Origin: Desulfuromonadales bacterium | Lineage (GTDB): Bacteria; Desulfobacterota; Desulfuromonadia; Desulfuromonadales; BM103 | NCBI GenBank assembly: GCA_014860225.1 | Contig: JACZKE010000017.1 | Span: 1 to 64,000 of the forward strand | Reading direction: 5' to 3' | DNA: 64,000 nt | Shown: positions 1 to 64,000 of the stretch, piece by piece | How positions within the stretch are numbered: the first letter of the stretch is position 1 | Layout of the letters: every line of letters starts with the position of its first letter | Notes under the pieces: generated by a model | What the model saw: the letters and a program-made list of their open reading frames with translations, nothing else | The model's database searches: none | What the model was told of the DNA's origin: nothing | Translations under genes and position numbers: made by a program

Positions 1-259
1 TTCGTGTATAACGGCGATGAGCTTCGCCAATGGCGCGTGCCAGTGATTCTTCACGCTCGGGAACTGCAATCAGATGGACATGGTTCGTCATAAGGCACCA
101 ACCCATAAATGTGACGCCAAACCGAGCCGACTCCTCTGCCAGAAACTGCAAATAACTGAGACGATTCCGATCGTCCGCAAAGATTTCCATCGACCGGACG
201 CCGCGCTGGGTAATGTGATGGGGATAGCCTGGCACAACCAGACGTGAAAGACGTGGCAT
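1..259 (-). CDS. REP-associated tyrosine transposase (Y1_Tnp/IS200-like), 5' part
   Basis: The frame starts at ATG 259 and runs off the left edge, so only the N-terminal 86 residues are visible. It opens MPRLSRLVVPGYPHHITQRG, typical of RAYT transposases, and carries the HUH metal-binding motif in MTNHVHLIAVP. Proteins of this family nick and mobilise single-stranded REP hairpins. The catalytic tyrosine lies beyond the window. A 16-bp inverted repeat at 292-327 and a duplicated 25-bp repeat at 346-409 lie just upstream, as expected for a RAYT and its cognate repeats. Family assignment is firm; activity cannot be judged. Confidence 0.85.
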   Translation of the reverse strand, partial: MPRLSRLVVPGYPHHITQRGVRSMEIFADDRNRLSYLQFLAEESARFGVTFMGWCLMTNHVHLIAVPEREESLARAIGEAHRRYTR

Positions 260-291
260 AACATTCCCTCCAGATATAACAATTCATAAAA

Positions 292-327
292 TATCAGGGG
301 CCAGTTTATAGAAACTGCCCCCTGATA
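292..327. repeat. REP-like hairpin next to the RAYT gene
   Basis: Arms 292-307 and 312-327 are complementary over 16 bp with one mismatch and a 4-nt loop (TATCAGGGG...CCCCTGATA). It lies 33 bp upstream of the transposase start. RAYT enzymes act on hairpins of this kind, so it is either the REP substrate or one end of the mobile unit. Confidence 0.6.
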
Positions 328-345
328 GCAACTTGACTGACATTA

Positions 346-409
346 GAATAGGTATTATGTCCCCCGATTCCCCCGATTCCACAGAATAGGTATTATGTCC
401 CCCGATTCC
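346..409. repeat. duplicated 25-bp repeat (GGGGGACATAATACC type)
   Basis: The unit GAATAGGTATTATGTCCCCC followed by GATTCC occurs at about 346-371 and again at 384-409, with an extra CCCCGATTCC between them. The second copy enters and ends the short minus-strand reading frame at 393-563, so it arrived inside or at the end of a gene. The position beside a RAYT gene suggests transposase-linked repeats. Confidence 0.6.
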
Positions 410-563
410 ACTGCACGTTGGTCATGACCCGCTCGGTGAGACTGAACCGAACCAGCTGTCCCGTTTCTCGAATCTGCTCGGCCTCAGAGGTTGGAACCGG
501 CGCGGCGCCGGCAACACTGACTGTCAGCGTTATGGCAAACATGAGAATGATCAGGAAACGCAT
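393..563 (-). pseudogene. exported small protein, truncated by repeat
   Basis: ATG 563 is preceded by GAAAGGA at 8-nt spacing. An alternative ATG at 572 sits on top of that ribosome-binding site. The 56-residue product begins with a clear signal peptide (MRFLIILMFAITLTVSVAGA). Its last codons and TAA stop lie inside the 25-bp repeat (the GGGGGACATAA part), so the original C-terminus was probably lost by repeat insertion. It is 14 bp downstream of the flavin oxidoreductase on the same strand, so they may once have been co-transcribed. The mature part is too short to assign a family. Confidence 0.5.
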
Positions 564-576
564 AGGGTTCATCCTT

Positions 577-1641
577 TCAAACCTTGGCCCGCTCATACTG
601 CACCGGCCAGGGGTAATCAACCTTGAGCTCACCGGCAGCATGCATCGGCCAGTAAGGGTCGCGCAGCAGCTCGCGGGCCAGCAGTACGACGTCGGCACCG
701 CCGGTGGCAATGATCTGTTCGGCCTGGACTGCGGCGGTGATCAAGCCGACGGCGCCGGTGGCGATGCCAACGTCTTTGCGGATCGCGGCAGCAAACGGGG
801 TCTGGAAGCCGGGCGCAGCGGGAATGACGGCATCGAGTGTCAGGCCGCCCGTGGAGCAATCGATCAAATCCACGCCAAGGGCTTTGAGATGCCGGCACAA
901 CTCCAGGGATTGCGCGAGATCCCAGCCGCCGTCGACCCAGTCGGTCACTGAGAGACGCACCATAACCGGCAGCTCCTCAGGCCAGACATTGCGGACGCGT
1001 CGCACGATTTCGAGGGGAAAGCGCATACGGTTTTCCAGGCTGCCGCCGTAATAATCGCTGCGCCGGTTGCTGAGCGGCGACAGGAACTGGTGCAGCAGGT
1101 AGCCGTGCGCCATGTGTACCTCGACCACCTTAAATCCGGCTTTCAGGGCACGCCGTGCCGCGGCTTCAAATTGCGCAGCAATGCGTTCCAGGTCGGCGGG
1201 GTCCAGCGCGCGCGGCGGTGGCGAACCCGTCCTGAAGGCGATCGGGCTGGGTGCGACCGGCTGCCAGCCTCCAACCTCTTCAGCTACGGCGGCGCCACCC
1301 TGCCAAGGGGGAAGCACCGAAGCTTTGCGGCCGGCATGCCCCAATTGGACAGCAGGCACAGCGCCCTGTTCAGCAATAAAAGCGACGATTGGCGCAAACG
1401 CTTCTGCCTGGGCATCGTTCCAGAGACCGCAGTCAAGCGGGCTGATGCGCCCTTGCGGTTCCACCGCGGTTGCTTCGGCGATCACCATCGCAGCGCCGCC
1501 AACGGCACGGCTGCCGAGGTGGACCATGTGCCAATTGTTGACCAGGCCATCGTGGCAGGAGTACTGGCACATCGGCGAGACGAAAATACGGTTGCGCAGC
1601 GTCAGTGAGCGCATTTGCAAAGAAGTGAACAGTTGACTCAT
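577..1641 (-). CDS. NADH:flavin oxidoreductase, old yellow enzyme family (YqjM-like)
   Basis: This is an FMN-dependent ene-reductase of about 354 residues. ATG 1641 is chosen over a longer frame because AAGGA lies 8 nt upstream and the protein then starts in the usual way (MSQLFTSLQMRSLTLRNRIF). The motif SPMCQYS near residue 25 holds the active-site cysteine typical of class III (YqjM/NamA) enzymes. The block HMAHGYLLHQFLSPLSNRR and the C-terminal ATGGADVVLLARELLRDPYW are family signatures around the FMN. Family knowledge: NAD(P)H-dependent reduction of activated C=C bonds, often in detoxification. The physiological substrate cannot be read from context. Confidence 0.93.
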   Translation of the reverse strand: MSQLFTSLQMRSLTLRNRIFVSPMCQYSCHDGLVNNWHMVHLGSRAVGGAAMVIAEATAVEPQGRISPLDCGLWNDAQAEAFAPIVAFIAEQGAVPAVQLGHAGRKASVLPPWQGGAAVAEEVGGWQPVAPSPIAFRTGSPPPRALDPADLERIAAQFEAAARRALKAGFKVVEVHMAHGYLLHQFLSPLSNRRSDYYGGSLENRMRFPLEIVRRVRNVWPEELPVMVRLSVTDWVDGGWDLAQSLELCRHLKALGVDLIDCSTGGLTLDAVIPAAPGFQTPFAAAIRKDVGIATGAVGLITAAVQAEQIIATGGADVVLLARELLRDPYWPMHAAGELKVDYPWPVQYERAKV

Positions 1642-1740
1642 CGAGACATCCTTAAGTGAATCGGCAAACCGGAACGCGGCAGCCTTCGTCAATAGCCCAT
1701 CTTCCCCGGCACACACCCCCGCACCCCGCCGCGCGGACTC

Positions 1741-2004
1741 TCAACATCCCCTGCCCGTCGCGGAATCAGGTATGTTGTGCGAACACCTTACGGTAAAGAT
1801 ATTGACAGAGGGGAGCCGGCTGGCCGGTTTTTTGACAAAGAAATGGACCTGCTCGCGCGGGCTGTGATCGAGGGAGTTGTTGTTCTGATACCAGCGACCA
1901 TCGCGTACCGGCAGCTCGCCGGTGAACGCCTCGTAGAGCCGGATCTCCGCGCTTGAATCGGTAGGACGCGGCTTCTCTCTGGGCCATAAACCGGCTTTAT
2001 TCAT
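1741..2004 (-). CDS. hypothetical protein, possibly a truncated gene
   Basis: An 87-residue frame with a plausible ribosome-binding site (GGGGGGACAAA before ATG 2004). The first 50 residues look protein-like (TDSSAEIRLYEAFTGELP), weakly recalling the start of NERD-type nuclease domains. The tail, rich in R, S and C, looks like read-through into non-coding DNA, so this may be the 5' remnant of a longer gene. An imperfect hairpin at 2027-2053 (GGGCATCACG/CGTGATACCC) lies in its leader. No confident function. Confidence 0.35.
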   Translation of the reverse strand: MNKAGLWPREKPRPTDSSAEIRLYEAFTGELPVRDGRWYQNNNSLDHSPREQVHFFVKKPASRLPSVNIFTVRCSHNIPDSATGRGC

Positions 2005-2121
2005 TTTGTCCCCCCAGACAAAACAAGGGCATCACGCATAAAACGTGATACCCCTCCCATTGATTCGACACAAAATATACCAGCATTCAAGTTGCTACGG
2101 TTGAGCAGTGTTACCCTACAC

Positions 2122-2206
2122 TATGGATTGATGTTGTTCAATAAATCATTCTTCTGATTCTCGAAGGCTTTGCCCCTGGCGGCATGAGCAGCAACAAGGC
2201 CTGTAC
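2122..2206. repeat. dispersed repeat C, copy 1
   Basis: An 85-bp stretch that recurs at 3731-3815 in the same orientation with about 7 mismatches and no gaps; a shorter copy is at 19427-19470. The common core is CAATAAATCATTCTTCTGAT then TCTCGAAGGC. Copies 1 and 2 directly flank the HEPN/nucleotidyltransferase pair. The rest of the 2005-2644 gap holds only the hairpin at 2313-2344. Confidence 0.75.
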
Positions 2207-2312
2207 CTGGCTTGAGAGCTGTGCTGGTTCGTTTCGTACTTTCTGCAGGTTTATACGTGTTTGCACGAGTAGACCAAAGTCAACACCGACAGTTCGCGTA
2301 CTGTCAGACGCC

Positions 2313-2344
2313 TTACTTTTTGTCCAGGCGGCAACAAAAAGTAA
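2313..2344. terminator. bidirectional terminator-like hairpin
   Basis: Perfect 11-bp inverted repeat TTACTTTTTGT (2313-2323) and ACAAAAAGTAA (2334-2344) around a 10-nt loop. The A/T-rich stem ends give U-rich tracts on both strands. It lies in the gene-free stretch downstream of the HEPN gene (minus strand). It could also be a dispersed extragenic hairpin. Confidence 0.45.
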
Positions 2345-2644
2345 ACAAAAAATGCCTGTCACCTCGCGGTGGGCATGTCTTGCGCGTCGCTGATTGGCTT
2401 TGGCCAACAATGCTGCTGATGACATGGGCGGAGCCGTATTCAGCGGAGGCCGGGGGCCTGTTGTTTGCCCCCGGGAGGTTCGCCAGGGGCGGCTGTTGCG
2501 TCGTAGCGGTCCAGTTTGGCGGGAGCTTTCGGATTGAACCAATTCAATTTACAACCACGCGGTCAAAAATCCGCAAGCGGCCTCTCGACCAGCCTTCCCC
2601 GGATTAAGGGCTGTGATGAGGCGACTGGCACATTGAACAATCTA

Positions 2645-3079
2645 TCAACCCAACTCCGGCCGATTCTCTCCCAGCCACCGCTCGACATCCCCTAGCAACA
2701 CTCGCGCTTGCGCAATACAGACCTCAACCGAAACACGGTCGACATCATTCCCCAGATAGTCGGCTGCATTCCGCTTGCGGCGCATGGCGTCCAACACCAG
2801 CATACGGTCCTTGCTCATCCCGACCGTTAAAGGCAGCGACTGAATCATGAGCTGGTGATGTCCCCGGCTGTCGGCGCGATAGCCGTTAGCCAACAAGGCC
2901 ACCAGGGCGACCTGCATAATCACCTTGTAGGCCGCATCGAAACGTGTCTCCAAGCTGATGGCCTCTACTTCCGCATCTGTTAGATTACGACGTGCTGCCT
3001 CAAGCAATCGCCCGACTTCCAACCGATCGGTGCTATGTGCCTTGAGCTGCCCGATCTTCAACAAGTTTTCCAAAGTCAT
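2645..3079 (-). CDS. HEPN-domain protein, candidate toxin of an MNT/HEPN pair
   Basis: A 144-residue all-alpha protein whose start (ATG 3079 after GGGGGGAAG) overlaps the end of the upstream nucleotidyltransferase by 47 bp. Context and the motif RRKRNAADYLGND near residues 100-110 point to the HEPN superfamily. In classical HepT-type RNases the motif is R-x4-H-x-Y. Here the histidine slot appears to be aspartate or absent (RNAADY), so RNase activity is uncertain. Family knowledge: such proteins pair with minimal nucleotidyltransferases that AMPylate and silence them (type VII toxin-antitoxin). The function is inferred from the pairing. Confidence 0.65.
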   Translation of the reverse strand: MTLENLLKIGQLKAHSTDRLEVGRLLEAARRNLTDAEVEAISLETRFDAAYKVIMQVALVALLANGYRADSRGHHQLMIQSLPLTVGMSKDRMLVLDAMRRKRNAADYLGNDVDRVSVEVCIAQARVLLGDVERWLGENRPELG

Positions 3080-3653
3080 CTTCCCCCCCTACAACAAAGA
3101 TTTTCGCCTCGCCGGCAATCCGGCGCACAAAGCGGTCTTCCGCATGAAACTTCTGCATGAACTCGGCGCGGGTCATCACCACCGGGTTCACCTCTCGCCC
3201 CAGTCGGTGGTGCGTGTCGGCCAGGGCACTCACCACAGCAACGAAACCCACCGGACCCAGCACTAGCAGGTCGATGTCACTGTCGGTATGCTCCTCGCCC
3301 CGTGCCACCGAACCGAACACGAAGGCCAACTCCAGCGCATCGCCCAGTGGCTGCAGCGCCTCGCGAAGGATATCGGCCAGGCCGATGGTTTTACGAAAGA
3401 TACCGGCCAGTTCCTCGTAAATCGGGCAAGCCCGGTTTGCGCGATATAGCACCTGATTGCCGGACTCCTCACGCACCAGCAAACCGGCTTTCGCCAGCTG
3501 CTTCAGCTCGCGGTGCAGCGAACCGGGCACAATCCCGGTCAGGCGGGCAATCTCGCGCACGTGATAACGTTGTTGCGGACGCAACAGCAGCAGCGCCAGA
3601 ACCTTGCGGCGATAAGCGCTGAACAGCAGTTCGACGGGGCGGGGAGCGGTCAT
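3033..3653 (-). CDS. winged-helix/nucleotidyltransferase fusion (MNT-type)
   Basis: This is a 206-residue protein starting at ATG 3653 after GAGG at 7-nt spacing. Residues 10-75 form an ArsR-like winged helix (YHVREIARLTGIVPGSLHRE), and residues 95-185 a minimal nucleotidyltransferase with the signature GSVARGEEHTDSDIDLLV (GS-x10-D-x-D). It is translationally linked to the HEPN gene. Family knowledge: the MNT partner modifies or neutralises HEPN toxins. The added DNA-binding domain suggests this protein also represses its own operon, and a palindrome overlapping the -10 box (3682-3695) supports that. Fusion and motifs are seen directly; the regulatory role is inferred. Confidence 0.85.
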   Translation of the reverse strand: MTAPRPVELLFSAYRRKVLALLLLRPQQRYHVREIARLTGIVPGSLHRELKQLAKAGLLVREESGNQVLYRANRACPIYEELAGIFRKTIGLADILREALQPLGDALELAFVFGSVARGEEHTDSDIDLLVLGPVGFVAVVSALADTHHRLGREVNPVVMTRAEFMQKFHAEDRFVRRIAGEAKIFVVGGEDDFGKLVEDRAAQGT

Positions 3654-3681
3654 AGATCAACCTCATTTCGTTCTCAGAATA

Positions 3682-3695
3682 GCTACAATCGTAGC
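3682..3695. promoter_or_regulatory. candidate autoregulatory operator
   Basis: The inverted repeat GCTAC-AATC-GTAGC overlaps the predicted -10 element of the nucleotidyltransferase/HEPN operon. It is a natural binding site for the N-terminal winged helix of the first gene product. Inference from position only. Confidence 0.45.
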
Positions 3696-3716
3696 CTGAA
3701 AGATAACGAAGTGCAA
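3688..3716 (-). promoter_or_regulatory. sigma-70-type promoter of the MNT/HEPN operon
   Basis: On the minus strand, TTGCAC (3716-3711) and TACGAT (3693-3688) are separated by exactly 17 bp. The -10 box ends 34 bp upstream of the ATG at 3653. Of the rest of the 3654-4021 gap, 3731-3815 is repeat C; the remainder shows nothing clear beyond a small GCC-rich hairpin near 3943-3965. Confidence 0.55.
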
Positions 3717-3730
3717 TGGACTTTTTCGTT

Positions 3731-3815
3731 TATGGATTGATGTTCTACAATAAATCATTCTTCTGATTCTCGAAGGCTTGGCCCATGGCGGCATGCGCAG
3801 CAGCAAGGCCTGCAC
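3731..3815. repeat. dispersed repeat C, copy 2
   Basis: 85 bp, direct copy of 2122-2206 (about 92 percent identical by eye). It bounds the MNT/HEPN pair on its promoter side, so the two copies bracket a 1.5-kb unit. Confidence 0.75.
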
Positions 3816-4021
3816 ATGAATTCAACCATCAGGCTCTTGGTTTTACAAAAACGATCAAGGATTTGTTTCTCTCAGTGTTCTCAGTGTCTGTGGTGAATAG
3901 CTTTTGACTGTGCAGATTTTCACAGATTTTGACCAACCTGTCCGCCGCAGCCTTGGCGGAGGAGGCCGTCCAATTAAGGTTTTCTGGTTATGCACAATAC
4001 TCCGGTGGCAGGTTAGAAACG

Positions 4022-4420
4022 TCATTTACCAAAGAATAGCGCTGTCTCCGGCAGTACCTTAATCTCTTGCAAGCGGAAACCAATTGATTCGCCACCGATG
4101 ATGGCGGTATTGCTTCCAATCGCAATGATCGCAACGTTAACACCTATCTCCGGCAGTGCGGTATTTGTTACGACTGTGACTCTTCCCGTACCATCATCAA
4201 GCACATAGCTCTTGGAATCAATAAAAGGAATCTTCAGCCTATCAACGACTTCTCCTTTTACCTTGACCTGTTGCCCTTCAAATTTGTTTGGATTTTCATT
4301 TATCTGAGCAATCTCAGTAAATCCGAAAGGTAAATATTCTTTTGTTAAAAAGCCCACGACGCCTAACAAAAGAACAATCACTATCAACATAAAGATTTTC
4401 ACAAAACCTTTGTTTCTCAT
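4022..4420 (-). CDS. membrane-anchored OB-fold protein
   Basis: A 132-residue protein. ATG 4420 is preceded by GGAGGTTCT. Residues 8-30 form a single N-terminal membrane anchor (FVKIFMLIVIVLLLGVVGFL). The rest shows the OB-fold pattern of small extracytoplasmic tRNA_anti-like domains: EGQQVKVKGEVVDRL, then YVLDDGTGRVTVVT. Ligand and role are unknown. It is monocistronic, and a family A repeat begins 20 bp upstream of its start, so its promoter must lie inside or beyond the repeat. Confidence 0.7.
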   Translation of the reverse strand: MRNKGFVKIFMLIVIVLLLGVVGFLTKEYLPFGFTEIAQINENPNKFEGQQVKVKGEVVDRLKIPFIDSKSYVLDDGTGRVTVVTNTALPEIGVNVAIIAIGSNTAIIGGESIGFRLQEIKVLPETALFFGK

Positions 4421-4439
4421 AGAACCTCCAAAGTTAAAT

Positions 4440-4618
4440 GTTTTCGTCCGGAAACGGCCCTTTTCCGCAATCTCTGCGTCAATCAGCGGATTTGATTGTG
4501 CGGCGTAAAGGACTACGCCTCCGCTCAAATCCTTGATTTCCTTGATCTTGTGAAAAATTGCTCGTTTCCAGATCGAAAACTGTGTCTGTGTTGTCCGGAA
4601 ACTCCGGACGAGAACCAG
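4440..4618. mobile_element. repeat family A (MITE-like), full-length copy
   Basis: About 180 bp without coding capacity, bounded by imperfect terminal inverted repeats: GTTTTCGTCCGGAAAC at the left and CTCCGGACGAGAAC at the right. The first 110 bp recur at 18569-18680. A rearranged inverted part is at 27780-27823 and a 50-bp deletion derivative at 40738-40788. Terminal repeats plus dispersal suggest a non-autonomous element; no transposase of matching type is in the window. Confidence 0.6.
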
Positions 4619-4668
4619 TTAATGAGCGGCTTAAATTTCTCGTTCAATGACACGCCCGTTTTCGTCTG

Positions 4669-5148
4669 TTACTTACGGATACCAATGATTCGGCCGATGT
4701 TGTCAGGACGCTGCAAGTGTGATTGCTGCTCCGATAATATTTTAATTTTCGCCATTACCTCGGCCGGGAAGGACGCTGATTTACGTTCATTCAAGTCTAC
4801 GCACATGCTTATCTGCTCAAGTGTGGAAGCAAGGTATCCGCTACTTCCCTTCACATACATTTCAAAATAAAGATGCATGCGTTTGTGGTCATGATCCACC
4901 AGTTGCATCCGGATCTCCACATCTTGGCCCAGAGAGACCTCTTGTTTATAGGTGATATGGCTTTCCAGAGCCATCGTAGATATTCCAGATGTCTTTGCTC
5001 GTTCCCCTCCCAGGCCGAGAGTTCGAAGCAACGCCTCGAAAGCAAGATCGTAGATCAAGACATAATAAGCGACATTCATATGGTTGTTGTAATCCAACCA
5101 TTCAGGCTTTATCTCGGTTGCATAAATAACTGGAGGGAGGTTATCCAT
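4669..5148 (-). CDS. hotdog-fold acyl-CoA thioesterase (4HBT family)
   Basis: A 159-residue protein; ATG 5148 follows GAGGAATAA. The motif WLDYNNHMNVAYYVLIYDLA near residues 17-36 matches the active-site segment of 4-hydroxybenzoyl-CoA-type thioesterases (D-x-x-x-H-M-N). The following THITYKQEV-like strand and DHDHKRMHLYFEMY region fit the hotdog sheet. Family knowledge: hydrolyses an acyl-CoA; relatives occur in carnitine and betaine pathways. No metabolic neighbour reveals the substrate. The gene is flanked by family A and B repeats. Confidence 0.8.
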   Translation of the reverse strand: MDNLPPVIYATEIKPEWLDYNNHMNVAYYVLIYDLAFEALLRTLGLGGERAKTSGISTMALESHITYKQEVSLGQDVEIRMQLVDHDHKRMHLYFEMYVKGSSGYLASTLEQISMCVDLNERKSASFPAEVMAKIKILSEQQSHLQRPDNIGRIIGIRK

Positions 5149-5471
5149 TTTATTCCTCTTATATTCTGGACAGAGCTTTTTCGAGTCTTCTTTTGCCGAA
5201 CGAATCATAACAAGCGGGACAACAGTTCATGTAGCTAAACATTTGTGTAAATCGTGTTGAACGTCAAGAAGAAAGCGTATGACATTTTTAGATTCCGGCT
5301 CAGCATTTTCATACACATCGAACTACGCCATCAAAACCTCCTTTTACGCGCTCCCAAAACACCATCCCTCTCAATGCGTCATTCCAAATCCGCTAAAAAC
5401 CGAACTCGATCCCGACAGATTTTCAACCAGGGGAGGCAGCGGTGTGGTAATGTGTCGCGTTGTCGTCAGTC

Positions 5472-5637
5472 TAGCAGCCTGTCGGACTATCCATGAGCCG
5501 GCTGCAAATCCAGCTGTTTGGCCCATATTTCAGATCCTTTTTGGTCCATAGCTACGGCTATAGACCTGCAAACGAGCTAAAATCTGTTCTCAAACATCCA
5601 AATTTTCGCTTCGGCCCGTATAGACCGACAGACTGCT
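5472..5637. mobile_element. repeat family B (MITE-like), full-length copy
   Basis: About 166 bp with terminal inverted repeats: TAGCAGCCTGTCGGACTAT at 5472-5490 and its imperfect complement ending AGACTGCT at 5637. It contains an internal hairpin (GCAGCC...GGCTGC) and the palindromic segment CATAGCTACGGCTATAG. Other copies are at 18225-18335 (inverted), 27731-27770 and 62387-62424. The remaining DNA between 5149 and 5711 shows no convincing gene. Confidence 0.65.
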
Positions 5638-5711
5638 TGCAGGTTGTTTGCGTCTAAAGTACATCGGCGACAGCGTTTATTCACCGACAGAATGATGAAA
5701 GGAGGCCCCTT

Positions 5712-6191
5712 GTGAGCTTCGAGTCCCTGTTCTCACCCTGGCTGCTCTGGTTTTTGCTTGGCCTCGGCCTCGCCCTGCTGGAGTTGGTCATGCCTGGCCT
5801 GATCCTGATTTTTTTCGCCATCGGCTGCCTGGTAACCACCGCCACGCTGCTGCTCTGGGAGCCTGACCTCACCTGGCAGATCGTGATATTTCTGATCTCC
5901 TCCCTCGCCTCACTGGTTCTGTTGCGACGCTGGATGACGCGGGTCTTCCGCGGGGTCTCCACCGGCAGTTCGAAGAATGATTTCGATGACACGCCTTTTG
6001 GCGCCCGGGCTTCGGTGACCCAGGCCATTGGCTCGTCAGAGCGCGGCCGCATCCGCTATCGCGGCACCGACTGGTATGCCACCGCCGATCAACTGATCGA
6101 GGCGGGTGCTATTGTAGAAATCGTTGACTATGCCGATCAGTCCCGGCAGGTCTTTTATGTCAAACCCGTTACTCAAACCCACGAAGGATAA
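5712..6191 (+). CDS. nfeD: NfeD family membrane protein
   Basis: This 159-residue protein starts at GTG 5712 with GGAGG 7 nt upstream. Two closely spaced N-terminal membrane segments (about residues 8-30 and 33-70) are followed by a soluble C-terminal OB-fold (residues 90-150: GARASVTQAIGSSERGRIRYRG). This is the short NfeD1b type without the ClpP-like protease. It is six bases upstream of a stomatin/band-7 gene, the standard partner. Family knowledge: NfeD and SPFH proteins form membrane microdomain complexes. Assignment is secure from both sequence and pairing. Confidence 0.92.
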   Translation: MSFESLFSPWLLWFLLGLGLALLELVMPGLILIFFAIGCLVTTATLLLWEPDLTWQIVIFLISSLASLVLLRRWMTRVFRGVSTGSSKNDFDDTPFGARASVTQAIGSSERGRIRYRGTDWYATADQLIEAGAIVEIVDYADQSRQVFYVKPVTQTHEG

Positions 6192-6197
6192 AAACTG

Positions 6198-7151
6198 ATG
6201 CAAACACTGATTGCTGTTGGACTCCTCGCCGGGGTCATCATTTTCATCCTGATGAAAACCGCGACCATCGTGCCACAGAAAAGCGAATTCGTTGTCGAAC
6301 GCCTGGGCAAATTCAGCACCACCCTGGGTGCAGGCTTCCACATCCTGATCCCTTTCCTGGATCGGATCGCTTATCGCTTCGTGCTCAAGGAAGAAGTCTT
6401 TGATATCCCCAGCCAGACCTGCATCACCAAGGACAACGTCACGGTTGAAGTCGACGGTCTGCTCTATCTTCAGGTGGTTGACAGCAAGATAGCGGCTTAT
6501 GGCATCAACGATTACCGGCTGGCCGCCTCGCAGTTGGCCCAGACCACCCTGCGCTCCTGTATCGGCCGGATCGACCTGGACAAGACCTTCGAAGAACGCG
6601 AGACCATTAATACCCAGGTTGTTGCCTCAATCGATGAAGCCGCCCAGTCATGGGGGGTCAAGGTTTTACGCTACGAGGTGAAGGACATTCTCCCGCCGGA
6701 ATCGGTGAAAAAAGCGATGGAAGCCCAGATGACGGCGGAACGAGAAAAACGGGCGGCGATCGCGACCTCGGAGGGGAAACGCCAGTCCACCATCAACGAA
6801 GCGGAAGGGCAACGGCAGGACGCCATCCTCCGTTCAGAAGGAGAGATGCAGCGCAAGATCAACGAAGCCAAAGGCCAGGCCCAGGAGATCCTGTCGATCG
6901 CCAATGCCACCGCTGAAGGCTTGAGAGCCATCTCCCAGGAGCTGCGGCAAGAGGGTGGCCAGGCTGCCGCCAATCTCCGGGTTGCCGAACAGTACGTCAA
7001 AGAATTCGGCAATCTCGCCAAAGCGTCGAACACCCTGGTGATCCCGAGCAATGTCGCCGACCTGGCCGGCATGATGACCACCGCCATGACGGCTCTGGGA
7101 AAAGTCGGGAACACCCCGGCTGCGACTGCTAACTTCGTGGGTGACAAATAA
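6198..7151 (+). CDS. qmcA: SPFH/band 7 (stomatin-like) membrane protein
   Basis: A 317-residue protein with an N-terminal membrane anchor (TLIAVGLLAGVIIFILMKTA). The SPFH domain at about 25-180 starts VVERLGKFSTTLGAGFHILI, and the alanine/glutamate-rich coiled coil at 180-260 has TINEAEGQRQDAILRSEGEM. The hydrophobic C-terminus is typical of paraslipin/QmcA. These proteins oligomerise into cage-like assemblies on the cytoplasmic membrane and modulate protease or lipid domains. It forms an operon with nfeD and is closed by the strong hairpin at 7186-7231. Confidence 0.93.
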   Translation: MQTLIAVGLLAGVIIFILMKTATIVPQKSEFVVERLGKFSTTLGAGFHILIPFLDRIAYRFVLKEEVFDIPSQTCITKDNVTVEVDGLLYLQVVDSKIAAYGINDYRLAASQLAQTTLRSCIGRIDLDKTFEERETINTQVVASIDEAAQSWGVKVLRYEVKDILPPESVKKAMEAQMTAEREKRAAIATSEGKRQSTINEAEGQRQDAILRSEGEMQRKINEAKGQAQEILSIANATAEGLRAISQELRQEGGQAAANLRVAEQYVKEFGNLAKASNTLVIPSNVADLAGMMTTAMTALGKVGNTPAATANFVGDK

Positions 7152-7185
7152 CTTTTACCCCACAACAAGCCCCCACAGCTCATGC

Positions 7186-7231
7186 GACACTTAAAAGGGA
7201 CACTCAAAAATGAGTGTCCCTTTTAAGTGTC
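7186..7231. terminator. strong hairpin terminator after nfeD-qmcA
   Basis: A perfect 21-bp stem (arms 7186-7206 and 7211-7231) around an AAAA loop: TTAAAAGGGACACTCA pairs with TGAGTGTCCCTTTTAA. The TTTTAA on the distal arm follows the GC-rich core on the plus strand. Being symmetric, it could also act on the minus strand or be a mobile extragenic palindrome. Confidence 0.7.
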
Positions 7232-7304
7232 CCGGCTCACGGCACGGTCACTGAGTCTTTCCTGGAGACTTCAGCGCAGGAGATGTTTTCTGCTATGATG
7301 AATT

Positions 7305-8696
7305 ATGGCCAAGCTGAAACCCTTATTATCATTGTTGCTATCCGTCTCCATTCTGAGTCTCGGCTGTGGCTGCGCGACCTTGCCGAACGTCTCTGAAATA
7401 ATGGATGAAGCACCGACAACACAGGTGCCTCTTCAAATCACTTCAGCAAAAGGTTTGTTATCTCCCCGACAAAGCAAGGCGATCATGGAGCGACTGAAGA
7501 ATTCCGTTGGCCCGACGGACATTCTGGAACGCCACCTGACCGTGGTGGAATCGGTCACCGACAGCCCGCTGACGAAGGGGAATAATGTCGTTCTGCTCGC
7601 CGATGGGGAGGCGACCTATACCGCCATGTTCAAGGTATTGGAAAACGCCACGGACCATGTCAACCTGGAAAGCTACATCATTGAGGATGATGAAGTGGGA
7701 CGCGAATTTGCCGATCTGTTGCTGAAAAAACAGGCGGAAGGAGTCCAGGTCAATCTCATCTATGACAGCCTCGGCAGCATGAATACTCCCGCTGCGTTTT
7801 TCCAGCGCCTGCGCGACGGCGGCATTCAGGTGGTCGAATTCAATCCGTTGAATCCACTGGAGTTTAAGGGTACATGGGGGCTGACACACCGGGACCACCG
7901 CAAGATATTGATAGCCGATGGCAATGTCGCCATTCTGGGGGGCATCAACATCAGCGAGGTGTATTCGAGCAGTCCTTTTCGACGGGAAAAAACCGAAAAG
8001 GCACCCATCCACTGGCGTGATACTGATATTCAAATCGAAGGACCGGCAGTATCTGAACTCCAGAAGCTCTTTTTTGCGACCTGGCTGCAGCAAAAGGGGC
8101 CTGAACTTTCCGGACAAAACTACTTCCCAGAGCTGAAAGAGGCAGGCAGTGCCCTGGTGAGCGTGGTCGGCAGCACCCCGGGTGAGACCAACCGGATCCC
8201 GTTTATCGTGTACGTTTCGGCGATCACTTTCGCCGCACATTCGATTCACATGACGAATTCCTACTTCATCCCCGACGACCAGATTGTAAAGGCCTTAACC
8301 GATGCTGCTGAACGCGGTGTCGACGTCAAGATCATTCTCCCAGGAATCTCCGATTCCTGGTTGGCGCTGCATGCCCAGCGACATCATTATTCCGTGCTTT
8401 TGAAATCGGGAGTAAAAATCTACGAGCACGCCACTTCTCTGCTGCATGCGAAAACCGCTGTCATTGACCAGGTCTGGTCAACTGTCGGTTCAACCAACAT
8501 GGACTTTTTGAGCTTGTTGAATAATGACGAGGTCAATGCGGTTATCCTGAATCGCGAGTTTGCCAATGAAATGGAGAAGATGTTTGTCGGCGATCTGGAA
8601 AATTCCAGTCAGATTCATTGGCGAGAATGGAAAAAAAGACCCCTGTTCCCGAGAGTCCGGGAGTGGTTTTTGAATTTATTCGTCCAATGGTTGTAA
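7305..8696 (+). CDS. cardiolipin synthase-like phospholipase D lipoprotein
   Basis: A 463-residue protein with a lipoprotein signal (LSVSILSLGC, Cys21). Two HKD catalytic motifs are intact: HRKILIAD near residue 200 and HAKTAVID near 383. Each is followed by the usual GG/GSTN segment (AILGGINIS and VGSTNMD). Family knowledge: a Cls-type transphosphatidylase condensing phospholipids; lipidation places it on the periplasmic face. The gene downstream, 40 bp away, encodes an exported protein, suggesting an envelope unit. Start ATG 7305 has only a distant AGGAG, so the exact start is slightly uncertain. Confidence 0.9.
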   Translation: MAKLKPLLSLLLSVSILSLGCGCATLPNVSEIMDEAPTTQVPLQITSAKGLLSPRQSKAIMERLKNSVGPTDILERHLTVVESVTDSPLTKGNNVVLLADGEATYTAMFKVLENATDHVNLESYIIEDDEVGREFADLLLKKQAEGVQVNLIYDSLGSMNTPAAFFQRLRDGGIQVVEFNPLNPLEFKGTWGLTHRDHRKILIADGNVAILGGINISEVYSSSPFRREKTEKAPIHWRDTDIQIEGPAVSELQKLFFATWLQQKGPELSGQNYFPELKEAGSALVSVVGSTPGETNRIPFIVYVSAITFAAHSIHMTNSYFIPDDQIVKALTDAAERGVDVKIILPGISDSWLALHAQRHHYSVLLKSGVKIYEHATSLLHAKTAVIDQVWSTVGSTNMDFLSLLNNDEVNAVILNREFANEMEKMFVGDLENSSQIHWREWKKRPLFPRVREWFLNLFVQWL

Positions 8697-8736
8697 CCTT
8701 TCTGCATCTGTTGGATCATTACAGGGTACTAACCAA

Positions 8737-9675
8737 GTGAATAAGACCCATAAGAGCAGAAGCCATCCCCGGATATTCCTGTTGCTGTTTGCCTTTGTGG
8801 TTTCCTTTGTGGCCGTTACCGCCTTCGCCGCCGAAGAGTCTCGGCAGGGCGAAGACCTTTTGTTTGATATTTATCAGGGGAACCGGGCCCGATTGGCGGT
8901 CAACAGCTTCGGCCTGCCTCTCTTTCTCGATTCATCTGAGCGAGACGGCAAAGTGCAGGTGGATGTCTATGGGGTGTTTGATTACCCCTTCGGCAGCATC
9001 GTCGACGCACTCAAGGTTCCGGCAAACTGGTGCGATGTCGTATCCCTCCACCCCAATGTCAAGGCGTGCACCTACAAGGAGCTGCCGGATGCCTGGCAGT
9101 TGGCTTTTTACCTCGGACGCAAAGTCTATCAGCGTCCGAAAGAGACCCGTCAAGTCTTTTACCAATTCCGGAATGTTGCTCAGCGGCAGAGGTATCTGGA
9201 CATTGTTCTCAATGCCGATGAAGGCCCTTTCGGTACGAGGAACCACAGAATAAGGTTCGAGGCCATGCCTCTGGATGCGGAAAGAACCTTTGTCCATGTC
9301 GGTTATGCCTACCGCGACAGTATGGCGCTTCGCCTCGCCGGAGCCGTTTATTTCGCGACACTCGGTTCGGGGAAGATCGGCTTCACTGTGACTGGCACGG
9401 ACAGCAGCGGCAACCCTGTCTACATCGGCGGTGCACGCGGCGCCATCGAGCGTAACGCGGTCCGCTACTATTTCGCGATCCAGGCCTTCATGAAGACGTT
9501 GCCCTATCCTGAGGAAACTCGTTTCGGCAGGAGAATCGGTGAGTGGTACGATTTTACGGATCGCTACCGGCAACAGCTCTTCGAAATGGACAAGAAGGAC
9601 TATCTCGAACTCAAGACAACAGAGCACGAGAACCAGTTGATACTCCAGCGAGGGATTGGGACGACGCTTCCGTGA
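8737..9675 (+). CDS. exported protein of unknown function
   Basis: A 312-residue protein, start GTG 8737 with a weak AGGG upstream. A signal peptide is clear (LLLFAFVVSFVAVTAFAAEE). The mature part has no motif I can name. It shows mixed alpha/beta composition with segments such as FGLPLFLDSSERDGKVQVDV and HVGYAYRDSMALRLAGAVYF; the general plan (fatty-acid-binding or START-like cavity) is only a guess. It follows the lipoprotein cardiolipin synthase by 40 bp on the same strand, so a periplasmic lipid-related role is plausible but unproven. Confidence 0.7.
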   Translation: MNKTHKSRSHPRIFLLLFAFVVSFVAVTAFAAEESRQGEDLLFDIYQGNRARLAVNSFGLPLFLDSSERDGKVQVDVYGVFDYPFGSIVDALKVPANWCDVVSLHPNVKACTYKELPDAWQLAFYLGRKVYQRPKETRQVFYQFRNVAQRQRYLDIVLNADEGPFGTRNHRIRFEAMPLDAERTFVHVGYAYRDSMALRLAGAVYFATLGSGKIGFTVTGTDSSGNPVYIGGARGAIERNAVRYYFAIQAFMKTLPYPEETRFGRRIGEWYDFTDRYRQQLFEMDKKDYLELKTTEHENQLILQRGIGTTLP

Positions 9676-9810
9676 GGGTATTGACACTCGACCATAAGTT
9701 GAAAGGGGAACGTTATGAGGATGCTCATAGAATTGAAATTCCAACGTATTTCTTTTCTCCTGCGACAATCTAATTTAGGCACTTAATGAAATCATGATAT
9801 AAACATCGTT

Positions 9811-12450
9811 ATGAAAAATCGACTGAATCCGACAACCAACGGTACAGAACAAACGAGGCCTGCTGCGGTCGACGCTCCGGCGGTGCAAGAGAGTCCCCTT
9901 TTTCCCATTGTCGGTATCGGCGCCTCCGCCGGCGGGCTGGAGGCGCTGGATCTGTTTCTGCGGCACGTGCCGGAAGACAGCGGCATGGCCTTTGTCATTG
10001 TCCAGCACCTCGACCCGACGCATAAGGGGATGATGCCGGAACTGCTTCAGCGCGCCACCGGGATGGCGGTTTTTCAGGTCAAAGACCGGATGCCGGTTAA
10101 GCCGAACTGCGTCTATGTGATTCCTCCCAACAAAGACATGTCCATTCTGCAAGGCGTGCTGCACCTGTTCGAACCGAATGAGCCCCGCGGCCTGCGCCTT
10201 CCCATCGATTTCTTCCTCCGCTCCCTGGCCGAAGACCGGCAGGATTGCAGCATCGGCGTCATCCTCTCCGGTATGGGATCGGATGGAACCATGGGCCTGC
10301 GAGCCATCAAGGAAAAAGCGGGCCTGGCGTTGGTGCAGGAACCGGCCACGGCCAAGTTCGACAGCATGCCTCGCAGCGCCATCGGTGCCGGGCTGGCCGA
10401 CCTGGTCGCCCGGGTGGAGGAGTTGCCCGGCAAGATCCTCGGCTATCTGCAGCACGCCCGCGTCATCGATCGGACCGAGCGTCCGCTGGAGGAGAAGGAC
10501 CAGAGCGGCCTGGAGAAAGTCGTCATCCTGCTGCGTTCCAAAACCGGCCACGACTTCTCGATGTACAAGAAGAATACTGTCTATCGCCGGATCGAGCGAC
10601 GCATGGGTATCCACCAGATCGACCGCATCGCTGCCTACGTCCGCTATCTGCAGGAGAATCCCCAGGAAGTGGAACTCCTCTTCAGGGAACTATTAATCGG
10701 CGTGACCAACTTTTTCCGCGACCCGGAGGCCTGGACGCATCTGCAGGAAGAGGCCATCCCTGCGCTCCTAGCAGGACACCCGACCGGGCGGATCCTGCGA
10801 GCCTGGTCGACAGGCTGCTCGACCGGTGAGGAAGCTTATACGCTGGCCATCGCCTTCAAGGAGGTGCTGACCCGGCTCATGCCCAAGGCCAGTTTCACGC
10901 TGCAGATATTCGCAACCGACCTCGATCAGGATGCCATTGACAAGGCCCGTCAGGGGGTCTATCCGGCCAACATCGCCGCCGATGTCTCTGCCGAGCGGCT
11001 GCAACGGTTTTTTGTCAAGGAAGGCAGCGGTTACCGGGTCGGCAAGGATATCCGGGAGATGGTGACCTTCGCCACGCAGAACGTCATCATGGATCCGCCC
11101 TTTACCAAGCTGGACATCCTCATCTGCCGCAACCTTCTGATCTATCTGACGCCAAAACTGCAGAAAAAGCTCCTGCCGCTCTTTCATTACAGCCTGAACC
11201 CTGGCGGTGTCCTGTTCCTGGGGAGCGCGGAGAACGTCAGTGCCCATACCGATCTCTTTGCGCCGCTGGATCTCAAGGCGAGAATCTTTCGGCGGCGCGA
11301 TACCATCCTGCCGGCAGAACCGGTCGTATTTCCTGCCTCTTTTGTCCCCGTCCTACCGGGAGTATCCAAGGAATTGATGATGATAAAGCCTGCTGCCAAT
11401 CTCCAGTCGCTCGCCGACCAGGTGCTTCTGCAGCATTTTTCCCCGCCCGCCGTGCTGGTCAACGGTAGGGGGGACATACTCTATATCAGTGGGCGGACGG
11501 GCAAGTACCTGGAACCGGCAGCCGGCAAGGCCAACTGGAATATTTCTGCCATGGCCCGGGAGGGGCTCCGCGTCGAGCTGGGGATCGCCTTCCAGAGGGC
11601 GCTACGGCAGAAAGAGAAGATCACTGTCAAGAGTCTCAAGGTCGGTGAGGGTGACGCCGGGCAGACCGTTGATGTCACCGTCCAGGCGATCGAAGAACCG
11701 GAGGCGCTGCGGGGAATGGTGATGATCGTCTTTTCCGACGTGCCGACGCCCCCGGAAAAGAAAACGCCGAGCCGGTCCCGGACCGCTTCACCTGGCAACG
11801 CAAGGCTGATCGAACTGGAGCAGGCGCTCCATCAGGCCCGCGAAGAGCTGGCAACGACCCGCGAGGAAATGCAGTCCTCGCAGGAAGAGCTCAAATCGAC
11901 CAACGAGGAGCTGCAGTCGACCAATGAGGAGCTGCAGTCCACCAACGAGGAGCTGACCACCTCCAGGGAAGAGATGCAGTCCCTGAACGAGGAGCTACAG
12001 ACGGTGAACGCCGAGCAGCAGTCCAAAATAGAGGAACTGGCACGCATCGACAACGATATGCGGAACCTGCTCAACAGCACGGAAATCGTCACCGTGTTCC
12101 TCGACAAGGAACTTCGTATCCGACGTTACACCACCGGGGCGAACAAACTCTTCAAGCTGCTCCCGGGCGATGTGGGGCGGCCGCTTTCCGACCTCACCAG
12201 CGACCTGCTCTACCCCGGAATGACCGAGGAGGCACAGGCGGTTCTGCGGAAGCTGGCTTTTTCGGAAAAGCAGATCGCCGCCACCGACGGGCGCTGGTTT
12301 ACGGTGCGCATCATGCCCTACCGAACCATGGATGACGTCATCGGCGGGGTGGTGATCACCTTTACCGATATCACCGCGGCCAAAACCCTGGAGGCGGAAC
12401 TGCGCACGGAAATCGTCAGGCTCAAGAAACTTCTTGAGCCTGGAGCGTGA
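9811..12450 (+). CDS. CheB-CheR-PAS fusion (chemotaxis-type methylesterase/methyltransferase)
   Basis: An 879-residue multidomain protein. Residues 30-215 are a CheB methylesterase without a receiver, with the catalytic Ser in GASAGG (about 39), His in QHLDPTH (about 65) and Asp in GMGSDG (about 158). Residues 225-490 are CheR, with the SAM-binding WSTGCSTGEEAYTLA. A heptad coiled coil rich in QSTNEELQ repeats covers about 690-745, and a PAS domain about 750-865. These hybrids usually work with a hybrid histidine kinase, not flagellar chemotaxis. Here the next gene is only a short remnant, so the kinase partner seems lost or is elsewhere. Confidence 0.95.
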   Translation: MKNRLNPTTNGTEQTRPAAVDAPAVQESPLFPIVGIGASAGGLEALDLFLRHVPEDSGMAFVIVQHLDPTHKGMMPELLQRATGMAVFQVKDRMPVKPNCVYVIPPNKDMSILQGVLHLFEPNEPRGLRLPIDFFLRSLAEDRQDCSIGVILSGMGSDGTMGLRAIKEKAGLALVQEPATAKFDSMPRSAIGAGLADLVARVEELPGKILGYLQHARVIDRTERPLEEKDQSGLEKVVILLRSKTGHDFSMYKKNTVYRRIERRMGIHQIDRIAAYVRYLQENPQEVELLFRELLIGVTNFFRDPEAWTHLQEEAIPALLAGHPTGRILRAWSTGCSTGEEAYTLAIAFKEVLTRLMPKASFTLQIFATDLDQDAIDKARQGVYPANIAADVSAERLQRFFVKEGSGYRVGKDIREMVTFATQNVIMDPPFTKLDILICRNLLIYLTPKLQKKLLPLFHYSLNPGGVLFLGSAENVSAHTDLFAPLDLKARIFRRRDTILPAEPVVFPASFVPVLPGVSKELMMIKPAANLQSLADQVLLQHFSPPAVLVNGRGDILYISGRTGKYLEPAAGKANWNISAMAREGLRVELGIAFQRALRQKEKITVKSLKVGEGDAGQTVDVTVQAIEEPEALRGMVMIVFSDVPTPPEKKTPSRSRTASPGNARLIELEQALHQAREELATTREEMQSSQEELKSTNEELQSTNEELQSTNEELTTSREEMQSLNEELQTVNAEQQSKIEELARIDNDMRNLLNSTEIVTVFLDKELRIRRYTTGANKLFKLLPGDVGRPLSDLTSDLLYPGMTEEAQAVLRKLAFSEKQIAATDGRWFTVRIMPYRTMDDVIGGVVITFTDITAAKTLEAELRTEIVRLKKLLEPGA
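11881..11962 (+). repeat. in-gene tandem repeat encoding coiled coil
   Basis: Imperfect 21-bp units (AACGAGGAGCTGCAGTCGAC-like) repeated about three to four times inside the CheB/CheR fusion gene, encoding STNEELQ heptads. The copy number could vary by slippage and change coiled-coil length in-frame. Confidence 0.7.
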
Positions 12451-12460
12451 AGGAACGACT

Positions 12461-12541
12461 ATGAAAAACGACAAAGGCAAAAGCCTGACGGTTTCCCCTC
12501 CCCTCGCCCCGCTCATATTCCACTTTACTCTTTGTTATTAG
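12461..12541 (+). pseudogene. 5' remnant of a gene downstream of cheB/cheR
   Basis: ATG 12461 with AGGA six nt upstream opens a 26-codon frame (MKNDKGKSLTV...) that stops at 12541. Only the first nine codons are unique. From 12485 onward the DNA is homologous to 17775-17909, so a gene start was joined to an unrelated sequence. In related fusions this position is commonly held by a PAS histidine kinase, which would fit a deleted partner. That identity is inference. Confidence 0.35.
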
Positions 12542-12618
12542 AACGTTGTCCTGGCATAATCCGCAGTTCTTGTCTGGCCCGTTAGTTGCGATATACTTTA
12601 CAGCGGAGCATGAGCACA
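12485..12618. repeat. duplicated promoter region, copy 1
   Basis: About 134 bp matching 17775-17909 in the same orientation, with shared blocks CTGACGG, TTTACTC, TTATNAGAACGTTG, ATCCGCAG, CTGGCCCGT and TTGCGATATACTT. It ends shortly before the downstream gene. Both copies carry a -24/-12 promoter, so the duplicated part is a whole regulatory region. Confidence 0.75.
12575..12590 (+). promoter_or_regulatory. sigma-54 (-24/-12) promoter of the HhH protein gene
   Basis: TGGCCCGTTAGTTGCG fits the consensus TGGCACG-N4-TTGC: GG at 12576-12577 and GC at 12588-12589, with exact spacing. The predicted transcript starts near 12601, about 60 bp before the ATG at 12664. An enhancer-binding protein site would lie upstream in the duplicated block (for example around AGAACGTTG at 12540). 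Confidence 0.7.
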
Positions 12619-12663
12619 GTGGTGCTTTCTGCGTAATTCAAGCTGTTGCCAGGGGAGAATGCT

Positions 12664-12906
12664 ATGCACAAACAAATGAAAGAACTGCAACAACTCAAAG
12701 GAGTTGGGAAAGTCCTTTCCCAGCGACTGGTTGAAAACAGCTATGACACCATATCCAAGGTGGCTGCTGCACAAACAAAAGGGTTAGAGCGAATTGCCGG
12801 GATGCACCCGAAAAAGGTGCGGGAAATCGTTATCCAGGCCAGGGAGATGACGGGAGAAGCCGAGAAAGATCGGCACACCTGGCTGGAGGAAAAAGGCGAG
12901 GGTTAA
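12664..12906 (+). CDS. small helix-hairpin-helix domain protein
   Basis: An 80-residue protein; ATG 12664 is preceded by GGGGAG at about 7-nt spacing. Residues 8-60 contain two helix-hairpin-helix-like units (LKGVGKVLSQRLVENSYDTI and LERIAGMHPKKVREIVIQAR), the second with the pattern of HhH/DUF4332 DNA-binding modules. The C-terminus is acidic and charged. Its sigma-54 promoter region is almost identical to that of the CsbD-like gene 5 kb downstream, so it probably belongs to the same stress regulon. DNA binding is inferred from the fold only. Confidence 0.75.
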   Translation: MHKQMKELQQLKGVGKVLSQRLVENSYDTISKVAAAQTKGLERIAGMHPKKVREIVIQAREMTGEAEKDRHTWLEEKGEG

Positions 12907-13093
12907 GCCCGTCAGGCATATGTCTTGAGAGCATCAAACAGGCGCCGGAATTCACGGAGGAGGCCCTGATGACTCGTGATTTTAGAAGCCAGTGTTCATG
13001 CACAATACTATCGCCAGGGATACTGGGTTGATGAATCATCCGGCAAGGAGCAGCGTCGGTGAAACTTTTTGCATCCATTTGATGGAATAGACC

Positions 13094-13834
13094 GTGCTCA
13101 AGCGTCTCAGTCTCCGCATGCAGTCACCACTATGGAGCGTTGCAGCCAGCATTCTGTTCGTCGCTGCGCTACTCGCCGTACTGATCTATTTCGACGCCCA
13201 TGAACAGGTGTTGCGCCTGCTGAAGTGGTTCGATGCCCAAGGCGACTGGGCGCCGATGCTGGTTATCCTGATCATGGCGGTGGTGGTGGTGCTGGTACTT
13301 CCAGGAGTGCTGTTCACCACCGGTGCCGGTTTCGTGTTCGGCGTCGTCGAAGGTTCCATTGTTGTCGTGCTGGGCACAACCCTCGGGGCGGCTCTGGCAT
13401 TCCTGATCGCGCGCCATCTGTTCGGGCAGCGCGCCCGATCATTTGTCATGGCCCACGCCAAACTGCAGGTGGTGAGTGAGGAACTGACGCCGCATGGCTG
13501 GAAGATTGTGCTGCTGACGCGCCTGATCCCGTTCTTTCCCAGCAAGATATCCAACTACTTCTTCGGTCTGACCCCGTTTTCATTGCTCGGTTTCGTCGGC
13601 GGGTCGCTGCTGGGTTTCACGCCCTACTCGGTCCACAACGTCTATCTCGGCTCGATCGCCGCTGACATCACCACCCTGGGTGCACGCAACCTGGACCGGA
13701 CTCCGCTGGAATGGGCCCTTTATGGCGTCGGCTTCATTGCCACCGTGGTCGCGGTCATCTACCTGAACCGTCTCGCACGCCGGGCGCTGTCGCACTATAC
13801 AGACACCGGCGCCATCAAGGGAAAACTGCCGTGA
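13094..13834 (+). CDS. TVP38/TMEM64 (DedA-like) membrane protein
   Basis: A 246-residue polytopic protein beginning at GTG 13094. The VTT-domain signature covers about residues 65-190: FTTGAGFVFGVVEGSIVVVL, GAALAFLIARHLFG and the conserved R in LLTRLIPFFPSKISNYFFGL. About six membrane segments are visible. Family knowledge: DedA/VTT proteins act in membrane lipid homeostasis, some as lipid flippases or scramblases. The next three reading frames follow without gaps and include a glycosyltransferase and a phosphodiesterase, which supports a lipid-linked role for the whole cluster. Confidence 0.9.
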   Translation: MLKRLSLRMQSPLWSVAASILFVAALLAVLIYFDAHEQVLRLLKWFDAQGDWAPMLVILIMAVVVVLVLPGVLFTTGAGFVFGVVEGSIVVVLGTTLGAALAFLIARHLFGQRARSFVMAHAKLQVVSEELTPHGWKIVLLTRLIPFFPSKISNYFFGLTPFSLLGFVGGSLLGFTPYSVHNVYLGSIAADITTLGARNLDRTPLEWALYGVGFIATVVAVIYLNRLARRALSHYTDTGAIKGKLP

Positions 13835-13986
13835 TCTGGATGAAATGTCTATCCTGGCGGTTCGTCATACGGCGAATAGGGCGCCAGAAGGGCTTTCTGG
13901 ATGCCATCGCCCTGCTGGAGCGGCTGCACAGTTTTGCCCAGCCTTCCGAAGTGGGCTCGATCGACCTTGTCGAAAAGGAATCGTGA
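13831..13986 (+). pseudogene. 51-residue ORF, probable N-terminal fragment of a larger protein
   Basis: The GTG at 13831 overlaps the TVP38 stop (GTGA); ATG 13840 is the alternative start. The product ends at 13986, four bases before the glycosyltransferase start. The sequence (SWRFVIRRIGRQKGFLDAIA, then LLERLHSFAQPSEV) looks like the conserved beginning of a much longer protein rather than a complete small protein. From memory, such a start belongs to large carbohydrate-active proteins found beside TVP38 genes. A clean internal deletion that kept the operon in register would explain it. Confidence in that origin is low. Confidence 0.45.
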
Positions 13987-13989
13987 CGG

Positions 13990-15276
13990 ATGAACATCCT
14001 CATACTGACCAACACCTTCACTCCGCACGTCGGCGGCGTGGCGCGTTCGGTGGAAGCGTTCACCGCGGAATACCGCAAGCGCGGACACCGGGTACTGATC
14101 GTCGCCCCCGAGTTTCCCAATATGCCACAAGACGAAGTCGACGTCGTGCGAATCAACGCCATCCAGAATTTCAACGCCAGCGATTTCTCTGTCGCGCTGC
14201 CGATCCATCCGCAGCTCAGCGAGACGATTGATGCCTTCCGCCCCGACGTCGTGCATTCGCAGCACCCCTTCCTGCTCGGAACCACAGCGTTTCGCCTGGC
14301 GCGCCACCGGGAACTGCCGCTGGTTTTCACCCATCACACCCTGTATGAGCAATATACGCATTATGTCCCCGGTAACTCTCCTGCCTTGAAACGTTTTGCG
14401 ATTGAACTCGCCACACGCTATGCGAACCTCTCCGACCAGGTCTTCGCCCCAAGCGAAAGCATCCGCGATCTGTTACTGGAACGCGGCGTAAGTACACCGA
14501 TTGCCGTAGTGCCCACCGGGGTCCGCCTGGAAAACTTCGCTCGGGGAGATGGTGGCGCCATGCGCAGAGAGATGGGAATCCCGGCAGATGCTTTCGTGGT
14601 CGGCCATCTGGGCCGCCTGGCGCCGGAAAAGAACCTGGAGTTTCTGACCCGGGCGGTCGCTGATTTCATCAGCCGCAACAGCCGTGCGCATTTTCTGGTG
14701 ATCGGGACAGGACCGTCCGAAGCCACCATAAGGGATGTTTTTTCCAACTCCGGCATGGAAGCGCAGTTGCACATTGCCGGCATTCTGCAACAACAACAGT
14801 TGACAGACGCCCTGCACGCGATGGATATGTTCGCCTTCGCATCGACGAGCGAGACCCAGGGCATGGTGCTGACGGAAGCTATGGCGGCCGGCCTGCCGGT
14901 CGTCGCCCTCGATGCACCCGGTGCCCGCGAAGTGGTTAGAGAAAGGCAGAACGGACGCCTGCTGCTGGAAGCAACACCCACGACATTCAGTGCTGCCCTG
15001 CAGTGGGTGTTCGAACGACCTCCGGAGAAAATGCATGACCTGAAACAAGCCGCACTCGCCACCGCCGAAACCTTTTCCATGCCCCGTTCTGCCGACAAGG
15101 CCCTGGCCTGCTACGAAGCCATTAAATCCAGATCGACCGCCGACGCCGACAGAGACGTATTGGGCTGGGAGGAGGTCATGAATTTCATAAAGACAGAGTG
15201 GGATGTCCTGAAAAGTGTGGCCGTAGCGAGTGAAGTGGCCCTGAGTTCCCGCCTGTTTTCCGAAAAGGATGACTGA
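13990..15276 (+). CDS. GT4-family glycosyltransferase
   Basis: A 428-residue GT-B enzyme. The N-terminal Rossmann half starts MNILILTNTFTPHVGGVARS (nucleotide-sugar glycosyltransferase signature) and has HSQHPFLLGTTA. The C-terminal half (about 195-370) has VGHLGRLAPEKNLEFL and the retaining GT4 E-x7-E motif in ETQGMVLTEAMAAGLPVVAL. Closest in style to bacterial diacylglycerol or phosphatidylinositol glucosyl/mannosyltransferases. A C-terminal tail of about 50 residues follows the GT domain. Its stop overlaps the start of the next gene (TGATG), so the two are translationally coupled. Confidence 0.93.
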   Translation: MNILILTNTFTPHVGGVARSVEAFTAEYRKRGHRVLIVAPEFPNMPQDEVDVVRINAIQNFNASDFSVALPIHPQLSETIDAFRPDVVHSQHPFLLGTTAFRLARHRELPLVFTHHTLYEQYTHYVPGNSPALKRFAIELATRYANLSDQVFAPSESIRDLLLERGVSTPIAVVPTGVRLENFARGDGGAMRREMGIPADAFVVGHLGRLAPEKNLEFLTRAVADFISRNSRAHFLVIGTGPSEATIRDVFSNSGMEAQLHIAGILQQQQLTDALHAMDMFAFASTSETQGMVLTEAMAAGLPVVALDAPGAREVVRERQNGRLLLEATPTTFSAALQWVFERPPEKMHDLKQAALATAETFSMPRSADKALACYEAIKSRSTADADRDVLGWEEVMNFIKTEWDVLKSVAVASEVALSSRLFSEKDD

Positions 15277-17711
15277 TGTTCGGTCGAATCGAGACTTTGC
15301 TCCGGCGCCTGCGGCGTAACCTCAGTCGCAGCGTCTGGCTGGCGCGACTGCTGCGCTTGCCGGTGTCGGAGGGAGCACCGACGCGGCCGGGACTGATCAT
15401 GATCCAGATCGACGGGCTCTCGCAACCACAGTTTGAACGCGCCCTGGATCGCGGTGAGCTGCCGTTCTTGAGGCGACTGATCAAACGCGAACACTATCAG
15501 ATTCATACCCACTATTCGGGCTTGCCGTCGACGACGCCCGCGGTCCAGGCTGAGCTCTTTTATGGCGTCAAAGGTGCGGTACCGGCGTTCTCCTTCAGGG
15601 ACCATGTAACACGGCAAATTGTGCGCATGTACGAGCCGGACGCAGCGGCGCGCGTCCAGGCGCTGCACACAGGCCATGGCATTGATCCGCTGCTCAAGGA
15701 TGGCAGCGCCTATTCCGACAATTACACTGGCGGCGCCGCCGAGACACATTTCTGTCCGGCATCGATGGGTTGGGGGCCAACTTTGCGCGCCGCCAATCCG
15801 TTGGTGATGCTGGCCTTTCTGCTCGGCAATCTCTACAGTTTTCTGCGCGTCGCGGTCCTGTTACTGCTGGAGTTGGGCCTGTCGTTGATTGATTTTTTGC
15901 GCGGCCTGATCCGCGGCCATGATTTCGTGAAGGAGCTGAAATTCATACCGACACGGGTCGGCATTTCCATCCTGCTGCGCGAACTCTGCGTAATTGGCGG
16001 CAAGATCGACATCAGCCGTGGTTTACCCATCATTCATCTCAACTTTCTCGGTTACGACGAACAGTCGCACCGCCGCGGTCCGCGTTCGCTGTTTGCCCAC
16101 TGGACGCTGAAGGGTATCGATGACGCCGTCGCCCGCTTGTGGCGCGCCGCCAACCATTCCGCCTGGCGACATTACGATGTCTGGGTCTACTCCGATCACG
16201 GGCAGGCCCGGGTTCACCCCTACCACCTGGTTCAAGGCTACACCCTGGCAGAGGCGGTGCGGGTGACTTTTGGGAAATTGAACGCGAACACCCCGGAAAT
16301 TAACACCAAAGGCGCGAGCAGTGTTCAGACCCATCGGGTTCGTTTTCTCGGCGGCAATAACATACAGCGGCTGTTTTCGGTACTTGGTATACATGACGAT
16401 GAGCCGGACGAACAGCAACCCGCCGTCACATCTCTCGGGCCAGTAGCCCACGTCTACGCACCGCGAAGACTGAATAACAACGAACGCGATTTTGTCGCCT
16501 GCGAATTGACGCGCACGCATAAAGTTCCGCTTGTGCTCAATGTTGAGGCCCCGGGCAGGCTGTGCGCCCGGACCGAAGAAGCCGAATACCGCTTTCCGCA
16601 AGACATTGCCGCGTTATTCGGAGCGCAACATCCATTCATCGATGCGCTTGGCGAGGACCTGGTGCGACTCTGCGAGCATCCGGATGCCGGCGACTTCGTG
16701 CTGCTAGGATGGCGCGAAGGCATCACACCAATCACCTTCGCCGAAGAGAACGGCGGTCACGCCGGCGCGACGCCTGAAGAGACCAACGGTTTTGCTCTGC
16801 TGCCGGTGGACGCTCCTTTGTCTGAACGCCAACATTCGTATCTGCGTCCCGTTGACCTGCGCAATGCGGCCTTGCAGCATCTGCAAAAACCGGAACGCAA
16901 ACCTGTCGCAGCACGCAAACGTGTCGCTACGCCGACGGACACCCTTCGGGTCATGACCTACAACGTGCACAGCTGCATCGGCATGGACGGTAAGCTCGAT
17001 GCCGAGCGCATCGCCCGCGTGATCGCCCGCTCCAGACCGGACGTGGTGGCACTGCAGGAATTGGACGTCGGCCGTTCGCGCACCGCTGGCATGGACCAGG
17101 CGCATCTGATCGCCCACTATCTGGAAATGGAGTTTCAATTCCATCCCGCCCTGCACCTCGAGGAAGAACGCTATGGTGATGCCATTCTGACGCATCTGCC
17201 GCAACGCCTGATCAGGGCCGGGCCGCTGCCGGGCCTCGCCAACAAACCGCTTCTGGAACCGCGCGGGGCACTCTGGGTTGCCATCGAGCTGCACGGCAAG
17301 GAGGTTCAGGTCATCAATACCCACCTGGGCCTGCACCCACGTGAGCGCATGGCGCAGGTTGCGGCTTTGCTCGGCAGCGACTGGCTGGCACACGATCAGT
17401 GCCGGGATCCTGTCATTCTGTGCGGCGACTTCAACGCTCTGCCTCTATCGTCGGTGTGCCGCCGACTCGCCGGGCGACTCAAAGACGTGCAAATCGAAGC
17501 GCAACGCCACCGCCCTAAAGGCACCTATTCCGGCCGTTTCCCTACGATGCGCATTGACCACATCTTTACAAGCCCTGGGCTTGAAGTGACCGGCATCGAG
17601 GTCCCCGGTTCGGAATTGACGCGCAGCGCCTCCGATCATCTGCCCCTGATTGCCGAGATATGCCTTTCAGGCCGTACAACTCCTCGAGCACCCGTAGCAC
17701 ACGGTCCATAA
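15276..17711 (+). CDS. fusion of type I phosphodiesterase/NPP domain and EEP hydrolase
   Basis: An 811-residue protein with two hydrolases. Residues 36-520 are an alkaline-phosphatase-superfamily phosphodiesterase: metal Asp in IQIDGLSQ (about 46), Thr nucleophile in GLPSTTPA (about 86-87), metal ligands in GYDEQSHRRG, YSDHGQ and GGHAGA. A hydrophobic insert (about 165-210, LVMLAFLLGNLYSFLRVAVL) suggests membrane association. Residues 555-800 are an endonuclease/exonuclease/phosphatase domain with MTYNVHS, ALQELD, NTHLGLH, GDFNALP and SDHLPLIAEI, all catalytic residues intact. Both halves hydrolyse phosphodiesters; with the adjacent glycosyltransferase and VTT protein, a phospholipid or glycolipid substrate is likely. 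Specificity is unknown. Confidence 0.9.
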   Translation: MFGRIETLLRRLRRNLSRSVWLARLLRLPVSEGAPTRPGLIMIQIDGLSQPQFERALDRGELPFLRRLIKREHYQIHTHYSGLPSTTPAVQAELFYGVKGAVPAFSFRDHVTRQIVRMYEPDAAARVQALHTGHGIDPLLKDGSAYSDNYTGGAAETHFCPASMGWGPTLRAANPLVMLAFLLGNLYSFLRVAVLLLLELGLSLIDFLRGLIRGHDFVKELKFIPTRVGISILLRELCVIGGKIDISRGLPIIHLNFLGYDEQSHRRGPRSLFAHWTLKGIDDAVARLWRAANHSAWRHYDVWVYSDHGQARVHPYHLVQGYTLAEAVRVTFGKLNANTPEINTKGASSVQTHRVRFLGGNNIQRLFSVLGIHDDEPDEQQPAVTSLGPVAHVYAPRRLNNNERDFVACELTRTHKVPLVLNVEAPGRLCARTEEAEYRFPQDIAALFGAQHPFIDALGEDLVRLCEHPDAGDFVLLGWREGITPITFAEENGGHAGATPEETNGFALLPVDAPLSERQHSYLRPVDLRNAALQHLQKPERKPVAARKRVATPTDTLRVMTYNVHSCIGMDGKLDAERIARVIARSRPDVVALQELDVGRSRTAGMDQAHLIAHYLEMEFQFHPALHLEEERYGDAILTHLPQRLIRAGPLPGLANKPLLEPRGALWVAIELHGKEVQVINTHLGLHPRERMAQVAALLGSDWLAHDQCRDPVILCGDFNALPLSSVCRRLAGRLKDVQIEAQRHRPKGTYSGRFPTMRIDHIFTSPGLEVTGIEVPGSELTRSASDHLPLIAEICLSGRTTPRAPVAHGP

Positions 17712-17774
17712 ATCGCTCTTTATCGCAACGTGCCCCGTCATATTCGGTAGTTTTGTCTAGTATGACGGATGCCA

Positions 17775-17909
17775 CTGACGGCTTTCCCTCCCCCCAGCCC
17801 GCTCACTTTCCTCTTTACTCATTGTTATCAGAACGTTGCACTATCATGATCCGCAGATCTTTTCTGGCCCGTAAGTTGCGATATACTTATTCAGCGGAGC
17901 ACGAGCACT
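17775..17909. repeat. duplicated promoter region, copy 2
   Basis: Counterpart of 12485-12618, same orientation. It begins at the shared CTGACGG and runs through AGCGGAGCAC. The flanks on both sides differ, which marks the limits of the duplicated unit. Confidence 0.75.
17865..17880 (+). promoter_or_regulatory. sigma-54 (-24/-12) promoter of the CsbD-like gene
   Basis: TGGCCCGTAAGTTGCG has GG at 17866-17867 and GC at 17878-17879, the exact -24/-12 spacing. Transcription would start near 17891, leaving a leader of about 80 nt before ATG 17974. Confidence 0.7.
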
Positions 17910-17973
17910 GCAGTGCTCTTTTCAACCACTTGGCGGAAAAGAAATTATCCATGATCACCGACCGGAGGACGTC

Positions 17974-18153
17974 ATGAAATCAAGCACCAGGGACAAGGCG
18001 GAAGGAAAGCTGCACGAGGTGAAGGGCAAGGTCAAGGAAGTGGCCGGGAAACTCACCGACAATCCAAAGCTGGAAGCCGAAGGCACCGGTGAAAAGTTGG
18101 CCGGCAAGGTTCAGGGCAAAATCGGTAAGATCAAGGAGGTTTTGGATGATTGA
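17974..18153 (+). CDS. CsbD-like stress protein
   Basis: A 59-residue, lysine- and glutamate-rich protein. ATG 17974 follows CCGGAGGACGTC (GGAGG). The repeated KG/GK helix pattern (DKAEGKLHEVKGKVKEVAGK, then GTGEKLAGKVQGKIGKIKE) is diagnostic of the CsbD/YjbJ family, abundant stress-induced proteins of unknown biochemical role. Transcribed from the sigma-54 promoter at 17865. A family B repeat lies 70 bp downstream, between it and the next small gene. Confidence 0.88.
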   Translation: MKSSTRDKAEGKLHEVKGKVKEVAGKLTDNPKLEAEGTGEKLAGKVQGKIGKIKEVLDD

Positions 18154-18224
18154 TGCGCGCAGCGTATCAAAGCCCCGGCGTACTCTCGGCTCACGGCTGT
18201 GTTCGCCTGATGCATTACGACAGA

Positions 18225-18335
18225 TATTAGCTCGTTTGCAGGTTCGTAGCCGTAGCTATGGTCCAAAAAGGAGCTGAGATATGGGCAAAAAACCGTACTT
18301 GCAGCCGACTCATGGATAGTTTGACAGGCTGCTGA
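18225..18335. mobile_element. repeat family B, inverted partial copy
   Basis: On the minus strand it reads AGCAGCCTGTCAAACTATCC and continues through the same order of blocks as 5472-5585 (GGCTGCAA, GCCCATAT, CTCCTTTTTGGACCATAGCTACGG in part, ACCTGCAAACGAGCTAA). The far end is missing or diverged. It separates the CsbD-like gene from the Lmo0937-like gene. Confidence 0.65.
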
Positions 18336-18418
18336 ACCAACAAGACTGCCAGCTCACTGATGCGTCAGGGTGACGCAATAGTAGGCGGTGGCGATTAACA
18401 GTCAGAAAGGAGAATCCC

Positions 18419-18565
18419 ATGTTGTGGACAATAGCCGTAATACTAATCATTCTGTGGGCGCTCGGATTGGTGAGCAGTTACACGTTGGGAGGGTTCATTC
18501 ACATCCTGCTGGTCGTTGCCATTATCGTTGTGCTGCTTAATGTTATTCAAGGGCGGCGACTTTAA
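18419..18565 (+). CDS. Lmo0937-like small membrane protein
   Basis: A 48-residue protein (MLWTIAVILIILWALGLVSS at the N-terminus, ending NVIQGRRL) with two hydrophobic helices around a YTLGGFIH turn. ATG 18419 follows AAAGGAGAATCCC. This short hydrophobic family is common beside CsbD and BON stress genes, which matches this neighbourhood. Its function is unknown. It is too small for most gene callers. Confidence 0.8.
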   Translation: MLWTIAVILIILWALGLVSSYTLGGFIHILLVVAIIVVLLNVIQGRRL

Positions 18566-18568
18566 TTA

Positions 18569-18680
18569 GTTTTCGTCCGGAAACGGCCCTTTTCCGCAAT
18601 CTCTGAGTCAATCTGCGGATTTGTTTGTGCGGTGTAAAGAACTACGCATCCGCTCAAAGTGTAGATTCCCTTGACCTTGC
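18569..18680. mobile_element. repeat family A, second copy (left part)
   Basis: It starts GTTTTCGTCCGGAAACGGCC four bases after the TAA of the preceding small gene and follows 4440-4552 closely, including CCGCAATCTCTG, GCGGATTTG and ACTACGC. The right terminal repeat is absent. The remaining DNA up to 18984 contains no gene; a short hairpin AGCAGC...GCTGCT is near 18859-18880. Confidence 0.65.
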
Positions 18681-18984
18681 AAATCTTAGTTGGTTTTCTT
18701 CACTGGCTCATCAACCGATTCATCCCATGGCGGGGCCATCAAGACGATTTCTGGTCGATGCAATGAAACTGCTCACCAGGAACCGGTCACCCGGTTCAAT
18801 ACCATTGAATCGACGGCGGGAACGGAGGAGATAAAAAATTTCGAGCGTGACGGCACTAGCAGCTCATCGTGGCTGCTGTGCTGCGAATAACCGGGCGTTC
18901 CGGTAAATTGATTCTCGGGGAGGAAACTGGACACAACGGTACTTCCCGGTGAACTTCCAACACAACAACAAAGGAGACAACATC

Positions 18985-19299
18985 ATGTTAAAACTGCAAC
19001 GCACAATAAAGTTAATGGTTTGCTTGGTCGTAATTGCATCATTCCTGGCGTGTTCGTCCACGCGTACACAACGAGCCACCGGCGAATTTGTAGATGACTC
19101 GGTCATCACCACCAAGGTCAAAGCTGCGATCTTTGAAGAGCCTACGCTGAAAACGATGCAGATCGAGGTCAAGACGTTCAAAGGTGAAGTTCAGTTGAGC
19201 GGCTTTGTCGATTCAGCGCAGAGTGTCACCAGGGCAGGCGAAGTTGCCCGTAGCGTTAATGGCGTCACAAAGGTGAATAACGATTTGATTGTAAAATAG
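18985..19299 (+). CDS. BON-domain lipoprotein (OsmY-like)
   Basis: A 104-residue protein. ATG 18985 is chosen because AAGGAG lies 9 nt upstream. A lipobox is visible (VIASFLACSS), followed by a single BON domain at about 40-104: DSVITTKVKAAIFEEPTLKT, VQLSGFVDSAQSVTRAGEVA and a terminal VNNDLIVK. BON proteins bind phospholipid or envelope components and are often osmotic-stress induced. It sits at the end of the small-stress-protein group. Confidence 0.9.
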   Translation: MLKLQRTIKLMVCLVVIASFLACSSTRTQRATGEFVDDSVITTKVKAAIFEEPTLKTMQIEVKTFKGEVQLSGFVDSAQSVTRAGEVARSVNGVTKVNNDLIVK

Positions 19300-19426
19300 T
19301 GGCAACCCCGTGACCGGTCGTCCGGTTCCGTTTCGTCCTGCAACATGAGAGTGTTAAGGAACCGGATGGCCATCAGAGCATTGCAGCGACTGCATCACTG
19401 TGGCCAGATGAAGGAAGTTCACCACC

Positions 19427-19470
19427 ATGGGGTGATGTTTCACAATAAGATATTCTTCTAATTCTCGAAT
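19427..19470. repeat. dispersed repeat C, short diverged copy
   Basis: ATGGGGTGATGTTTCACAAT followed by AAGATATTCTTCTAATTCTC matches the first 45 bp of the copies at 2122 and 3731. The rest of the unit is not recognisable. No other feature is seen between 19300 and 19588. Confidence 0.5.
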
Positions 19471-19588
19471 ATTTTAGTGGTTCTCAGTGAGATAATCAGG
19501 ATACGGGAATCATGTGCTAAACCATTTGGGGACTCCATCCGTCTATCACTAACCCGGTTTGCCCACAATCCTGAGAATGTTTTGCTTT

Positions 19589-20056
19589 TCAACTTTTCTG
19601 CTTATCTGCCCTTCCATGCATGGTCATGACGGTCATCTGTGCCGTCGCACATAATTTTTCTATTCCGTTTTTAAGAACAAAGACATCTACTGCACAAACT
19701 GTCAGGGTCTTCCCGGCTTTTTTAACTTTTCCGCGTCCGATTATCAACTCACCATCGCCAGGAGACAACAAGTTGATTTTATACTCTACCGTTAAGACTG
19801 ACGCATCCGCCGGCATCAAACTGAAGGCCGCATAACCACCACAGTTGTCCGCTATAGTACCAATCATTCCAGCATGAAAAAACCCATGTTGTTGGGTTAA
19901 CTCAAAACGATAGGGCAAATGAATTTCACAGAAGCCCGGCTCGATAATCTTTAGCTTGGCTCCAAGAAAATCCATTAATGGTTGATTGTCGAAGCTCTCT
20001 TTTACCCTGGTTTTAAATTCATTATTGGGAGCTTTAAAATCCGTTTGCAATGACAT
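19589..20056 (-). CDS. PaaI-type hotdog thioesterase
   Basis: A 155-residue protein. The segment QHGFFHAGMIGTIADNCGGY (about 55-74) is the PaaI-family active-site helix (HGG/HAG-x-x-x-x-x-D), and the strands VLTVEYKINLLSPGDGELII complete the hotdog fold. Family knowledge: hydrolysis of aryl- or acyl-CoA esters. It is an isolated gene; ATG 20056 lacks a strong ribosome-binding site. Substrate cannot be assigned. Confidence 0.85.
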   Translation of the reverse strand: MSLQTDFKAPNNEFKTRVKESFDNQPLMDFLGAKLKIIEPGFCEIHLPYRFELTQQHGFFHAGMIGTIADNCGGYAAFSLMPADASVLTVEYKINLLSPGDGELIIGRGKVKKAGKTLTVCAVDVFVLKNGIEKLCATAQMTVMTMHGRADKQKS

Positions 20057-20180
20057 GCTACACCGTGGTCATGGGGTTATATTGCAGGATAGCAATGTAC
20101 GCTATAAGACCTTTCAAGGTAAAGTGTCCATTCTCATAAATTCATTTGCATGCACTTCCCGACCAATCTGTCCTGAAAAA

Positions 20181-20486
20181 TCACTTTTTTATTCGTATGT
20201 TTTTTTCCTTTGATTTCAGAACATGGGACAACTGGCAGGTCAGCAGAACTTTCTTGCGTCGCGCCTTGTCAGTCCGGGCCGTTTCGAAGCTCTTGATCTG
20301 GAGACCGATGATGATCAGAGCGATGAAGCTGGTGTTGATTGAATTGAACAGGATGCTGACTATTTCCTTCCCTTCATTGATTCCCTGAAAAAACTGGATG
20401 ACTGAGTGACCGATCAAAAACAACATGGAACACATGAAGGCCAATGCCAACAAGCATCTCGCCAAAAATTTTACTTGGTTAACCAT
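20181..20486 (-). CDS. small membrane protein of unknown function
   Basis: A 101-residue protein from ATG 20486, preceded by AGGGG at about 9-nt spacing; a longer frame to ATG 20543 is possible. Two hydrophobic helices (about 8-32 and 48-68: FLARCLLALAFMCSMLFLIG and SILFNSINTSFIALIIIGLQ) are followed by a lysine-rich tail ending KEKNIRIKK. No family is recognised. Confidence 0.55.
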   Translation of the reverse strand: MVNQVKFLARCLLALAFMCSMLFLIGHSVIQFFQGINEGKEIVSILFNSINTSFIALIIIGLQIKSFETARTDKARRKKVLLTCQLSHVLKSKEKNIRIKK

Positions 20487-20604
20487 GGAGTATTCCCCTT
20501 TTGTTGGCTTCGATACTGGATTGATTGAGTGTTTGTTTTGCATTCATGATGCCATGTTCACAAAGAATCAACTGTCATGCAGCTCGACATATCATCTAAC
20601 GCAT

Positions 20605-20625
20605 CGGTATTATTCGATAATACCG
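20605..20625. promoter_or_regulatory. palindromic operator-like site
   Basis: CGGTATTAT and ATAATACCG form a perfect 9-bp inverted repeat around TCG. It is about 120 bp upstream of the small membrane protein gene and 170 bp downstream of the hydantoinase gene (both minus). The size and symmetry suit a dimeric repressor; the regulator is unknown. The rest of 20487-20797 shows only the weak pair GCACTGT/ACAGTGC at 20666-20697. Confidence 0.4.
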
Positions 20626-20797
20626 AAATATCAGATGGATTTTAAAACGACATAAACCTGAACTTGCACTGTCGTTGGTAGCACCGATGCACAGTGCCAG
20701 GCGGTGGCATCAACGGTTTTGCAATTGGCAGAGATAAGTCGAGTGGTTTTTTTGACACAGAATATGAGTCGTTTCTGTTGGCAGAGTTGAGAAAGCA

Positions 20798-23700
20798 TTA
20801 TTCAGGCGTTCCAAAGCCACCTCCCCCCGGAGTTTTGATAATAATAACGTCACCGGATTCTACCGCAACTTCATCGTTCCCCTTCAACAGCTTAGTCGTG
20901 CCGTCCTTGTAGACTATGCTGTTCTCACCGCATTCTCCTGACATCCCACCTTCAAGACCATAGGGCCTGGTTTGCCGATGCGAGGAAAGAATCGTGGCAG
21001 TCATTGGTTCGAGAAAGCGCAGGCGGCGAACGACGCCATCACCCCCACTGTATTTACCCTTCCCCCCGGAACCTGGGCGTAGAGCAAAGGATTCCACGCG
21101 CACCGGGAAGCGCCACTCGACAACTTCAGGGTCGGTCATTCTGGTATTGGTCATGTGGGAATGCACCCCGCTGGTGCCGGGATGATCGGGACCTGCGCCG
21201 GTGCCGCCACAGATTGTTTCGTAGTTCTGATATTTCTCATTGCCGTAAACGAAATTATTCATCGTACCCTGGGAAGAGGCCAAAACCCCAAGTGCCCCAA
21301 ACAGGCAGTCGGTGATGGCCTGTGAGACTTCGGTATTCCCCGCTATGACGGCTGCCGGATATACCGGGCTGATCATGGTTCTCGGCGGGATATGAATCTT
21401 CAACGGCTTGAAGCACCCTTCGTTGAGAGGGATTTCATCTCCCACAAGTGTGCGGAAAACATAAAGCACCGCGGCCTTGCACACCGCCGTCGGCGCATTG
21501 TAATTCCCCCGGTTCTGGGCTGATGTTCCGGTAAAATCAAGATGAGCCTCGCGCTGCTGGTGGTCGACCGTTATTTTTACCTGGATGCTGTTGCCGCCGT
21601 CCATCGGATAAATGAACTCACCATCCTTGAGTATGTCGATCACACGGCGTACCGATTCTTCGGCGTTATCCTGCACATGCCCCATATAGGCCTGAACGAC
21701 TTGCAGCCCGAAGTGGTCGATCATTTTCAAAAGTTCCTGCTGTCCGGTTTCGTTGGCGGCGATCTGGGCGGCCAGGTCTGCCATGTTCTGTTCAATATTG
21801 CGACAGGGATACTTGCCGGAAGCGAGCAACTCCCGGGTTTCTTTCTCTCGCAAAGTCCCCCGGTCAACCAGTAGAAAATTGTCGATCAGCACCCCTTCGT
21901 CGTCGATATGGGTCGAATCTGGCGGCGATGATCCGGGCGTGCGGCCACCGATATCGGCGTGATGTCCCCGGGCGCCGACGTAGAAAAGCACCGACTGACC
22001 TGCATTGTCGAAAACCGGGGTGATCACCGTGACATCCGGTAGATGCGTGCCACCGTTATAGGGCGCATTGAGCATATAAGTATTGCCGGGCTGCATGCTG
22101 CCCTGGTTGTCACGGATGACTGTTTTTACCGATTCTCCCATTGATCCGAGATGAACCGGCACATGTGGAGCATTGGCGACCAGTTGCCCCTCGGCATCGA
22201 AGATGGCACAGGAAAAATCCAGCCGTTCCTTGATATTTACCGAATAAGCGGTTTTGGCCAGCGTTGCGCCCATTTGTTCGGCGATGGACATAAACAGGTT
22301 GTTGAAGACCTCAAGCATCACCGGATCAACCCGGGTGCCGATGGCCTGCGCATTGGGCCGGGGTTTAAATCGGGACAGGATGAGATGCTGGCGTGCGTTC
22401 AGGATGGCGCACCAACCGTCCTCGACAATGACCGTACCGATATCTTCGGTGATGATCGCAGGTCCAAAGAGTTTTTGCCCGGGCTTTAATCGCTCTCTTT
22501 TATACAGGGGTACCGCTGCGGTGGTGCCATTCGTATAGATATGGACAGTATCGTCTTTTTCCGCGGCCTTCCCCTGGTGTTCGACGCCCATTTCTGGATC
22601 AACCACGGATTCGGTCCTTCCGATGCCCTCCACCGAAACCGCCTCAATAATCAGCGCCCTTTCGCTGACCACAAAACCAAACTGCTGACGATGGGCTTTT
22701 TCAAAGCTTTGCCGCATCTCTGCAAAGCTGCCGGCTTCAATCTCCAAGGAAGTATCGGTCGACTCATAGCGCAGGTGCGCCTTGATTCTGACTTCAATGT
22801 TTTGCAGCGCAACTCCCTGAGAGATCACTTCATTTCTGACGTCATCCTTCAGGGATTTCGAGGCTTCGCAGATAACGGTCGGAGCCGAGGCATCAAACTT
22901 CTTTTCCACCTGCACCTCACGCATGGCGCGGACATCGGCCAGCCCCATGCCATAAGCGGAGAGCACCCCGGCGAAGGGATGCAGGAAGACCCGGCTCATC
23001 CCCAGGGCGTCGGCGACCAGACAGGCGTGTTGACCGCCCGCTCCGCCAAAACAGTTCAAGGTGTATTCGGTGACATCGTAGCCGCGTTGCACAGAAATCT
23101 TCTTGATGGCGTTGGCCATATTGATCACCGCGATCTTGAGGAATCCCTCGGCGACCTCTTCGCCAGACCGCAAAGGCGCGGCCGTTGCCGCCGCAATTTC
23201 CTGCGCCAATGCGGCAAATTTTCTACGTACCACTTCAGCATCAAGCGGCTGGTCCGCCTGCGGGCCAAAGACTTTGGGGAAGTGGGCAGGCTGGATTTTG
23301 CCGAGCATGACATTGCAGTCGGTCACGGTCAGCGGGCCACCTCTCAGGTAGCTTGCCGGGCCGGGGTTTGCTCCGGCAGAGTCGGGGCCGACCCGATATC
23401 TGGACCCATCAAAATGCAGAATTGAGCCCCCTCCTGCGGCCACGGTATGGATGTGCATCATCGGCGCACGCATGCGCACTCCGGCGACAATTGTGTCGAA
23501 GCTGCGTTCAAACTCGCCATTGTAATGGGCCACATCGGTTGAGGTTCCCCCCATGTCGAAACCGATGATTTTTTCGTAGCCGCTCATCGAAGCGGTGCGA
23601 ACCATGCCAACCACCCCGCCCGCAGGGCCGGAAAGAATGGCATCTTTGCCCTGAAACAGCTTTGCATCGGTCAGGCCACCGTTGGACTGCATAAACATCA

Positions 23701-24403
23701 GCCTGGGGCCGTCACCAAGCTGCGCTGCAACCTGATCAACATAACGACGTAAGATTGGTGACAAGTAGGCATCGACCACTGTGGTGTCGCCGCGCGAAAC
23801 CAGCTTCATCAGAGGACTGACCCGACTGCTGACCGATATCTGGCTGAAGCCGATTTCAGCGGCAATTTCAGCAACCCGCTGTTCGTGAAGAGGATTGGAG
23901 TAGCCATGCATAAACGCAATCGCCACCGAGCGAATCCCACGCTGGTAGGCCTGCGCCATGCCTTCTTTGGCGGCGTGTGCATTCAGCGGAGTGACCACTT
24001 GGCCCTGGGCATCAAGCCTCTCGTCAACCTCAAGAACCTCTTCATAAAGCAGTTCGGGCAGAACAATATGGAGGTCAAACAGCCGGGGCCTTGCCTGGTA
24101 CCCAATCCGCAGGGCGTCACCGAATCCTCTGGTCGTGACATAAAGGGTGCGGTCACCCTGGCGCTCGAGCAGCGCGTTGGTCGCAACCGTCGTGCCCATC
24201 TTGACATGCTCAATGACGTCCATCGGGATGGCATCATCTTTCTGCAGGCCAAGCAGTTCTCGAATACCTTGCACCGCGGCGTCCCGGTAGTGTTCCGGAT
24301 TTTCAGACAACAACTTGTGGGTGACCAGACGTCCATCCGGGCGTTTGGCGACGACATCGGTAAAGGTGCCGCCACGATCTATCCAGATCTGCCATTGTTT
24401 CAT
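20798..24403 (-). CDS. 5-oxoprolinase/hydantoinase (HyuA-HyuB fusion)
   Basis: A 1201-residue single-chain enzyme, start ATG 24403 after GGGAG. The HyuA half (1-680) has the acetate-kinase-like ATPase motifs [12 protein letters not shown] near the N-terminus and [16 protein letters not shown] near 290, plus [18 protein letters not shown]. The HyuB half (about 695-1200) has [20 protein letters not shown] and ends [10 protein letters not shown]. Family knowledge: ATP-dependent opening of 5-oxoproline or hydantoin rings. Substrate may be a hydantoin-like compound imported by the divergent TRAP system. Two inverted repeats in the shared promoter region suggest joint control by the MarR-like regulator at 27824. 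Confidence 0.92.
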
Positions 24404-24458
24404 CTGCTTATCTCCCGATCCGAACTGAATGCTTTGCTCATCAATGACGCCAAACTAA

Positions 24459-24475
24459 AACATTTTTATAATGTT
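24459..24475. promoter_or_regulatory. inverted repeat 1 in the hydantoinase/TRAP divergent promoter
   Basis: AACATT-TTTAT-AATGTT, 56 bp upstream of the hydantoinase start. It shares the ACATT/AATGT half-sites with the larger repeat at 24488-24512. Confidence 0.45.
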
Positions 24476-24487
24476 GATTTTTTATCG

Positions 24488-24512
24488 ACATTTTATCAAT
24501 ATAATAAAATGT
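24488..24512. promoter_or_regulatory. inverted repeat 2 in the hydantoinase/TRAP divergent promoter
   Basis: ACATTTTAT (24488-24496) and ATAAAATGT (24504-24512) are perfect inverted repeats with a 7-nt centre. With the site at 24459 it forms a tandem operator candidate between the divergent hydantoinase and dctP genes. No other feature is evident in 24404-24781. Confidence 0.5.
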
Positions 24513-24781
24513 GTCAGCACAAGGCGGAAAAGTCAATATCGTTTGCATGGTTCTTCGGCTTTTCCTGATGAGTGGCCAGACGCTATTTGAAAGATTGTCG
24601 TTTTTCCGCTACCTTGTAGGGAAAGGTAACGGTTTTTTGTCAGGGATCTCATGACAACAAGTAATATTCAACTTTGTTTATGTTTCTTTTTCAGTAGCAG
24701 CAGGAATGCCCCAATAATGCTGTTTCAGAACGCTGGAAGTCCACCGCAGTGAACCTAAACTCGAACAAAAGGAGAAGCATC

Positions 24782-25765
24782 ATGGGATCTTCAGGACGCA
24801 AGTTTTTACTCACCTGTGCCAGCCTGTTTGGAATCTGCTGTTTTGCGACAATCAGTTTCGCTGTTACCTGGGATATGCCCACGCCTTATCCGGACAAAAC
24901 ATTTCACACCCAGAACATTGCTCAGTTTGCCGATGAAGTAGAAAAAGCCACCAACGGCAACCTTAAAATCAACATTCATTCTGCGGGATCGTTGTTTAAA
25001 CACCCTGAAATTAAAAATGCCGTGCGCGGTGGGCAGGTGCCGATTGGCGAGATCTTTCTGTCGCTGCTTTCCAATGAGAATGCCGTCTTTGGTGCTGACT
25101 CCCAACCCTTTCTGGCCACAAATTATGACGAGGCAGCAAAACTCTGGGCTGCCCAAAAACCGATTATTACCAAGCTGTTGAACGAGCAGGGACTTATGCC
25201 GCTTTTTTCGGTGGCCTGGCCACCTCAGGGGCTCTATACCAAAAAAGCCATCAACACTGTAGAAGATCTGAAAGGGATCAAATTCAGAGCCTATAATGCG
25301 ACGCTGGAAAAATTCGCCAACCTGGTTGGAGCTGCCCCTACCCAGGTTGAAGTTCCCGATATTCCCCAGGCTTTTGCGACCGGCCGGGTCGATGCGATGA
25401 TCACCTCCCCTTCGACCGGGGCAAACTCAAAAGCCTGGGATTTTGTCACTCACTATACGGATATTCAGGCCTGGCTACCGAAGAACATTGTGGTCGTCAA
25501 TCAGCGCGCATTTCGCAAACTGGACCAGGCCGACCAGCAAGCTGTGCTAACTGCTGCGGCTGCTGCGGAAAAACGTGGCTGGGACATGAGTGTGCAGGAA
25601 ACAACCGAAAAAACGGCGATACTCAAGGAAAACGGCGTTATCATTGTGACTCCCAGCCAAACGCTGATGGATAGCCTTAAAAAAGTCGGCGCCGAAATGT
25701 TGAATGACTGGAAAAAAGAAGCTGGTGCAGATGGTGAGGCTATTTTGCAATCCTACCAGAATTAA
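24782..25765 (+). CDS. dctP: TRAP transporter substrate-binding protein (DctP family)
   Basis: A 327-residue periplasmic receptor. ATG 24782 follows AAGGAGAAGCATC. The signal peptide covers about 1-30 (FLLTCASLFGICCFATISFA). The DctP fold is recognisable from WDMPTPYPDKTFHTQNIAQF and the conserved core LKGIKFRAYNATLEKFANLV; the residues after it, APTQVEVPDIPQAFATGRVD, hold the arginine/loop region that binds carboxylates. First gene of a dctPQM operon, separated from dctQ by a strong hairpin. The substrate is probably an organic acid related to the hydantoinase pathway (inferred). Confidence 0.93.
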   Translation: MGSSGRKFLLTCASLFGICCFATISFAVTWDMPTPYPDKTFHTQNIAQFADEVEKATNGNLKINIHSAGSLFKHPEIKNAVRGGQVPIGEIFLSLLSNENAVFGADSQPFLATNYDEAAKLWAAQKPIITKLLNEQGLMPLFSVAWPPQGLYTKKAINTVEDLKGIKFRAYNATLEKFANLVGAAPTQVEVPDIPQAFATGRVDAMITSPSTGANSKAWDFVTHYTDIQAWLPKNIVVVNQRAFRKLDQADQQAVLTAAAAAEKRGWDMSVQETTEKTAILKENGVIIVTPSQTLMDSLKKVGAEMLNDWKKEAGADGEAILQSYQN

Positions 25766-25776
25766 ATCACAAGACG

Positions 25777-25808
25777 CTCACGGGAGTCCTTGACAGGATT
25801 CCCGTGAG
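25777..25808 (+). terminator. attenuating hairpin between dctP and dctQ
   Basis: CTCACGGGA (25777-25785) pairs with TCCCGTGAG (25800-25808), extended by TCC/GGA inside. There is no U-tract, so it is more likely an mRNA-stabilising or partial terminator structure that keeps the receptor in excess over the membrane subunits. Confidence 0.6.
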
Positions 25809-25814
25809 ATTCCA

Positions 25815-26444
25815 ATGGCACCTGACATGGGATCAGCAACCGGAGAAAAAAGCATTCTGCGCAGCAGCCTGGATAAACTTTATCTGGCCAGCGGCTGGCT
25901 TGCGGCCGCCAGCATTGCAGTCATTTGCCTGCTGGTGCTCTGCCAGGTCTGCTTGAATGCGGTCGATCGCTGCAGCGGGCTAATCACCGGGTCAGCCATT
26001 GGCCTGACGATTCCGTCCTATGCCGATTTTACCGGGTTTTTTCTCGCTGCCGCATCTTTTCTGGCCCTGGCCTATACCTTGCGCCAGGGCGGACAGATCC
26101 GGGTGGTTTTGATACTTTCACGCTTCAACCGTAAGCTGAGGCACATTTTTGAAATCTGGTGCCTCCTGCTGGCGTCACTGGTGACCCTTTACTTTACCTG
26201 GTACAGCTTTCTGCTCATTCGGGAGTCCTATCTTTACCATGACCTTTCTTCAGGCATGATCGCTGTGCCCATCTGGATTCCGCAGTCGGCCATGTTTCTT
26301 GGTCTGGTGGTGTTATCGATTGCGCTGGTCGATGAACTCATCAGCGCTTTTAAAGGACAGATCCCCGGTTATGTCGGGGCGGGAGAACGTCTTTTAGATG
26401 AAACCGCTGATGAACCTGCTGGAGAGCTTTCATGTCGGAAATGA
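25815..26444 (+). CDS. dctQ: TRAP transporter small membrane subunit (DctQ family)
   Basis: A 209-residue protein with four membrane segments (about 28-50, 70-90, 108-130 and 150-175). The DctQ signature is LAYTLRQGGQIRVVLILSRF after the second helix. ATG 25815 has little ribosome-binding sequence; ATG 25827 is an alternative. The loop between helices 1 and 2 is longer than usual. Its 3' end overlaps dctM by 13 bp. Confidence 0.88.
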   Translation: MAPDMGSATGEKSILRSSLDKLYLASGWLAAASIAVICLLVLCQVCLNAVDRCSGLITGSAIGLTIPSYADFTGFFLAAASFLALAYTLRQGGQIRVVLILSRFNRKLRHIFEIWCLLLASLVTLYFTWYSFLLIRESYLYHDLSSGMIAVPIWIPQSAMFLGLVVLSIALVDELISAFKGQIPGYVGAGERLLDETADEPAGELSCRK

Positions 26445-27733
26445 GCATGATGCTTTTCCTGCTGCTCGCCCTTTTTGTCCTGCTGGGCAGTGGCGTCTGG
26501 GTTGCTTTTTCCTTGTTGAGCGTCGGCATGCTCGGCATGGCACTTTTTACCGACGCGCCTTTGGGCGAGGTGTTGGCAACCACCGTATGGGGAGCGAGTA
26601 ACTCCTGGTCGCTGGCCGCTCTGCCGCTGTTTGTGTGGATGGGTGAAATTCTCTATCGCTCACGACTCTCTGAAGACATGTTTGCCGGACTCTCACCCTG
26701 GCTAACCCATGTGCCCGGCAGGCTTCTGCATGTCAACATTCTCGGCAGCGGAATTTTTGCTGCTGTTTCCGGTTCATCAGCGGCCACTGCGGCCACCATC
26801 GGCAAGATGTCAATTCCCGAACTTGCCCGGCGGAAATATCCCCAGAGCATGGTGATTGGCACCCTTGCGGGTTCTGCTACTTTGGGCCTGCTCATTCCCC
26901 CGTCCATTATTCTCATTGTTTATGGGGTCGCCACGGAACAATCGATCGCCCGGCTTTTTATTGGCGGGATTCTGCCGGGCCTTTTGCTGGTCGCGCTTTT
27001 TATGGGTTATGTTGTGGTCTGGTCACTTTTACATCCGGACCAGATTCCTGCCGGTGACGAAACCCTTTCTTTTCGCGAACGCATGAAGCGTTCACGGCGG
27101 CTTATTCCCGTCATCCTGCTGATTGCTGGTGTGATTGGTTCCATCTACTCCGGCGTTGCATCCCCAACCGACGCGGCAGCGGTTGGCGTTGCCTTGTCAC
27201 TGGTTCTTTCCAAATATACCGGAACCCTCAGTCGTCAATCATTTTTCGCTGGTTTAATGGGGGCCACCCAGACCTCGTGCATGATCGCCTTCATTCTGAC
27301 CGGCGCTGCCTTTCTCACCGTCGCCATGGGTTTTACCGGTATTCCGCGGATGCTGGCCACCTGGATCGTGGCCATGCAGCTTTCCCCTTATGCGCTGCTC
27401 GGTGCCCTGACTATTTTCTTTATTATTCTTGGTTGTTTTCTGGATGGCATCTCTGTTGTAGTTTTAACAACATCCGTGATCATGCCCATGGTCGAGCAGG
27501 CAGGGATTGACCCTTTCTGGTTCGGAATTTTTGTGGTGATTGTGGTCGAAATGTCACAAATTACGCCGCCGGTAGGCTTTAACCTCTTTGTTATCCAGGG
27601 ATTGACCGGGTTGGATATTCTGCGGGTGGCTTACGCTGCCCTGCCTTTTTTTCTGCTGTTGCTGGTGGCGCTTGCTATGATTGTTGCTGTACCGTCCATC
27701 GTGACACTATTGCCAGACATGATGGGTGGCTAG
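26432..27733 (+). CDS. dctM: TRAP transporter large membrane subunit (DctM family)
   Basis: A 433-residue protein with about 12 hydrophobic segments. Family hallmarks: WSLAALPLFVWMGEILYRS, SGSSAATAATIGKMSIPELA, PPSIILIVYG and the C-terminal QITPPVGFNLFVIQG. It forms the Na+-coupled transport channel with DctQ. Its TAG stop at 27731-27733 is the first trinucleotide of a family B repeat (TAGCAGCCTG), so the natural C-terminus may have been changed by the insertion. Confidence 0.95.
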   Translation: MSEMSMMLFLLLALFVLLGSGVWVAFSLLSVGMLGMALFTDAPLGEVLATTVWGASNSWSLAALPLFVWMGEILYRSRLSEDMFAGLSPWLTHVPGRLLHVNILGSGIFAAVSGSSAATAATIGKMSIPELARRKYPQSMVIGTLAGSATLGLLIPPSIILIVYGVATEQSIARLFIGGILPGLLLVALFMGYVVVWSLLHPDQIPAGDETLSFRERMKRSRRLIPVILLIAGVIGSIYSGVASPTDAAAVGVALSLVLSKYTGTLSRQSFFAGLMGATQTSCMIAFILTGAAFLTVAMGFTGIPRMLATWIVAMQLSPYALLGALTIFFIILGCFLDGISVVVLTTSVIMPMVEQAGIDPFWFGIFVVIVVEMSQITPPVGFNLFVIQGLTGLDILRVAYAALPFFLLLLVALAMIVAVPSIVTLLPDMMGG

Positions 27734-27823
27734 CAGCCTGTCGGACTATCCATGTGCCGGCTGCAAATCCGCCGATTGACGCAAAGATTGCGGAAAAGGG
27801 CCGTTCCCCCCGACGAAAACCAA
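27731..27823. mobile_element. composite repeat: family B left end joined to inverted family A end
   Basis: Bases 27731-27770 are family B (TAGCAGCCTGTCGGACTATC, then GCCGGCTGCAAATCC). Bases 27771-27823 are the complement of family A (GATTGACGCAAAGATTGCGG, AAGGGCCG, CGACGAAAAC). It exactly fills the space between two convergent stop codons (dctM TAG 27731-27733 and the regulator TAG 27826-27824). Confidence 0.65.
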
Positions 27824-28354
27824 CTACAAGGATGCTGCCGCCCTTGATGCCTGATCATAGAGCCCTGAAAGCAAGCGCAGCAAAGAGGCCGCTTCACTGA
27901 TCTCTGATCCTTCTTTCTCCAGATTCCGGTACACCGAGGTAAGGCAGCGCTCCCGTATTTGCCGATACTCTTTGCAGGCGTTGGACCCCTCTTCCGTGGT
28001 TTTATAAAAAATTTCCTTGCCGCGTTTTTCTTTTTGTACCAGGTTCAATTTCGTCAGTTTCTTCAGCGCGTAATTCACCGTATGGCTGTCTTCAACATGC
28101 AGCACAAAGCAAATATCGACCAGACGTTTTTCCCGGTTACGATGGTTGACGTTGTGTAAGACCAACACGTCGAGGGGACTGAAGTCCTGAAATCCGGCAG
28201 CGCTCATACAGCGAACCATCCAGCGCGTAAAAGCGTTGTGCGCGATAATCATGCCATACTCAAATTCACTGAGCTGCCAGCTATCCGGAGAAGTCAGATG
28301 CTCGGAAGAGACAATAGGCACCACCGGTTTCAGGAATTCCTGCTGATCATCCAT
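27824..28354 (-). CDS. MarR-like winged-helix transcriptional regulator
   Basis: A 176-residue protein; ATG 28354 is preferred because AGGAGG lies 8 nt upstream (a GTG at 28363 is the alternative). The winged helix spans about 55-125: FSPLDVLVLHNVNHRNREKR, then DSHTVNYALKKLTKLNLVQK and the wing EKRGKEIFYKTTEEG. It lies directly downstream of and convergent to dctPQM, and is the obvious candidate to bind the inverted repeats at 24459-24512. It may sense a hydantoin- or acid-type ligand. Confidence 0.88.
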   Translation of the reverse strand: MDDQQEFLKPVVPIVSSEHLTSPDSWQLSEFEYGMIIAHNAFTRWMVRCMSAAGFQDFSPLDVLVLHNVNHRNREKRLVDICFVLHVEDSHTVNYALKKLTKLNLVQKEKRGKEIFYKTTEEGSNACKEYRQIRERCLTSVYRNLEKEGSEISEAASLLRLLSGLYDQASRAAASL

Positions 28355-28551
28355 TGAACACACCTCCTATGTTTTTTGGGGGGTTATCTTAATCAACCTG
28401 TTTCCACTCCTGGCAGCACAAACCCTCGCCAGCCCCTGCAGGTGGAAAGTAAAAGATCTCAGTGGTAAGGCGCTCAAGCAAAACCACCCTACAATAATGG
28501 TTAATAATCCACAACAATTACCGGCACATAAGCGATGACTTCAAAAAAAAC

Positions 28552-28682
28552 TCACTGCAGTTTCATAGCCACTTGCTTTGTAAAGAAAACCCGTGTTTGC
28601 CTGGTGCATTCAGCAAAGACGATATCCAGACGCGGGCTCACTCCACTCAGCCCATCAAAAACCTTCTCGGCCCAGTGTCCAG
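28552..28682 (-). pseudogene. possible C-terminal gene remnant
   Basis: The minus-strand frame ending at 28552 (AEKVFDGLSGVSPRLDIVFA, then ECTRQTRVFFTKQVAMKLQ) has protein-like composition and sits in the gap 28355-28682 just beyond the UbiB-type gene, but it has no start of its own. It could be the 3' end of a decayed gene. Nothing else is visible in this gap. Confidence 0.25.
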
Positions 28683-30254
28683 CTACCTCTGTCGGAACAG
28701 CACGACCGCTGCCGCGAGCAGACAGGCAACAGCAAGGTAGACCGACCACACCTGCGGCAGCTGCTGAAAATAGAAAGCCAGAGCCAGAAAGAAGATCAGC
28801 CGACTAATGGCCTGCAGGTGTTTTTTAAGTCGCTCCAGTATGTAGTGCCGGTCAGCAACCGACATACGCACCACAAGTTCACCCTGTTCCGCCAGTTCAA
28901 CAACTTTGCGTGCTTTTGACACCGTTAACGGCAGTTGAATAAACTCATTTTTCAGGCGCTCGAACGAAAGGCCACCCTCCCCCAGCGCACGCGGCAGGTT
29001 CTGCCAGAGGATCGGCAGGATGTCCTTGATGCCGTTGAAATTCTCAACGTACTGGGTACCAATGCCTTCGACCAGCGAACTGACCCGCATCACGTAAATC
29101 ACATCCTGTGGCAGTTTGAATGGCTGGTCGTGCATCACGTTGAGTATACCGAAGGCCAGTTCCTGCATACTTGAGGCCTTGAGGTGCTTGCTGTCGAAGA
29201 TTTCGAATAAATTCTCGGCAACACTGCTCAGGCTATTGAAATCGGAATCTTCGGTGAGAATGCCCATCTTGCGCGTGGCACTGACCAGCAGTTCAAAATC
29301 CCTTTCGTAGGCTGCTTTTACCGCATAAATCATCGCCTGGCGCATGCTCTGGGGAATCCGGCTGACCATGCCGAAATCGAGCAGGATCAGCTCGCCGGTG
29401 GGGCTGACCAACAGGTTACCGGGATGAGGGTCGGCGTGAAAGAACCCCTTGACAAGCATCTGCTCGACATAAAACACCACGAGCTTCTGCATCAGTTCGG
29501 AGAAGGAAACATCCAGACTTTTTATCAAGGTGACATCATCAATCCGCACGCCTTCTTCAAAGCTCATCACCAGGGCAGAGTCCGAGCAATACTCGTTATA
29601 AGGCACCGGAAAGCGTATTCCCGAATCGGCATAGACCTGGCTGAAGTGCTCCAGGTTGGCCAACTCCTGGCGCATGCTCACTTCCTGCAGGACCACCCGG
29701 GAGAAAGCCTTCAATAACGATTCTATGGAGTGACGGGTCTGATCGGTAAAAAGTGGACGGAAGATTTTCAGGAACAGGTTCAGCAGCAGGATGTCGATGC
29801 GCACCTGCAGCTGGATGTTTTCCCGCAGCAGTTTGACGGCAACAATGGTGTGCGTATCGCGCAATTCTGCTTTGTGCACCTGACCGATGGAAGCACTGGC
29901 CAGCGGCACCTGGTTGAAGTGGACGAACACCTCGGGATCAGGGAAAGCGCGGCGGAACGCCCGCAAACGATCCTTGTCGTTCATCGCCGGCATGCGATCG
30001 TGCAACTGCCGAAGCGCCAGCAGATAGACCGGGTCGAAAAAATCGGCCCGGGTTGCCAGCACCTGGGCCAGCTTGAGAAAACTAGCGCCTAGAGATCGAA
30101 TGTTTTCGACCAGCTCCTCTGGCTCCAGAGGCTGCCACAGCAACCAGCGTCGCCGGCGGCGGAAAAGCAGGAACACGGTCACCAGAAAACGGAAGATCGC
30201 ATAACTGCGCTGCGGGCGACACAGATACAGGCCGAGCCAGGACCTACGGATCAA
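28683..30254 (-). CDS. UbiB/AarF (ABC1) family atypical kinase
   Basis: A 523-residue protein. It begins at TTG 30254, overlapping the upstream phasin-like gene by 11 bp. The ABC1 core is clear: the A-rich loop VPLASASIGQVHKAEL (about 120-135), the lysine in IVAVKLL, the catalytic loop FHADPHPGNLL and metal-binding LLDFGMVSRI near 270. The family KxGQ motif reads KLAQ (SFLKLAQVLATRADFF). Two C-terminal membrane helices (about 480-520) anchor it. Family knowledge: ATPase/kinase-like protein supporting ubiquinone or other prenyl-lipid metabolism. Confidence 0.92.
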   Translation of the reverse strand: MIRRSWLGLYLCRPQRSYAIFRFLVTVFLLFRRRRRWLLWQPLEPEELVENIRSLGASFLKLAQVLATRADFFDPVYLLALRQLHDRMPAMNDKDRLRAFRRAFPDPEVFVHFNQVPLASASIGQVHKAELRDTHTIVAVKLLRENIQLQVRIDILLLNLFLKIFRPLFTDQTRHSIESLLKAFSRVVLQEVSMRQELANLEHFSQVYADSGIRFPVPYNEYCSDSALVMSFEEGVRIDDVTLIKSLDVSFSELMQKLVVFYVEQMLVKGFFHADPHPGNLLVSPTGELILLDFGMVSRIPQSMRQAMIYAVKAAYERDFELLVSATRKMGILTEDSDFNSLSSVAENLFEIFDSKHLKASSMQELAFGILNVMHDQPFKLPQDVIYVMRVSSLVEGIGTQYVENFNGIKDILPILWQNLPRALGEGGLSFERLKNEFIQLPLTVSKARKVVELAEQGELVVRMSVADRHYILERLKKHLQAISRLIFFLALAFYFQQLPQVWSVYLAVACLLAAAVVLFRQR

Positions 30255-30531
30255 CTTTCTTGCTCAGCTCTTTTTTTAACTTTTTCAGGTCATCTTTGGT
30301 GGCCAGATTCAGCTCAGTGACCACCTCTTTAACGATGTCCTTTACCATGCCCTTGAATTGCTCTTTCTCTTTTTCGCCGCGTTTGACCATCTCGTCGAAG
30401 AATGTACGTGCATGCCCTTCACTCTTTTCCTGCCAGGCCTTGATCTCCTCGCTGTTGGCTTCCAGCTTGTCTTTAACAGCCAGGGCGCCGCCGAGGGCCG
30501 CGTAAAAAAATTGCTCAAGTTTCTTCTCCAT
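30244..30531 (-). CDS. phasin-like coiled-coil protein
   Basis: A 95-residue helical, lysine/glutamate-rich protein. ATG 30531 follows AGGAGGAACCTG. MEKKLEQFFYAALGGALAVK followed by the amphipathic KLEANSEEIKAWQEKSEGHA resembles small phasin-superfamily proteins that precede AarF/UbiB genes in related bacteria. It is translationally coupled to the downstream kinase-like gene. Role unknown; possibly membrane or granule surface binding. Confidence 0.75.
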   Translation of the reverse strand: MEKKLEQFFYAALGGALAVKDKLEANSEEIKAWQEKSEGHARTFFDEMVKRGEKEKEQFKGMVKDIVKEVVTELNLATKDDLKKLKKELSKKVDP

Positions 30532-30784
30532 CAGGTTCCTCCTTTTACGGTGTTGTATACAAACATTAGCAGGTTGCATCGGAAGGGCAATCACCTGAAG
30601 GGGCACCTCAAAGCAGAGCAGTTCCGGATAATCGCTCTCATCATATTTCAGGTTGTATTTGAAGGTGCTGACGAGCATTTGGGATCAAGAACTGGGGATA
30701 CTTCTACCTTCCGTGTCTACGGTTGCCAAGGGAGAATGCTGGCGGGACTCCCAGAACGGGAGCAATGATACATCGTCCAATCAC

Positions 30785-31507
30785 TCAGTAGCCCCTGGTG
30801 AAGGTAACAAAACCCTGAACTCCTGAAAGGCCGCCGTCCTCGATGGCCCGGTCGAATTCCGCGTTGGTTGCAATACCACGGACCGTGATCCCCAGGTAGG
30901 CGTCACCGGCAATCCGGTACTCCACTCCTGCCTTGGCGTATCCGCCGACACCGAATACCGATTCACTGTAGGAATCACGGGTTTCTATCATAGGGGTGAC
31001 GGTCAGGTCTTCCGCTGTCGTGTCATCGGAATATTCGCCAAACAGCATCATGGGACCAACGGCGCCGTACAACCGCCACCGGTTGCCCAGCACCGTCTGT
31101 GCATACAACCCGATCGCCAGATCAACCAGCCAGAGTTCTGAATCGATTTCAATCCGGGTCTGTGCATTGCCAGCAGAAATCGAGGTGTCGTCAGATCGCC
31201 AGCCAATCAGCAGGGAAGCATCGACACCAATGTGACTCTCGGTTCCGGCAAATGCATATTGCCCGGCAATCCCCAAATAAGGCATGGTTGAGAGGTCGTT
31301 AGTTGACATAGCATCCGGATCATTCAGATCTGGTTCAGCGAATGTCAGTTTGTTTTCATCGAGACTGGCGGCACCGACCAGCCCCTGGAAATAGGTGAGG
31401 CCCTGGTACTCCCCGGCAGCTGCAACCGGGGTACCAATAGCCAAAGCAGCCAGCAGGGAAAAGACGGTCAGGCAAAGCAAGCTCCGGCTGTGATCAAGTG
31501 ACAACAT
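30785..31507 (-). CDS. outer-membrane beta-barrel protein
   Basis: A 240-residue protein from ATG 31507 (GGGGGGATCAC upstream). The signal peptide (LLCLTVFSLLAALAIGTPVA, cleavage near AAAG) is followed by alternating amphipathic strands and a C-terminal aromatic-rich end (GVQGFVTFTRGY) ending in tyrosine, as in barrel insertion signals. Strand segments such as RWRLYGAVGPMMLFGEYSDD and VFGVGGYAKAGVEYRI fit an 8-10-stranded barrel. The exact family is unknown. Confidence 0.8.
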   Translation of the reverse strand: MLSLDHSRSLLCLTVFSLLAALAIGTPVAAAGEYQGLTYFQGLVGAASLDENKLTFAEPDLNDPDAMSTNDLSTMPYLGIAGQYAFAGTESHIGVDASLLIGWRSDDTSISAGNAQTRIEIDSELWLVDLAIGLYAQTVLGNRWRLYGAVGPMMLFGEYSDDTTAEDLTVTPMIETRDSYSESVFGVGGYAKAGVEYRIAGDAYLGITVRGIATNAEFDRAIEDGGLSGVQGFVTFTRGY

Positions 31508-31539
31508 GTGATCCCCCCTCAACACCAGACAATTGAAAA

Positions 31540-31590
31540 GTTGAATTCAACCACTCAATAAAAATATCACAGGTTTGCTACGACGCAAAC
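31540..31590. promoter_or_regulatory. two inverted repeats in the outer-membrane protein promoter
   Basis: GTTGAATTCAAC (31540-31551) is a perfect 12-bp palindrome 33 bp upstream of the start. GTTTGC-TACGAC-GCAAAC (31573-31590) is a second inverted repeat. Either could be an operator. No good -35/-10 pair is obvious between them. Confidence 0.35.
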
Positions 31591-31752
31591 GCCTCAGCTA
31601 TGATTGCAATTGATGTCCATGAATTGAAAAACCGCCGGTCCGGGTCGACAGCCGGGGTCGGGTTGCGAAAAAAGCTGGTGGATGAGTTCAATTAGTTTCC
31701 ATCAGGAAAGTCTGGATAACACATGCACAGTTTTCGATCTGGATACTAATTC

Positions 31753-31771
31753 AGGAGTCTGTCGGACTCCT
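31753..31771. terminator. hairpin overlapping the stop of the spermidine-synthase-like gene
   Basis: AGGAGTC-TGTCG-GACTCCT, a perfect 7-bp stem. It contains part of the TAG stop (31772-31770) of the minus-strand gene. No U-tract follows, so termination is uncertain. Confidence 0.4.
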
Positions 31772-34175
31772 ATCTATCATATTCCCGAACTCCACTCATC
31801 TCCCGAAATCGCCCCCCCACCGACACCAGATAAGCGCAGGCTGCCAGCACCAGCAACAGGCTGTAACCGACTTCCACTGCAATCAAGGTCGCCATGGCGG
31901 CACCGACGACCGAGAAGCAGCCGTTGATTCCAAAGGCCCAGGGAACTTCAATAGGGTGCAAGCGGTTGAGCAGACGCAAGCCGATCGGAAAGGGCATTCC
32001 CATCAGCACCGCTGGCGGGAACAACAGTAATACCGCCAGGATGATGCGGGCGGGAAACGGCAGCGGCAGGGAAGCCTGCAGAAGTGGTGTGAGCAGCGAG
32101 GCATACAAGAGCAGAGTACCTGCCACCAAGGCTGCAAAGCGCCTGGGACGAAGCACGGTAAAGCGTCCGGTCAGGGCGCTGCCGATCGCTGACCCAGCCA
32201 GCATGACACCAACCACCAATGCTGCAGCATATACCGGCTGGCCAAGATAAAAGACGAGGCGATGAATCATAGCCAGTTCTGTCCACATGTAACCGATCCC
32301 CAACCCACCAAAATAAAGCAATGTCTTCCAGCCGTGTCGTTCCTGTCGCGGTAGTCGTGTCAGCGGCAGTAAAATCAACAATGCGGCCAACGCTGCCAGG
32401 ATCAGTGCGGCAAGTCCGGCCACCAGCATCCCCAGCTCCAGAAATGGCAGGGTCTGCTGACCATAGAGCTCAGTCATGGCGTCAAGTCGGTTCCAGCGCA
32501 GGAACTGTGAGAAGAAAGGCTGATCATCACTCACCGGCCAGACACGGAAAGCATAGTCGCGGTAGAGTGCTTCTCGCTCTTCATCGAGGAGTGAATCGAA
32601 CAGGACGAAGAGGGAATCGTCCTGCAGACGGTTGTAGCGTTGCCGCTCCTCCGGTCGCAAGTCGGCGAGCAGCAGCGGGTCAAAGGCCCAGCGTTCGACA
32701 AATGCCCTGATGTTGTGCAACTCGTGTGTCGTGAAGGGCGTGCGCTTGACACAGAAGGTGATGGTGCCCCAGCTGCGAATCGCGGCGATATGATAAATTG
32801 GATCCACAACACCTGCTGCTTCGAGAGTCTCTACCAGGGAGGCCAGCAGACGCAGCGGGTTGCGCACTGGATAATCAACCCAGGAGGTGATGGTCAGCAG
32901 GCCTTGCGGGGTCAGCTTCTTCCAGGCGCTTCGCAGTGCTTCGCGGGTCAAGAGTGGCTGCTCATGCAGGGCGAAGAGACCGGCATTGCCGCCGAAGCTG
33001 CCGACATCCGGCATGACAATCAGGTCATAGCTCTGCCGGTCGCGGGCCAACCAGGTGCGCGGTGCGACCGTCTGCCAGTCGACCCTGGGATTGGTGAGCA
33101 GCAGGCCAAAACGGTTTGGAGCGTTTGTGGCCAAGGTCTCGGTCAGTGGCCCGTGAGGTTCTACCGCCACGACCGTACCGGTTCCCAGGTCGAGGGCCTG
33201 AGCTACGGCAGCGCCGGTGCCGGCGTTGAGGACCAAAACATTGTTCGGAGTACGTATGGCGTAAGGCAGTGCATAGGTCGAAGCGTCGCGCGGGTTGTCG
33301 GTCTCCGCAAGGGGTGGCAGAGTACCGACCATATCGCCGTTGACAAACACCGCCCTGGTGCCCGGTATGGGCCCGGACCAGTTCAGGCTGACACCGGCGG
33401 CGCTGCGCAATGCTGGCGAGGCGACGATATGGATTTGCCCGGCCGCTGCCGGCCGGTGGGCGACGATCATTGCCTCCGGCAGGTCGAGAATACGGCTCAA
33501 GTCCTTGTACTGGCTGAGATGCAACTGCGTAGGTTTGACCATCACGGCAGCCACCAGACTCAGCGCCAGCAGCATGACCGCAAGCATGATTTTGCGACCC
33601 TCCGTCAGCAACACAGCGCCTGCCGTCAGTGCCAACAGAGCACAGAACGGCGGTATCTGTTGCGGCAGCATCCATGCAAGACCAAGCAGGCCAAGCATGC
33701 TGCCGATACCGGAACCAAACATGTTTGCGAAATAGTAACCGCCGATCTTTTCGGTCTCAATGGTGAAGATCAGGCCGATGGCGAGTGCACCGAAAAAAAA
33801 AGGCAGCATCAACAGAAAGGCCACAACAGCGAGTCGCAACATCTCCCCCGGTTCGACGAACAGCAACAGCGAATCGAAGCCGCCGAAAAGCGCCTGGGTC
33901 AGCCATGGCGATACGGCCAAAGCTACGGCGGCGATACAGAGCAGGAGGGGCAGCAACAGCTCCTGCCGCTCAACCATCCAGGTTCGGTTCAGGGAGAGGA
34001 TTGTGCCGGCGGCGCCAAAGCCGAGCAGTGCGATTGAAATGACGAAATAGGCGAAATCGTGCCACTGGCTGGTCGCGAGGAGCTGAAGCAGGGAAATCTG
34101 GAAAGCGAGCAGAGCGACAGAGATCAACGCCAGGGCGAGGTGCCTCCGACTGCAGAGCCCTGCTGCAATAGTCAT
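31770..34175 (-). CDS. polytopic membrane protein with spermidine-synthase-like domain
   Basis: This 801-residue protein has about eight N-terminal membrane helices (1-225), a soluble Rossmann-like domain (about 240-560; nucleotide-binding loop VLVLNAGTGAAVAQALDLGT, then VVAVEPHG) and about six more helices (590-790). The middle part resembles spermidine synthases/class I methyltransferases but lacks their diagnostic active-site loop, so polyamine synthesis is doubtful. Such membrane forms (COG4262-like) are common but uncharacterised. Its ATG overlaps the stop of the exported isoaspartyl methyltransferase (ATGA), which strongly implies joint function. Confidence 0.85.
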   Translation of the reverse strand: MTIAAGLCSRRHLALALISVALLAFQISLLQLLATSQWHDFAYFVISIALLGFGAAGTILSLNRTWMVERQELLLPLLLCIAAVALAVSPWLTQALFGGFDSLLLFVEPGEMLRLAVVAFLLMLPFFFGALAIGLIFTIETEKIGGYYFANMFGSGIGSMLGLLGLAWMLPQQIPPFCALLALTAGAVLLTEGRKIMLAVMLLALSLVAAVMVKPTQLHLSQYKDLSRILDLPEAMIVAHRPAAAGQIHIVASPALRSAAGVSLNWSGPIPGTRAVFVNGDMVGTLPPLAETDNPRDASTYALPYAIRTPNNVLVLNAGTGAAVAQALDLGTGTVVAVEPHGPLTETLATNAPNRFGLLLTNPRVDWQTVAPRTWLARDRQSYDLIVMPDVGSFGGNAGLFALHEQPLLTREALRSAWKKLTPQGLLTITSWVDYPVRNPLRLLASLVETLEAAGVVDPIYHIAAIRSWGTITFCVKRTPFTTHELHNIRAFVERWAFDPLLLADLRPEERQRYNRLQDDSLFVLFDSLLDEEREALYRDYAFRVWPVSDDQPFFSQFLRWNRLDAMTELYGQQTLPFLELGMLVAGLAALILAALAALLILLPLTRLPRQERHGWKTLLYFGGLGIGYMWTELAMIHRLVFYLGQPVYAAALVVGVMLAGSAIGSALTGRFTVLRPRRFAALVAGTLLLYASLLTPLLQASLPLPFPARIILAVLLLFPPAVLMGMPFPIGLRLLNRLHPIEVPWAFGINGCFSVVGAAMATLIAVEVGYSLLLVLAACAYLVSVGGRFREMSGVREYDR

Positions 34176-34891
34176 TCGGCCCTCTGAAATGGCACGAATC
34201 GCACCGGCATCAGGCTGGTGGAGGTCGTGGTTTCTCCTGTTTTCTGCACCAGCATCAGGGTTTGCATGAAGAAGGGCGAGCCGACCGGGACGATCATGAG
34301 CCCCCCGTCCTTGAGCTGCTCGATCAGCGGCGGCGGGACGAATTCAGTCGCGGCAGTAACGATGATCGCATCGAAGGGGGCATGTTCTGCCCAGCCATAA
34401 TAGCCGTCAGCCGCCCTCGTCCTGACCGCTGCGTAGCCTAGTTTCCGCAGCCGTTGGGTCGCTGAATCGGCCAGTGCCGGGATGATTTCGATGCTATAGA
34501 CCTCCGCCCCGGCAGCCGCCAGAATTGCCGCCTGATAGCCGGAACCGGTGCCGATCTCGAGAATCTTTTTGCCAGGTCCGGGCTGAATGGTCTCGGTCAT
34601 GTAGGCAACGATGAACGGCTGGGAGATGGTCTGTCCGTGACCTATCGGCAAGGGGCGGTCATCGTAGGCGGAGGCTGCCTGCACCAGAGGCACGAAGCGG
34701 TGTCGGGGCACCTCGCGCATGGCCGCCAGCGTCACCGGGTCTTTGACGCCCCGCGCCACAATCTGCTCCGTCACCATCGCCAGACGTTCTTTGCTCCGGT
34801 CGTTTCCGGCTGAAACAGCGGTCAATGGCAGCAGAACGATGCAAAGAAAAAGGATGAGGCCTCTGCCTGGTGCACCACACGCTATTCTCAT
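34172..34891 (-). CDS. pcm: exported protein-L-isoaspartate O-methyltransferase
   Basis: A 239-residue protein from ATG 34891 (GGGAGG 6 nt upstream). A signal peptide precedes the enzyme (GLILFLCIVLLPLTAVSAGN). PCMT hallmarks follow: PLPIGHGQTISQPFIVAYMT, the SAM loop ILEIGTGSGYQAAILA and FDAIIVTAATEFVPPPLIEQ. Family knowledge: methylates isoaspartyl residues to start their repair. Export is unusual because SAM is cytoplasmic. Its membrane-protein partner, encoded in the overlapping gene, has a nucleotide-binding fold. A second, cytoplasmic-type paralog is at 39115. Confidence 0.92.
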   Translation of the reverse strand: MRIACGAPGRGLILFLCIVLLPLTAVSAGNDRSKERLAMVTEQIVARGVKDPVTLAAMREVPRHRFVPLVQAASAYDDRPLPIGHGQTISQPFIVAYMTETIQPGPGKKILEIGTGSGYQAAILAAAGAEVYSIEIIPALADSATQRLRKLGYAAVRTRAADGYYGWAEHAPFDAIIVTAATEFVPPPLIEQLKDGGLMIVPVGSPFFMQTLMLVQKTGETTTSTSLMPVRFVPFQRAE

Positions 34892-35072
34892 GTCCACCTC
34901 CCGATCAGGAGTTGATGCTGAGATTATATCAAAAAGGAAATTGTGGGTATCCATGCCAAAATTCTGTCGAAAAGGTCAGAAAAGGCCTGTTTGTGGATAT
35001 GATTTATTTTGATTACAGAGTACTGGCTGTCTCGGTCCGGCCCCGGACTGATGGCCGGAAGCGAAACAGGGA

Positions 35073-37481
35073 TCAGTCGTCTGTCTGGTCCACTTCTTTC
35101 TGGAAACTCCGCACGATCTCGGTCATCTCAAGCAGACGGCGGTCGACCCGTTCATTGACCGACCCGGCGGGCCAACTGCCATCCTCCTGGCGTTCCCCGG
35201 CCGGGATGCCGGTAAGGATCTCGATCCCCTGGTCGATGCTAGTGACGCACCAGATCTGGAATTGTCCGTTTTCAACGGCGTTGATGACCTCGGACTTGAG
35301 CATCAGGTTTTTCCGGTTGGCATCGGGGATGATCACCCCCTGCCGGCCGGTCAAACCCTTGGCCTTACAGACCGCATAGAACCCCTCGATCTTCTCGTTG
35401 ACACCGCCGATCGGCTGGACCATCCCGTGTTGGTTGACTGAACCGGTTACCGCAACCCCCTGGTCGATCGGCAGGTCGGCAAGGCTGGAGAGCAGGCCGT
35501 AGAGTTCCGTCGATGAAGCGCTGTCCCCCTCGATCCCGCCGTAGGACTGTTCGAAGCAGATCGTCGCCGAGAGAGCCAGGGGCTTGTCCCGGGCGTAGCG
35601 CTCGCCGAAGAAACCGCCGAGGATCATTACCCCTTTGTCGTGAATCGGCCCTGAGAGCTTGGCTTCGCGCTCGATATTGATCACCCCGCCCTTGCCGAGA
35701 AAGCTGCGCACCGTGACCCGGGACGGCTTGCCGAAACTGTAGTCGCCGAGCTGGTAGACTGAGAGTCCGTTGAGCTGCCCGACAACCTTGCCTTCGGTGT
35801 CAATCAGCAGGCTGCCGTCCTCGATCTCCTCCTGAATGCGTTCCTCAAGCTTGTTCGAACGATAGGTGCGCGCCTCGATCGCCAGCTCGACATGCTTGGC
35901 CGCGACCAGCTCCTGTGCCTCACGTTCGGCGTAAAAAGCGGCTTCGCGAATCAGGTCAGTGATATCCAGAAAACGGGCGGAAAAACGTTGTTGTTCTTCG
36001 GTCAGGCGCGCCGCATATTCGATAGTGCGGGCCACTGCGGTGGGGTCGAAATGCCGTAGCGACTCCTCTGCGCATTTGCTGCCGATGAACAGAGCATACT
36101 GTTGGATGTTCTCCCAGGTGTTCTTCATCATCTGGTCGAAATCGACCTTAACCTTGAAATACTTACGGAAATCGGGGTCGAGCTGGAACAGCAGGTAGTA
36201 AAAGAGCGGTGTGCCAATCAGGACGATCTTGCAGTCGAGGGGAATCGGCTGTGGTTTAAGCGTGACCGTGGCGATCAGGCGGTACTGCTCGGCCATGTCC
36301 TCGATCTTCACCTCATGGTTGCGGATGCTGCGTTTGAGCGCTTCGTAGGAGAAAATATTAAGCAAAACCTCGCGACAATCGAGGATCAGGTATCCACCAT
36401 TGGCCCGGTGCAGTGCGCCAGCCTTGATCATGTGAAAATTGGTGGTGGCGTTGCCCATCTGTATGATGTGTTCGATGCGGCCGAAGAGATTGAAGTAGGT
36501 CGGGTTGGCCTCGTAGACCACCGGCGCTCCTTCGCACTGGCTGTTGTCGATCAGCAGGTTGACCTGGTAGCGGTCGAAAGCTGGCTCCTGCGGCTGGGGC
36601 GTCAGCCCGGGGATGGCTATCTGGGGCTCCTTCTGTGCCCGCAACTCCTCAATCCTGCCGACGAGGTCCTTTTTGCACTTCTCAAAATGCTCGATGACGC
36701 GTTCGAACTCCCGGTATTTCGGTTCCAACTCCTCGAACAGGTGACCTATGGCGAAGAGCAGTACCGATTTTTCCATGTCGGCAATCTTCTCCCGCATCTC
36801 TTCTTCCAGCCTGCGTACATTCTGCATCACCTCTTTAATGCGTTCATGCAATACAGTGCTGTCTTTCTCGATGCGGGCCTTCTGCTCATGGCTGAGTTTC
36901 TCATAGTCCTCTTGCGACAGAGGTTTCTCGTCCCTGATCGGCACGAGTACCAGGCCGCTGGCCCCAGGCTGCAGGGAGAAACCCTTGGCGTTGGCCGCCT
37001 GTTCCAGCGTCTGAAACAGGTCGTTATGTTTTTTCTGATATTCGGCGACGATACGTTGCTTCTGCTGTTCGTACTCTTTGCTTTCAAAGACCTTCGGGAT
37101 CTCTTCGGTCAGACGTTCTACCAGGTGATCAACATCCTTTTTGAACTCCTGTCCCATTCCGGCAGGGAGGCGGACGTACTCGGGACGGGCGCCATCCTCC
37201 AGGTCGTGAACGTAGCACCAGTCATCAGGGACCGGTTGTTTCCCGGCATGGCCGGTGAGGATCTTTTTGATGGTGGAGGTGCGACCGGTGCCGGGTTGGC
37301 CGAGGATAAAAAGGTTGAAGCCGCTGTCGCGGATGCCGATGCCGAAGTCGATGGCGGCCAGTGCCCGTTCCTGGCCGATGGTCCCCTCCAGAGGTGGCAA
37401 ATCCCCGGTGCTGGCGAATTCGAACTGGTTGGTATCGCATCTCCAGCGCAGGGCATCGGGGTTGAGGCGCAGATCATCCAC
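35073..37481 (-). CDS. Lon-family ATP-dependent protease (LonB/COG1067 type)
   Basis: An 802-residue protein from GTG 37481 (AGGAG six nt upstream). The N-terminal AAA part has the modified Walker A LGQPGTGRTSTIKK, in which arginine replaces lysine as usual in this branch. A long coiled coil follows (about 120-290, RRLEEEMREKIADMEKS). The C-terminal Lon protease domain carries the serine-lysine dyad: Ser in EGDSASSTELYGLL and Lys in GGVNEKIEGFYAVC. A cytoplasmic protease for damaged proteins, located next to isoaspartyl repair genes, consistent with a protein-quality cluster. Confidence 0.93.
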   Translation of the reverse strand: MDDLRLNPDALRWRCDTNQFEFASTGDLPPLEGTIGQERALAAIDFGIGIRDSGFNLFILGQPGTGRTSTIKKILTGHAGKQPVPDDWCYVHDLEDGARPEYVRLPAGMGQEFKKDVDHLVERLTEEIPKVFESKEYEQQKQRIVAEYQKKHNDLFQTLEQAANAKGFSLQPGASGLVLVPIRDEKPLSQEDYEKLSHEQKARIEKDSTVLHERIKEVMQNVRRLEEEMREKIADMEKSVLLFAIGHLFEELEPKYREFERVIEHFEKCKKDLVGRIEELRAQKEPQIAIPGLTPQPQEPAFDRYQVNLLIDNSQCEGAPVVYEANPTYFNLFGRIEHIIQMGNATTNFHMIKAGALHRANGGYLILDCREVLLNIFSYEALKRSIRNHEVKIEDMAEQYRLIATVTLKPQPIPLDCKIVLIGTPLFYYLLFQLDPDFRKYFKVKVDFDQMMKNTWENIQQYALFIGSKCAEESLRHFDPTAVARTIEYAARLTEEQQRFSARFLDITDLIREAAFYAEREAQELVAAKHVELAIEARTYRSNKLEERIQEEIEDGSLLIDTEGKVVGQLNGLSVYQLGDYSFGKPSRVTVRSFLGKGGVINIEREAKLSGPIHDKGVMILGGFFGERYARDKPLALSATICFEQSYGGIEGDSASSTELYGLLSSLADLPIDQGVAVTGSVNQHGMVQPIGGVNEKIEGFYAVCKAKGLTGRQGVIIPDANRKNLMLKSEVINAVENGQFQIWCVTSIDQGIEILTGIPAGERQEDGSWPAGSVNERVDRRLLEMTEIVRSFQKEVDQTDD

Positions 37482-37719
37482 GATTCACTCCTTTTGAGTC
37501 GAGAGGTTGGTTACACGGAAATTCACTATGCGATGCTATAAGATAAGGATAACGGTTCGAGATGATTCTACAAGTGACGGCTTCGATGCAATTTGGACCT
37601 GTCTCTAAAGACTTCCCCGAAAGACTTAATAAAGGGTATGCTCAACATTGATGCACTCGCAAAAACTCATGGTGTACGAATCAGGTACGTTTCCGTGAAA
37701 CAAGAGGATTTCATCCAGG

Positions 37720-38208
37720 ATGAGAGATGACATGACCGACGAAGAACCAATTGTCGAATTGGAAGCCCGCCCCTTCACCCTCTACTATTTGAAGATCGTC
37801 CCCTTGTGGGACGGCGATGCCGAGCACATCGAACTTGGCAGCAACTTGCAGGAGATCATTGACACGATCGTCAGAGAAAAATCCGTAAGAAGCCTGATCG
37901 GCAAGGTCATCAAGCCGATGCGGGTTTGCATGATCGAACAGGAAGACGCCATCTACCTGCTGCGCACGCAAAGAACCTTTTACGCAAGGGAGCGGACCCC
38001 GGTCTGGAATGTGATGGTCCCGGTCTCCAGCATTTTCAGCCGCGAGACGATCCTGAGTTGCATGACCAGGAACGCCGGCGGTAATACTGAGAAGTACAAG
38101 AACGTGTTGTACCACTACCCGCAGGCCGTCGAATTCTACACCAGTTTCAACGACGAGATCCGGCCTGTTGACAATTCTGTTTTCGTCATTGAGCATCAGA
38201 GCAGATAG
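37720..38208 (+). CDS. protein of unknown function
   Basis: A 162-residue soluble protein with no recognisable domain. Segments such as PFTLYYLKIVPLWDGDAEHI and YLLRTQRTFYARERTPVWNV suggest a mixed alpha/beta fold. Start ATG 37720 or 37732 (both weak ribosome-binding sites). Monocistronic and convergent with the HTH/zinc-ribbon gene. Codon use looks normal, so it is likely a real gene. Confidence 0.65.
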   Translation: MRDDMTDEEPIVELEARPFTLYYLKIVPLWDGDAEHIELGSNLQEIIDTIVREKSVRSLIGKVIKPMRVCMIEQEDAIYLLRTQRTFYARERTPVWNVMVPVSSIFSRETILSCMTRNAGGNTEKYKNVLYHYPQAVEFYTSFNDEIRPVDNSVFVIEHQSR

Positions 38209-38266
38209 CTTCGTGGATGAAGCAGGGGCTGATAAGTGTGGTGCCTCCGGACAGGCACAATGCACG

Positions 38267-38584
38267 TTACTCGAGCCGGTAACGTGGCTGGCTGATCGAC
38301 TGGCTGCGGCAAAGTGGGCAACGACCCGGTCTTTTCAGGCGATCGCGCTTGGTGAATACAAAGCCACAGCCCCGGCATTCGGCCGGCAGAATGCCGAGTG
38401 AGTCTTCTTCCCGATGCAGGCTCTGGCGGATATGTTCGAGATGGGTGTAGACCTCTCGCTCTGACACACCGACCAGCCCCGAGATCTCCCTGGCAGTCAG
38501 CGGACTCTGCCGGAGGAGAGCAATCATGCTCTGTCTCAGGGTGCCTTCCCTTTGGTCGGGAATCGGGGCCTGCTTCTGTTTCAT
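38267..38584 (-). CDS. HTH and zinc-ribbon transcriptional regulator
   Basis: A 105-residue protein. Residues 12-60 form a winged helix (SPLTAREISGLVGVSEREVY THLEH). Residues 68-95 form a zinc ribbon with two CxxC knuckles (AECRGCGF and GRCPLCRS). This HTH-zinc-ribbon layout matches small archaeal-type predicted regulators (COG3357). Last gene of a three-gene minus-strand group with the CBS protein and the second isoaspartyl methyltransferase. Confidence 0.85.
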   Translation of the reverse strand: MKQKQAPIPDQREGTLRQSMIALLRQSPLTAREISGLVGVSEREVYTHLEHIRQSLHREEDSLGILPAECRGCGFVFTKRDRLKRPGRCPLCRSQSISQPRYRLE

Positions 38585-38629
38585 CGCTTGCTCGCAGTCA
38601 TTCTTCAGACGGTTTGCAATTCGTCAGCC

Positions 38630-39079
38630 TCATTGCCGTCTTTTCCGTTCTCCGACCAGCTGGTTGCCGACCAGACGGACCAGACCAGTTAACTGTTCGG
38701 CCATCAATTCCATCAGATCGTCCACTGTGACTATGCCGACCAGCACACCTTCAGCGTCCACCACGGGCAGGCGGCGCACCCCGCGACTGCTCATTTTTTC
38801 AATGGTTTCCTGCAGGCCGTCCTGCTCTTTGACGCTGAGCAACTCGTAGCTCATGGCATCTCCGACCGAGACTTTGTTCAACTCTATCTCTTCTGCCAAC
38901 AGCTCAACCACGATATCCCGGTCGGTGAGGATGCCGACCGGTACCGGCCGGCCATTGCGGCTGTCGGTCACAACCAGATCTCCGACATGCTCAGTACGCA
39001 TCAGTTTGGCCGCCTCAAGGATGGTTGTTTCACGATCGACAATAACGACTTCGCGATTACAGAATTCACTGACCAGCAT
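38630..39079 (-). CDS. CBS-domain pair protein
   Basis: A 149-residue protein (AAAGGAGGAAACC before ATG 39079) consisting of two CBS motifs at about 5-65 and 75-130 (VVIVDRETTILEAAKLMRTE; LPVVDAEGVLVGIVTVDDLM). CBS pairs bind adenine nucleotides and act as energy sensors. No enzyme domain is attached, so it probably regulates another protein. Confidence 0.92.
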   Translation of the reverse strand: MLVSEFCNREVVIVDRETTILEAAKLMRTEHVGDLVVTDSRNGRPVPVGILTDRDIVVELLAEEIELNKVSVGDAMSYELLSVKEQDGLQETIEKMSSRGVRRLPVVDAEGVLVGIVTVDDLMELMAEQLTGLVRLVGNQLVGERKRRQ

Positions 39080-39114
39080 GGTTTCCTCCTTTGTGAGTCA
39101 GGTTCAGCCGTCAT

Positions 39115-39804
39115 TTAGTGGCTGTTCTTGCTTGCATAAGCGCTGCCGGTCATCGGCACAAAAGCGACATCGAGCACGTTACTGGTATGTAACTTCCCCA
39201 TCAGGTCTTTTTCGACCAGTAGCAGCTCCTGCGACATATAAGGTAAACCGACGGGGATGACCAGTCGACCGCCTGGCTTGAGTTGACCGATCAGAGCTTG
39301 CGGCAAATGGGTAGCGGCAGCAGTGATGATGATGCCGTCATAGGGGGCATGTTCGGGCCATCCGGAGTGGCCGTCGCCGGTTCTGACTTCGATGTTGTCG
39401 TAGCCGAGCCGGGATAGCAGCTCTGCCGTCTGAGTGGCCAGCGAGGGAATGATTTCCAGACTGTAGACCTGCTTGACCAGCTGCGACAGGATTGCAGCCT
39501 GGTAACCTGAGCCAGTACCAATTTCGAGGATGGTCTGCGATGGTTGCGGTTCGAGCAGGTCGGTCATCAGGGCGACGATATAGGGTTGGGAGATGGTTTG
39601 CCCCTCACCGATCGGCAGAGGGCCGTTGTCAAAGGCATAATCGATCAACTCCGGCGGCACAAACGCATCGCGCGGTACCTGCTCCATCGCCTCCATAACC
39701 CGGGGATCCAGGGCCGCCCTGCCGGTAAACGGTGCGGTAAGCTTGACTTCCCTGCTGATGGTGTGCAGCATCTCTCTGACTCTGTCTGCTCGGGTGACAA
39801 ACAA
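39115..39804 (-). CDS. pcm: protein-L-isoaspartate O-methyltransferase (cytoplasmic type)
   Basis: A 229-residue enzyme. TTG 39804 is the best start: GGAGG lies exactly six nt upstream and no ATG is better placed. PLPIGEGQTISQPYIVALMT, ILEIGTGSGYQAAILSQLVK and YDGIIITAAATHLPQALIGQ are the family signatures. No signal peptide, unlike the paralog at 34172. Same strand as the CBS gene, 35 bp upstream of it. Confidence 0.92.
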   Translation of the reverse strand: MFVTRADRVREMLHTISREVKLTAPFTGRAALDPRVMEAMEQVPRDAFVPPELIDYAFDNGPLPIGEGQTISQPYIVALMTDLLEPQPSQTILEIGTGSGYQAAILSQLVKQVYSLEIIPSLATQTAELLSRLGYDNIEVRTGDGHSGWPEHAPYDGIIITAAATHLPQALIGQLKPGGRLVIPVGLPYMSQELLLVEKDLMGKLHTSNVLDVAFVPMTGSAYASKNSH

Positions 39805-40087
39805 CGAACACCTCCCTGAGTTGACTGCGAAAGTGGTTTGCGTAGGCTGTGTCCTCATCTCATTCTATTCTAACAGGTGTTTGAACGCTTGCCCGCAAGG
39901 AGATCCAGGGTAGACAAAACCGGAGGAAGACACACGGAACCGAGTGGGAATTCCCGATTTATTGCCACTCCCTTTACCGGGCCGTCCAATTAAGTTAAAT
40001 TGTCTGGTGCCGAGGAAGTTTTTGGCCGGGGTAACGGCACATTACATAGTCGACCGCCACTTCCTGCGCGGTCTCATGGAGGCAGAC

Positions 40088-40738
40088 TTGAAAACGCTAT
40101 ACTTGCTGATCGTCATACTGTTCTGTTCGATGCCCCTGCACGCCGAGAATGTCTCCATCTTGACGGAACTCGAACAGTTGCAGGAAAAATTATGGTATCT
40201 GCAAAGAGATTTGAAAGAGAACAAGGCTTCGCATGAGAAACAGCAAAAGCAGATCGACTCGCTGGTCTCCGGCAGCGGCAAGGAAAGGCTTCAGTTGCAA
40301 GAACGCCTCGCCGCATCAACTCAGGAAACCGCAACCCTGCAGGAGACGACGAGACAGCTGGAGAACGATCTTGTCAAGTTAGGTGAGGCATTGATTGCTT
40401 TAACCGAAGAGGTCAGGCAGCACAACAGTGCCTTTTCGGATCAGGCAGGAAGGATAGAGACCCTTGAGAAATCAATGGCCGTGTTGCTGGGTGAACGTGC
40501 AGCGCAAAAGACTGACACCGGTCAGGAGCTCAGCACTCTTCGTGCGCAACTTGCCGAGACCCGCTCGCAAATGGACAAGGCCCGCTCCCAGGTTGACGCA
40601 CTGGAGCAAGATGTAGTCGGCCAGATTAAACAGCTCGGTTATTGGGGTGCTGGCGTAGCGCTGGTATTTTTCATCGCCCTCACCTTCGTTATCATCTTGT
40701 GCAAGAACAGAGAAAGGCCAAGCCGACGTGATATCTAG
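40088..40738 (+). CDS. membrane protein with long periplasmic coiled coil
   Basis: A 216-residue protein. TTG 40088 is preferred to ATG 40076 because GGAGG stands five nt before TTG, while ATG 40076 has no ribosome-binding site and lies inside that element. The product then starts with a compact signal peptide (KTLYLLIVILFCSMPLHA). A coiled coil runs over about 20-170 (LEQLQEKLWYLQRDLKENKA onward), and a C-terminal membrane helix (GVALVFFIALTFVIILC) anchors it. No enzymatic domain. Its TAG stop is shared with a family A repeat. Confidence 0.7.
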   Translation: MKTLYLLIVILFCSMPLHAENVSILTELEQLQEKLWYLQRDLKENKASHEKQQKQIDSLVSGSGKERLQLQERLAASTQETATLQETTRQLENDLVKLGEALIALTEEVRQHNSAFSDQAGRIETLEKSMAVLLGERAAQKTDTGQELSTLRAQLAETRSQMDKARSQVDALEQDVVGQIKQLGYWGAGVALVFFIALTFVIILCKNRERPSRRDI

Positions 40739-40788
40739 TTTTCGTCCGGAAACTTTGTTTGTGCTGTCCGGAGTTTACGGATGGAAAC
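40738..40788. mobile_element. repeat family A, internally deleted remnant
   Basis: GTTTTCGTCCGGAAAC at 40738, then CTGTCCGGAGTTTACGGATG and GAAAC about 50 bp on. The two termini of family A are brought together with almost all of the interior lost. The upstream gene stops at 40736-40738, on its first base. Confidence 0.55.
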
Positions 40789-40821
40789 CGGCTGGCTTTA
40801 TACCATGCTGAGTGGTACGGG

Positions 40822-41793
40822 CTATTTGGGCAATGCAACTGTAACGGTCGTACCGACCTTCCTCTGGCTGACAATATCGATCGTCCCATTGTGACTTTCG
40901 ACAATATTTTTGACGATTGCCATCCCCAGACCGAGGCCACCGACTTCGGATTCCCCCGGTTGGGCACGGAAAAACTTGTCATAGATCTGCCTGAGTTCAT
41001 CCGTGGTCATACCGATCCCCTCATCCCTGACGCGGATCAAGACCTGGGTCTCCTGGTTAACTACCGATACCCCGATCACGTCATGGATGTCGTTGGAGTA
41101 TTTGACAGCATTGCTGAGCAGGTTGTCGAGGACCTGGCTGATGCGAATTTCATCATAAAGTAAAACCAGAGGCCCTTCCGGAAGATCGAGCTGGATATTT
41201 ATGTCGGGAAATCGAAACCGGTAAACGTTGCATACGTTATTCACCGTCTTTAGCAGATCATGTTCCGTGCTTATGATTTTCAGGTTTTCTCCGGCCTCAA
41301 GACGATTCACAATCCCGAGATCATCGATAATCCTCTTCAGAGTCTGCGTTTTACTATGGATGACTTCCAGGTACTCTTTTCGCTGATCGGAATTTACGTT
41401 ATCAAGCAATATCTCGGTGTATCCCATAATCGCTGTAATGGGGGTGTACATTTCATGGGAGGCAATTGAAATGAAATCACTTTTGAGCTGATCGATTTCT
41501 TCAAGCTGCTCTTGAATTCTTTCTGAGTTGTCAAGCCTGAGAATCGTCTCCCGCATCGGTTTAAAGAACATAAAATAAAGGGTGGGAACAACAAAGAGGG
41601 ACAGAAGCGCGGCATCAACAAACCCGACAAAGAAGTTGTTCGGGAGGTCCAGAAAGTAAATCACCAGCATCAACAGCGCTTCAGCAACGAAGATTATGGC
41701 AACGGAAGCAACAAAAAGACCGGCAGGACCGGGTTTGAAGATTGTATCAGAACCATTGACTGGATGCTGACGATCCGGCAGATTCTCCTGCAT
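40822..41793 (-). CDS. membrane sensor histidine kinase (orphan)
   Basis: A 323-residue protein from ATG 41793 (GGAGG seven nt upstream). Two membrane helices (about 25-75, AGLFVASVAIIFVAEALLML) have almost no periplasmic loop. The H-box is SHEMYTPITAIMGY, the N-box NLLSNAVKYS, then DEGIGM and GGLGLGMAIV. No PAS or HAMP is evident, so it probably senses the membrane or an internal signal. No response regulator is adjacent; the cognate partner is unknown. Confidence 0.93.
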   Translation of the reverse strand: MQENLPDRQHPVNGSDTIFKPGPAGLFVASVAIIFVAEALLMLVIYFLDLPNNFFVGFVDAALLSLFVVPTLYFMFFKPMRETILRLDNSERIQEQLEEIDQLKSDFISIASHEMYTPITAIMGYTEILLDNVNSDQRKEYLEVIHSKTQTLKRIIDDLGIVNRLEAGENLKIISTEHDLLKTVNNVCNVYRFRFPDINIQLDLPEGPLVLLYDEIRISQVLDNLLSNAVKYSNDIHDVIGVSVVNQETQVLIRVRDEGIGMTTDELRQIYDKFFRAQPGESEVGGLGLGMAIVKNIVESHNGTIDIVSQRKVGTTVTVALPK

Positions 41794-41929
41794 GTGGTGC
41801 CCTCCACGACATAGAGTCAAACCAACTTGCGATCTTACTAATGAAAAAAGACACCATATCATGCATAAAAAAACAGAAAAACATAAAACGCTTTAATCTC
41901 ATGCGGTTATAAGCCGAAATAACTGTTTT

Positions 41930-42238
41930 TTAATAGGGCACCATGATACAGAGCTCTTCCTCATAGGCGCCGGCTTTTGTCCATTTCGGCTTTTTGGGGG
42001 AGTAGGCGACCATGATACACGGTTCATCATCGTAACTGCAGTTCGGCATATAACCGGACCGGGCAGACTGAACACTGTCGGCTAGTGGCAAGGGAAGTTT
42101 AAGAGGTAGCAGCATGCCTAATAATATGGGCATCGCCCGGTAGCACAGATAAAGATTGCATGGCGGGCAATATGGCAATGCTCTGTTGGTCAGCAGATCT
42201 CCACAATGTTGGCAGCGGATATGGACAAGTTTAGCCAT
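41930..42238 (-). CDS. small zinc-ribbon membrane protein with C-terminal CIMV repeats
   Basis: A 102-residue protein. The N-terminus has two CxxC pairs (IRCQHCGD and PYCPPCNLYLC), a likely zinc ribbon. A hydrophobic stretch (AMPILLGMLLPLKLPLPL) follows. The C-terminus has two copies of a CIMV-x-Y motif, preceded by acidic residues (YDDEPCIMVAY and EEELCIMVPY) and joined by KPKWTKAGAY. No family recognised. Such a short repeated, cysteine-containing tail is odd. Ribosome-binding sequence (AAAGG) is rather distant, so start is moderately certain. Confidence 0.6.
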   Translation of the reverse strand: MAKLVHIRCQHCGDLLTNRALPYCPPCNLYLCYRAMPILLGMLLPLKLPLPLADSVQSARSGYMPNCSYDDEPCIMVAYSPKKPKWTKAGAYEEELCIMVPY

Positions 42239-42694
42239 TTATCTTCAGCCTTTCTCCTCCTCTGGTGTTCAATCGGCCTGGAGCAACTTTCGAACCAGGA
42301 CCGCTCACGATAATACATTACAAAATCTGTTATATATAAATATTATACATGAATTTCAACATATTACTATTAATTGTCGTAAAGCCCACGACCCAAAACT
42401 TTAACGCCCCTTAGCGTCCCTTGCTTTCTCTGGAACGCATGGTATTCCTTTAACAGATAAAATTAACACTGAATAAATCATATGAACTGCATACGGTGCA
42501 TACATAAAAGTTGACCATCCGGTTGCTGAATTTTGGGTTATTCCCCCTGAGGTCTTTCATCTCAAAACCACACGCTTTGGTAGCTTCATGTTTAAACAAT
42601 AATCTACTAACGGAATTAACAAATAGATACTAAGTACCTATTAATAAGACACTTTACATGGAACTATTGTTACCAACAAGGTTATGGACATGTT
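42239..42694. other. AT-rich gene-free interval
   Basis: 456 bp of AT-rich DNA between divergent genes, with runs such as TTATATATAAATATTATAC near 42330. It probably holds both promoters, but no confident -35/-10 pair, operator or RNA was recognised. Confidence 0.4.
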
Positions 42695-43726
42695 ATGAAA
42701 ACACCCCTGGACACAACATCAAGAAATATTTACGAGGTAATCACAGGCGCATTCTGGGGAGGTGCGTGGCTGGTTGCTATCTGTCTACTGGTGAGCATTT
42801 ACATTTTAAAATGGTGGCCCGGCGACAGGTTAATGATCGTCCGTCTGGTCAACTATACTATGCCCTGGCTTTTGATCGTTTTGTTGCCGACGTTCATATT
42901 GGCCGGCGTAACGAACCGTAGGTGGTTGTTATTGACGCTAGCCATGTCGGTGATCTACGTCGTTTTAGCCTACCTGCCACTGTTCTTACCTAAAAACAAC
43001 CTCCCCGCGCAAACCTCAGGATTCAAGTTAAAGGTCATGAGTTACAATATCTGGTCGCGTAATCTGGACATGACATCGATCGCCAGGGTGATCAAAGCTG
43101 AAGACCCTGACTTACTATTATTGCAAGAACTTCCGAACGAGAAAACTGACAATATAGCTGCACTATTGGATAATATTTTTCCGAATACCGGGGAACACTT
43201 CATTTATGACTCAAAATCCTTGCTTGCAACTTTCAGTCGATTTCCACTGACTTCGGAACAGCTTGATAGGAAAAGATCAGTGCAAAGGCTGCTGGTACAT
43301 ACGCCTGCAGGTCCTGTTACAATTTTCAATGTTCATTTCTTGCGTACTGTTTTGAGGCGAGGTGATCACTGGCAACGGACTCATGGCAAGATTACAGGCT
43401 TGGTGAATAATGAAATTGCAGAAATTAGCGGGCCGGTCATTATGGGGGGGGACTTCAACATAACCGAACAGACAGAGACTTACCGGCAGATCTGCAAGTC
43501 TATGAAAAATGCTCATTCTCAAGCGGGACGTGGCTTCGGCTTCACCTTTCCATCCAGGTCGCGGAAGCTGAAAGGCATGCTTACTTTGCCACCGATGATT
43601 CGCATCGATCATCTGTTTTACAACGACTCACTGCTCGCCTATAATGCTGCCACCCTGAGCGACTCAGGGCAATCTGACCACCTTCCCATCGTCGCTGAGT
43701 TCATCCTGCATCCGTTAAAGGATTGA
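42695..43726 (+). CDS. membrane-anchored endonuclease/exonuclease/phosphatase family protein
   Basis: This 343-residue protein has three N-terminal membrane helices (about 15-100), then an EEP domain with all core motifs: MSYNIWSRN, LLLQELPNE, IFNVHFLR, GGDFNI, RIDHLFYND and SDHLPIVAEF. The active site is predicted on the periplasmic face. Family members hydrolyse phosphodiesters in lipids, nucleic acids or sugar phosphates. It overlaps the downstream convergent amidohydrolase gene by 26 bp. This is the second EEP domain in the window (the other is in the 15276 fusion). Confidence 0.85.
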   Translation: MKTPLDTTSRNIYEVITGAFWGGAWLVAICLLVSIYILKWWPGDRLMIVRLVNYTMPWLLIVLLPTFILAGVTNRRWLLLTLAMSVIYVVLAYLPLFLPKNNLPAQTSGFKLKVMSYNIWSRNLDMTSIARVIKAEDPDLLLLQELPNEKTDNIAALLDNIFPNTGEHFIYDSKSLLATFSRFPLTSEQLDRKRSVQRLLVHTPAGPVTIFNVHFLRTVLRRGDHWQRTHGKITGLVNNEIAEISGPVIMGGDFNITEQTETYRQICKSMKNAHSQAGRGFGFTFPSRSRKLKGMLTLPPMIRIDHLFYNDSLLAYNAATLSDSGQSDHLPIVAEFILHPLKD

Positions 43727-44813
43727 ACTGGAGATCATTCGCCGGCAACCTGTAAGATGCTTTGCCTTCCATGATAATCCTTTGAGGATTTGTGCTGGCA
43801 ATTTTGAGAAAGCTTTCCTCCGCTCCGGCGCAGGTCTCCTCCAGCGCATGGTAGAGCGCGGCCAGACATCTCCACTGTGGAAAATAGAGTGAATCAGAAC
43901 CAAACACAATCCGGTCGGCACTGATCTCCTTGAGCAATCGGCATAGCGTTGCATGTTGAACGGCGGACAGATCGATCATGACGTTGTCATGCCGTTCCAG
44001 AATCCGTCGCAATGTCTTGACGACCGGTTCGATTTGAACTTGTTCGTATCCATAGACTCCCGCATGGGCGATCACCACGGCAGTGTCGGTCAGGCTCCAG
44101 TCGACCAATTCCAGACGTGCCAGTTCGCCAAAGTCGGCTGACACAGGGGTGACCACATCCGGGCTTCTGCCGCCATGTATGATGACGCTCAGCCCATTCT
44201 CATGACAAGCAACCAGAATCTTCTCAATACGTGCTCTTCCGGAAGGAGTCTTCGGGTCAATTCCGGTGATGGCCGGATGAATTTTGATCGCTTTGATACC
44301 ATATCGTTCAACGGCAGTGGCGATGACGGCCGACAGGTCGTCATAATTGACTGCGTTCGGCACTGAATAACCGAATAAAAACCTGGGATCGCCGCCGAAC
44401 ATCCTGGCCATCATCTCCAGTTGTGTATCTGGCGACGACCCGGGACGACTGACCGGAAGCAGCAGGACCTGATCGATCCCACTCAGGTCCATATGGTCGG
44501 TAAGCACCTTTGTCCCGGTGTGCTTGTAGAGCTGTTGCATCGCGATGCGCAGGCATCGATGTCGAACCGTCTCGCTGATGAGCCTCCTGCAACTGGCGGG
44601 GAGATCATCTGCCGACCGCTCTTCTGCGATCCCGGGTGGGCTGTAGCTGGCTTCCCGAGAGCTATAAACACCTTCCATGCTTGAGTTTTTCTGATAGCTC
44701 AGATCATTGAAGACGACCTCGAAAGGATGTACATGCATATCGACCAGGGTATGGACACTTTTGATTTGCCTTATGCGTGAGAGGTAGTCCTCTGCTTGAG
44801 CTGCTCTCAACAT
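43701..44813 (-). CDS. TIM-barrel amidohydrolase (amidohydrolase 2/ACMSD-like)
   Basis: A 370-residue protein; ATG 44813 is one base after the adenylating-ligase stop (TTG 44822 is an alternative). Metal-ligand motifs of the amidohydrolase 2 family: DMHVHPFEV (H-x-H), AIKIHPAITG, VIIHGG, VVIAHAG and FGSDSLYF (Asp). Family members hydrolyse or decarboxylate acyl and aromatic acids, using one metal ion. Last gene of the six-gene etf/carrier-protein operon, so it may process the carrier-bound or released product. Substrate unknown. Confidence 0.85.
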   Translation of the reverse strand: MLRAAQAEDYLSRIRQIKSVHTLVDMHVHPFEVVFNDLSYQKNSSMEGVYSSREASYSPPGIAEERSADDLPASCRRLISETVRHRCLRIAMQQLYKHTGTKVLTDHMDLSGIDQVLLLPVSRPGSSPDTQLEMMARMFGGDPRFLFGYSVPNAVNYDDLSAVIATAVERYGIKAIKIHPAITGIDPKTPSGRARIEKILVACHENGLSVIIHGGRSPDVVTPVSADFGELARLELVDWSLTDTAVVIAHAGVYGYEQVQIEPVVKTLRRILERHDNVMIDLSAVQHATLCRLLKEISADRIVFGSDSLYFPQWRCLAALYHALEETCAGAEESFLKIASTNPQRIIMEGKASYRLPANDLQFNPLTDAG

Positions 44814-44814
44814 A

Positions 44815-46410
44815 TCATCCAACCATCATCCTGAGGGCTGCGTCACCGAGACTCTTTCGGTCGACTTTGCCGCGTTCATTCCGTGGTATACTGATGACCT
44901 TGTGCATTTTTTTAGGCATCATGTACCCTGGTATCCGCATCTTCAATTCGGCCATGACAGTATCCGGCCGCAGATCCGATAACGATTCATAGCAGGCTAC
45001 AAGTTCGTTTAATCCACTCTGTAAGTCTTCTTCAACGATAACAACAGCATCATCAACGCCATCAATCGACAACATGGCATGTTCGATCTCCCCCAGTTCG
45101 ATGCGATAACCCATGATCTTGACCTGGTTGTCCAATCTTGAGACATATTCATAATTGCCGTCGTGCCGCATCTTGACCAGATCGCCGGTACGGTAATACC
45201 GCTGGCCCCTGCCCGTCCCTGGTTTCGGCTCTATAAATACCTGGTTCGTCTTCACCGGATCGTTGAAATAGCCTTTAGCCAATCCCGCGCCGGCGATGCA
45301 GAGTTCGCCAATCTCACCTTCTCCGCCTACGCTCATGTCCTCTTTGAGCAGGAAAACTTCAGTATCCGTGCAGGGCCTGCCAATCGGTACCCGCTCCAGG
45401 GTAGATGCCGGCACCTTCGCAAGTTCGTAATACAAGGATACCCCGGTTGCTTCGGTCGGCCCATATGCGTTGATAAAACGTTTCTCAGGGTAGGTGTTCA
45501 TCCACTGCATAAGGTATCGAGTCGGCAAAGGCTCGCCTGCGAAGAGCACAGTTTTCAAGTTCGGCATCCGCCCGGACTTGAGAACTCCTGCTCGCGCCAG
45601 GTACATCAGTAAAGACGAGACGCCTTTCCAGACAGTAACCTTCTGTTCCTCCATGAATCTGACCAGGTTTTCCGGAAAAAGCATCATCATGTCGCTTGCG
45701 ATGCACAGGGTGCCTCCAGATCTCAGGGCAGCATGCACATCGAAAGTTGACATGTCGAAGTGAAACGGTGCGGTGCAGAGAATTCTGTCAGCCGGATTCA
45801 GCCCGAAGCAGGCAACCGCCCAGTCGACATAGGACCGGATGTTTTGATGGCTGATCATGACGCCTTTGGGATGACCGGTAGAGCCGGAGGTGTACATGAT
45901 GTAAGCCAGGTCGTCAGCCGAATTATCAGCTTCCGGAGGTTTTTGGGAACAGGCCAGGATCTGTTGCCATCCAACAATGCCGGACGCGTCCGTACCGGTC
46001 GACTGCTGTCTCGGGTCCAGCACTACGACCTGAATACCGGACATCGTTAATTCTTCAAGTTTGATCTGTTTGATTGTCGATTTGTCACAGATGAAGGCGC
46101 GTGGTTGACAGTCAGCGAGAATCGACATGCGGCGCGATTCTGGTGTTCTGGGGTCAAGAGGGACATAAATCGCATCGGCTTTTAGGATGCCGAGGATCGC
46201 TGTCAGGCAATGCACGGAACGCTGCATGCAGAAGGCGACACAATCCTGCCGCGTGACTCCGGCAGCTTTCAGGCAATGGGCCAAGCGGTTAGAAAGCTCG
46301 TCGAGTTCGCCATATGTGAGACAGTCCTGCGCGTCGGTTACCGAGATCTCCCCGGGCGCGTGACGGACATGTTCATCGATACAATGCTGGACAAGTCGAG
46401 GTTTCTTCAT
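44815..46410 (-). CDS. stand-alone amino-acid adenylation enzyme (NRPS A-domain type)
   Basis: A 531-residue A-domain. Core motifs: A3 YIMYTSGSTGHPKGV (about 170-184), A4 FHFDMSTFDV with Asp219 at the alpha-amino-binding position, A5 NAYGPTEATG, A7 YRTGDLVK, A8 VKIMGYRIELGEIE, and A10 NERGKVDRK with catalytic Lys515. No carrier or condensation domain is attached. By eye, the specificity pocket reads roughly D-M-F-K-L-A-A-G-V-K, which I cannot match to a known residue. Family knowledge: activates a (probably amino) acid as AMP ester and loads it on a carrier protein, here the ACP two genes upstream. Confidence 0.9.
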   Translation of the reverse strand: MKKPRLVQHCIDEHVRHAPGEISVTDAQDCLTYGELDELSNRLAHCLKAAGVTRQDCVAFCMQRSVHCLTAILGILKADAIYVPLDPRTPESRRMSILADCQPRAFICDKSTIKQIKLEELTMSGIQVVVLDPRQQSTGTDASGIVGWQQILACSQKPPEADNSADDLAYIMYTSGSTGHPKGVMISHQNIRSYVDWAVACFGLNPADRILCTAPFHFDMSTFDVHAALRSGGTLCIASDMMMLFPENLVRFMEEQKVTVWKGVSSLLMYLARAGVLKSGRMPNLKTVLFAGEPLPTRYLMQWMNTYPEKRFINAYGPTEATGVSLYYELAKVPASTLERVPIGRPCTDTEVFLLKEDMSVGGEGEIGELCIAGAGLAKGYFNDPVKTNQVFIEPKPGTGRGQRYYRTGDLVKMRHDGNYEYVSRLDNQVKIMGYRIELGEIEHAMLSIDGVDDAVVIVEEDLQSGLNELVACYESLSDLRPDTVMAELKMRIPGYMMPKKMHKVISIPRNERGKVDRKSLGDAALRMMVG

Positions 46411-46413
46411 TAT

Positions 46414-47559
46414 TCAAAGTCCCAGCCACCTGGAAATGATGTTGTATTGAAGTTCAGATGTTCCTGAATAGATGGTTGCAGCGACACTGTCGCGGAGATC
46501 TCTTTCTATCTCGTATTCAGTGGTGTATCCATAACCGCCATGAATCTGGACGGCATCAAGACAGGTCTGTTTGAGACACTCGCTGATGAATAATTTGCCG
46601 ATTGACGATTCAAGCGTCGCTCTTTTGCCCTGATCTTTCAAGGTGGCCGCCTTCCAACAGATCAATTTGCCGAGTTCCAGTCGCATCTTCATCTCGGCGA
46701 GTTTGTTCGAGACCGATTGGAACTTGCCGATCGACTGGCCGAAAGACTTGCGTTCTTTAGCGTAGCGGATGGAAGTCTCGAGTACCCGTTCCATAGTGCC
46801 GAGGTGAGCGGCCGGAAGGAAACTGCGCTCCCATTCCATAGATTCATTGAAAATCATTCCACCCTGCCCCTCTTTGCCCATCAGGTTGCCAGGAGGTATC
46901 GGACAAGCATCGAAGACCAGCTCACCGTTCTGCAGGGTGGTTAAGCCCATCTTTTTTATAGGATTGCATTGCTGAAAACCAGCGAATCCCTTCTCAACAA
47001 AACAGCAAGAGATCCCGCCGAGGGTTTTTTTGTCGGGATCGGTCACCGCGAAAACGATGACGACATCGGCGATCGGTCCGTTGGTGATAAACATCTTGGT
47101 GCCGTTGAGAAGGTAGCCGTCGCCGTTCCAGGTTGCCCGGGAACGCATTGACAATGCATCAGAGCCTGAATCCGGTTCGGTGATCGCCTGGGCAAAGATT
47201 TTCTTTCCACTGCAGACATCCGGTAGATACTTCTGCTTTTGCTCTTCACTGCCGAACATTCGGATCTGCATTCCGCAAAGGACCTGAGTGGCAATAGCGT
47301 GGACCAGGCCGGCATCCTTACAAGCATATCCGAGAGCGTTGAGGACAAGTGACATCGTCAGGAAATCACTTCCACCGCCACCATACTCCTCATCGAATGG
47401 CAGCCCCAGAAACTGCATTTCAGCACATTTGCGCCAGGCCTCTAAAGGGAACTCCCCGTTTTTATCGTATTCAGCCAAATCATAGTCGAGTTCATTACGG
47501 GCAAATTTTATAACCATTTCCCGCAGATCGACTTGCTCATCGGTGAATGAGAAGTCCAT
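46414..47559 (-). CDS. acyl-CoA dehydrogenase homolog, probable carrier-protein-substrate dehydrogenase
   Basis: This 381-residue flavoprotein starts on the base after the carrier-protein stop. Family motifs: AQAITEPDSGSDA, YLLNGTKMFITNG, and GGYGYTTEYEIERDLRD. The general-base glutamate of medium-chain enzymes (IYEGTSE) is Ser365 here (IYSGTSEL). A glutamate appears instead at 244 (SMEWERSFLPA), the position used by isovaleryl-CoA dehydrogenase and by prolyl-carrier-protein dehydrogenases of the PigA/CloN3 type. With a carrier protein and an A-domain alongside, it most likely oxidises a carrier-bound aminoacyl group, passing electrons to the adjacent ETF. Confidence 0.9.
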   Translation of the reverse strand: MDFSFTDEQVDLREMVIKFARNELDYDLAEYDKNGEFPLEAWRKCAEMQFLGLPFDEEYGGGGSDFLTMSLVLNALGYACKDAGLVHAIATQVLCGMQIRMFGSEEQKQKYLPDVCSGKKIFAQAITEPDSGSDALSMRSRATWNGDGYLLNGTKMFITNGPIADVVIVFAVTDPDKKTLGGISCCFVEKGFAGFQQCNPIKKMGLTTLQNGELVFDACPIPPGNLMGKEGQGGMIFNESMEWERSFLPAAHLGTMERVLETSIRYAKERKSFGQSIGKFQSVSNKLAEMKMRLELGKLICWKAATLKDQGKRATLESSIGKLFISECLKQTCLDAVQIHGGYGYTTEYEIERDLRDSVAATIYSGTSELQYNIISRWLGL

Positions 47560-47820
47560 TCATACCCCCAGAGAGCATTCAGTCTTCTGGGCGACCAGAG
47601 CCGAAATCCTCATAACCGATTCGAAATTTTCAGGGATCAATTCATCTCCAGCGATCTGAATGGAAAACTTCTCTTCCAGGAAACTCATTAAGGCCATGAT
47701 TCCGAAAGAATCTATAATCCCTGAATCGATAAGCGGGTCAGCGTCAGCCAGAGAACCAAGTCCTTTCTCAGCAAGGAGCTCCGTCATGATAAAACTTTTG
47801 ATCGTATCTTTGATCTCCAT
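47560..47820 (-). CDS. acyl/peptidyl carrier protein
   Basis: An 86-residue carrier protein (AAGGAG before ATG 47820). The phosphopantetheine site is DSGIIDSFGIMALMSFLEE with Ser38, carrying F where most have L (DSF). Its fold matches helical ACPs (EEKFSIQIAGDELIPENFES as helix II/III). It is the predicted carrier of the substrate activated by the A-domain. A Ppant transferase is not in the window. Confidence 0.92.
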   Translation of the reverse strand: MEIKDTIKSFIMTELLAEKGLGSLADADPLIDSGIIDSFGIMALMSFLEEKFSIQIAGDELIPENFESVMRISALVAQKTECSLGV

Positions 47821-47836
47821 TTTTATTCTCCTTTTC

Positions 47837-48844
47837 TTAGCGAGCAACGTTGATCCTTGTTGAGCCATCATCGTTAGAGTTCATCCACCTCAATGATCGC
47901 AGCTCAGCGATCAGAATCGGTACAATTTCGAAAAGATCCCCGACAAGTCCATAATCACAATAATCAAAAATTGGAGCATCCGGATCCTTATTAATTGCCA
48001 CTATGACCCTGGCATTCCGTATCCCTGCCAGGTGCTGAACGGCACCGGAGATGCCGCAGGCTATATAAAGATCAGGACTGACGACTTTACCAGTTTGACC
48101 GACTTGGCATGCATGGCTGATCCAACCCGAATCAACAGTTGCCCGGCTAGCTCCAAGAGCAGCCCCGAGCTCATCGCACAAGTCCTGCAACAGTGGCCAG
48201 TTCTCCGGACCTCCGATCCCGCGACCTCCGGAAACCACGATCTTGGCCTCTGTCAATTCCAGAGTGTCATCAGCTGTCTGGACAATAGCTCTTATATGAG
48301 TCCGCACTGGTATCTCCGGATTCTCCAGTCGAACTATCTCCGGAATATCCTCACCTTTGCGGCTGATTTTGAACAGATTCGGCCGTAGGGTTAACATGGC
48401 GGGATGATCGCTGACTCGCATCTCCGCAAGAACCTTACCGCCGTATATCGGCTTTGTTGCTGTCAGGCCATCATTCCAACTCAAACCGACACAATCCTGG
48501 GCCAATTCAACATTCAGGCGTGCCGCAAGAGAGGCGAAAGATTCCTTGCCGACCGCTGTTGCCGAACCGAGGACAACATCAGGGTTCAGGCTGCGCACGA
48601 GTTCGCAGGCTATTGCCACGTAACTTTCGCTGGAGTAATGCGCCAAGCTGTCATCTTCGCAAGCAAAAATCTTTTTGAGGCCGAAACCTTTGAGCTCTTT
48701 AGATAAGCCGGGATTGCAGCGACCAATGTAGAGAGCATGAAGGTCGGTGCCTGCCACGCTCGCAATGACGCGACCTGCAGAAACCGCCTCCAGGGCTGTA
48801 GGTTTTAATCCACCGCGCTGATCAAGCAGGACCAATATGCTCAA
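47837..48844 (-). CDS. etfA: electron transfer flavoprotein alpha subunit
   Basis: A 335-residue protein. TTG 48844 has GAGGAGG five nt upstream; the longer frame to 48901 has no better start. The C-terminal FAD domain is canonical: VVSGGRGIGG, GASRATVDSGW, GQTGKVVSPDLYIACGISGA, and FDYCDYGLVGD. It carries electrons from the neighbouring dehydrogenase to the respiratory chain or another acceptor. A dedicated ETF inside a carrier-protein cluster is unusual. Confidence 0.93.
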   Translation of the reverse strand: MSILVLLDQRGGLKPTALEAVSAGRVIASVAGTDLHALYIGRCNPGLSKELKGFGLKKIFACEDDSLAHYSSESYVAIACELVRSLNPDVVLGSATAVGKESFASLAARLNVELAQDCVGLSWNDGLTATKPIYGGKVLAEMRVSDHPAMLTLRPNLFKISRKGEDIPEIVRLENPEIPVRTHIRAIVQTADDTLELTEAKIVVSGGRGIGGPENWPLLQDLCDELGAALGASRATVDSGWISHACQVGQTGKVVSPDLYIACGISGAVQHLAGIRNARVIVAINKDPDAPIFDYCDYGLVGDLFEIVPILIAELRSLRWMNSNDDGSTRINVAR

Positions 48845-48857
48845 ACAAACCTCCTCT

Positions 48858-49631
48858 TTAAAGAATCCCCTCTGTTCTGAGTAACGGCACAAGCTTGCCA
48901 ACCTGTTCGGAAGGTTCGCCAGCTATAATCATTGCTGCCCGCTTCTGCTTCTGCAGAACCATCAAGATGGTCTCCAACCCCGGTTTTAGACTGCAGTCCT
49001 GGTCCCCCATATCATCCATAATGATTTCCCGGATCTGCTTTTTTTTAGCATTCAGGATATCCATAAGCTTCGGATAACGTGGAACGTTCAAGCCCTTTTC
49101 AGTCGTGAACATGGCTGGCAGGGTTGTCTCCATCCTGTATTGACCGCCTTCCACCTGACGATCGACCATTACATTTCTATCCTTAAGTGAAAAGCTGGTG
49201 ATCGAAGACACATGCGGCATATCCAGCAACTCGGCAATTCGCTCAGGAACTTGTGCAGCATCATCGTCGATAGCCTGTTTCCCGGCAAAAATGACATCTG
49301 GAGCGAGCTCCCGGATGACTGGGGCCATGATTTTTGCAACTTTGTATGCTGTCAGATGAATCGACGCAGAGGTTCTGATCCAGATCGAAGTGTCGGCTCC
49401 GACCGCCAGTGACTGTCGAATACATTTGACGGACTGCTTGTCGCCCAGGCTTACAGTGATAATTTCACCGCCAACAGACTTTTTCAACAATACGGCCTCT
49501 TCCAATGCAAACTCGTCATAGGGGTTCATGATGTATTCGAGTTGATCCGTCAGGATGGACTTATTATCCACAGTAAGTTGCAAGAGTGATGCAGTGTCAG
49601 GGACGCTTTTTATCAGTACAACGATCTTCAT
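48858..49631 (-). CDS. etfB: electron transfer flavoprotein beta subunit
   Basis: A 257-residue protein (GAGGATGGGTC before ATG 49631). ETF-beta features: MKIVVLIKSVPDTASL, NPYDEFALEEAVLLKKSVGG, GKQAIDDDAAQVPERIAELL (AMP/FAD-binding loop) and a C-terminal membrane-free tail. First gene of the operon etfB-etfA-ACP-dehydrogenase-A-domain-amidohydrolase. Its promoter should lie in 49632-50058. Confidence 0.93.
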   Translation of the reverse strand: MKIVVLIKSVPDTASLLQLTVDNKSILTDQLEYIMNPYDEFALEEAVLLKKSVGGEIITVSLGDKQSVKCIRQSLAVGADTSIWIRTSASIHLTAYKVAKIMAPVIRELAPDVIFAGKQAIDDDAAQVPERIAELLDMPHVSSITSFSLKDRNVMVDRQVEGGQYRMETTLPAMFTTEKGLNVPRYPKLMDILNAKKKQIREIIMDDMGDQDCSLKPGLETILMVLQKQKRAAMIIAGEPSEQVGKLVPLLRTEGIL

Positions 49632-50058
49632 GACCCATCCTCACCATTGCTACCGATGAACCCATTCGAGACTGCGACCAAATGGCCGGCACGTGAACTG
49701 CAGTCAAAGAGATTTTAGAAAACTCTGTTTAAACAAGTGAGCTAAGTTCTTAAATTCTAGCATAATTGTTTAAAGCATCTGCCGATCACATCAAAAAAAC
49801 AGCACAATCAAATCATCGAAACCATTATATTTATCGTATAGAATTTTAGTTTAAGCACGTATGCAAACTTTTGTTTCAAATCTTTCAAGTGCTGCGATCA
49901 CTCACTTTTGTTATACTATTTCCATGAGGGTCTATAAGGATATTCCCGTTTGTAAATCTCAACAGGACAGCCTGTCTGGACAGTAACCTCCCTGGTAAGC
50001 AGACAACTATTTACTCCTCATCTTTCTGCATTCATCGCCGTTATCTTCACACAGAGCA
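49632..50058. other. 427-bp interval between polymerase gene and etfB
   Basis: AT-rich DNA that must hold the promoter of the etfB operon. On the minus strand no clean -35/-10 pair is obvious. On the plus strand CGGCACGTGAACTGCA (49687-49702) matches the sigma-54 consensus spacing but points toward no coding sequence. Confidence 0.4.
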
Positions 50059-52323
50059 TTATTGGGGGTGGCCTCCGAGTATGCTGGCTCGGATGTACTC
50101 TTCATCAGCATACGAAGTATGGCCGAGTCGCCTATAGACATCTGCTGCTAATTGTCTTGTTTCATAGCTGTCAGGATAGGCCTCCACTGCGGATCTCACA
50201 ACCAGCAGCGCCTTTGAATCCTGACTGGTCGACATGAAATGTTCAGCGATTCGTTTGTACGGAAGTTTTTCACCGAGCGATTCCAATGATCCCATTGTGA
50301 CAGCTTTAAGATAAACATCCTCAGCGTCTGTCTCTTTTTCAAAGGAGAGGAGAACATCTGCATAGATTATCCAGATCAAAGGTCGTAGCGGGAGCATTTG
50401 CTCGACAGTCTCGGCATCCAGGCCAGAAAGGATCATGAGGCTCAGATATTTGCCGGCACGATCCACACAGCCATTGAATACCAACTTAAGAATCTCCTGT
50501 TCCACAGTAGTGATCTCATCATCAAGCATCCGGGTTATCATGCGATCAAAGTAGTTGTCAGGTTGAAAGCGCCTGACCGGCATGGATCGCAACAAAGACA
50601 AGGCGACATCATTGTTCCCAGTGCGGTCACAAACATTCGCAATGGAGACGAGTGTTTCAGGGTTTAAAGGACGAAGAATGATTGAAGATTCAAAGGAGTG
50701 AAGAGTCTCTTCATCAAGACCATGGTAGGATTTAAGTTGCCCCATGAGCATCGCCAGCCTGCTGTTCTTTCTCAAGAATGGCATCCACTGGATTGAATGT
50801 TCAATCGACATCTCGAGTTCATCTATCTGGCCAGACTGCGGACTGTTGGTGTGGAGAAAGGCAATATCTCGATCGAGCTTCCAGACATATAACTGTGCAC
50901 TGAAGAACATAATTGCAAAAACTAAAGTCCCGACCAGAAGCGCAATAAATACGTTATGGAGACCTCTCCTATAAAGACTGGACTTTGCCGGTTGATGCGA
51001 TTGCCGACTTGATTGACATGCCAAGGTTATCAGGATAGCAACCCACCCCCCGAGAAGCACAGTCTGCCAGTTCATCGACGGAACATAATAGCCCAGCAAG
51101 CTGAACAGACAGATACTGACCAGGGTTCCTGCATAATATTTCCGCACAACACGCCCCGACCGCCTGTCAAGCAACCCCCGTGCAAAACGCATGGTAATGA
51201 TGATCATCAAAGACAAGGCCAGCAGACCCCATCCTCCAAGACCGTACCAGAGTTCAACCATTCCGCTATAGTTAGCCACCACAGGCTTGTAACACGATGT
51301 TGCGATACTCGCGTTTGCAATATCAACGATTCCACCAAGACCAGAACCGAACCAGGCGAATTCCCAGGATGAGATACCCTGATTGACCGACGAAGACACG
51401 GTAAATATTTTGGAGAACTGCTCCAACAACCATTTATTCCAGATGAACAATCCGGTAAAACCGACAGCAGCACCCACCGCAAGGCAGCATATTTTCATCC
51501 GTGTTTTTTGATTGCGTGCAAAATAGTTGAGAAGACTGAACAACAGGATTATAGAAAGTGTTGCGCAGGCCAGGAACAGGTTGCCGGCGGCGAGCAGACA
51601 GGCCACAACGAGAGTTATTGTTGCGATTCCAGTGATGTGCGGTGTTTCAGAAGGTGTATTTAAAGAATCCCGCAGCTGTTCAAGGATGGGAAGTCTGGTG
51701 ACTCTGGGACGATGAACAGCGACATCAGCCAGAATCATCGGTATCAGGCAGACTGCCCAAAGGAATAAACGTTCTTTACATTCGATCAGCAGTGTTTGCC
51801 ATTCAGCATATCGCTCCGGCAAGAAGACAATGAACAGAGACAGACCAAGAGCGATCAATGACCAGACGGCAACAGCAAGCTTGATCTGTTGCATGAACAA
51901 AGCAAAGCGTTTGCGATCAATCACGAATTGACCGACCGCCAAACTCAGACTTATGACTGCAGCGACATACAGCAGCGCACCGCGTGTCGCTTCAGCATGG
52001 ACAGCCAGTGGCATCCAATGCGCCGGTTGAACTACCCAGATCGTTTCAGAGTAAGCATCCCAGGTCGATGGCGAAATAATTGCCAAAACATCTGGCGGCA
52101 AAGGGATCAGTTGTGTCAGCAGATAGCAGCCAAGGAACAGCAGAGGGGCAACCATCATCATTGTTGTCAGACGAATTGCCGTTGAGCGTAGTATCAGGAC
52201 CAATATCGCAACAACAAGGCAGGAACAGACATAAAACACTGAGAAAAGGAGTGAGCCCTCCCATGCGCCTAAAGGCATAAGAAGGATCAGGAGAAGTATT
52301 ATCCGCCAGGAAAATTCAAGCAT
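50059..52323 (-). CDS. Wzy-like exopolysaccharide polymerase/ligase with TPR tail
   Basis: A 754-residue protein. The N-terminal 480 residues contain about 10-12 membrane helices in the O-antigen ligase/polymerase style, with a large periplasmic loop near 320-360 (GISSWEFAWFGSGLGGIVDI). The C-terminal 250 residues form helical TPR-like repeats (PETLVSIANVCDRTGNNDVA; RQLAADVYRRLGHTSYADEE). Typical for Wzy enzymes of EPS clusters that polymerise lipid-linked units at the periplasmic face. Its start overlaps the stop of the upstream phosphatase gene. Confidence 0.82.
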   Translation of the reverse strand: MLEFSWRIILLLILLMPLGAWEGSLLFSVFYVCSCLVVAILVLILRSTAIRLTTMMMVAPLLFLGCYLLTQLIPLPPDVLAIISPSTWDAYSETIWVVQPAHWMPLAVHAEATRGALLYVAAVISLSLAVGQFVIDRKRFALFMQQIKLAVAVWSLIALGLSLFIVFLPERYAEWQTLLIECKERLFLWAVCLIPMILADVAVHRPRVTRLPILEQLRDSLNTPSETPHITGIATITLVVACLLAAGNLFLACATLSIILLFSLLNYFARNQKTRMKICCLAVGAAVGFTGLFIWNKWLLEQFSKIFTVSSSVNQGISSWEFAWFGSGLGGIVDIANASIATSCYKPVVANYSGMVELWYGLGGWGLLALSLMIIITMRFARGLLDRRSGRVVRKYYAGTLVSICLFSLLGYYVPSMNWQTVLLGGWVAILITLACQSSRQSHQPAKSSLYRRGLHNVFIALLVGTLVFAIMFFSAQLYVWKLDRDIAFLHTNSPQSGQIDELEMSIEHSIQWMPFLRKNSRLAMLMGQLKSYHGLDEETLHSFESSIILRPLNPETLVSIANVCDRTGNNDVALSLLRSMPVRRFQPDNYFDRMITRMLDDEITTVEQEILKLVFNGCVDRAGKYLSLMILSGLDAETVEQMLPLRPLIWIIYADVLLSFEKETDAEDVYLKAVTMGSLESLGEKLPYKRIAEHFMSTSQDSKALLVVRSAVEAYPDSYETRQLAADVYRRLGHTSYADEEYIRASILGGHPQ

Positions 52324-53023
52324 TCAACCCCTTACCCTGGATCACAGCGGCAGGATTCTGCAGTACCAGGCATTCGGCAGAAACATCACCGATGATACTG
52401 GAAGCCACCATCAACCCTTCCGAAAGAATCGGGCGTCGTCGGACATCAGAATGTGCATCAGTGGCCAGAAAATGAACATGTCTCTGGCGCAGGAGAAAGC
52501 GGGCACAGGTGCGAGCTTCGGCGCCCATATTACCGGTCAAACTCTCGGCCGTGATCTGGACCAAGGCCCCGGAGGCAATGAGCTCGGCGACAAGAGCCGG
52601 TGAACGCTGGATTCTGGGGAGCCTTTCGGCATGGGCGATGATTGGTCGGAATCCGGCCAGGCATAGCTCATAGACAGACTCCACGAGTGACTCTGATGAC
52701 ATCCCGAGTGAAAATTCAAGCAGGATATAACCGCCGCCATTGAGCGTGAATGTGGAAAGTGTCTCAGGCTCTAATGTCGCCACAACCTCGGCACCCGGAA
52801 GGATAGTCAAAGGGATTCCCGAGGATCTGAACTCAAAGTTCATGACGTCGGCCAACTGGCGGATCTCTTGGGATGAGAGACCGTGTTGCGTCAGGTGAGG
52901 GGTCGCAATGACCGTATGAATGCCATCACCAGCAGCAATCCTCGCCATATCCAGGGATTGCTGGTGGGTGACGGGTCCATCGTGATCTATTCCGGGCAGG
53001 ATATGGCAATGGATGTCGATCAA
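52316..53023 (-). CDS. CpsB/YwqE-type PHP tyrosine phosphatase
   Basis: A 235-residue PHP-domain phosphatase. Metal-binding motifs: DIHCHILPGIDHDGP, IATPHLTQHG, PIIAHAERLPRI and FLATDAHSDVRRRP. Family knowledge: Mn-dependent removal of phosphate from the C-terminal tyrosines of the capsule autokinase, here the Wzc-like protein encoded immediately upstream. The kinase/phosphatase pair sets polymer export. Confidence 0.93.
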   Translation of the reverse strand: MIDIHCHILPGIDHDGPVTHQQSLDMARIAAGDGIHTVIATPHLTQHGLSSQEIRQLADVMNFEFRSSGIPLTILPGAEVVATLEPETLSTFTLNGGGYILLEFSLGMSSESLVESVYELCLAGFRPIIAHAERLPRIQRSPALVAELIASGALVQITAESLTGNMGAEARTCARFLLRQRHVHFLATDAHSDVRRRPILSEGLMVASSIIGDVSAECLVLQNPAAVIQGKGLNA

Positions 53024-53055
53024 GGTTTTGCCCTCTACCAGTTCCTCGAGAGCAG

Positions 53056-55269
53056 TTACTTTTCACTGCTGATTGCCGGATTTAATGCTGTCCTTGCAGA
53101 CGCGATATCCGGCTTTTCGGTTTCTTCGAGGTAACTGGAATAATAGCGGTAATAATCCTCCTGATCATTTAATTGAACTGCGTTGACCAGGACGCCGAAA
53201 ATCCGTGCATTTACATCCCGTAGAGATTTAATGCAAGCCTGAGCCATCGGATATGTCGTCTTGCCTGCTCTCATGACCAGAATCAGGCCATCGAACACCC
53301 TGCTCAGGAGCCGCGAATCGGATACAGAAAGAACCGGAGCAGTATCACAAATAATCACATCAAAATCCTGGCTGGAATTTTCCAGAAGAATCTCCATGCG
53401 TTTCGAATTAAGAAGTTCATAAGGATTGGGCGGGATTGGTCCGGAAGTGACGACAACCAGATTGTCATGGGTGGTTTTACAGAGGATCGATTTGTCCGTA
53501 ATCCCTGACAGGTAGCTGCTCAAGCCGATCCGGTTCCGCAGTTTGAACACCTTATGCAACCTCGGCTTACGAAGATCAGCATCGATCAACAAGACCCGGG
53601 AACCCGCCTTGGCCATGGTAAAGGCCAGATTCACAGCGGTCGTGGTCTTACCCTCGCCGGAAACCGAGCTGGCCACCAGGATACGCTTGGGAGGTGCTTC
53701 TGCCGAAGCCATCATTAATGTTGTCCGGAGCGCATTGAAGCTTTCGGCGTACTCCGACCGTGGAGCGGTGCACACAATCTGGTTCATCGATTCCGCATCA
53801 CGATTAAAGGAGACACTCCCAAGTACCGGGACATCGAGGGCTTCACCAACCCCCTCGGCTGACTTGATCCGGTTATCCAGACTGTCGACCAGAAATGCGA
53901 CACCGACTCCACAAGTCAGCCCGACAAAAAGTCCCAGTATAGTATTGAGGACCATAGTGGGTTTGACGGGAATCTCTGGAACCTTGGCTTCTTCAACGAC
54001 CCATATGTTGACAGGCCTGGTTTCACCGGTAATGCTCTGGTCTTTGATCTTGGTCAGCAGAGCGTCATAGAGCTGGCGGTTGGTATCGAGCTCACGCTTG
54101 AGTTCCGAGTACTGAACATATTTCGCATTGATTGCAAGGGCCTCGGACTTGGTCTCGTTGAGCTGGCCCCTGATACTGTTCTCATTGGAAAGAGCCAGCT
54201 CATATTGGCTGCGCACCTTCTCAATGATCCGGTGGATCTCCTGGCGGCGTTTTTTCTTGAGGACCCCGAGGTCCCCCTGCGCTTTGATCATAACAGGATG
54301 TTTCGAGCCATATTTGCTCGATAACTCCATGATGTTCTGTTCAGCTCTGAGGATCTGGGCACGCAATACATCCAGACTGCTTCCCTCGGAAATCGAAAGA
54401 ACGTTTTCCGCTGCATCCAGGTTGCTGGAGACACGCATAACCTTGTCATAAAGGAGTTTGTGCTCCTTGGTCCTGGTCTCTGCCCGAACGAGGTCACCTC
54501 CCAGCTGTGACAGGGTTTCCGGAATAATGGTCACCCTGTCCTCCAGGGTAAGCAAGTTGTTGGCCTCCATATATTCCTGCAGACGATTTTCCGTTTTCTG
54601 CAGCTTGAGTCTCTCACTCTCGGCCTTCTCGGTCATCCACTCCAGATTACGCCGGGTGGCATCCATCTTCATTTCCAGGGTTTCTTCAAGGTATGCCTTT
54701 ATATAGGTGTTGGCAACCAGGGCCGCAAATTCAGGATTTGGGGATAGATAACTGATCGAGGTAATATGACTTTCCTGCACCGGTTGGACACGGACATTCT
54801 TAACCAACCTGGCAGCGACACTGTTAGCATGATCTGTATTTACCTCGACCAGTTTCTCTTCATTGGTGGAGGAATCATTGAACAGGCCAGTCAATATCGA
54901 GGTCCACTCTTTCAAGGACATACGGATATCAGTGATCAAAGTAGGTCCATCAGACTTCTGGATTGCATCGTAATTTTCTTCCAGACCTAGGATACTCACC
55001 ACACGCCGGGCAACCGCATGACTGCGGATCAACTGGAACTGGGTTTTGTCGAACTCCGGATCTCTAGCCGTGGCACGGTTGCTCCCGCTCAGGTTGTCCG
55101 GCTCGACACGCTCGATGATGATCTGGACTGCGCCTTCATAGATCGGTGTAGCCAGAAGGTTACTCAGCAAGACAATGCCGAATATGCCGCCACTTACGAC
55201 CAACGCAAGGTAACGGCGTTTGCGGAGAACTTGCCAGTATTCCCTTAATGAATTGGTTTTTGCACTCAT
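53056..55269 (-). CDS. Wzc-like polysaccharide co-polymerase and tyrosine autokinase
   Basis: A 737-residue fusion. Wzz domain with flanking membrane helices (about 20-45 and 425-450, MVLNTILGLFVGLTCGVGVA), a long coiled coil (200-400), then BY-kinase: Walker A SSVSGEGKTTTAVNLA, Walker A' LLIDADLRKPRLHKVF, Walker B FDVIICDTAP. The C-terminal tyrosine cluster EDYYRYYSSYLEE is the autophosphorylation site. Regulates chain length and assembly of the export machine with the Wza-like protein. Confidence 0.95.
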   Translation of the reverse strand: MSAKTNSLREYWQVLRKRRYLALVVSGGIFGIVLLSNLLATPIYEGAVQIIIERVEPDNLSGSNRATARDPEFDKTQFQLIRSHAVARRVVSILGLEENYDAIQKSDGPTLITDIRMSLKEWTSILTGLFNDSSTNEEKLVEVNTDHANSVAARLVKNVRVQPVQESHITSISYLSPNPEFAALVANTYIKAYLEETLEMKMDATRRNLEWMTEKAESERLKLQKTENRLQEYMEANNLLTLEDRVTIIPETLSQLGGDLVRAETRTKEHKLLYDKVMRVSSNLDAAENVLSISEGSSLDVLRAQILRAEQNIMELSSKYGSKHPVMIKAQGDLGVLKKKRRQEIHRIIEKVRSQYELALSNENSIRGQLNETKSEALAINAKYVQYSELKRELDTNRQLYDALLTKIKDQSITGETRPVNIWVVEEAKVPEIPVKPTMVLNTILGLFVGLTCGVGVAFLVDSLDNRIKSAEGVGEALDVPVLGSVSFNRDAESMNQIVCTAPRSEYAESFNALRTTLMMASAEAPPKRILVASSVSGEGKTTTAVNLAFTMAKAGSRVLLIDADLRKPRLHKVFKLRNRIGLSSYLSGITDKSILCKTTHDNLVVVTSGPIPPNPYELLNSKRMEILLENSSQDFDVIICDTAPVLSVSDSRLLSRVFDGLILVMRAGKTTYPMAQACIKSLRDVNARIFGVLVNAVQLNDQEDYYRYYSSYLEETEKPDIASARTALNPAISSEK

Positions 55270-55403
55270 GACATCGACTCCTTACTTATGAAGTCATCGC
55301 CTGCTCAAGCTTGGCAACATGTTTAGCGTTTGTTCCGTTGTTATCAATATTTAGTTTAGCCAGTAGACAACTTAGCCCGATTGAATAACCTCAAATCTGT
55401 TTG

Positions 55404-56213
55404 TCAGAAAAAACTCTCAGGTACAACCATGACATCATCTGGCTGCAGGACTTCATGCAGAGGTACCCGCTCAAGAACCTGCTCCTGACCATTGACCTTA
55501 CGAATGATTTTTACCTTTTTTTGCGATGCCAATTGGGTAAAACCGCCAGCCATGGTGATCGCCTTGATGACTGTCGTCCCCGGCTCAAAGGAATAAGCCG
55601 AAGGTCTATTGACCTGCCCGGTCACATAAATCACACCGGCTTTGGCAACTGTAACGGTGTCACCGTCGTATAGAGGAACATCAACGGCTGATTGATTCAT
55701 GTTCATAAGGTCGCCGAGATTGATCGTCTGAGTGCTCTCTTTTGGACCTGAAGCAGAAGCTGGACGTCGAATGGTCGCGATACTTCCGGCCCCGGGACTT
55801 AGACCTCCTGCTTTTGATATTGATTCCAGAAGAGTTGTCGGCCCGCTCAACTCATAAAGACCCGGGCGGACGACTTCGCCGATAATCATGACTTTCTTGC
55901 TGCGAAACTCCTCGACGAAGATTGAGACTTGCGGGTTGACGATATATTCGCCATCTAATTTATCTGCTATTTTGCGGGACGCCGCAGCAGTTGTCATACC
56001 ACCGACCTGGATGCCTCCTGCGAGCGGGAAAAGGATGTTGCCGTCATTATCAACACGAGCCACCGTGCTCATGTCCGGATGATCATAAATAGTGATTCTG
56101 AGTACATCTCCGGCACCGACCAGGTAATCGGCATCAGAGGCAATTGTGGGAGGAGCCCACACAGCAATTAGCAACAATGTGAAGATTACGGTCAGCAAAC
56201 GCGAGTTTCTCAT
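55404..56213 (-). CDS. Wza-like polysaccharide export outer-membrane protein (SLBB)
   Basis: A 269-residue protein (AAGGA before ATG 56213). Signal peptide LLTVIFTLLLIAVWAPPTIA without a lipobox cysteine. Poly-export domain YLVGAGDVLRITIYDHPDMS (about 32-110), then SLBB repeats (VMIIGEVVRPGLYELSGPTT; IYVTGQVNRPSAYSFEPGTT). The protein is short for Wza and lacks an obvious C-terminal transmembrane helix, so it may need another protein, probably the adjacent barrel, to form the outer-membrane channel. Confidence 0.92.
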   Translation of the reverse strand: MRNSRLLTVIFTLLLIAVWAPPTIASDADYLVGAGDVLRITIYDHPDMSTVARVDNDGNILFPLAGGIQVGGMTTAAASRKIADKLDGEYIVNPQVSIFVEEFRSKKVMIIGEVVRPGLYELSGPTTLLESISKAGGLSPGAGSIATIRRPASASGPKESTQTINLGDLMNMNQSAVDVPLYDGDTVTVAKAGVIYVTGQVNRPSAYSFEPGTTVIKAITMAGGFTQLASQKKVKIIRKVNGQEQVLERVPLHEVLQPDDVMVVPESFF

Positions 56214-56267
56214 GGCAGATTCCTTTCCGGCATCCCTACCCCTTCCCGCATGACAAACTTCAGAGAG

Positions 56268-57635
56268 TTAGAGTGCTGCGGTCATGCGTATGAACACCGT
56301 ATTACTTGTGTAGTCCTCTGTATTGAAGTTTGAATCCCTGTCACGGTATTCGTAACCAAGGCTGAGGTTAAGCCAACGGACCGGTGTAAACCCGAGAGCC
56401 GCTACAAAACCGATGTAGTCATCATCCCGTTCATCCGTCTGGTCCCCGACTGTGATGTCACCGTCATATTCGTCATTGGCGTAGAAAAGGCTGGCTTCGC
56501 CACGTAGTTTGGCAGTGAAGCGCTGACGGTAACCGATCTGTGTGCTGTACTCAGTGATGTTTCTGGCCGTCTCGATGTCGGATTCTAGAATCCGCCTTAC
56601 CGCACGCAGGTAAACCGAGGTCTTTGGCGTAAAGAAATGATCTAACTGTACTTCAGCCAGCCAGTCATCCTGATCATCATGATCTGACCTGTCATACTCC
56701 TTGTCTCCATAGCCGACCTTTACACGGCCGCGGGTTTTTGCAGTCGCCTTGAGTTGGATCCCGACGTAATAATTCATCTCGTCACTATCGCTTTTGATAT
56801 CTTCGTCGTAATCAACCTTGATGTATTCAGTCTGGACAAAGACATCGGTCTTCGGTGTTATCTGATAAAAGACATATGCCGAGAAGGAATCGTCCTGGCG
56901 ATTGCGGTACTCGTTGCGATCAGCATCGTAGTCGAGATAATAATGTCCGTAGTCACCACGTAATGTGACTTTCGGCGTGATTTGGTAAGCAAGGGTCATG
57001 TTGAACAGGTTCGACGTGAACTTGTCAAATTCGCGGCTTGGAGTCCCCCCCGTGCCATACGGGTCGGCTTTGACTTCGTATACGTTTATCAACTCGAGTG
57101 ACAGGCCGCCGCGCAGGTTGACACCCAAATATCCCTCGCCACGATGATCGGTCCTGTTCTCCTCCGTGTATTTATCATGTTCGCGGATATCCGCACGATA
57201 CAGTGCATACCCTTGGAAGCGTCTTTCGCTTTCATTGCGAAAACGGCTGAGGGAAAGTCCACCAGGCGCCGTGTTCATGGTGTTTATATCGACCAGTTTC
57301 TGGCGACTTCCTGGCAAGGCAACCCACATTCCAGGTGAGATGACTGCGACGGTATCTGACTGCTCATCATTTTCCGTGTTGAAAAGGTTGTCGGTATGAT
57401 ATGTCCCCAGTGACAAAAACGGGTGAAAGTTCCCAGAGCGGGTGCTGATGAGCTCTCCCGACATTATGGTGTCACTTTGAATCGGAGAACCATAACCCTC
57501 GGTACCCAGGCCGACGACATCGGCGACATTGGCATCCGCTGCCAGGTATTCGGTGGGCTCTTGAGTCTCGACGGCCCAAGCGAGACCTGGCAACATAACA
57601 AACATGAGTAGAACGGTAGTGATAAGAAACCGCAT
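56268..57635 (-). CDS. EpsL-like outer-membrane beta-barrel protein
   Basis: A 455-residue protein; ATG 57635 follows GGGGG at about 5 nt. Signal peptide FLITTVLLMFVMLPGLAWAV. Alternating-strand pattern throughout (RGRVKVGYGDKEYDRSDHDD; WLNLSLGYEYRDRDSNFNTE) ending FIRMTAAL, a typical barrel terminus. Large OMPs of this kind in EPS clusters are thought to be the outer-membrane exit for the polymer or a partner of the Wza-like protein. Confidence 0.85.
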   Translation of the reverse strand: MRFLITTVLLMFVMLPGLAWAVETQEPTEYLAADANVADVVGLGTEGYGSPIQSDTIMSGELISTRSGNFHPFLSLGTYHTDNLFNTENDEQSDTVAVISPGMWVALPGSRQKLVDINTMNTAPGGLSLSRFRNESERRFQGYALYRADIREHDKYTEENRTDHRGEGYLGVNLRGGLSLELINVYEVKADPYGTGGTPSREFDKFTSNLFNMTLAYQITPKVTLRGDYGHYYLDYDADRNEYRNRQDDSFSAYVFYQITPKTDVFVQTEYIKVDYDEDIKSDSDEMNYYVGIQLKATAKTRGRVKVGYGDKEYDRSDHDDQDDWLAEVQLDHFFTPKTSVYLRAVRRILESDIETARNITEYSTQIGYRQRFTAKLRGEASLFYANDEYDGDITVGDQTDERDDDYIGFVAALGFTPVRWLNLSLGYEYRDRDSNFNTEDYTSNTVFIRMTAAL

Positions 57636-57677
57636 TGAAACCCCCTTTGAGTTAGAAACCACAGGTTCAACCCCCAG

Positions 57678-57726
57678 GCCCCTTAAAATTATGTTGTTTC
57701 AAGGGGCGACAAATATGAATAATTAG
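57678..57726. promoter_or_regulatory. hairpin and shared EPS motif upstream of the barrel gene
   Basis: GCCCCTT (57678-57684) pairs with AAGGGGC (57701-57707), extended by AAA/TTT. Just beyond it is ATATGAATAATTAG (57713-57726), which recurs exactly at 59894-59907 upstream of the CapD-like gene. On the minus strand the motif is the more upstream element and the hairpin lies in the leader. Confidence 0.45.
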
Positions 57727-57815
57727 AACTTCCGCAGCCGACGCTCAGAAATTCTAAGCATAAAATGACATTAACAGTTGAAGACCGATTGTCAATCTCT
57801 CCCCCGGTAATTACA

Positions 57816-59753
57816 TTAAGCCGAGTCAATGGCATGGCTCGGAAACCTGATTACACGTGGTTTCAGTATTCGGGAACGAATAATCATTTCATTTTTGTTG
57901 GCCCATTGAGGCTTGAATTCGGGAACAATTGACATTAGTATCGATATTGTCTGATCCCGGTCCATGGTGTCACACGCCTTGGCCAGGGTTTCCAACGTCC
58001 GCTTCAGATTTTCAGGGTCATGCCAACATGCAAGTGCAACGCAGATCTTTTCATGATTTGTCTTCAGCACGCCCTCGTTTTCATAAAGCAGTTCTTCATG
58101 AAGCTTCTCACCGGGTCGTAGACCGGTAAACTCGATATCGATATCTTTATAGGGTGTCATCCCTGAAAGCCTGATCAATTCTTCAGCGAGGTGCAACACC
58201 TTGACCTGCTGCCCCATTTCAAGAATGAAAATCTCGCCACCCTCTCCCATGCTTCCGGCCTGGAGGACCAGCTGGACAGCTTCGGGGATTGTCATAAAGA
58301 ATCTGGTCGCTGTAGGATCAGTGACTGTCACCGGACCTCCATTGCGAATCTGTTCCTGAAAAATTGGCACCACGCTGCCGTTGCTGCCAAGGACATTTCC
58401 GAAACGCACAGTGACAATCCTGGTCCGACTCGTTCTAGCCAAAGCCTGGACGTAAATCTCAGCAGCACGTTTACTGGCTCCCATGATGTTTGTCGGATTG
58501 ACCGCTTTATCTGTCGACACCATTACAAAGTGTTCTGCCCGGAAACGATCAGCAGCATCCACCACATTGCGACTGCCGATAACATTGTTCTCAATAGCCG
58601 AAACCGGGTTCAATTCGGACATAGGAACATGCTTGTAGGCCGCTGCATGGAACACGACTTCCGGCCTGAAATTTCTGAATACATAATCGACCTGCGAGGC
58701 ATTCTTGACGTCACTCAGACGAGGGATAAACTCAACATGCGGGAACTGTTTCTTGAGATCCCGCTCAACCTGGAACAATGGCGTCTCGGCACTTTCAAAG
58801 AGGATAACCGTGGAGGCCCCGAAGCCTGCTACCTGTCGACAGATTTCCTGTCCGATGCTCCCGGCGGCTCCGGTAACCAGAACTTTTTTGTTTCCAAGAT
58901 AGTGATGGATGCGATTTACTTCGAGACGAACCGGGCATCTGCCAAGTAGATCATCCAGACGCACATCCCGGACCGACTGGATCGACAACTGTCCATTCAG
59001 TATCTCCCCAACGTTCGGCAATATTTTGGACTTGACTCCTGCATCGTGGCACTGTCTGACAATTCGGCGCAATTCCTTCTGCCCGAGAGCAGGATTGGCC
59101 ATGATAACCAGGTCAACAGATTTCTTTTGCAGCACACTTTTCAAGCCATTGATGTCTGCCAAAACCTGAATGCCCTGGAACCGTTGTTTGACACGTTTGA
59201 TATCCTGGTCGACGAAGCCAATGACCTTCCATTTGAGATGTGGATTCTGCCTTATTTCGCGAACGATTGTCTGCCCAGCGGCACCGGCGCCGACGATCAA
59301 AACGTTTTCTGTCTCACGACTACAGCTTTTGCAGACTGATTGATAATACTCGCGGCTGATCCTGACAATTACTCTGTTACCGCTCATGATCAGGAAGCAA
59401 AGCAGGCCATCGAGGATAATAACAGAAGGTGTAATATGATCGAAGCCTCCCGGTAACCAGGTGAGAAAAGCCGCAAATAATAATGATCCGAGAACATTTG
59501 CCTTTACCAGGGAGACGAGGTCATGGATAGAAACGTATCGCCACCAGCCTGAGAGCAAACGCATCATGGCAAAACTGGACAATTTTATAATAATTAACGG
59601 GATCAAAACAAACGGTACAGTGGCAACCAGACCAGCCGTGAATGAGCCGTCGTAACGCAGATAAATTGCAAAGAAAAAAGCCGTAACGATCATCATAGTC
59701 TGACCTAAAAGGATGACGGCCTTACTAACTACCTTGAAAATAAAGTATTTCAT
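57816..59753 (-). CDS. CapD/PglF-like nucleotide-sugar 4,6-dehydratase
   Basis: A 645-residue membrane enzyme. Four N-terminal helices (10-135), a CoA-binding-like Rossmann domain (150-270, NVLIVGAGAAGQTIVREIRQ), and the SDR domain (from about 290) with GAAGSIGQEICRQV and the dehydratase signature STDKAVNPTNIMGASKRAAE. Family knowledge: converts UDP-GlcNAc to the 4-keto-6-deoxy sugar, first step of bacillosamine-type synthesis. The downstream-acting aminotransferase and acetyltransferase-like genes stand just upstream on the same strand. Confidence 0.93.
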   Translation of the reverse strand: MKYFIFKVVSKAVILLGQTMMIVTAFFFAIYLRYDGSFTAGLVATVPFVLIPLIIIKLSSFAMMRLLSGWWRYVSIHDLVSLVKANVLGSLLFAAFLTWLPGGFDHITPSVIILDGLLCFLIMSGNRVIVRISREYYQSVCKSCSRETENVLIVGAGAAGQTIVREIRQNPHLKWKVIGFVDQDIKRVKQRFQGIQVLADINGLKSVLQKKSVDLVIMANPALGQKELRRIVRQCHDAGVKSKILPNVGEILNGQLSIQSVRDVRLDDLLGRCPVRLEVNRIHHYLGNKKVLVTGAAGSIGQEICRQVAGFGASTVILFESAETPLFQVERDLKKQFPHVEFIPRLSDVKNASQVDYVFRNFRPEVVFHAAAYKHVPMSELNPVSAIENNVIGSRNVVDAADRFRAEHFVMVSTDKAVNPTNIMGASKRAAEIYVQALARTSRTRIVTVRFGNVLGSNGSVVPIFQEQIRNGGPVTVTDPTATRFFMTIPEAVQLVLQAGSMGEGGEIFILEMGQQVKVLHLAEELIRLSGMTPYKDIDIEFTGLRPGEKLHEELLYENEGVLKTNHEKICVALACWHDPENLKRTLETLAKACDTMDRDQTISILMSIVPEFKPQWANKNEMIIRSRILKPRVIRFPSHAIDSA

Positions 59754-60306
59754 AAATTCCCCACCTTCCAGCTCAACCCTTAAGATGAACTCTTACAAAA
59801 ATTCAAAACCTCTTATTAACAAGACTAGGCTCTGAAAATGGGGTGGCAATAACCTGATGGATAGAGAATTTGAATAATTAAGTTACAGAATGCATATGAA
59901 TAATTAGTATTAAAACCATTGATCAGAACAGAATAAATGGGTTGAGAAGACCCTGTACATTTGATAGAGACACATTTACTGCCAAGATATATTTATGAGT
60001 AATTTCAGATCAATATAGTCGAGCAGAAAGTTATGCAGTCAAAATCGGCAAGGTGATAAACAACGATTACGCTGAATCGTGCAGAGTATAACCAGAGTCA
60101 AGAACCTAATTTGAGATGATACAGGAAGTGAAGATATAGTCAGCCTGGGGTAACTGGGGTAAGATTGTTTGAATTTGGTGCACGCAAGACCTGTTAATTC
60201 AGCCGTTCCTGAATTCTGTTACAGGTCTGGATGCTATAATTCCGGATCAGGACACACAACTGATTCGACCCATAGCACATATTGACGATGAGAAGGCAAC
60301 ACTTTA
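59754..60306. other. 553-bp AT-rich leader region of the EPS genes
   Basis: It contains TGAATAATTA at 59871-59880 and ATATGAATAATTAG at 59894-59907, plus a tandem CTGGGGTAA at 60146-60163 and the stem-loop at 60187-60228. No gene is evident. It probably holds the promoter of the capD-epsL-wza-wzc-cpsB-wzy unit. Confidence 0.45.
60187..60228. terminator. two-part stem-loop downstream of the LuxR-type gene
   Basis: AGACCTGT (60187-60194) pairs with ACAGGTCT (60221-60228), and inside it AATTCAG (60196-60202) pairs with CTGAATT (60209-60215). It lies about 80 nt after the regulator stop. Probable terminator or structured RNA. Confidence 0.5.
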
Positions 60307-60942
60307 TTATTGTATCATAGAGCTTTTCAGACTTTCCGGGGCGCATTCAGGAGCTGTTAGAGCAAGTTTAAGCCGGCTAGATACCCCGAATTTCTTGAAC
60401 AGATGGTTGCAATGCGATTTTACTGTCTGTTCGCTGATATAAAGCTTTCTGGCGATCTCCTTGTTGGTGTGACCAGTGCAGATGTAATTGAGAATCTCGG
60501 TCTCTTTTTTGGTCAGGTGGATATCCTGTTTTTTCTCTTCGCGATGACTCAATACTTCGCGCATCGTCTGATGATCGATCCAGAGTTCGCCACCATGAAG
60601 TTTTTGGGCAGCTTTTCGCAATAATCGGCCATCGGCATCTTTCGGCAGGATGCCACCAAGACCATCCGCGATCATGTCCTTGAGGTCTTCGCTGCTGAGG
60701 TCACCGGCGTCATTGACAAGCAGAACTTTCTTCTCATCACCGCTCGGCAATATTTCCAGGACCTTTTTGCAGCAGGCCAGGTCCGATATGATGATATCAG
60801 GATTGTACTGCATCAGATTCCTGATCTCTTCATCAGTACTGGCAACGCCGAGGATCTTAAGATCATCATCATCCTCCAGAAGTCGCTGAAGTCCTTCGGC
60901 ATAGAGATGTACTCGGCAACAGACTATAGCTGATAAATTCAT
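60307..60942 (-). CDS. LuxR/NarL-type regulator with degenerate receiver
   Basis: A 211-residue protein (GAGGTGAAT before ATG 60942). Receiver-like domain at 1-120 retains Asp54 (IIISDLACC) and the lysine in GGILPKDA, but the acidic pair normally near residues 8-9 is CR (IVCCRVHLYAEGL). Mg-dependent phosphorylation is therefore doubtful. The C-terminal GerE helix-turn-helix is intact: LTKKETEILNYICTGHTNKE then SEQTVKSHCNHLFKKF. Position within the EPS locus suggests it controls these genes. Confidence 0.88.
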   Translation of the reverse strand: MNLSAIVCCRVHLYAEGLQRLLEDDDDLKILGVASTDEEIRNLMQYNPDIIISDLACCKKVLEILPSGDEKKVLLVNDAGDLSSEDLKDMIADGLGGILPKDADGRLLRKAAQKLHGGELWIDHQTMREVLSHREEKKQDIHLTKKETEILNYICTGHTNKEIARKLYISEQTVKSHCNHLFKKFGVSSRLKLALTAPECAPESLKSSMIQ

Positions 60943-61034
60943 ATTCACCTCACATCTCGGTTTCGTGTGAATCCACATTACCCATTGACTTACAATTAAA
61001 ACATACCAACGATTAAGATTGTTTCAAGTGACAA

Positions 61035-62318
61035 TCACTCAAAAACTATTGTTTCTATGAAACTTTTTTGCCTGATAGCATCTGGATTGACGGTCTGTTG
61101 CATTACGGAACGCACCGTTTCACATGTCAGAAAAATGCAGTTTGTATCGAGTGTAGGATGAACCAAGAACATCAAGCTCGTTTCGCCGAGTTCACGGGCA
61201 ACGGGCAGACGTTGCATTGGGCCCAAACCTCTTTTTACAAATGCTTTCTCCAGGTAAATCTCGCTGCAGCTGCCACTGAAACAAGGAACGCCTGCGGCAT
61301 TGATTTCTGCAAGGATAGAGTCGCGGCTACAGCCGGGTTTGAGTACATCGGGACGAATGAAAATGTAATACTTGTAATATGCATGGCCGATATGATCCGG
61401 TGGAATCGTGACCCTTAAGCCAGGGAGGGTTTCAAGCTGTTGCGTCAGGATAGCGGCATGATGTCGACGGGTTGCAATCCACGAGTTCAATTTGCGGGTT
61501 GCAATCCGACCAATTGCCGCCTGTATCTCTGTCATCCGGAAATTGGTGCCAAAAGTATCATGCAGCCAGCGAAACCCGCAGGAGTCCCCTTTCAAGTTGA
61601 CTGCTTCATAGTTCTTGCCATGGTCTTTGAATGCCCAGGCTCTTCGCCAGACATCATCGTCGTTGGTCGTCAGCATCCCCCCCTCGCCGGCAGTGGTCAT
61701 GATCTTATCCTGGCAGAAAGAAAATGCAGCGGCATGTCCGATCGAACCTACCTGTCGACCTTTATAGACAGCTCCGTGAGCCTGTGCGCAATCTTCGATG
61801 ACCTTAAGCCCATGCTGTTCTGCGAGATCCATGATCGGGTCCATTTCGCAAGGCCAACCGGCGAGATGGACGGCAATGATAGCTTTTGTGTGGCGAGAAA
61901 GGACTCTGCCAACCGTCTCTGCTGTCAAGTTCTGGCTGTCCCTGTTGACATCTGCGAAAACTGGAATAGCTCCGCATCTGATAACTGCACTGCCCGTCGC
62001 CATGAACGTGCGACTGGGCACGATAACCTCGTCTCCCTCACCAATCCCCAGTGAGGTCAAGGCTAATTCAATGGCAACGGTACCATTCGCAAGGCAGATG
62101 GCATGGCTTACACCGATATAATCGGCAAATTCCCGTTCAAAGGCTTTACACTCATGTCCGGTCCAATAATTGACTTTCCCGGATTGAAGCACCCTGCAGA
62201 CAGCATCGATCTCCTCATTATCAAATTGCGGCCATGCCGCAAATACAGCATTGACTGGTATGCCCTCGCCTGCAAAGTGTTGTCTGGAGGGGCTGCCAAT
62301 TTGCGCCTTGTTATACAT
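61035..62318 (-). CDS. DegT/DnrJ/EryC1 sugar aminotransferase
   Basis: A 427-residue PLP enzyme from ATG 62318 (GAGGG upstream). Motifs: SGKVNYWTGHECKAFEREFA, EVIVPSRTFMATGSAVIRCG, the PLP-lysine region AAFSFCQDKIMTTAGEGGML, and FGTNFRMTEIQAAIG. Family knowledge: transfers an amino group to the 4-keto-sugar made by the CapD-like enzyme. Together they imply a 4-amino-4,6-dideoxy sugar in the polymer. Confidence 0.93.
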   Translation of the reverse strand: MYNKAQIGSPSRQHFAGEGIPVNAVFAAWPQFDNEEIDAVCRVLQSGKVNYWTGHECKAFEREFADYIGVSHAICLANGTVAIELALTSLGIGEGDEVIVPSRTFMATGSAVIRCGAIPVFADVNRDSQNLTAETVGRVLSRHTKAIIAVHLAGWPCEMDPIMDLAEQHGLKVIEDCAQAHGAVYKGRQVGSIGHAAAFSFCQDKIMTTAGEGGMLTTNDDDVWRRAWAFKDHGKNYEAVNLKGDSCGFRWLHDTFGTNFRMTEIQAAIGRIATRKLNSWIATRRHHAAILTQQLETLPGLRVTIPPDHIGHAYYKYYIFIRPDVLKPGCSRDSILAEINAAGVPCFSGSCSEIYLEKAFVKRGLGPMQRLPVARELGETSLMFLVHPTLDTNCIFLTCETVRSVMQQTVNPDAIRQKSFIETIVFE

Positions 62319-62386
62319 ACAAACCCTCACTTAAGGAACGTTACCACCCACCATGGAATTGGCCTGTTGCCAACATCGGTCAACAC

Positions 62387-62424
62387 CTAGCAGCCTGTCG
62401 GACTATCAATGAGCCGGCTGCTAG
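62387..62424. repeat. repeat family B, minimal hairpin copy
   Basis: CTAGCAGCC (62387-62395) and GGCTGCTAG (62416-62424) are perfect inverted repeats around TGTCGGACTATCAATGAGCC. This is the left-end hairpin of family B alone. The TAG stop of the acetyltransferase-like gene (62423-62421) is contained in the right arm. It may act as a terminator. Confidence 0.6.
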
Positions 62425-63065
62425 CGACTGATCCCCGGGCTGCCAACCTCATAAATAAAGTATCGTTTGACGACAAAGACAGGCATTTCTTTATAACCAA
62501 GCATGCGGTGTATCCATAATGCCGGGATGTTGGTGACTACATAATCACCATACGCTTTCGTGAAGCCTTTATCCTTGAGAAGTTTCAGGACGCCGGCCAT
62601 GAAAGTCGTCGTCAATGCCCCTCCCCGTTCGTTAGGTTTCATATAGAGGTCAAACATATAAACATCATCTGGCCCCATCTGTATGCCAAACCACTTGACC
62701 CGTGGATGGATGCATTGCATGCGTGAATTGGCCTTGTTGACATACCAGACATCTCCAATGATGTCCTGGCCCTTAACCAAAACAAAAGTCTTGAACCCCT
62801 GTTTAAAGTATTGCCCGGCCCTTTCATATCTACTTTTTAATGAATACCTGTAGTTAAGGTTTTCGAAGTTGTTCTCATCCAATTCGATAATTCTATAGTC
62901 CGTTCCATCGAAAGTTTTGATGCCCCCTTCAAAACTCGACAAATCTTTTTCTACCGGACAAACTCGCTCGCATTTGTAAAATGTCAATTTTACAGCCGAT
63001 AGAAACCCTGATTCTCTATAATGCTCACGGAACTGATAAAATCTGATCAACGGAGTTCTCAACAT
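62421..63065 (-). CDS. GNAT-like acyltransferase of the EPS cluster
   Basis: A 214-residue protein (AAGGTGATGTC before ATG 63065). The region FDLYMKPNERGGALTTTFMA (about 138-157) resembles the acetyl-CoA-binding turn of GNAT enzymes, followed by KGFTKAYGDYVVTNIPALWI and HRMLGYKEM, the usual C-terminal strand. In the pathway order it could acylate the amino sugar. It could also accept acyl groups other than acetyl. Family call is moderately sure. Confidence 0.65.
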   Translation of the reverse strand: MLRTPLIRFYQFREHYRESGFLSAVKLTFYKCERVCPVEKDLSSFEGGIKTFDGTDYRIIELDENNFENLNYRYSLKSRYERAGQYFKQGFKTFVLVKGQDIIGDVWYVNKANSRMQCIHPRVKWFGIQMGPDDVYMFDLYMKPNERGGALTTTFMAGVLKLLKDKGFTKAYGDYVVTNIPALWIHRMLGYKEMPVFVVKRYFIYEVGSPGISR

Positions 63066-63341
63066 GACATCACCTTAGATTTACATGTCTTATGTGTTAT
63101 AAGGATAAAACCCATTGGCCGTATTTTTATATTACTGCTCCAAAATCAGTACTCAATAACCGTTTAGTACATATTTGTTAGTCATTTGGATTGGATCCAT
63201 TTACATCAATCTTATTAAACGAAATTAGACTAAAGTATGGATGGACCTAATATATTTACGCCCCGTCAATCTAAATGAAAAACATGGTATTTTTTTTGTG
63301 ACTGCCAAAACAGTCCGAGAGAACTGATGATCAAGAAAGAT
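63066..63341. other. 276-bp gap between two EPS genes
   Basis: AT-rich and without a reading frame. Probably contains the promoter of the acyltransferase/aminotransferase pair; the separation shows that the sugar transferase gene is transcribed separately or has a long intercistronic region. Confidence 0.35.
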
Positions 63342-63983
63342 CTAAAACGTCAAGGAATCCCGACGTTCCTCATCCAGGTCCCTTTCCGATACGTAAGAGT
63401 CAACCGAAACCCCTTCCCTTCTCACGACTGTTGATATCGTTTTAAGCAAGATTTTGATATCATGCAACAACGACCAGTTCTCAATGTACCAGACATCCAT
63501 CTCTAATCTTTGATCCCACGAGATGAAGTTCCTGCCGTGCACCTGAGCCCAACCGGTAATTCCTGGCCTGACCGAATTACGCAGGCTCTCTCTCGACGAA
63601 TAATAAGGAAGGTACTGCATGAGCAATGGGCGAGGCCCGACCAGGCTCATCTCTCCCTTTAAGACATTGAACAGCTCAGGCAGTTCATCAATGCTTGTGC
63701 CACGCAAGAATGACCCGAGACGCGTCAGGCGTTGCTGGTCAGACAGCAACTCTCCGTCTTCATTTCTTTCATCAGTCATGGTCCGGAACTTGTAAAGCGT
63801 AAACGGCTTGCCGTTAAGCCCGGGGCGCTGCTGAACAAACAAAACCGGACGACCAAGGCGAACGGCAACAAACAACGCCACCAGCGTCAGGAGTGGCGAA
63901 AATAAAACAATGGCTATCGAACCCAAGAAAAGGTCCAGACAACGTTTGGCGACAGAATTTATGGGAGATATACGTTCAACCAT
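63342..63983 (-). CDS. PglC-like bacterial sugar transferase
   Basis: A 213-residue small polyprenyl-phosphate glycosyl-1-phosphate transferase. One re-entrant N-terminal helix ([20 protein letters not shown]), YKFRTM at about 68-73, the catalytic Asp-Glu dyad in [10 protein letters not shown], and SLVGPRPLL. Monotopic PglC size, without the extra helices of WcaJ. It starts the lipid-linked repeat unit by attaching sugar-1-phosphate, plausibly the amino sugar made by the adjacent genes. The start is 17 bp from the window edge, so upstream context is unseen. Confidence 0.92.
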
Positions 63984-64000
63984 ATGATCAACTCTACAAT

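Follow-up and report, generated by a model that had tools for sequence, protein, structure and literature searches.

In the pyrrole branch of clorobiocin biosynthesis, CloN3, CloN4 and CloN5 act before transfer to a sugar, and the dehydrogenase Bmp3 belongs to the bromopyrrole pathway. The prolyl-ACP oxidase AnaB works with a stand-alone adenylation protein, AnaC, and a carrier, AnaD, according to the excerpted text of PMC3252866; PDB entry 6cxt holds Bmp3 with its carrier (excerpt of PMC10849742). Among acyl-CoA dehydrogenases proper, the catalytic base is Glu254 of isovaleryl-CoA dehydrogenase (IVD) and Glu291 of long-chain acyl-CoA dehydrogenase (LCAD), both on helix G, and the excerpt of PMC11153573 that gives these residues describes the two enzymes as the sole known family members with the base at that place and the human LCAD pocket as fitting longer and branched chains.

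The protein described here has its predicted base at the same place and is encoded on a 64,000-nt stretch of DNA, referred to below as the window, in a gene cassette lying beside genes for polysaccharide synthesis. A sequence-only reading of the window had singled out the shifted base. The observation stands and the class of enzyme is secure; the setting of the cassette is where the interest lies.

The dehydrogenase and its catalytic base

The dehydrogenase gene is a minus-strand open reading frame of 381 codons starting with an ATG at 47559, and the plus strand of 46414–47559 is interrupted by stops. The product contains acyl-CoA dehydrogenase domains (Pfam) and combines this fold with a glutamate at 244 and no acid at 365. 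Both residues lie where they had been read from the sequence, Glu244 in SMEWERSF and Ser365 in IYSGTSEL, with GAG and TCA as their codons. SMEWERSF contains two glutamates, 242 and 244, of which the latter is the relevant one because it aligns with Glu244 of PigA (entry 5zw0) and with an alanine in entry 6af6, whose title gives PigA with FAD and proline. By alignment it also occupies the position of IVD Glu254. Placement of the base at the isovaleryl/PigA position is upheld, and among solved structures the protein's closest relatives by fold are the prolyl-carrier-protein dehydrogenases. By homology, the side chain of Glu244 would face the substrate site.

Top-ranking in a sequence search of solved structures is AnaB (377 bits, 48% identity), followed at level scores by butyryl-CoA dehydrogenase (278.9 bits) and PigA (277.5 bits). 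The best NCBIfam match is PigA, at 385.9 bits short of its cut-off of 500; RedW (338 bits, cut-off 650) is likewise missed and is tied with the acryloyl-CoA reductase AcrC (341). An AlphaFold2 model (32 sequences, mean pLDDT 93, pTM 0.91) fits AnaB to 1.1 Å (Z 56.4), PigA 6af6 to 1.4 Å over 380 residues (1–381 on 1–381, Z 55.6) and human IVD 1ivh to 1.7 Å, with residue 244 inside helix 233–269. The fit to the engineered T255E/E376G medium-chain enzyme 1egd (1.6 Å) places residues 1–381 on 12–392, and the offset of 11 at both ends means that 244 and 365 would match 255 and 376 of that enzyme. Judged from the model, the base shift engineered in that enzyme seems to have a natural equivalent in the window protein.

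The two positions were surveyed in 121 homologue rows, or 118 distinct homologues after identical ones were dropped. An acid (Glu or Asp) is present at 244 and absent from 365 in 66 of these, the reverse pattern (acid at 365 only) is found in 48, three have no acid at either position, and in one the acid at 244 is accompanied by a gap at 365. Acids at both positions occur in none of the 118, and because they are thus mutually exclusive the Glu244/Ser365 pattern is not due to chance. One of the six seed peptides used for fetching spans Glu244, which biases the 66:48 ratio and leaves the mutual exclusion unaffected. All 24 close rows share Glu244 and Ser365, at a cut of 350 bits that leaves out L023, L069 and L070 (L numbers denote fetched homologue loci). 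L023 and L069, both from Verrucomicrobiota, have Glu244 with Ala365 and adjoining adenylation genes: their dehydrogenase precedes large proteins containing adenylation domains and may represent another use of this type of enzyme.

From the base shift, the sequence-only reading had predicted a branched or cyclic α-substituted substrate. As a rule this is weak: LCAD acts on ordinary straight long and medium chains too, and the acid at 244 is found in 66 of the 118 homologues. The majority of those 66 come from loci with no carrier match, and L004, a paralogue in the window's own genome, has an acid at 244 in such a locus. Both the LCAD case and the survey speak against reading the substrate from the base position alone, which we set aside. 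The branched half of the prediction gains some favour from the LCAD pocket, as described in the excerpt of PMC11153573; the cyclic half, proline, is disfavoured by the adenylation pocket considered below, where a lysine stands in place of the tyrosine of two solved prolyl ligases. We take the base shift to mark mechanism more than substrate shape.

A maximum-likelihood tree of 51 rows, with L013 and L128 both included although they are the same locus, unites the window protein, PigA and other carrier-linked enzymes in a clade of 27 rows with support of 100/100 and a stem of 0.46. It comprises clade A (the window protein with its nearest kin, 16 rows), clade B (seven rows at 51–54% identity, from L014, L015, L016, L118, L129, L130 and L135), L017, L023, L070 and PigA. 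PigA is the one characterised row in the clade and its long branch is flagged by the program; the branches of L070 and L023 are also long, with a further program warning of possible false attraction between PigA and L070. Outside the clade lie L004, L039 and L042, isovaleryl-like by motif only, in a tree that includes no characterised isovaleryl enzyme. It is because of this tree and of the adenylation and carrier neighbours, rather than the base position, that we regard a carrier-bound amino acid as the likely substrate, and the protein is very probably an FAD-dependent dehydrogenase of such a group.

The cassette in the window

The dehydrogenase gene lies fourth in a tight run of six genes on the minus strand, in the order EtfB, EtfA, carrier, dehydrogenase, adenylation and amidohydrolase (Table 1), and its product thus has stand-alone adenylation and carrier proteins as immediate neighbours. 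The carrier, for which no Pfam match was found, weakly matches solved peptidyl carriers, including PltL and PigG. HxH, Lys, His, His and Asp motifs bind metal in the amidohydrolase superfamily; because they are kept here, the amidohydrolase is probably catalytically active, and a search by sequence returned no solved structure matching it. Beyond the EEP-family gene, the few annotated genes (a PCMT methyltransferase and a Lon-like protease) are not of polysaccharide type.

Beside the window's EtfAB genes there is no CCG-domain iron–sulphur partner, its nearest homologue being 36% identical and on another contig. Located between EtfA and the carrier in relatives is an iron–sulphur CCG-domain oxidoreductase (L011:820–2883, L124:11105–13105, L130:11951–14038), which suggests that electrons there pass from EtfAB to the membrane. 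In another relative (L010:5152–6351), EtfA has at its N terminus a ferredoxin-like stretch of the sort that bifurcating types have; the window's EtfA has no such match.

Table 1. Features of the cassette and the neighbouring polysaccharide genes in the window
Feature	Position	Strand	Basis
EEP (endonuclease/exonuclease/phosphatase)-family protein, recurrent cassette neighbour	42695..43726	+	Pfam, neighbourhood comparison
Amidohydrolase PF04909 with conserved HxH, Lys, His, His, Asp motifs	43701..44822	-	Pfam, alignment
Stand-alone amino-acid adenylation protein, pocket code DMFKLAAGVK	44815..46410	-	Domain, family, pocket alignment
Aminoacyl-carrier-protein dehydrogenase, acyl-CoA dehydrogenase fold, 381 aa	46414..47559	-	Domain, homology, model, tree
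Ser365 codon TCA, catalytic-Glu position of short/medium-chain enzymes	46465..46467	-	Alignment, codon reading
Glu244 codon GAG, predicted catalytic base	46828..46830	-	Aligned with PigA Glu244
Stand-alone carrier protein	47560..47871, probable true start 47820	-	NCBIfam below cut-offs, solved carriers, alignment
Carrier Ser55 codon in DSFG, predicted phosphopantetheine site	47707-47709	-	Alignment
Electron transfer flavoprotein alpha subunit (EtfA)	47837..48901	-	Pfam and further comparison
Electron transfer flavoprotein beta subunit (EtfB)	48858..49631	-	Pfam
Wzc-like chain-length/tyrosine kinase and Wza-like export genes	53056..56213	-	Family matches
WbpM-like sugar dehydratase (Polysacc_synt_2)	57816..59753	-	Domain match
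DegT/DnrJ sugar aminotransferase	61035..62330	-	Domain match; under every NCBIfam cut-off
GNAT-fold protein, candidate acyltransferase from carrier to amino sugar	62421..63065	-	Model, phylogenetic linkage
Priming sugar-phosphate transferase (Bac_transf)	63342..63983	-	Domain match

The adenylation pocket

Over the pocket region of the adenylation protein the best solved match is a prolyl-carrier ligase, at 83 bits versus 71 for a D-alanyl ligase. The pocket keeps Asp235 and Lys517, which the excerpt of PMC12283262 gives as the rule for an α-amino acid substrate, so on its sequence the protein is likely to activate an α-amino acid. At position 278, a tyrosine in the solved prolyl ligases 6o6e_B and 7thn_B, the window has a lysine, and proline is therefore unlikely. 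Lysine is found here in all 14 readable clade-A pockets, the window's among them (one lacks position 235), asparagine in all six clade-B pockets, and tyrosine in L017, L023 and L069, with the L017 pocket, DLFYIAFV, near those of solved prolyl ligases.

Lys278 could pair with an acidic group of the substrate, and it occurs in Asp/Asn codes such as DLTKVGHVGK in the excerpt of PMC12283262. Aspartate or a similar acid is hinted at by this residue alone, the remainder of the code being mismatched, and we do not commit to it. Arginine, considered for those clade-B loci that carry an arginase-fold gene, is unsupported by their pockets, which have Asn278 where the same excerpt gives Asp278 for the Arg code.

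Occurrence in other genomes

In a search of 136 genomes of the same order (threshold E 1e-100), the dehydrogenase was found in 19: 15, the window's included, at 67–100% identity and four at 53–54%. Seventeen neighbourhoods were fetched, most of them compared with the window's genes only; duplicate contigs (L009 = L136, L012 = L134, L013 = L128) count once in the tallies of the 24 close rows, the pockets and the GNAT neighbours. The fullest order, seen in L124 and L133, runs priming transferase, PLP decarboxylase, ATP-grasp, EtfB, EtfA, iron–sulphur oxidoreductase, carrier, dehydrogenase, adenylation, amidohydrolase, GNAT, EEP-family, aminotransferase, LuxR and dehydratase. Each of the 12 neighbourhoods among them that span at least 17 kb has a gene homologous to those for Wzc, WbpM, DegT or the priming transferase in the window, in some cases only a DegT relative at 25–35%. 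L015, a separately fetched 17-kb clade-B locus, has no homologue of the window's polysaccharide genes.

The amidohydrolase is encoded in 13 of 13 clade-A genomes and in none of 85 others (98 genomes searched at E < 1e-20, two of the 85 giving weak matches near 1e-4). An arginase-fold gene stands beside the dehydrogenase in the four clade-B genomes of the order and in none of the other 132 (E 1e-60). In L118, L129, L130 and L135 this arginase/agmatinase-fold gene adjoins the dehydrogenase; clade A has instead an amidohydrolase after the adenylation gene. Neither gene was found in L014, L015 and L016, clade-B loci from outside the 136 genomes.

Several loci depart from this arrangement. EtfAB genes are absent from the stretch fetched for six neighbourhoods (L120–L123, L128 and L131) and oppositely oriented in L010 and L125–L127, and L016 has the dehydrogenase and carrier with no adenylation match within its stretch. 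On a metagenome contig (L013:9143–11867), the reading frames of the adenylation protein and the amidohydrolase are both broken into two pieces, by sequencing error or decay. Adjoining the priming transferase at L089:1098–3466 (contig C23, about 64.1–66.5 kb) are ATP-grasp and diaminopimelate-decarboxylase-like genes, which recur beside the cassettes of relatives and may make or attach another amino-acid-derived group. A search for viral copies gave 12 pattern matches and no relatives.

Polysaccharide genes and the GNAT-fold protein

On the upstream side of the cassette, from 50059 to past the end of the window on the same contig, are polysaccharide genes: CpsB, Wzc, Wza, a WbpM-like dehydratase, DegT, a priming transferase, glycosyltransferases, a flippase-type protein and a weak Wzy_C match. 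A 754-residue protein (50059–52323), whose sole family match is a sub-threshold TPR near its C terminus, adjoins CpsB and Wzc and is a candidate polymerase or ligase. An exosortase A polysaccharide locus was rejected for the window's genome, in which exosortase XrtA has no match; the relative L013 has two XrtA-associated proteins above cut-off. Among the literature matches listed, drawn mostly from outside subscription journals, none links such a cassette to a polysaccharide in its title or the opening of its abstract.

The GNAT-fold protein is displaced in the window, where 15 kb separate its gene from the cassette. Fourteen other distinct neighbourhoods have it, and in 11 of them its gene comes immediately after the adenylation or amidohydrolase gene. 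Its Pfam score of 16.9 bits is under the cut-off of 20.7, and in its family of 15, 11 members match with E values of 0.1 or lower (best 7.7e-6). The best Foldseek matches of its model (three sequences, mean pLDDT 77) are mostly GNATs, with TM-scores of about 0.4–0.6; a glucosamine N-acetyltransferase is among the best and WecD is at rank 27. Of the 19 genomes with the dehydrogenase, 17 encode this protein (G039 and G077 being the exceptions), as do none of the 117 without it (136 related genomes; Fisher P = 9e-20, uncorrected for kinship), where zero means no close relative rather than no GNAT, the profile having been built from cassette neighbourhoods.

Proposed pathway and alternatives

The enzyme class, base position, conserved cassette and polysaccharide setting stand on sequence, model and tree. 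On balance we favour a scheme in which a carrier-bound aminoacyl group is oxidised by the dehydrogenase and moved by the GNAT-fold protein to an amino sugar of the exopolysaccharide; of the cassette's role in sugar decoration as such, our judgement is evenly poised. The adenylation protein would activate an α-amino acid and load it onto Ser55 of the carrier, Glu244 would take the α proton as FAD accepts the hydride, and EtfAB would remove the electrons. The amidohydrolase would alter the loaded or the released group. The GNAT-fold acyltransferase would then acylate the amino group of a 4-amino sugar with the oxidised aminoacyl moiety, the sugar being supplied by the WbpM-like dehydratase and DegT aminotransferase and destined, once decorated, for the exopolysaccharide.

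We propose loading and oxidation because the homology is strong. Substrate, product, the amidohydrolase step and transfer to sugar we infer, the transfer because of the phylogenetic linkage of the GNAT-fold protein, its fold, and the dehydratase and aminotransferase pair. Such pairs make 4-amino sugars in known pathways; GNAT enzymes usually take acyl-CoA. A more specific form is possible, and we hold it only tentatively: the cassette, mostly within one bacterial order, would oxidise an acidic or otherwise non-prolyl amino acid at the α–β bond, and a carrier-using GNAT would attach the resulting group to an exopolysaccharide sugar at its 4-amino position. Around the same core, versions of the cassette would differ in their adenylation pockets and in whether they include an amidohydrolase, an arginase-fold hydrolase or no hydrolase of either kind.

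The polysaccharide placement could instead reflect co-regulation, the product being a free small molecule, such as a signal or pigment, perhaps released by the amidohydrolase. That enzyme goes with clade A without exception in the 98 genomes, and the relatives that have been characterised act in small-molecule pathways, those of prodigiosin and anatoxin for example; the recurring partners are nonetheless the GNAT and sugar genes, in neighbourhoods mostly compared with the window's genes only, and we consider this explanation unlikely. A little more doubtful still is that the enzyme is a prolyl-carrier-protein dehydrogenase, which like PigA, AnaB and Bmp3 would make a pyrroline- or pyrrole-2-carboxyl-carrier protein, the ring then decorating the polysaccharide. 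Both the dehydrogenase fold and the region of the adenylation pocket do have proline-acting enzymes as their closest solved relatives, and the related cassettes L017, L023 and L069 have the prolyl-type Tyr278, with an L017 pocket to match; the uniform Lys278 of clade A and Asn278 of clade B, set against the tyrosine of the two prolyl ligases, point away from it. An isovaleryl-type branched-chain acyl-CoA dehydrogenase that merely lies close to carrier genes would share the base position and account for the 1.7 Å fit to the human enzyme. It is highly improbable, given that adenylation and carrier genes accompany the enzyme across many genomes and that the rows isovaleryl-like by motif fall outside the fully supported clade.

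If oxidation on a carrier followed by transfer to an exopolysaccharide sugar is true, the NRPS-style chemistry familiar from pigments, toxins and antibiotics is also used in making parts of the polysaccharides on bacterial surfaces, and the cassette would offer a testable route to polysaccharide substituents so far unassigned. For annotation it would mean that an acyl-CoA dehydrogenase with EtfAB near polysaccharide genes is not necessarily a fatty-acid or leucine enzyme.

Comparison with known systems

AnaB (PDB 4irn) resembles the window protein in fold, in the glutamate at the base position and in the serine of YSGTSE; the two differ in sequence (48% identity), in the window's non-prolyl pocket, in its EtfAB and amidohydrolase, and in the polysaccharide genes alongside. 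PigA, an L-prolyl-PCP dehydrogenase (PDB 5zw0, 5zw2 and 6af6), shares the numbering and Glu244, but at 40% identity the window protein scores below the equivalog cut-off, and PigA serves prodigiosin. Bmp3, 38% identical, likewise has an acyl-CoA dehydrogenase fold that oxidises a carrier-bound amino acid. Isovaleryl-CoA and long-chain acyl-CoA dehydrogenases have the catalytic glutamate at the same place and differ in taking CoA substrates. The pyrrole branch of clorobiocin shares with the proposed scheme a carrier-bound, oxidised amino acid that is passed to a sugar; its product is an antibiotic, not a polymer, and its transferase is of another kind.
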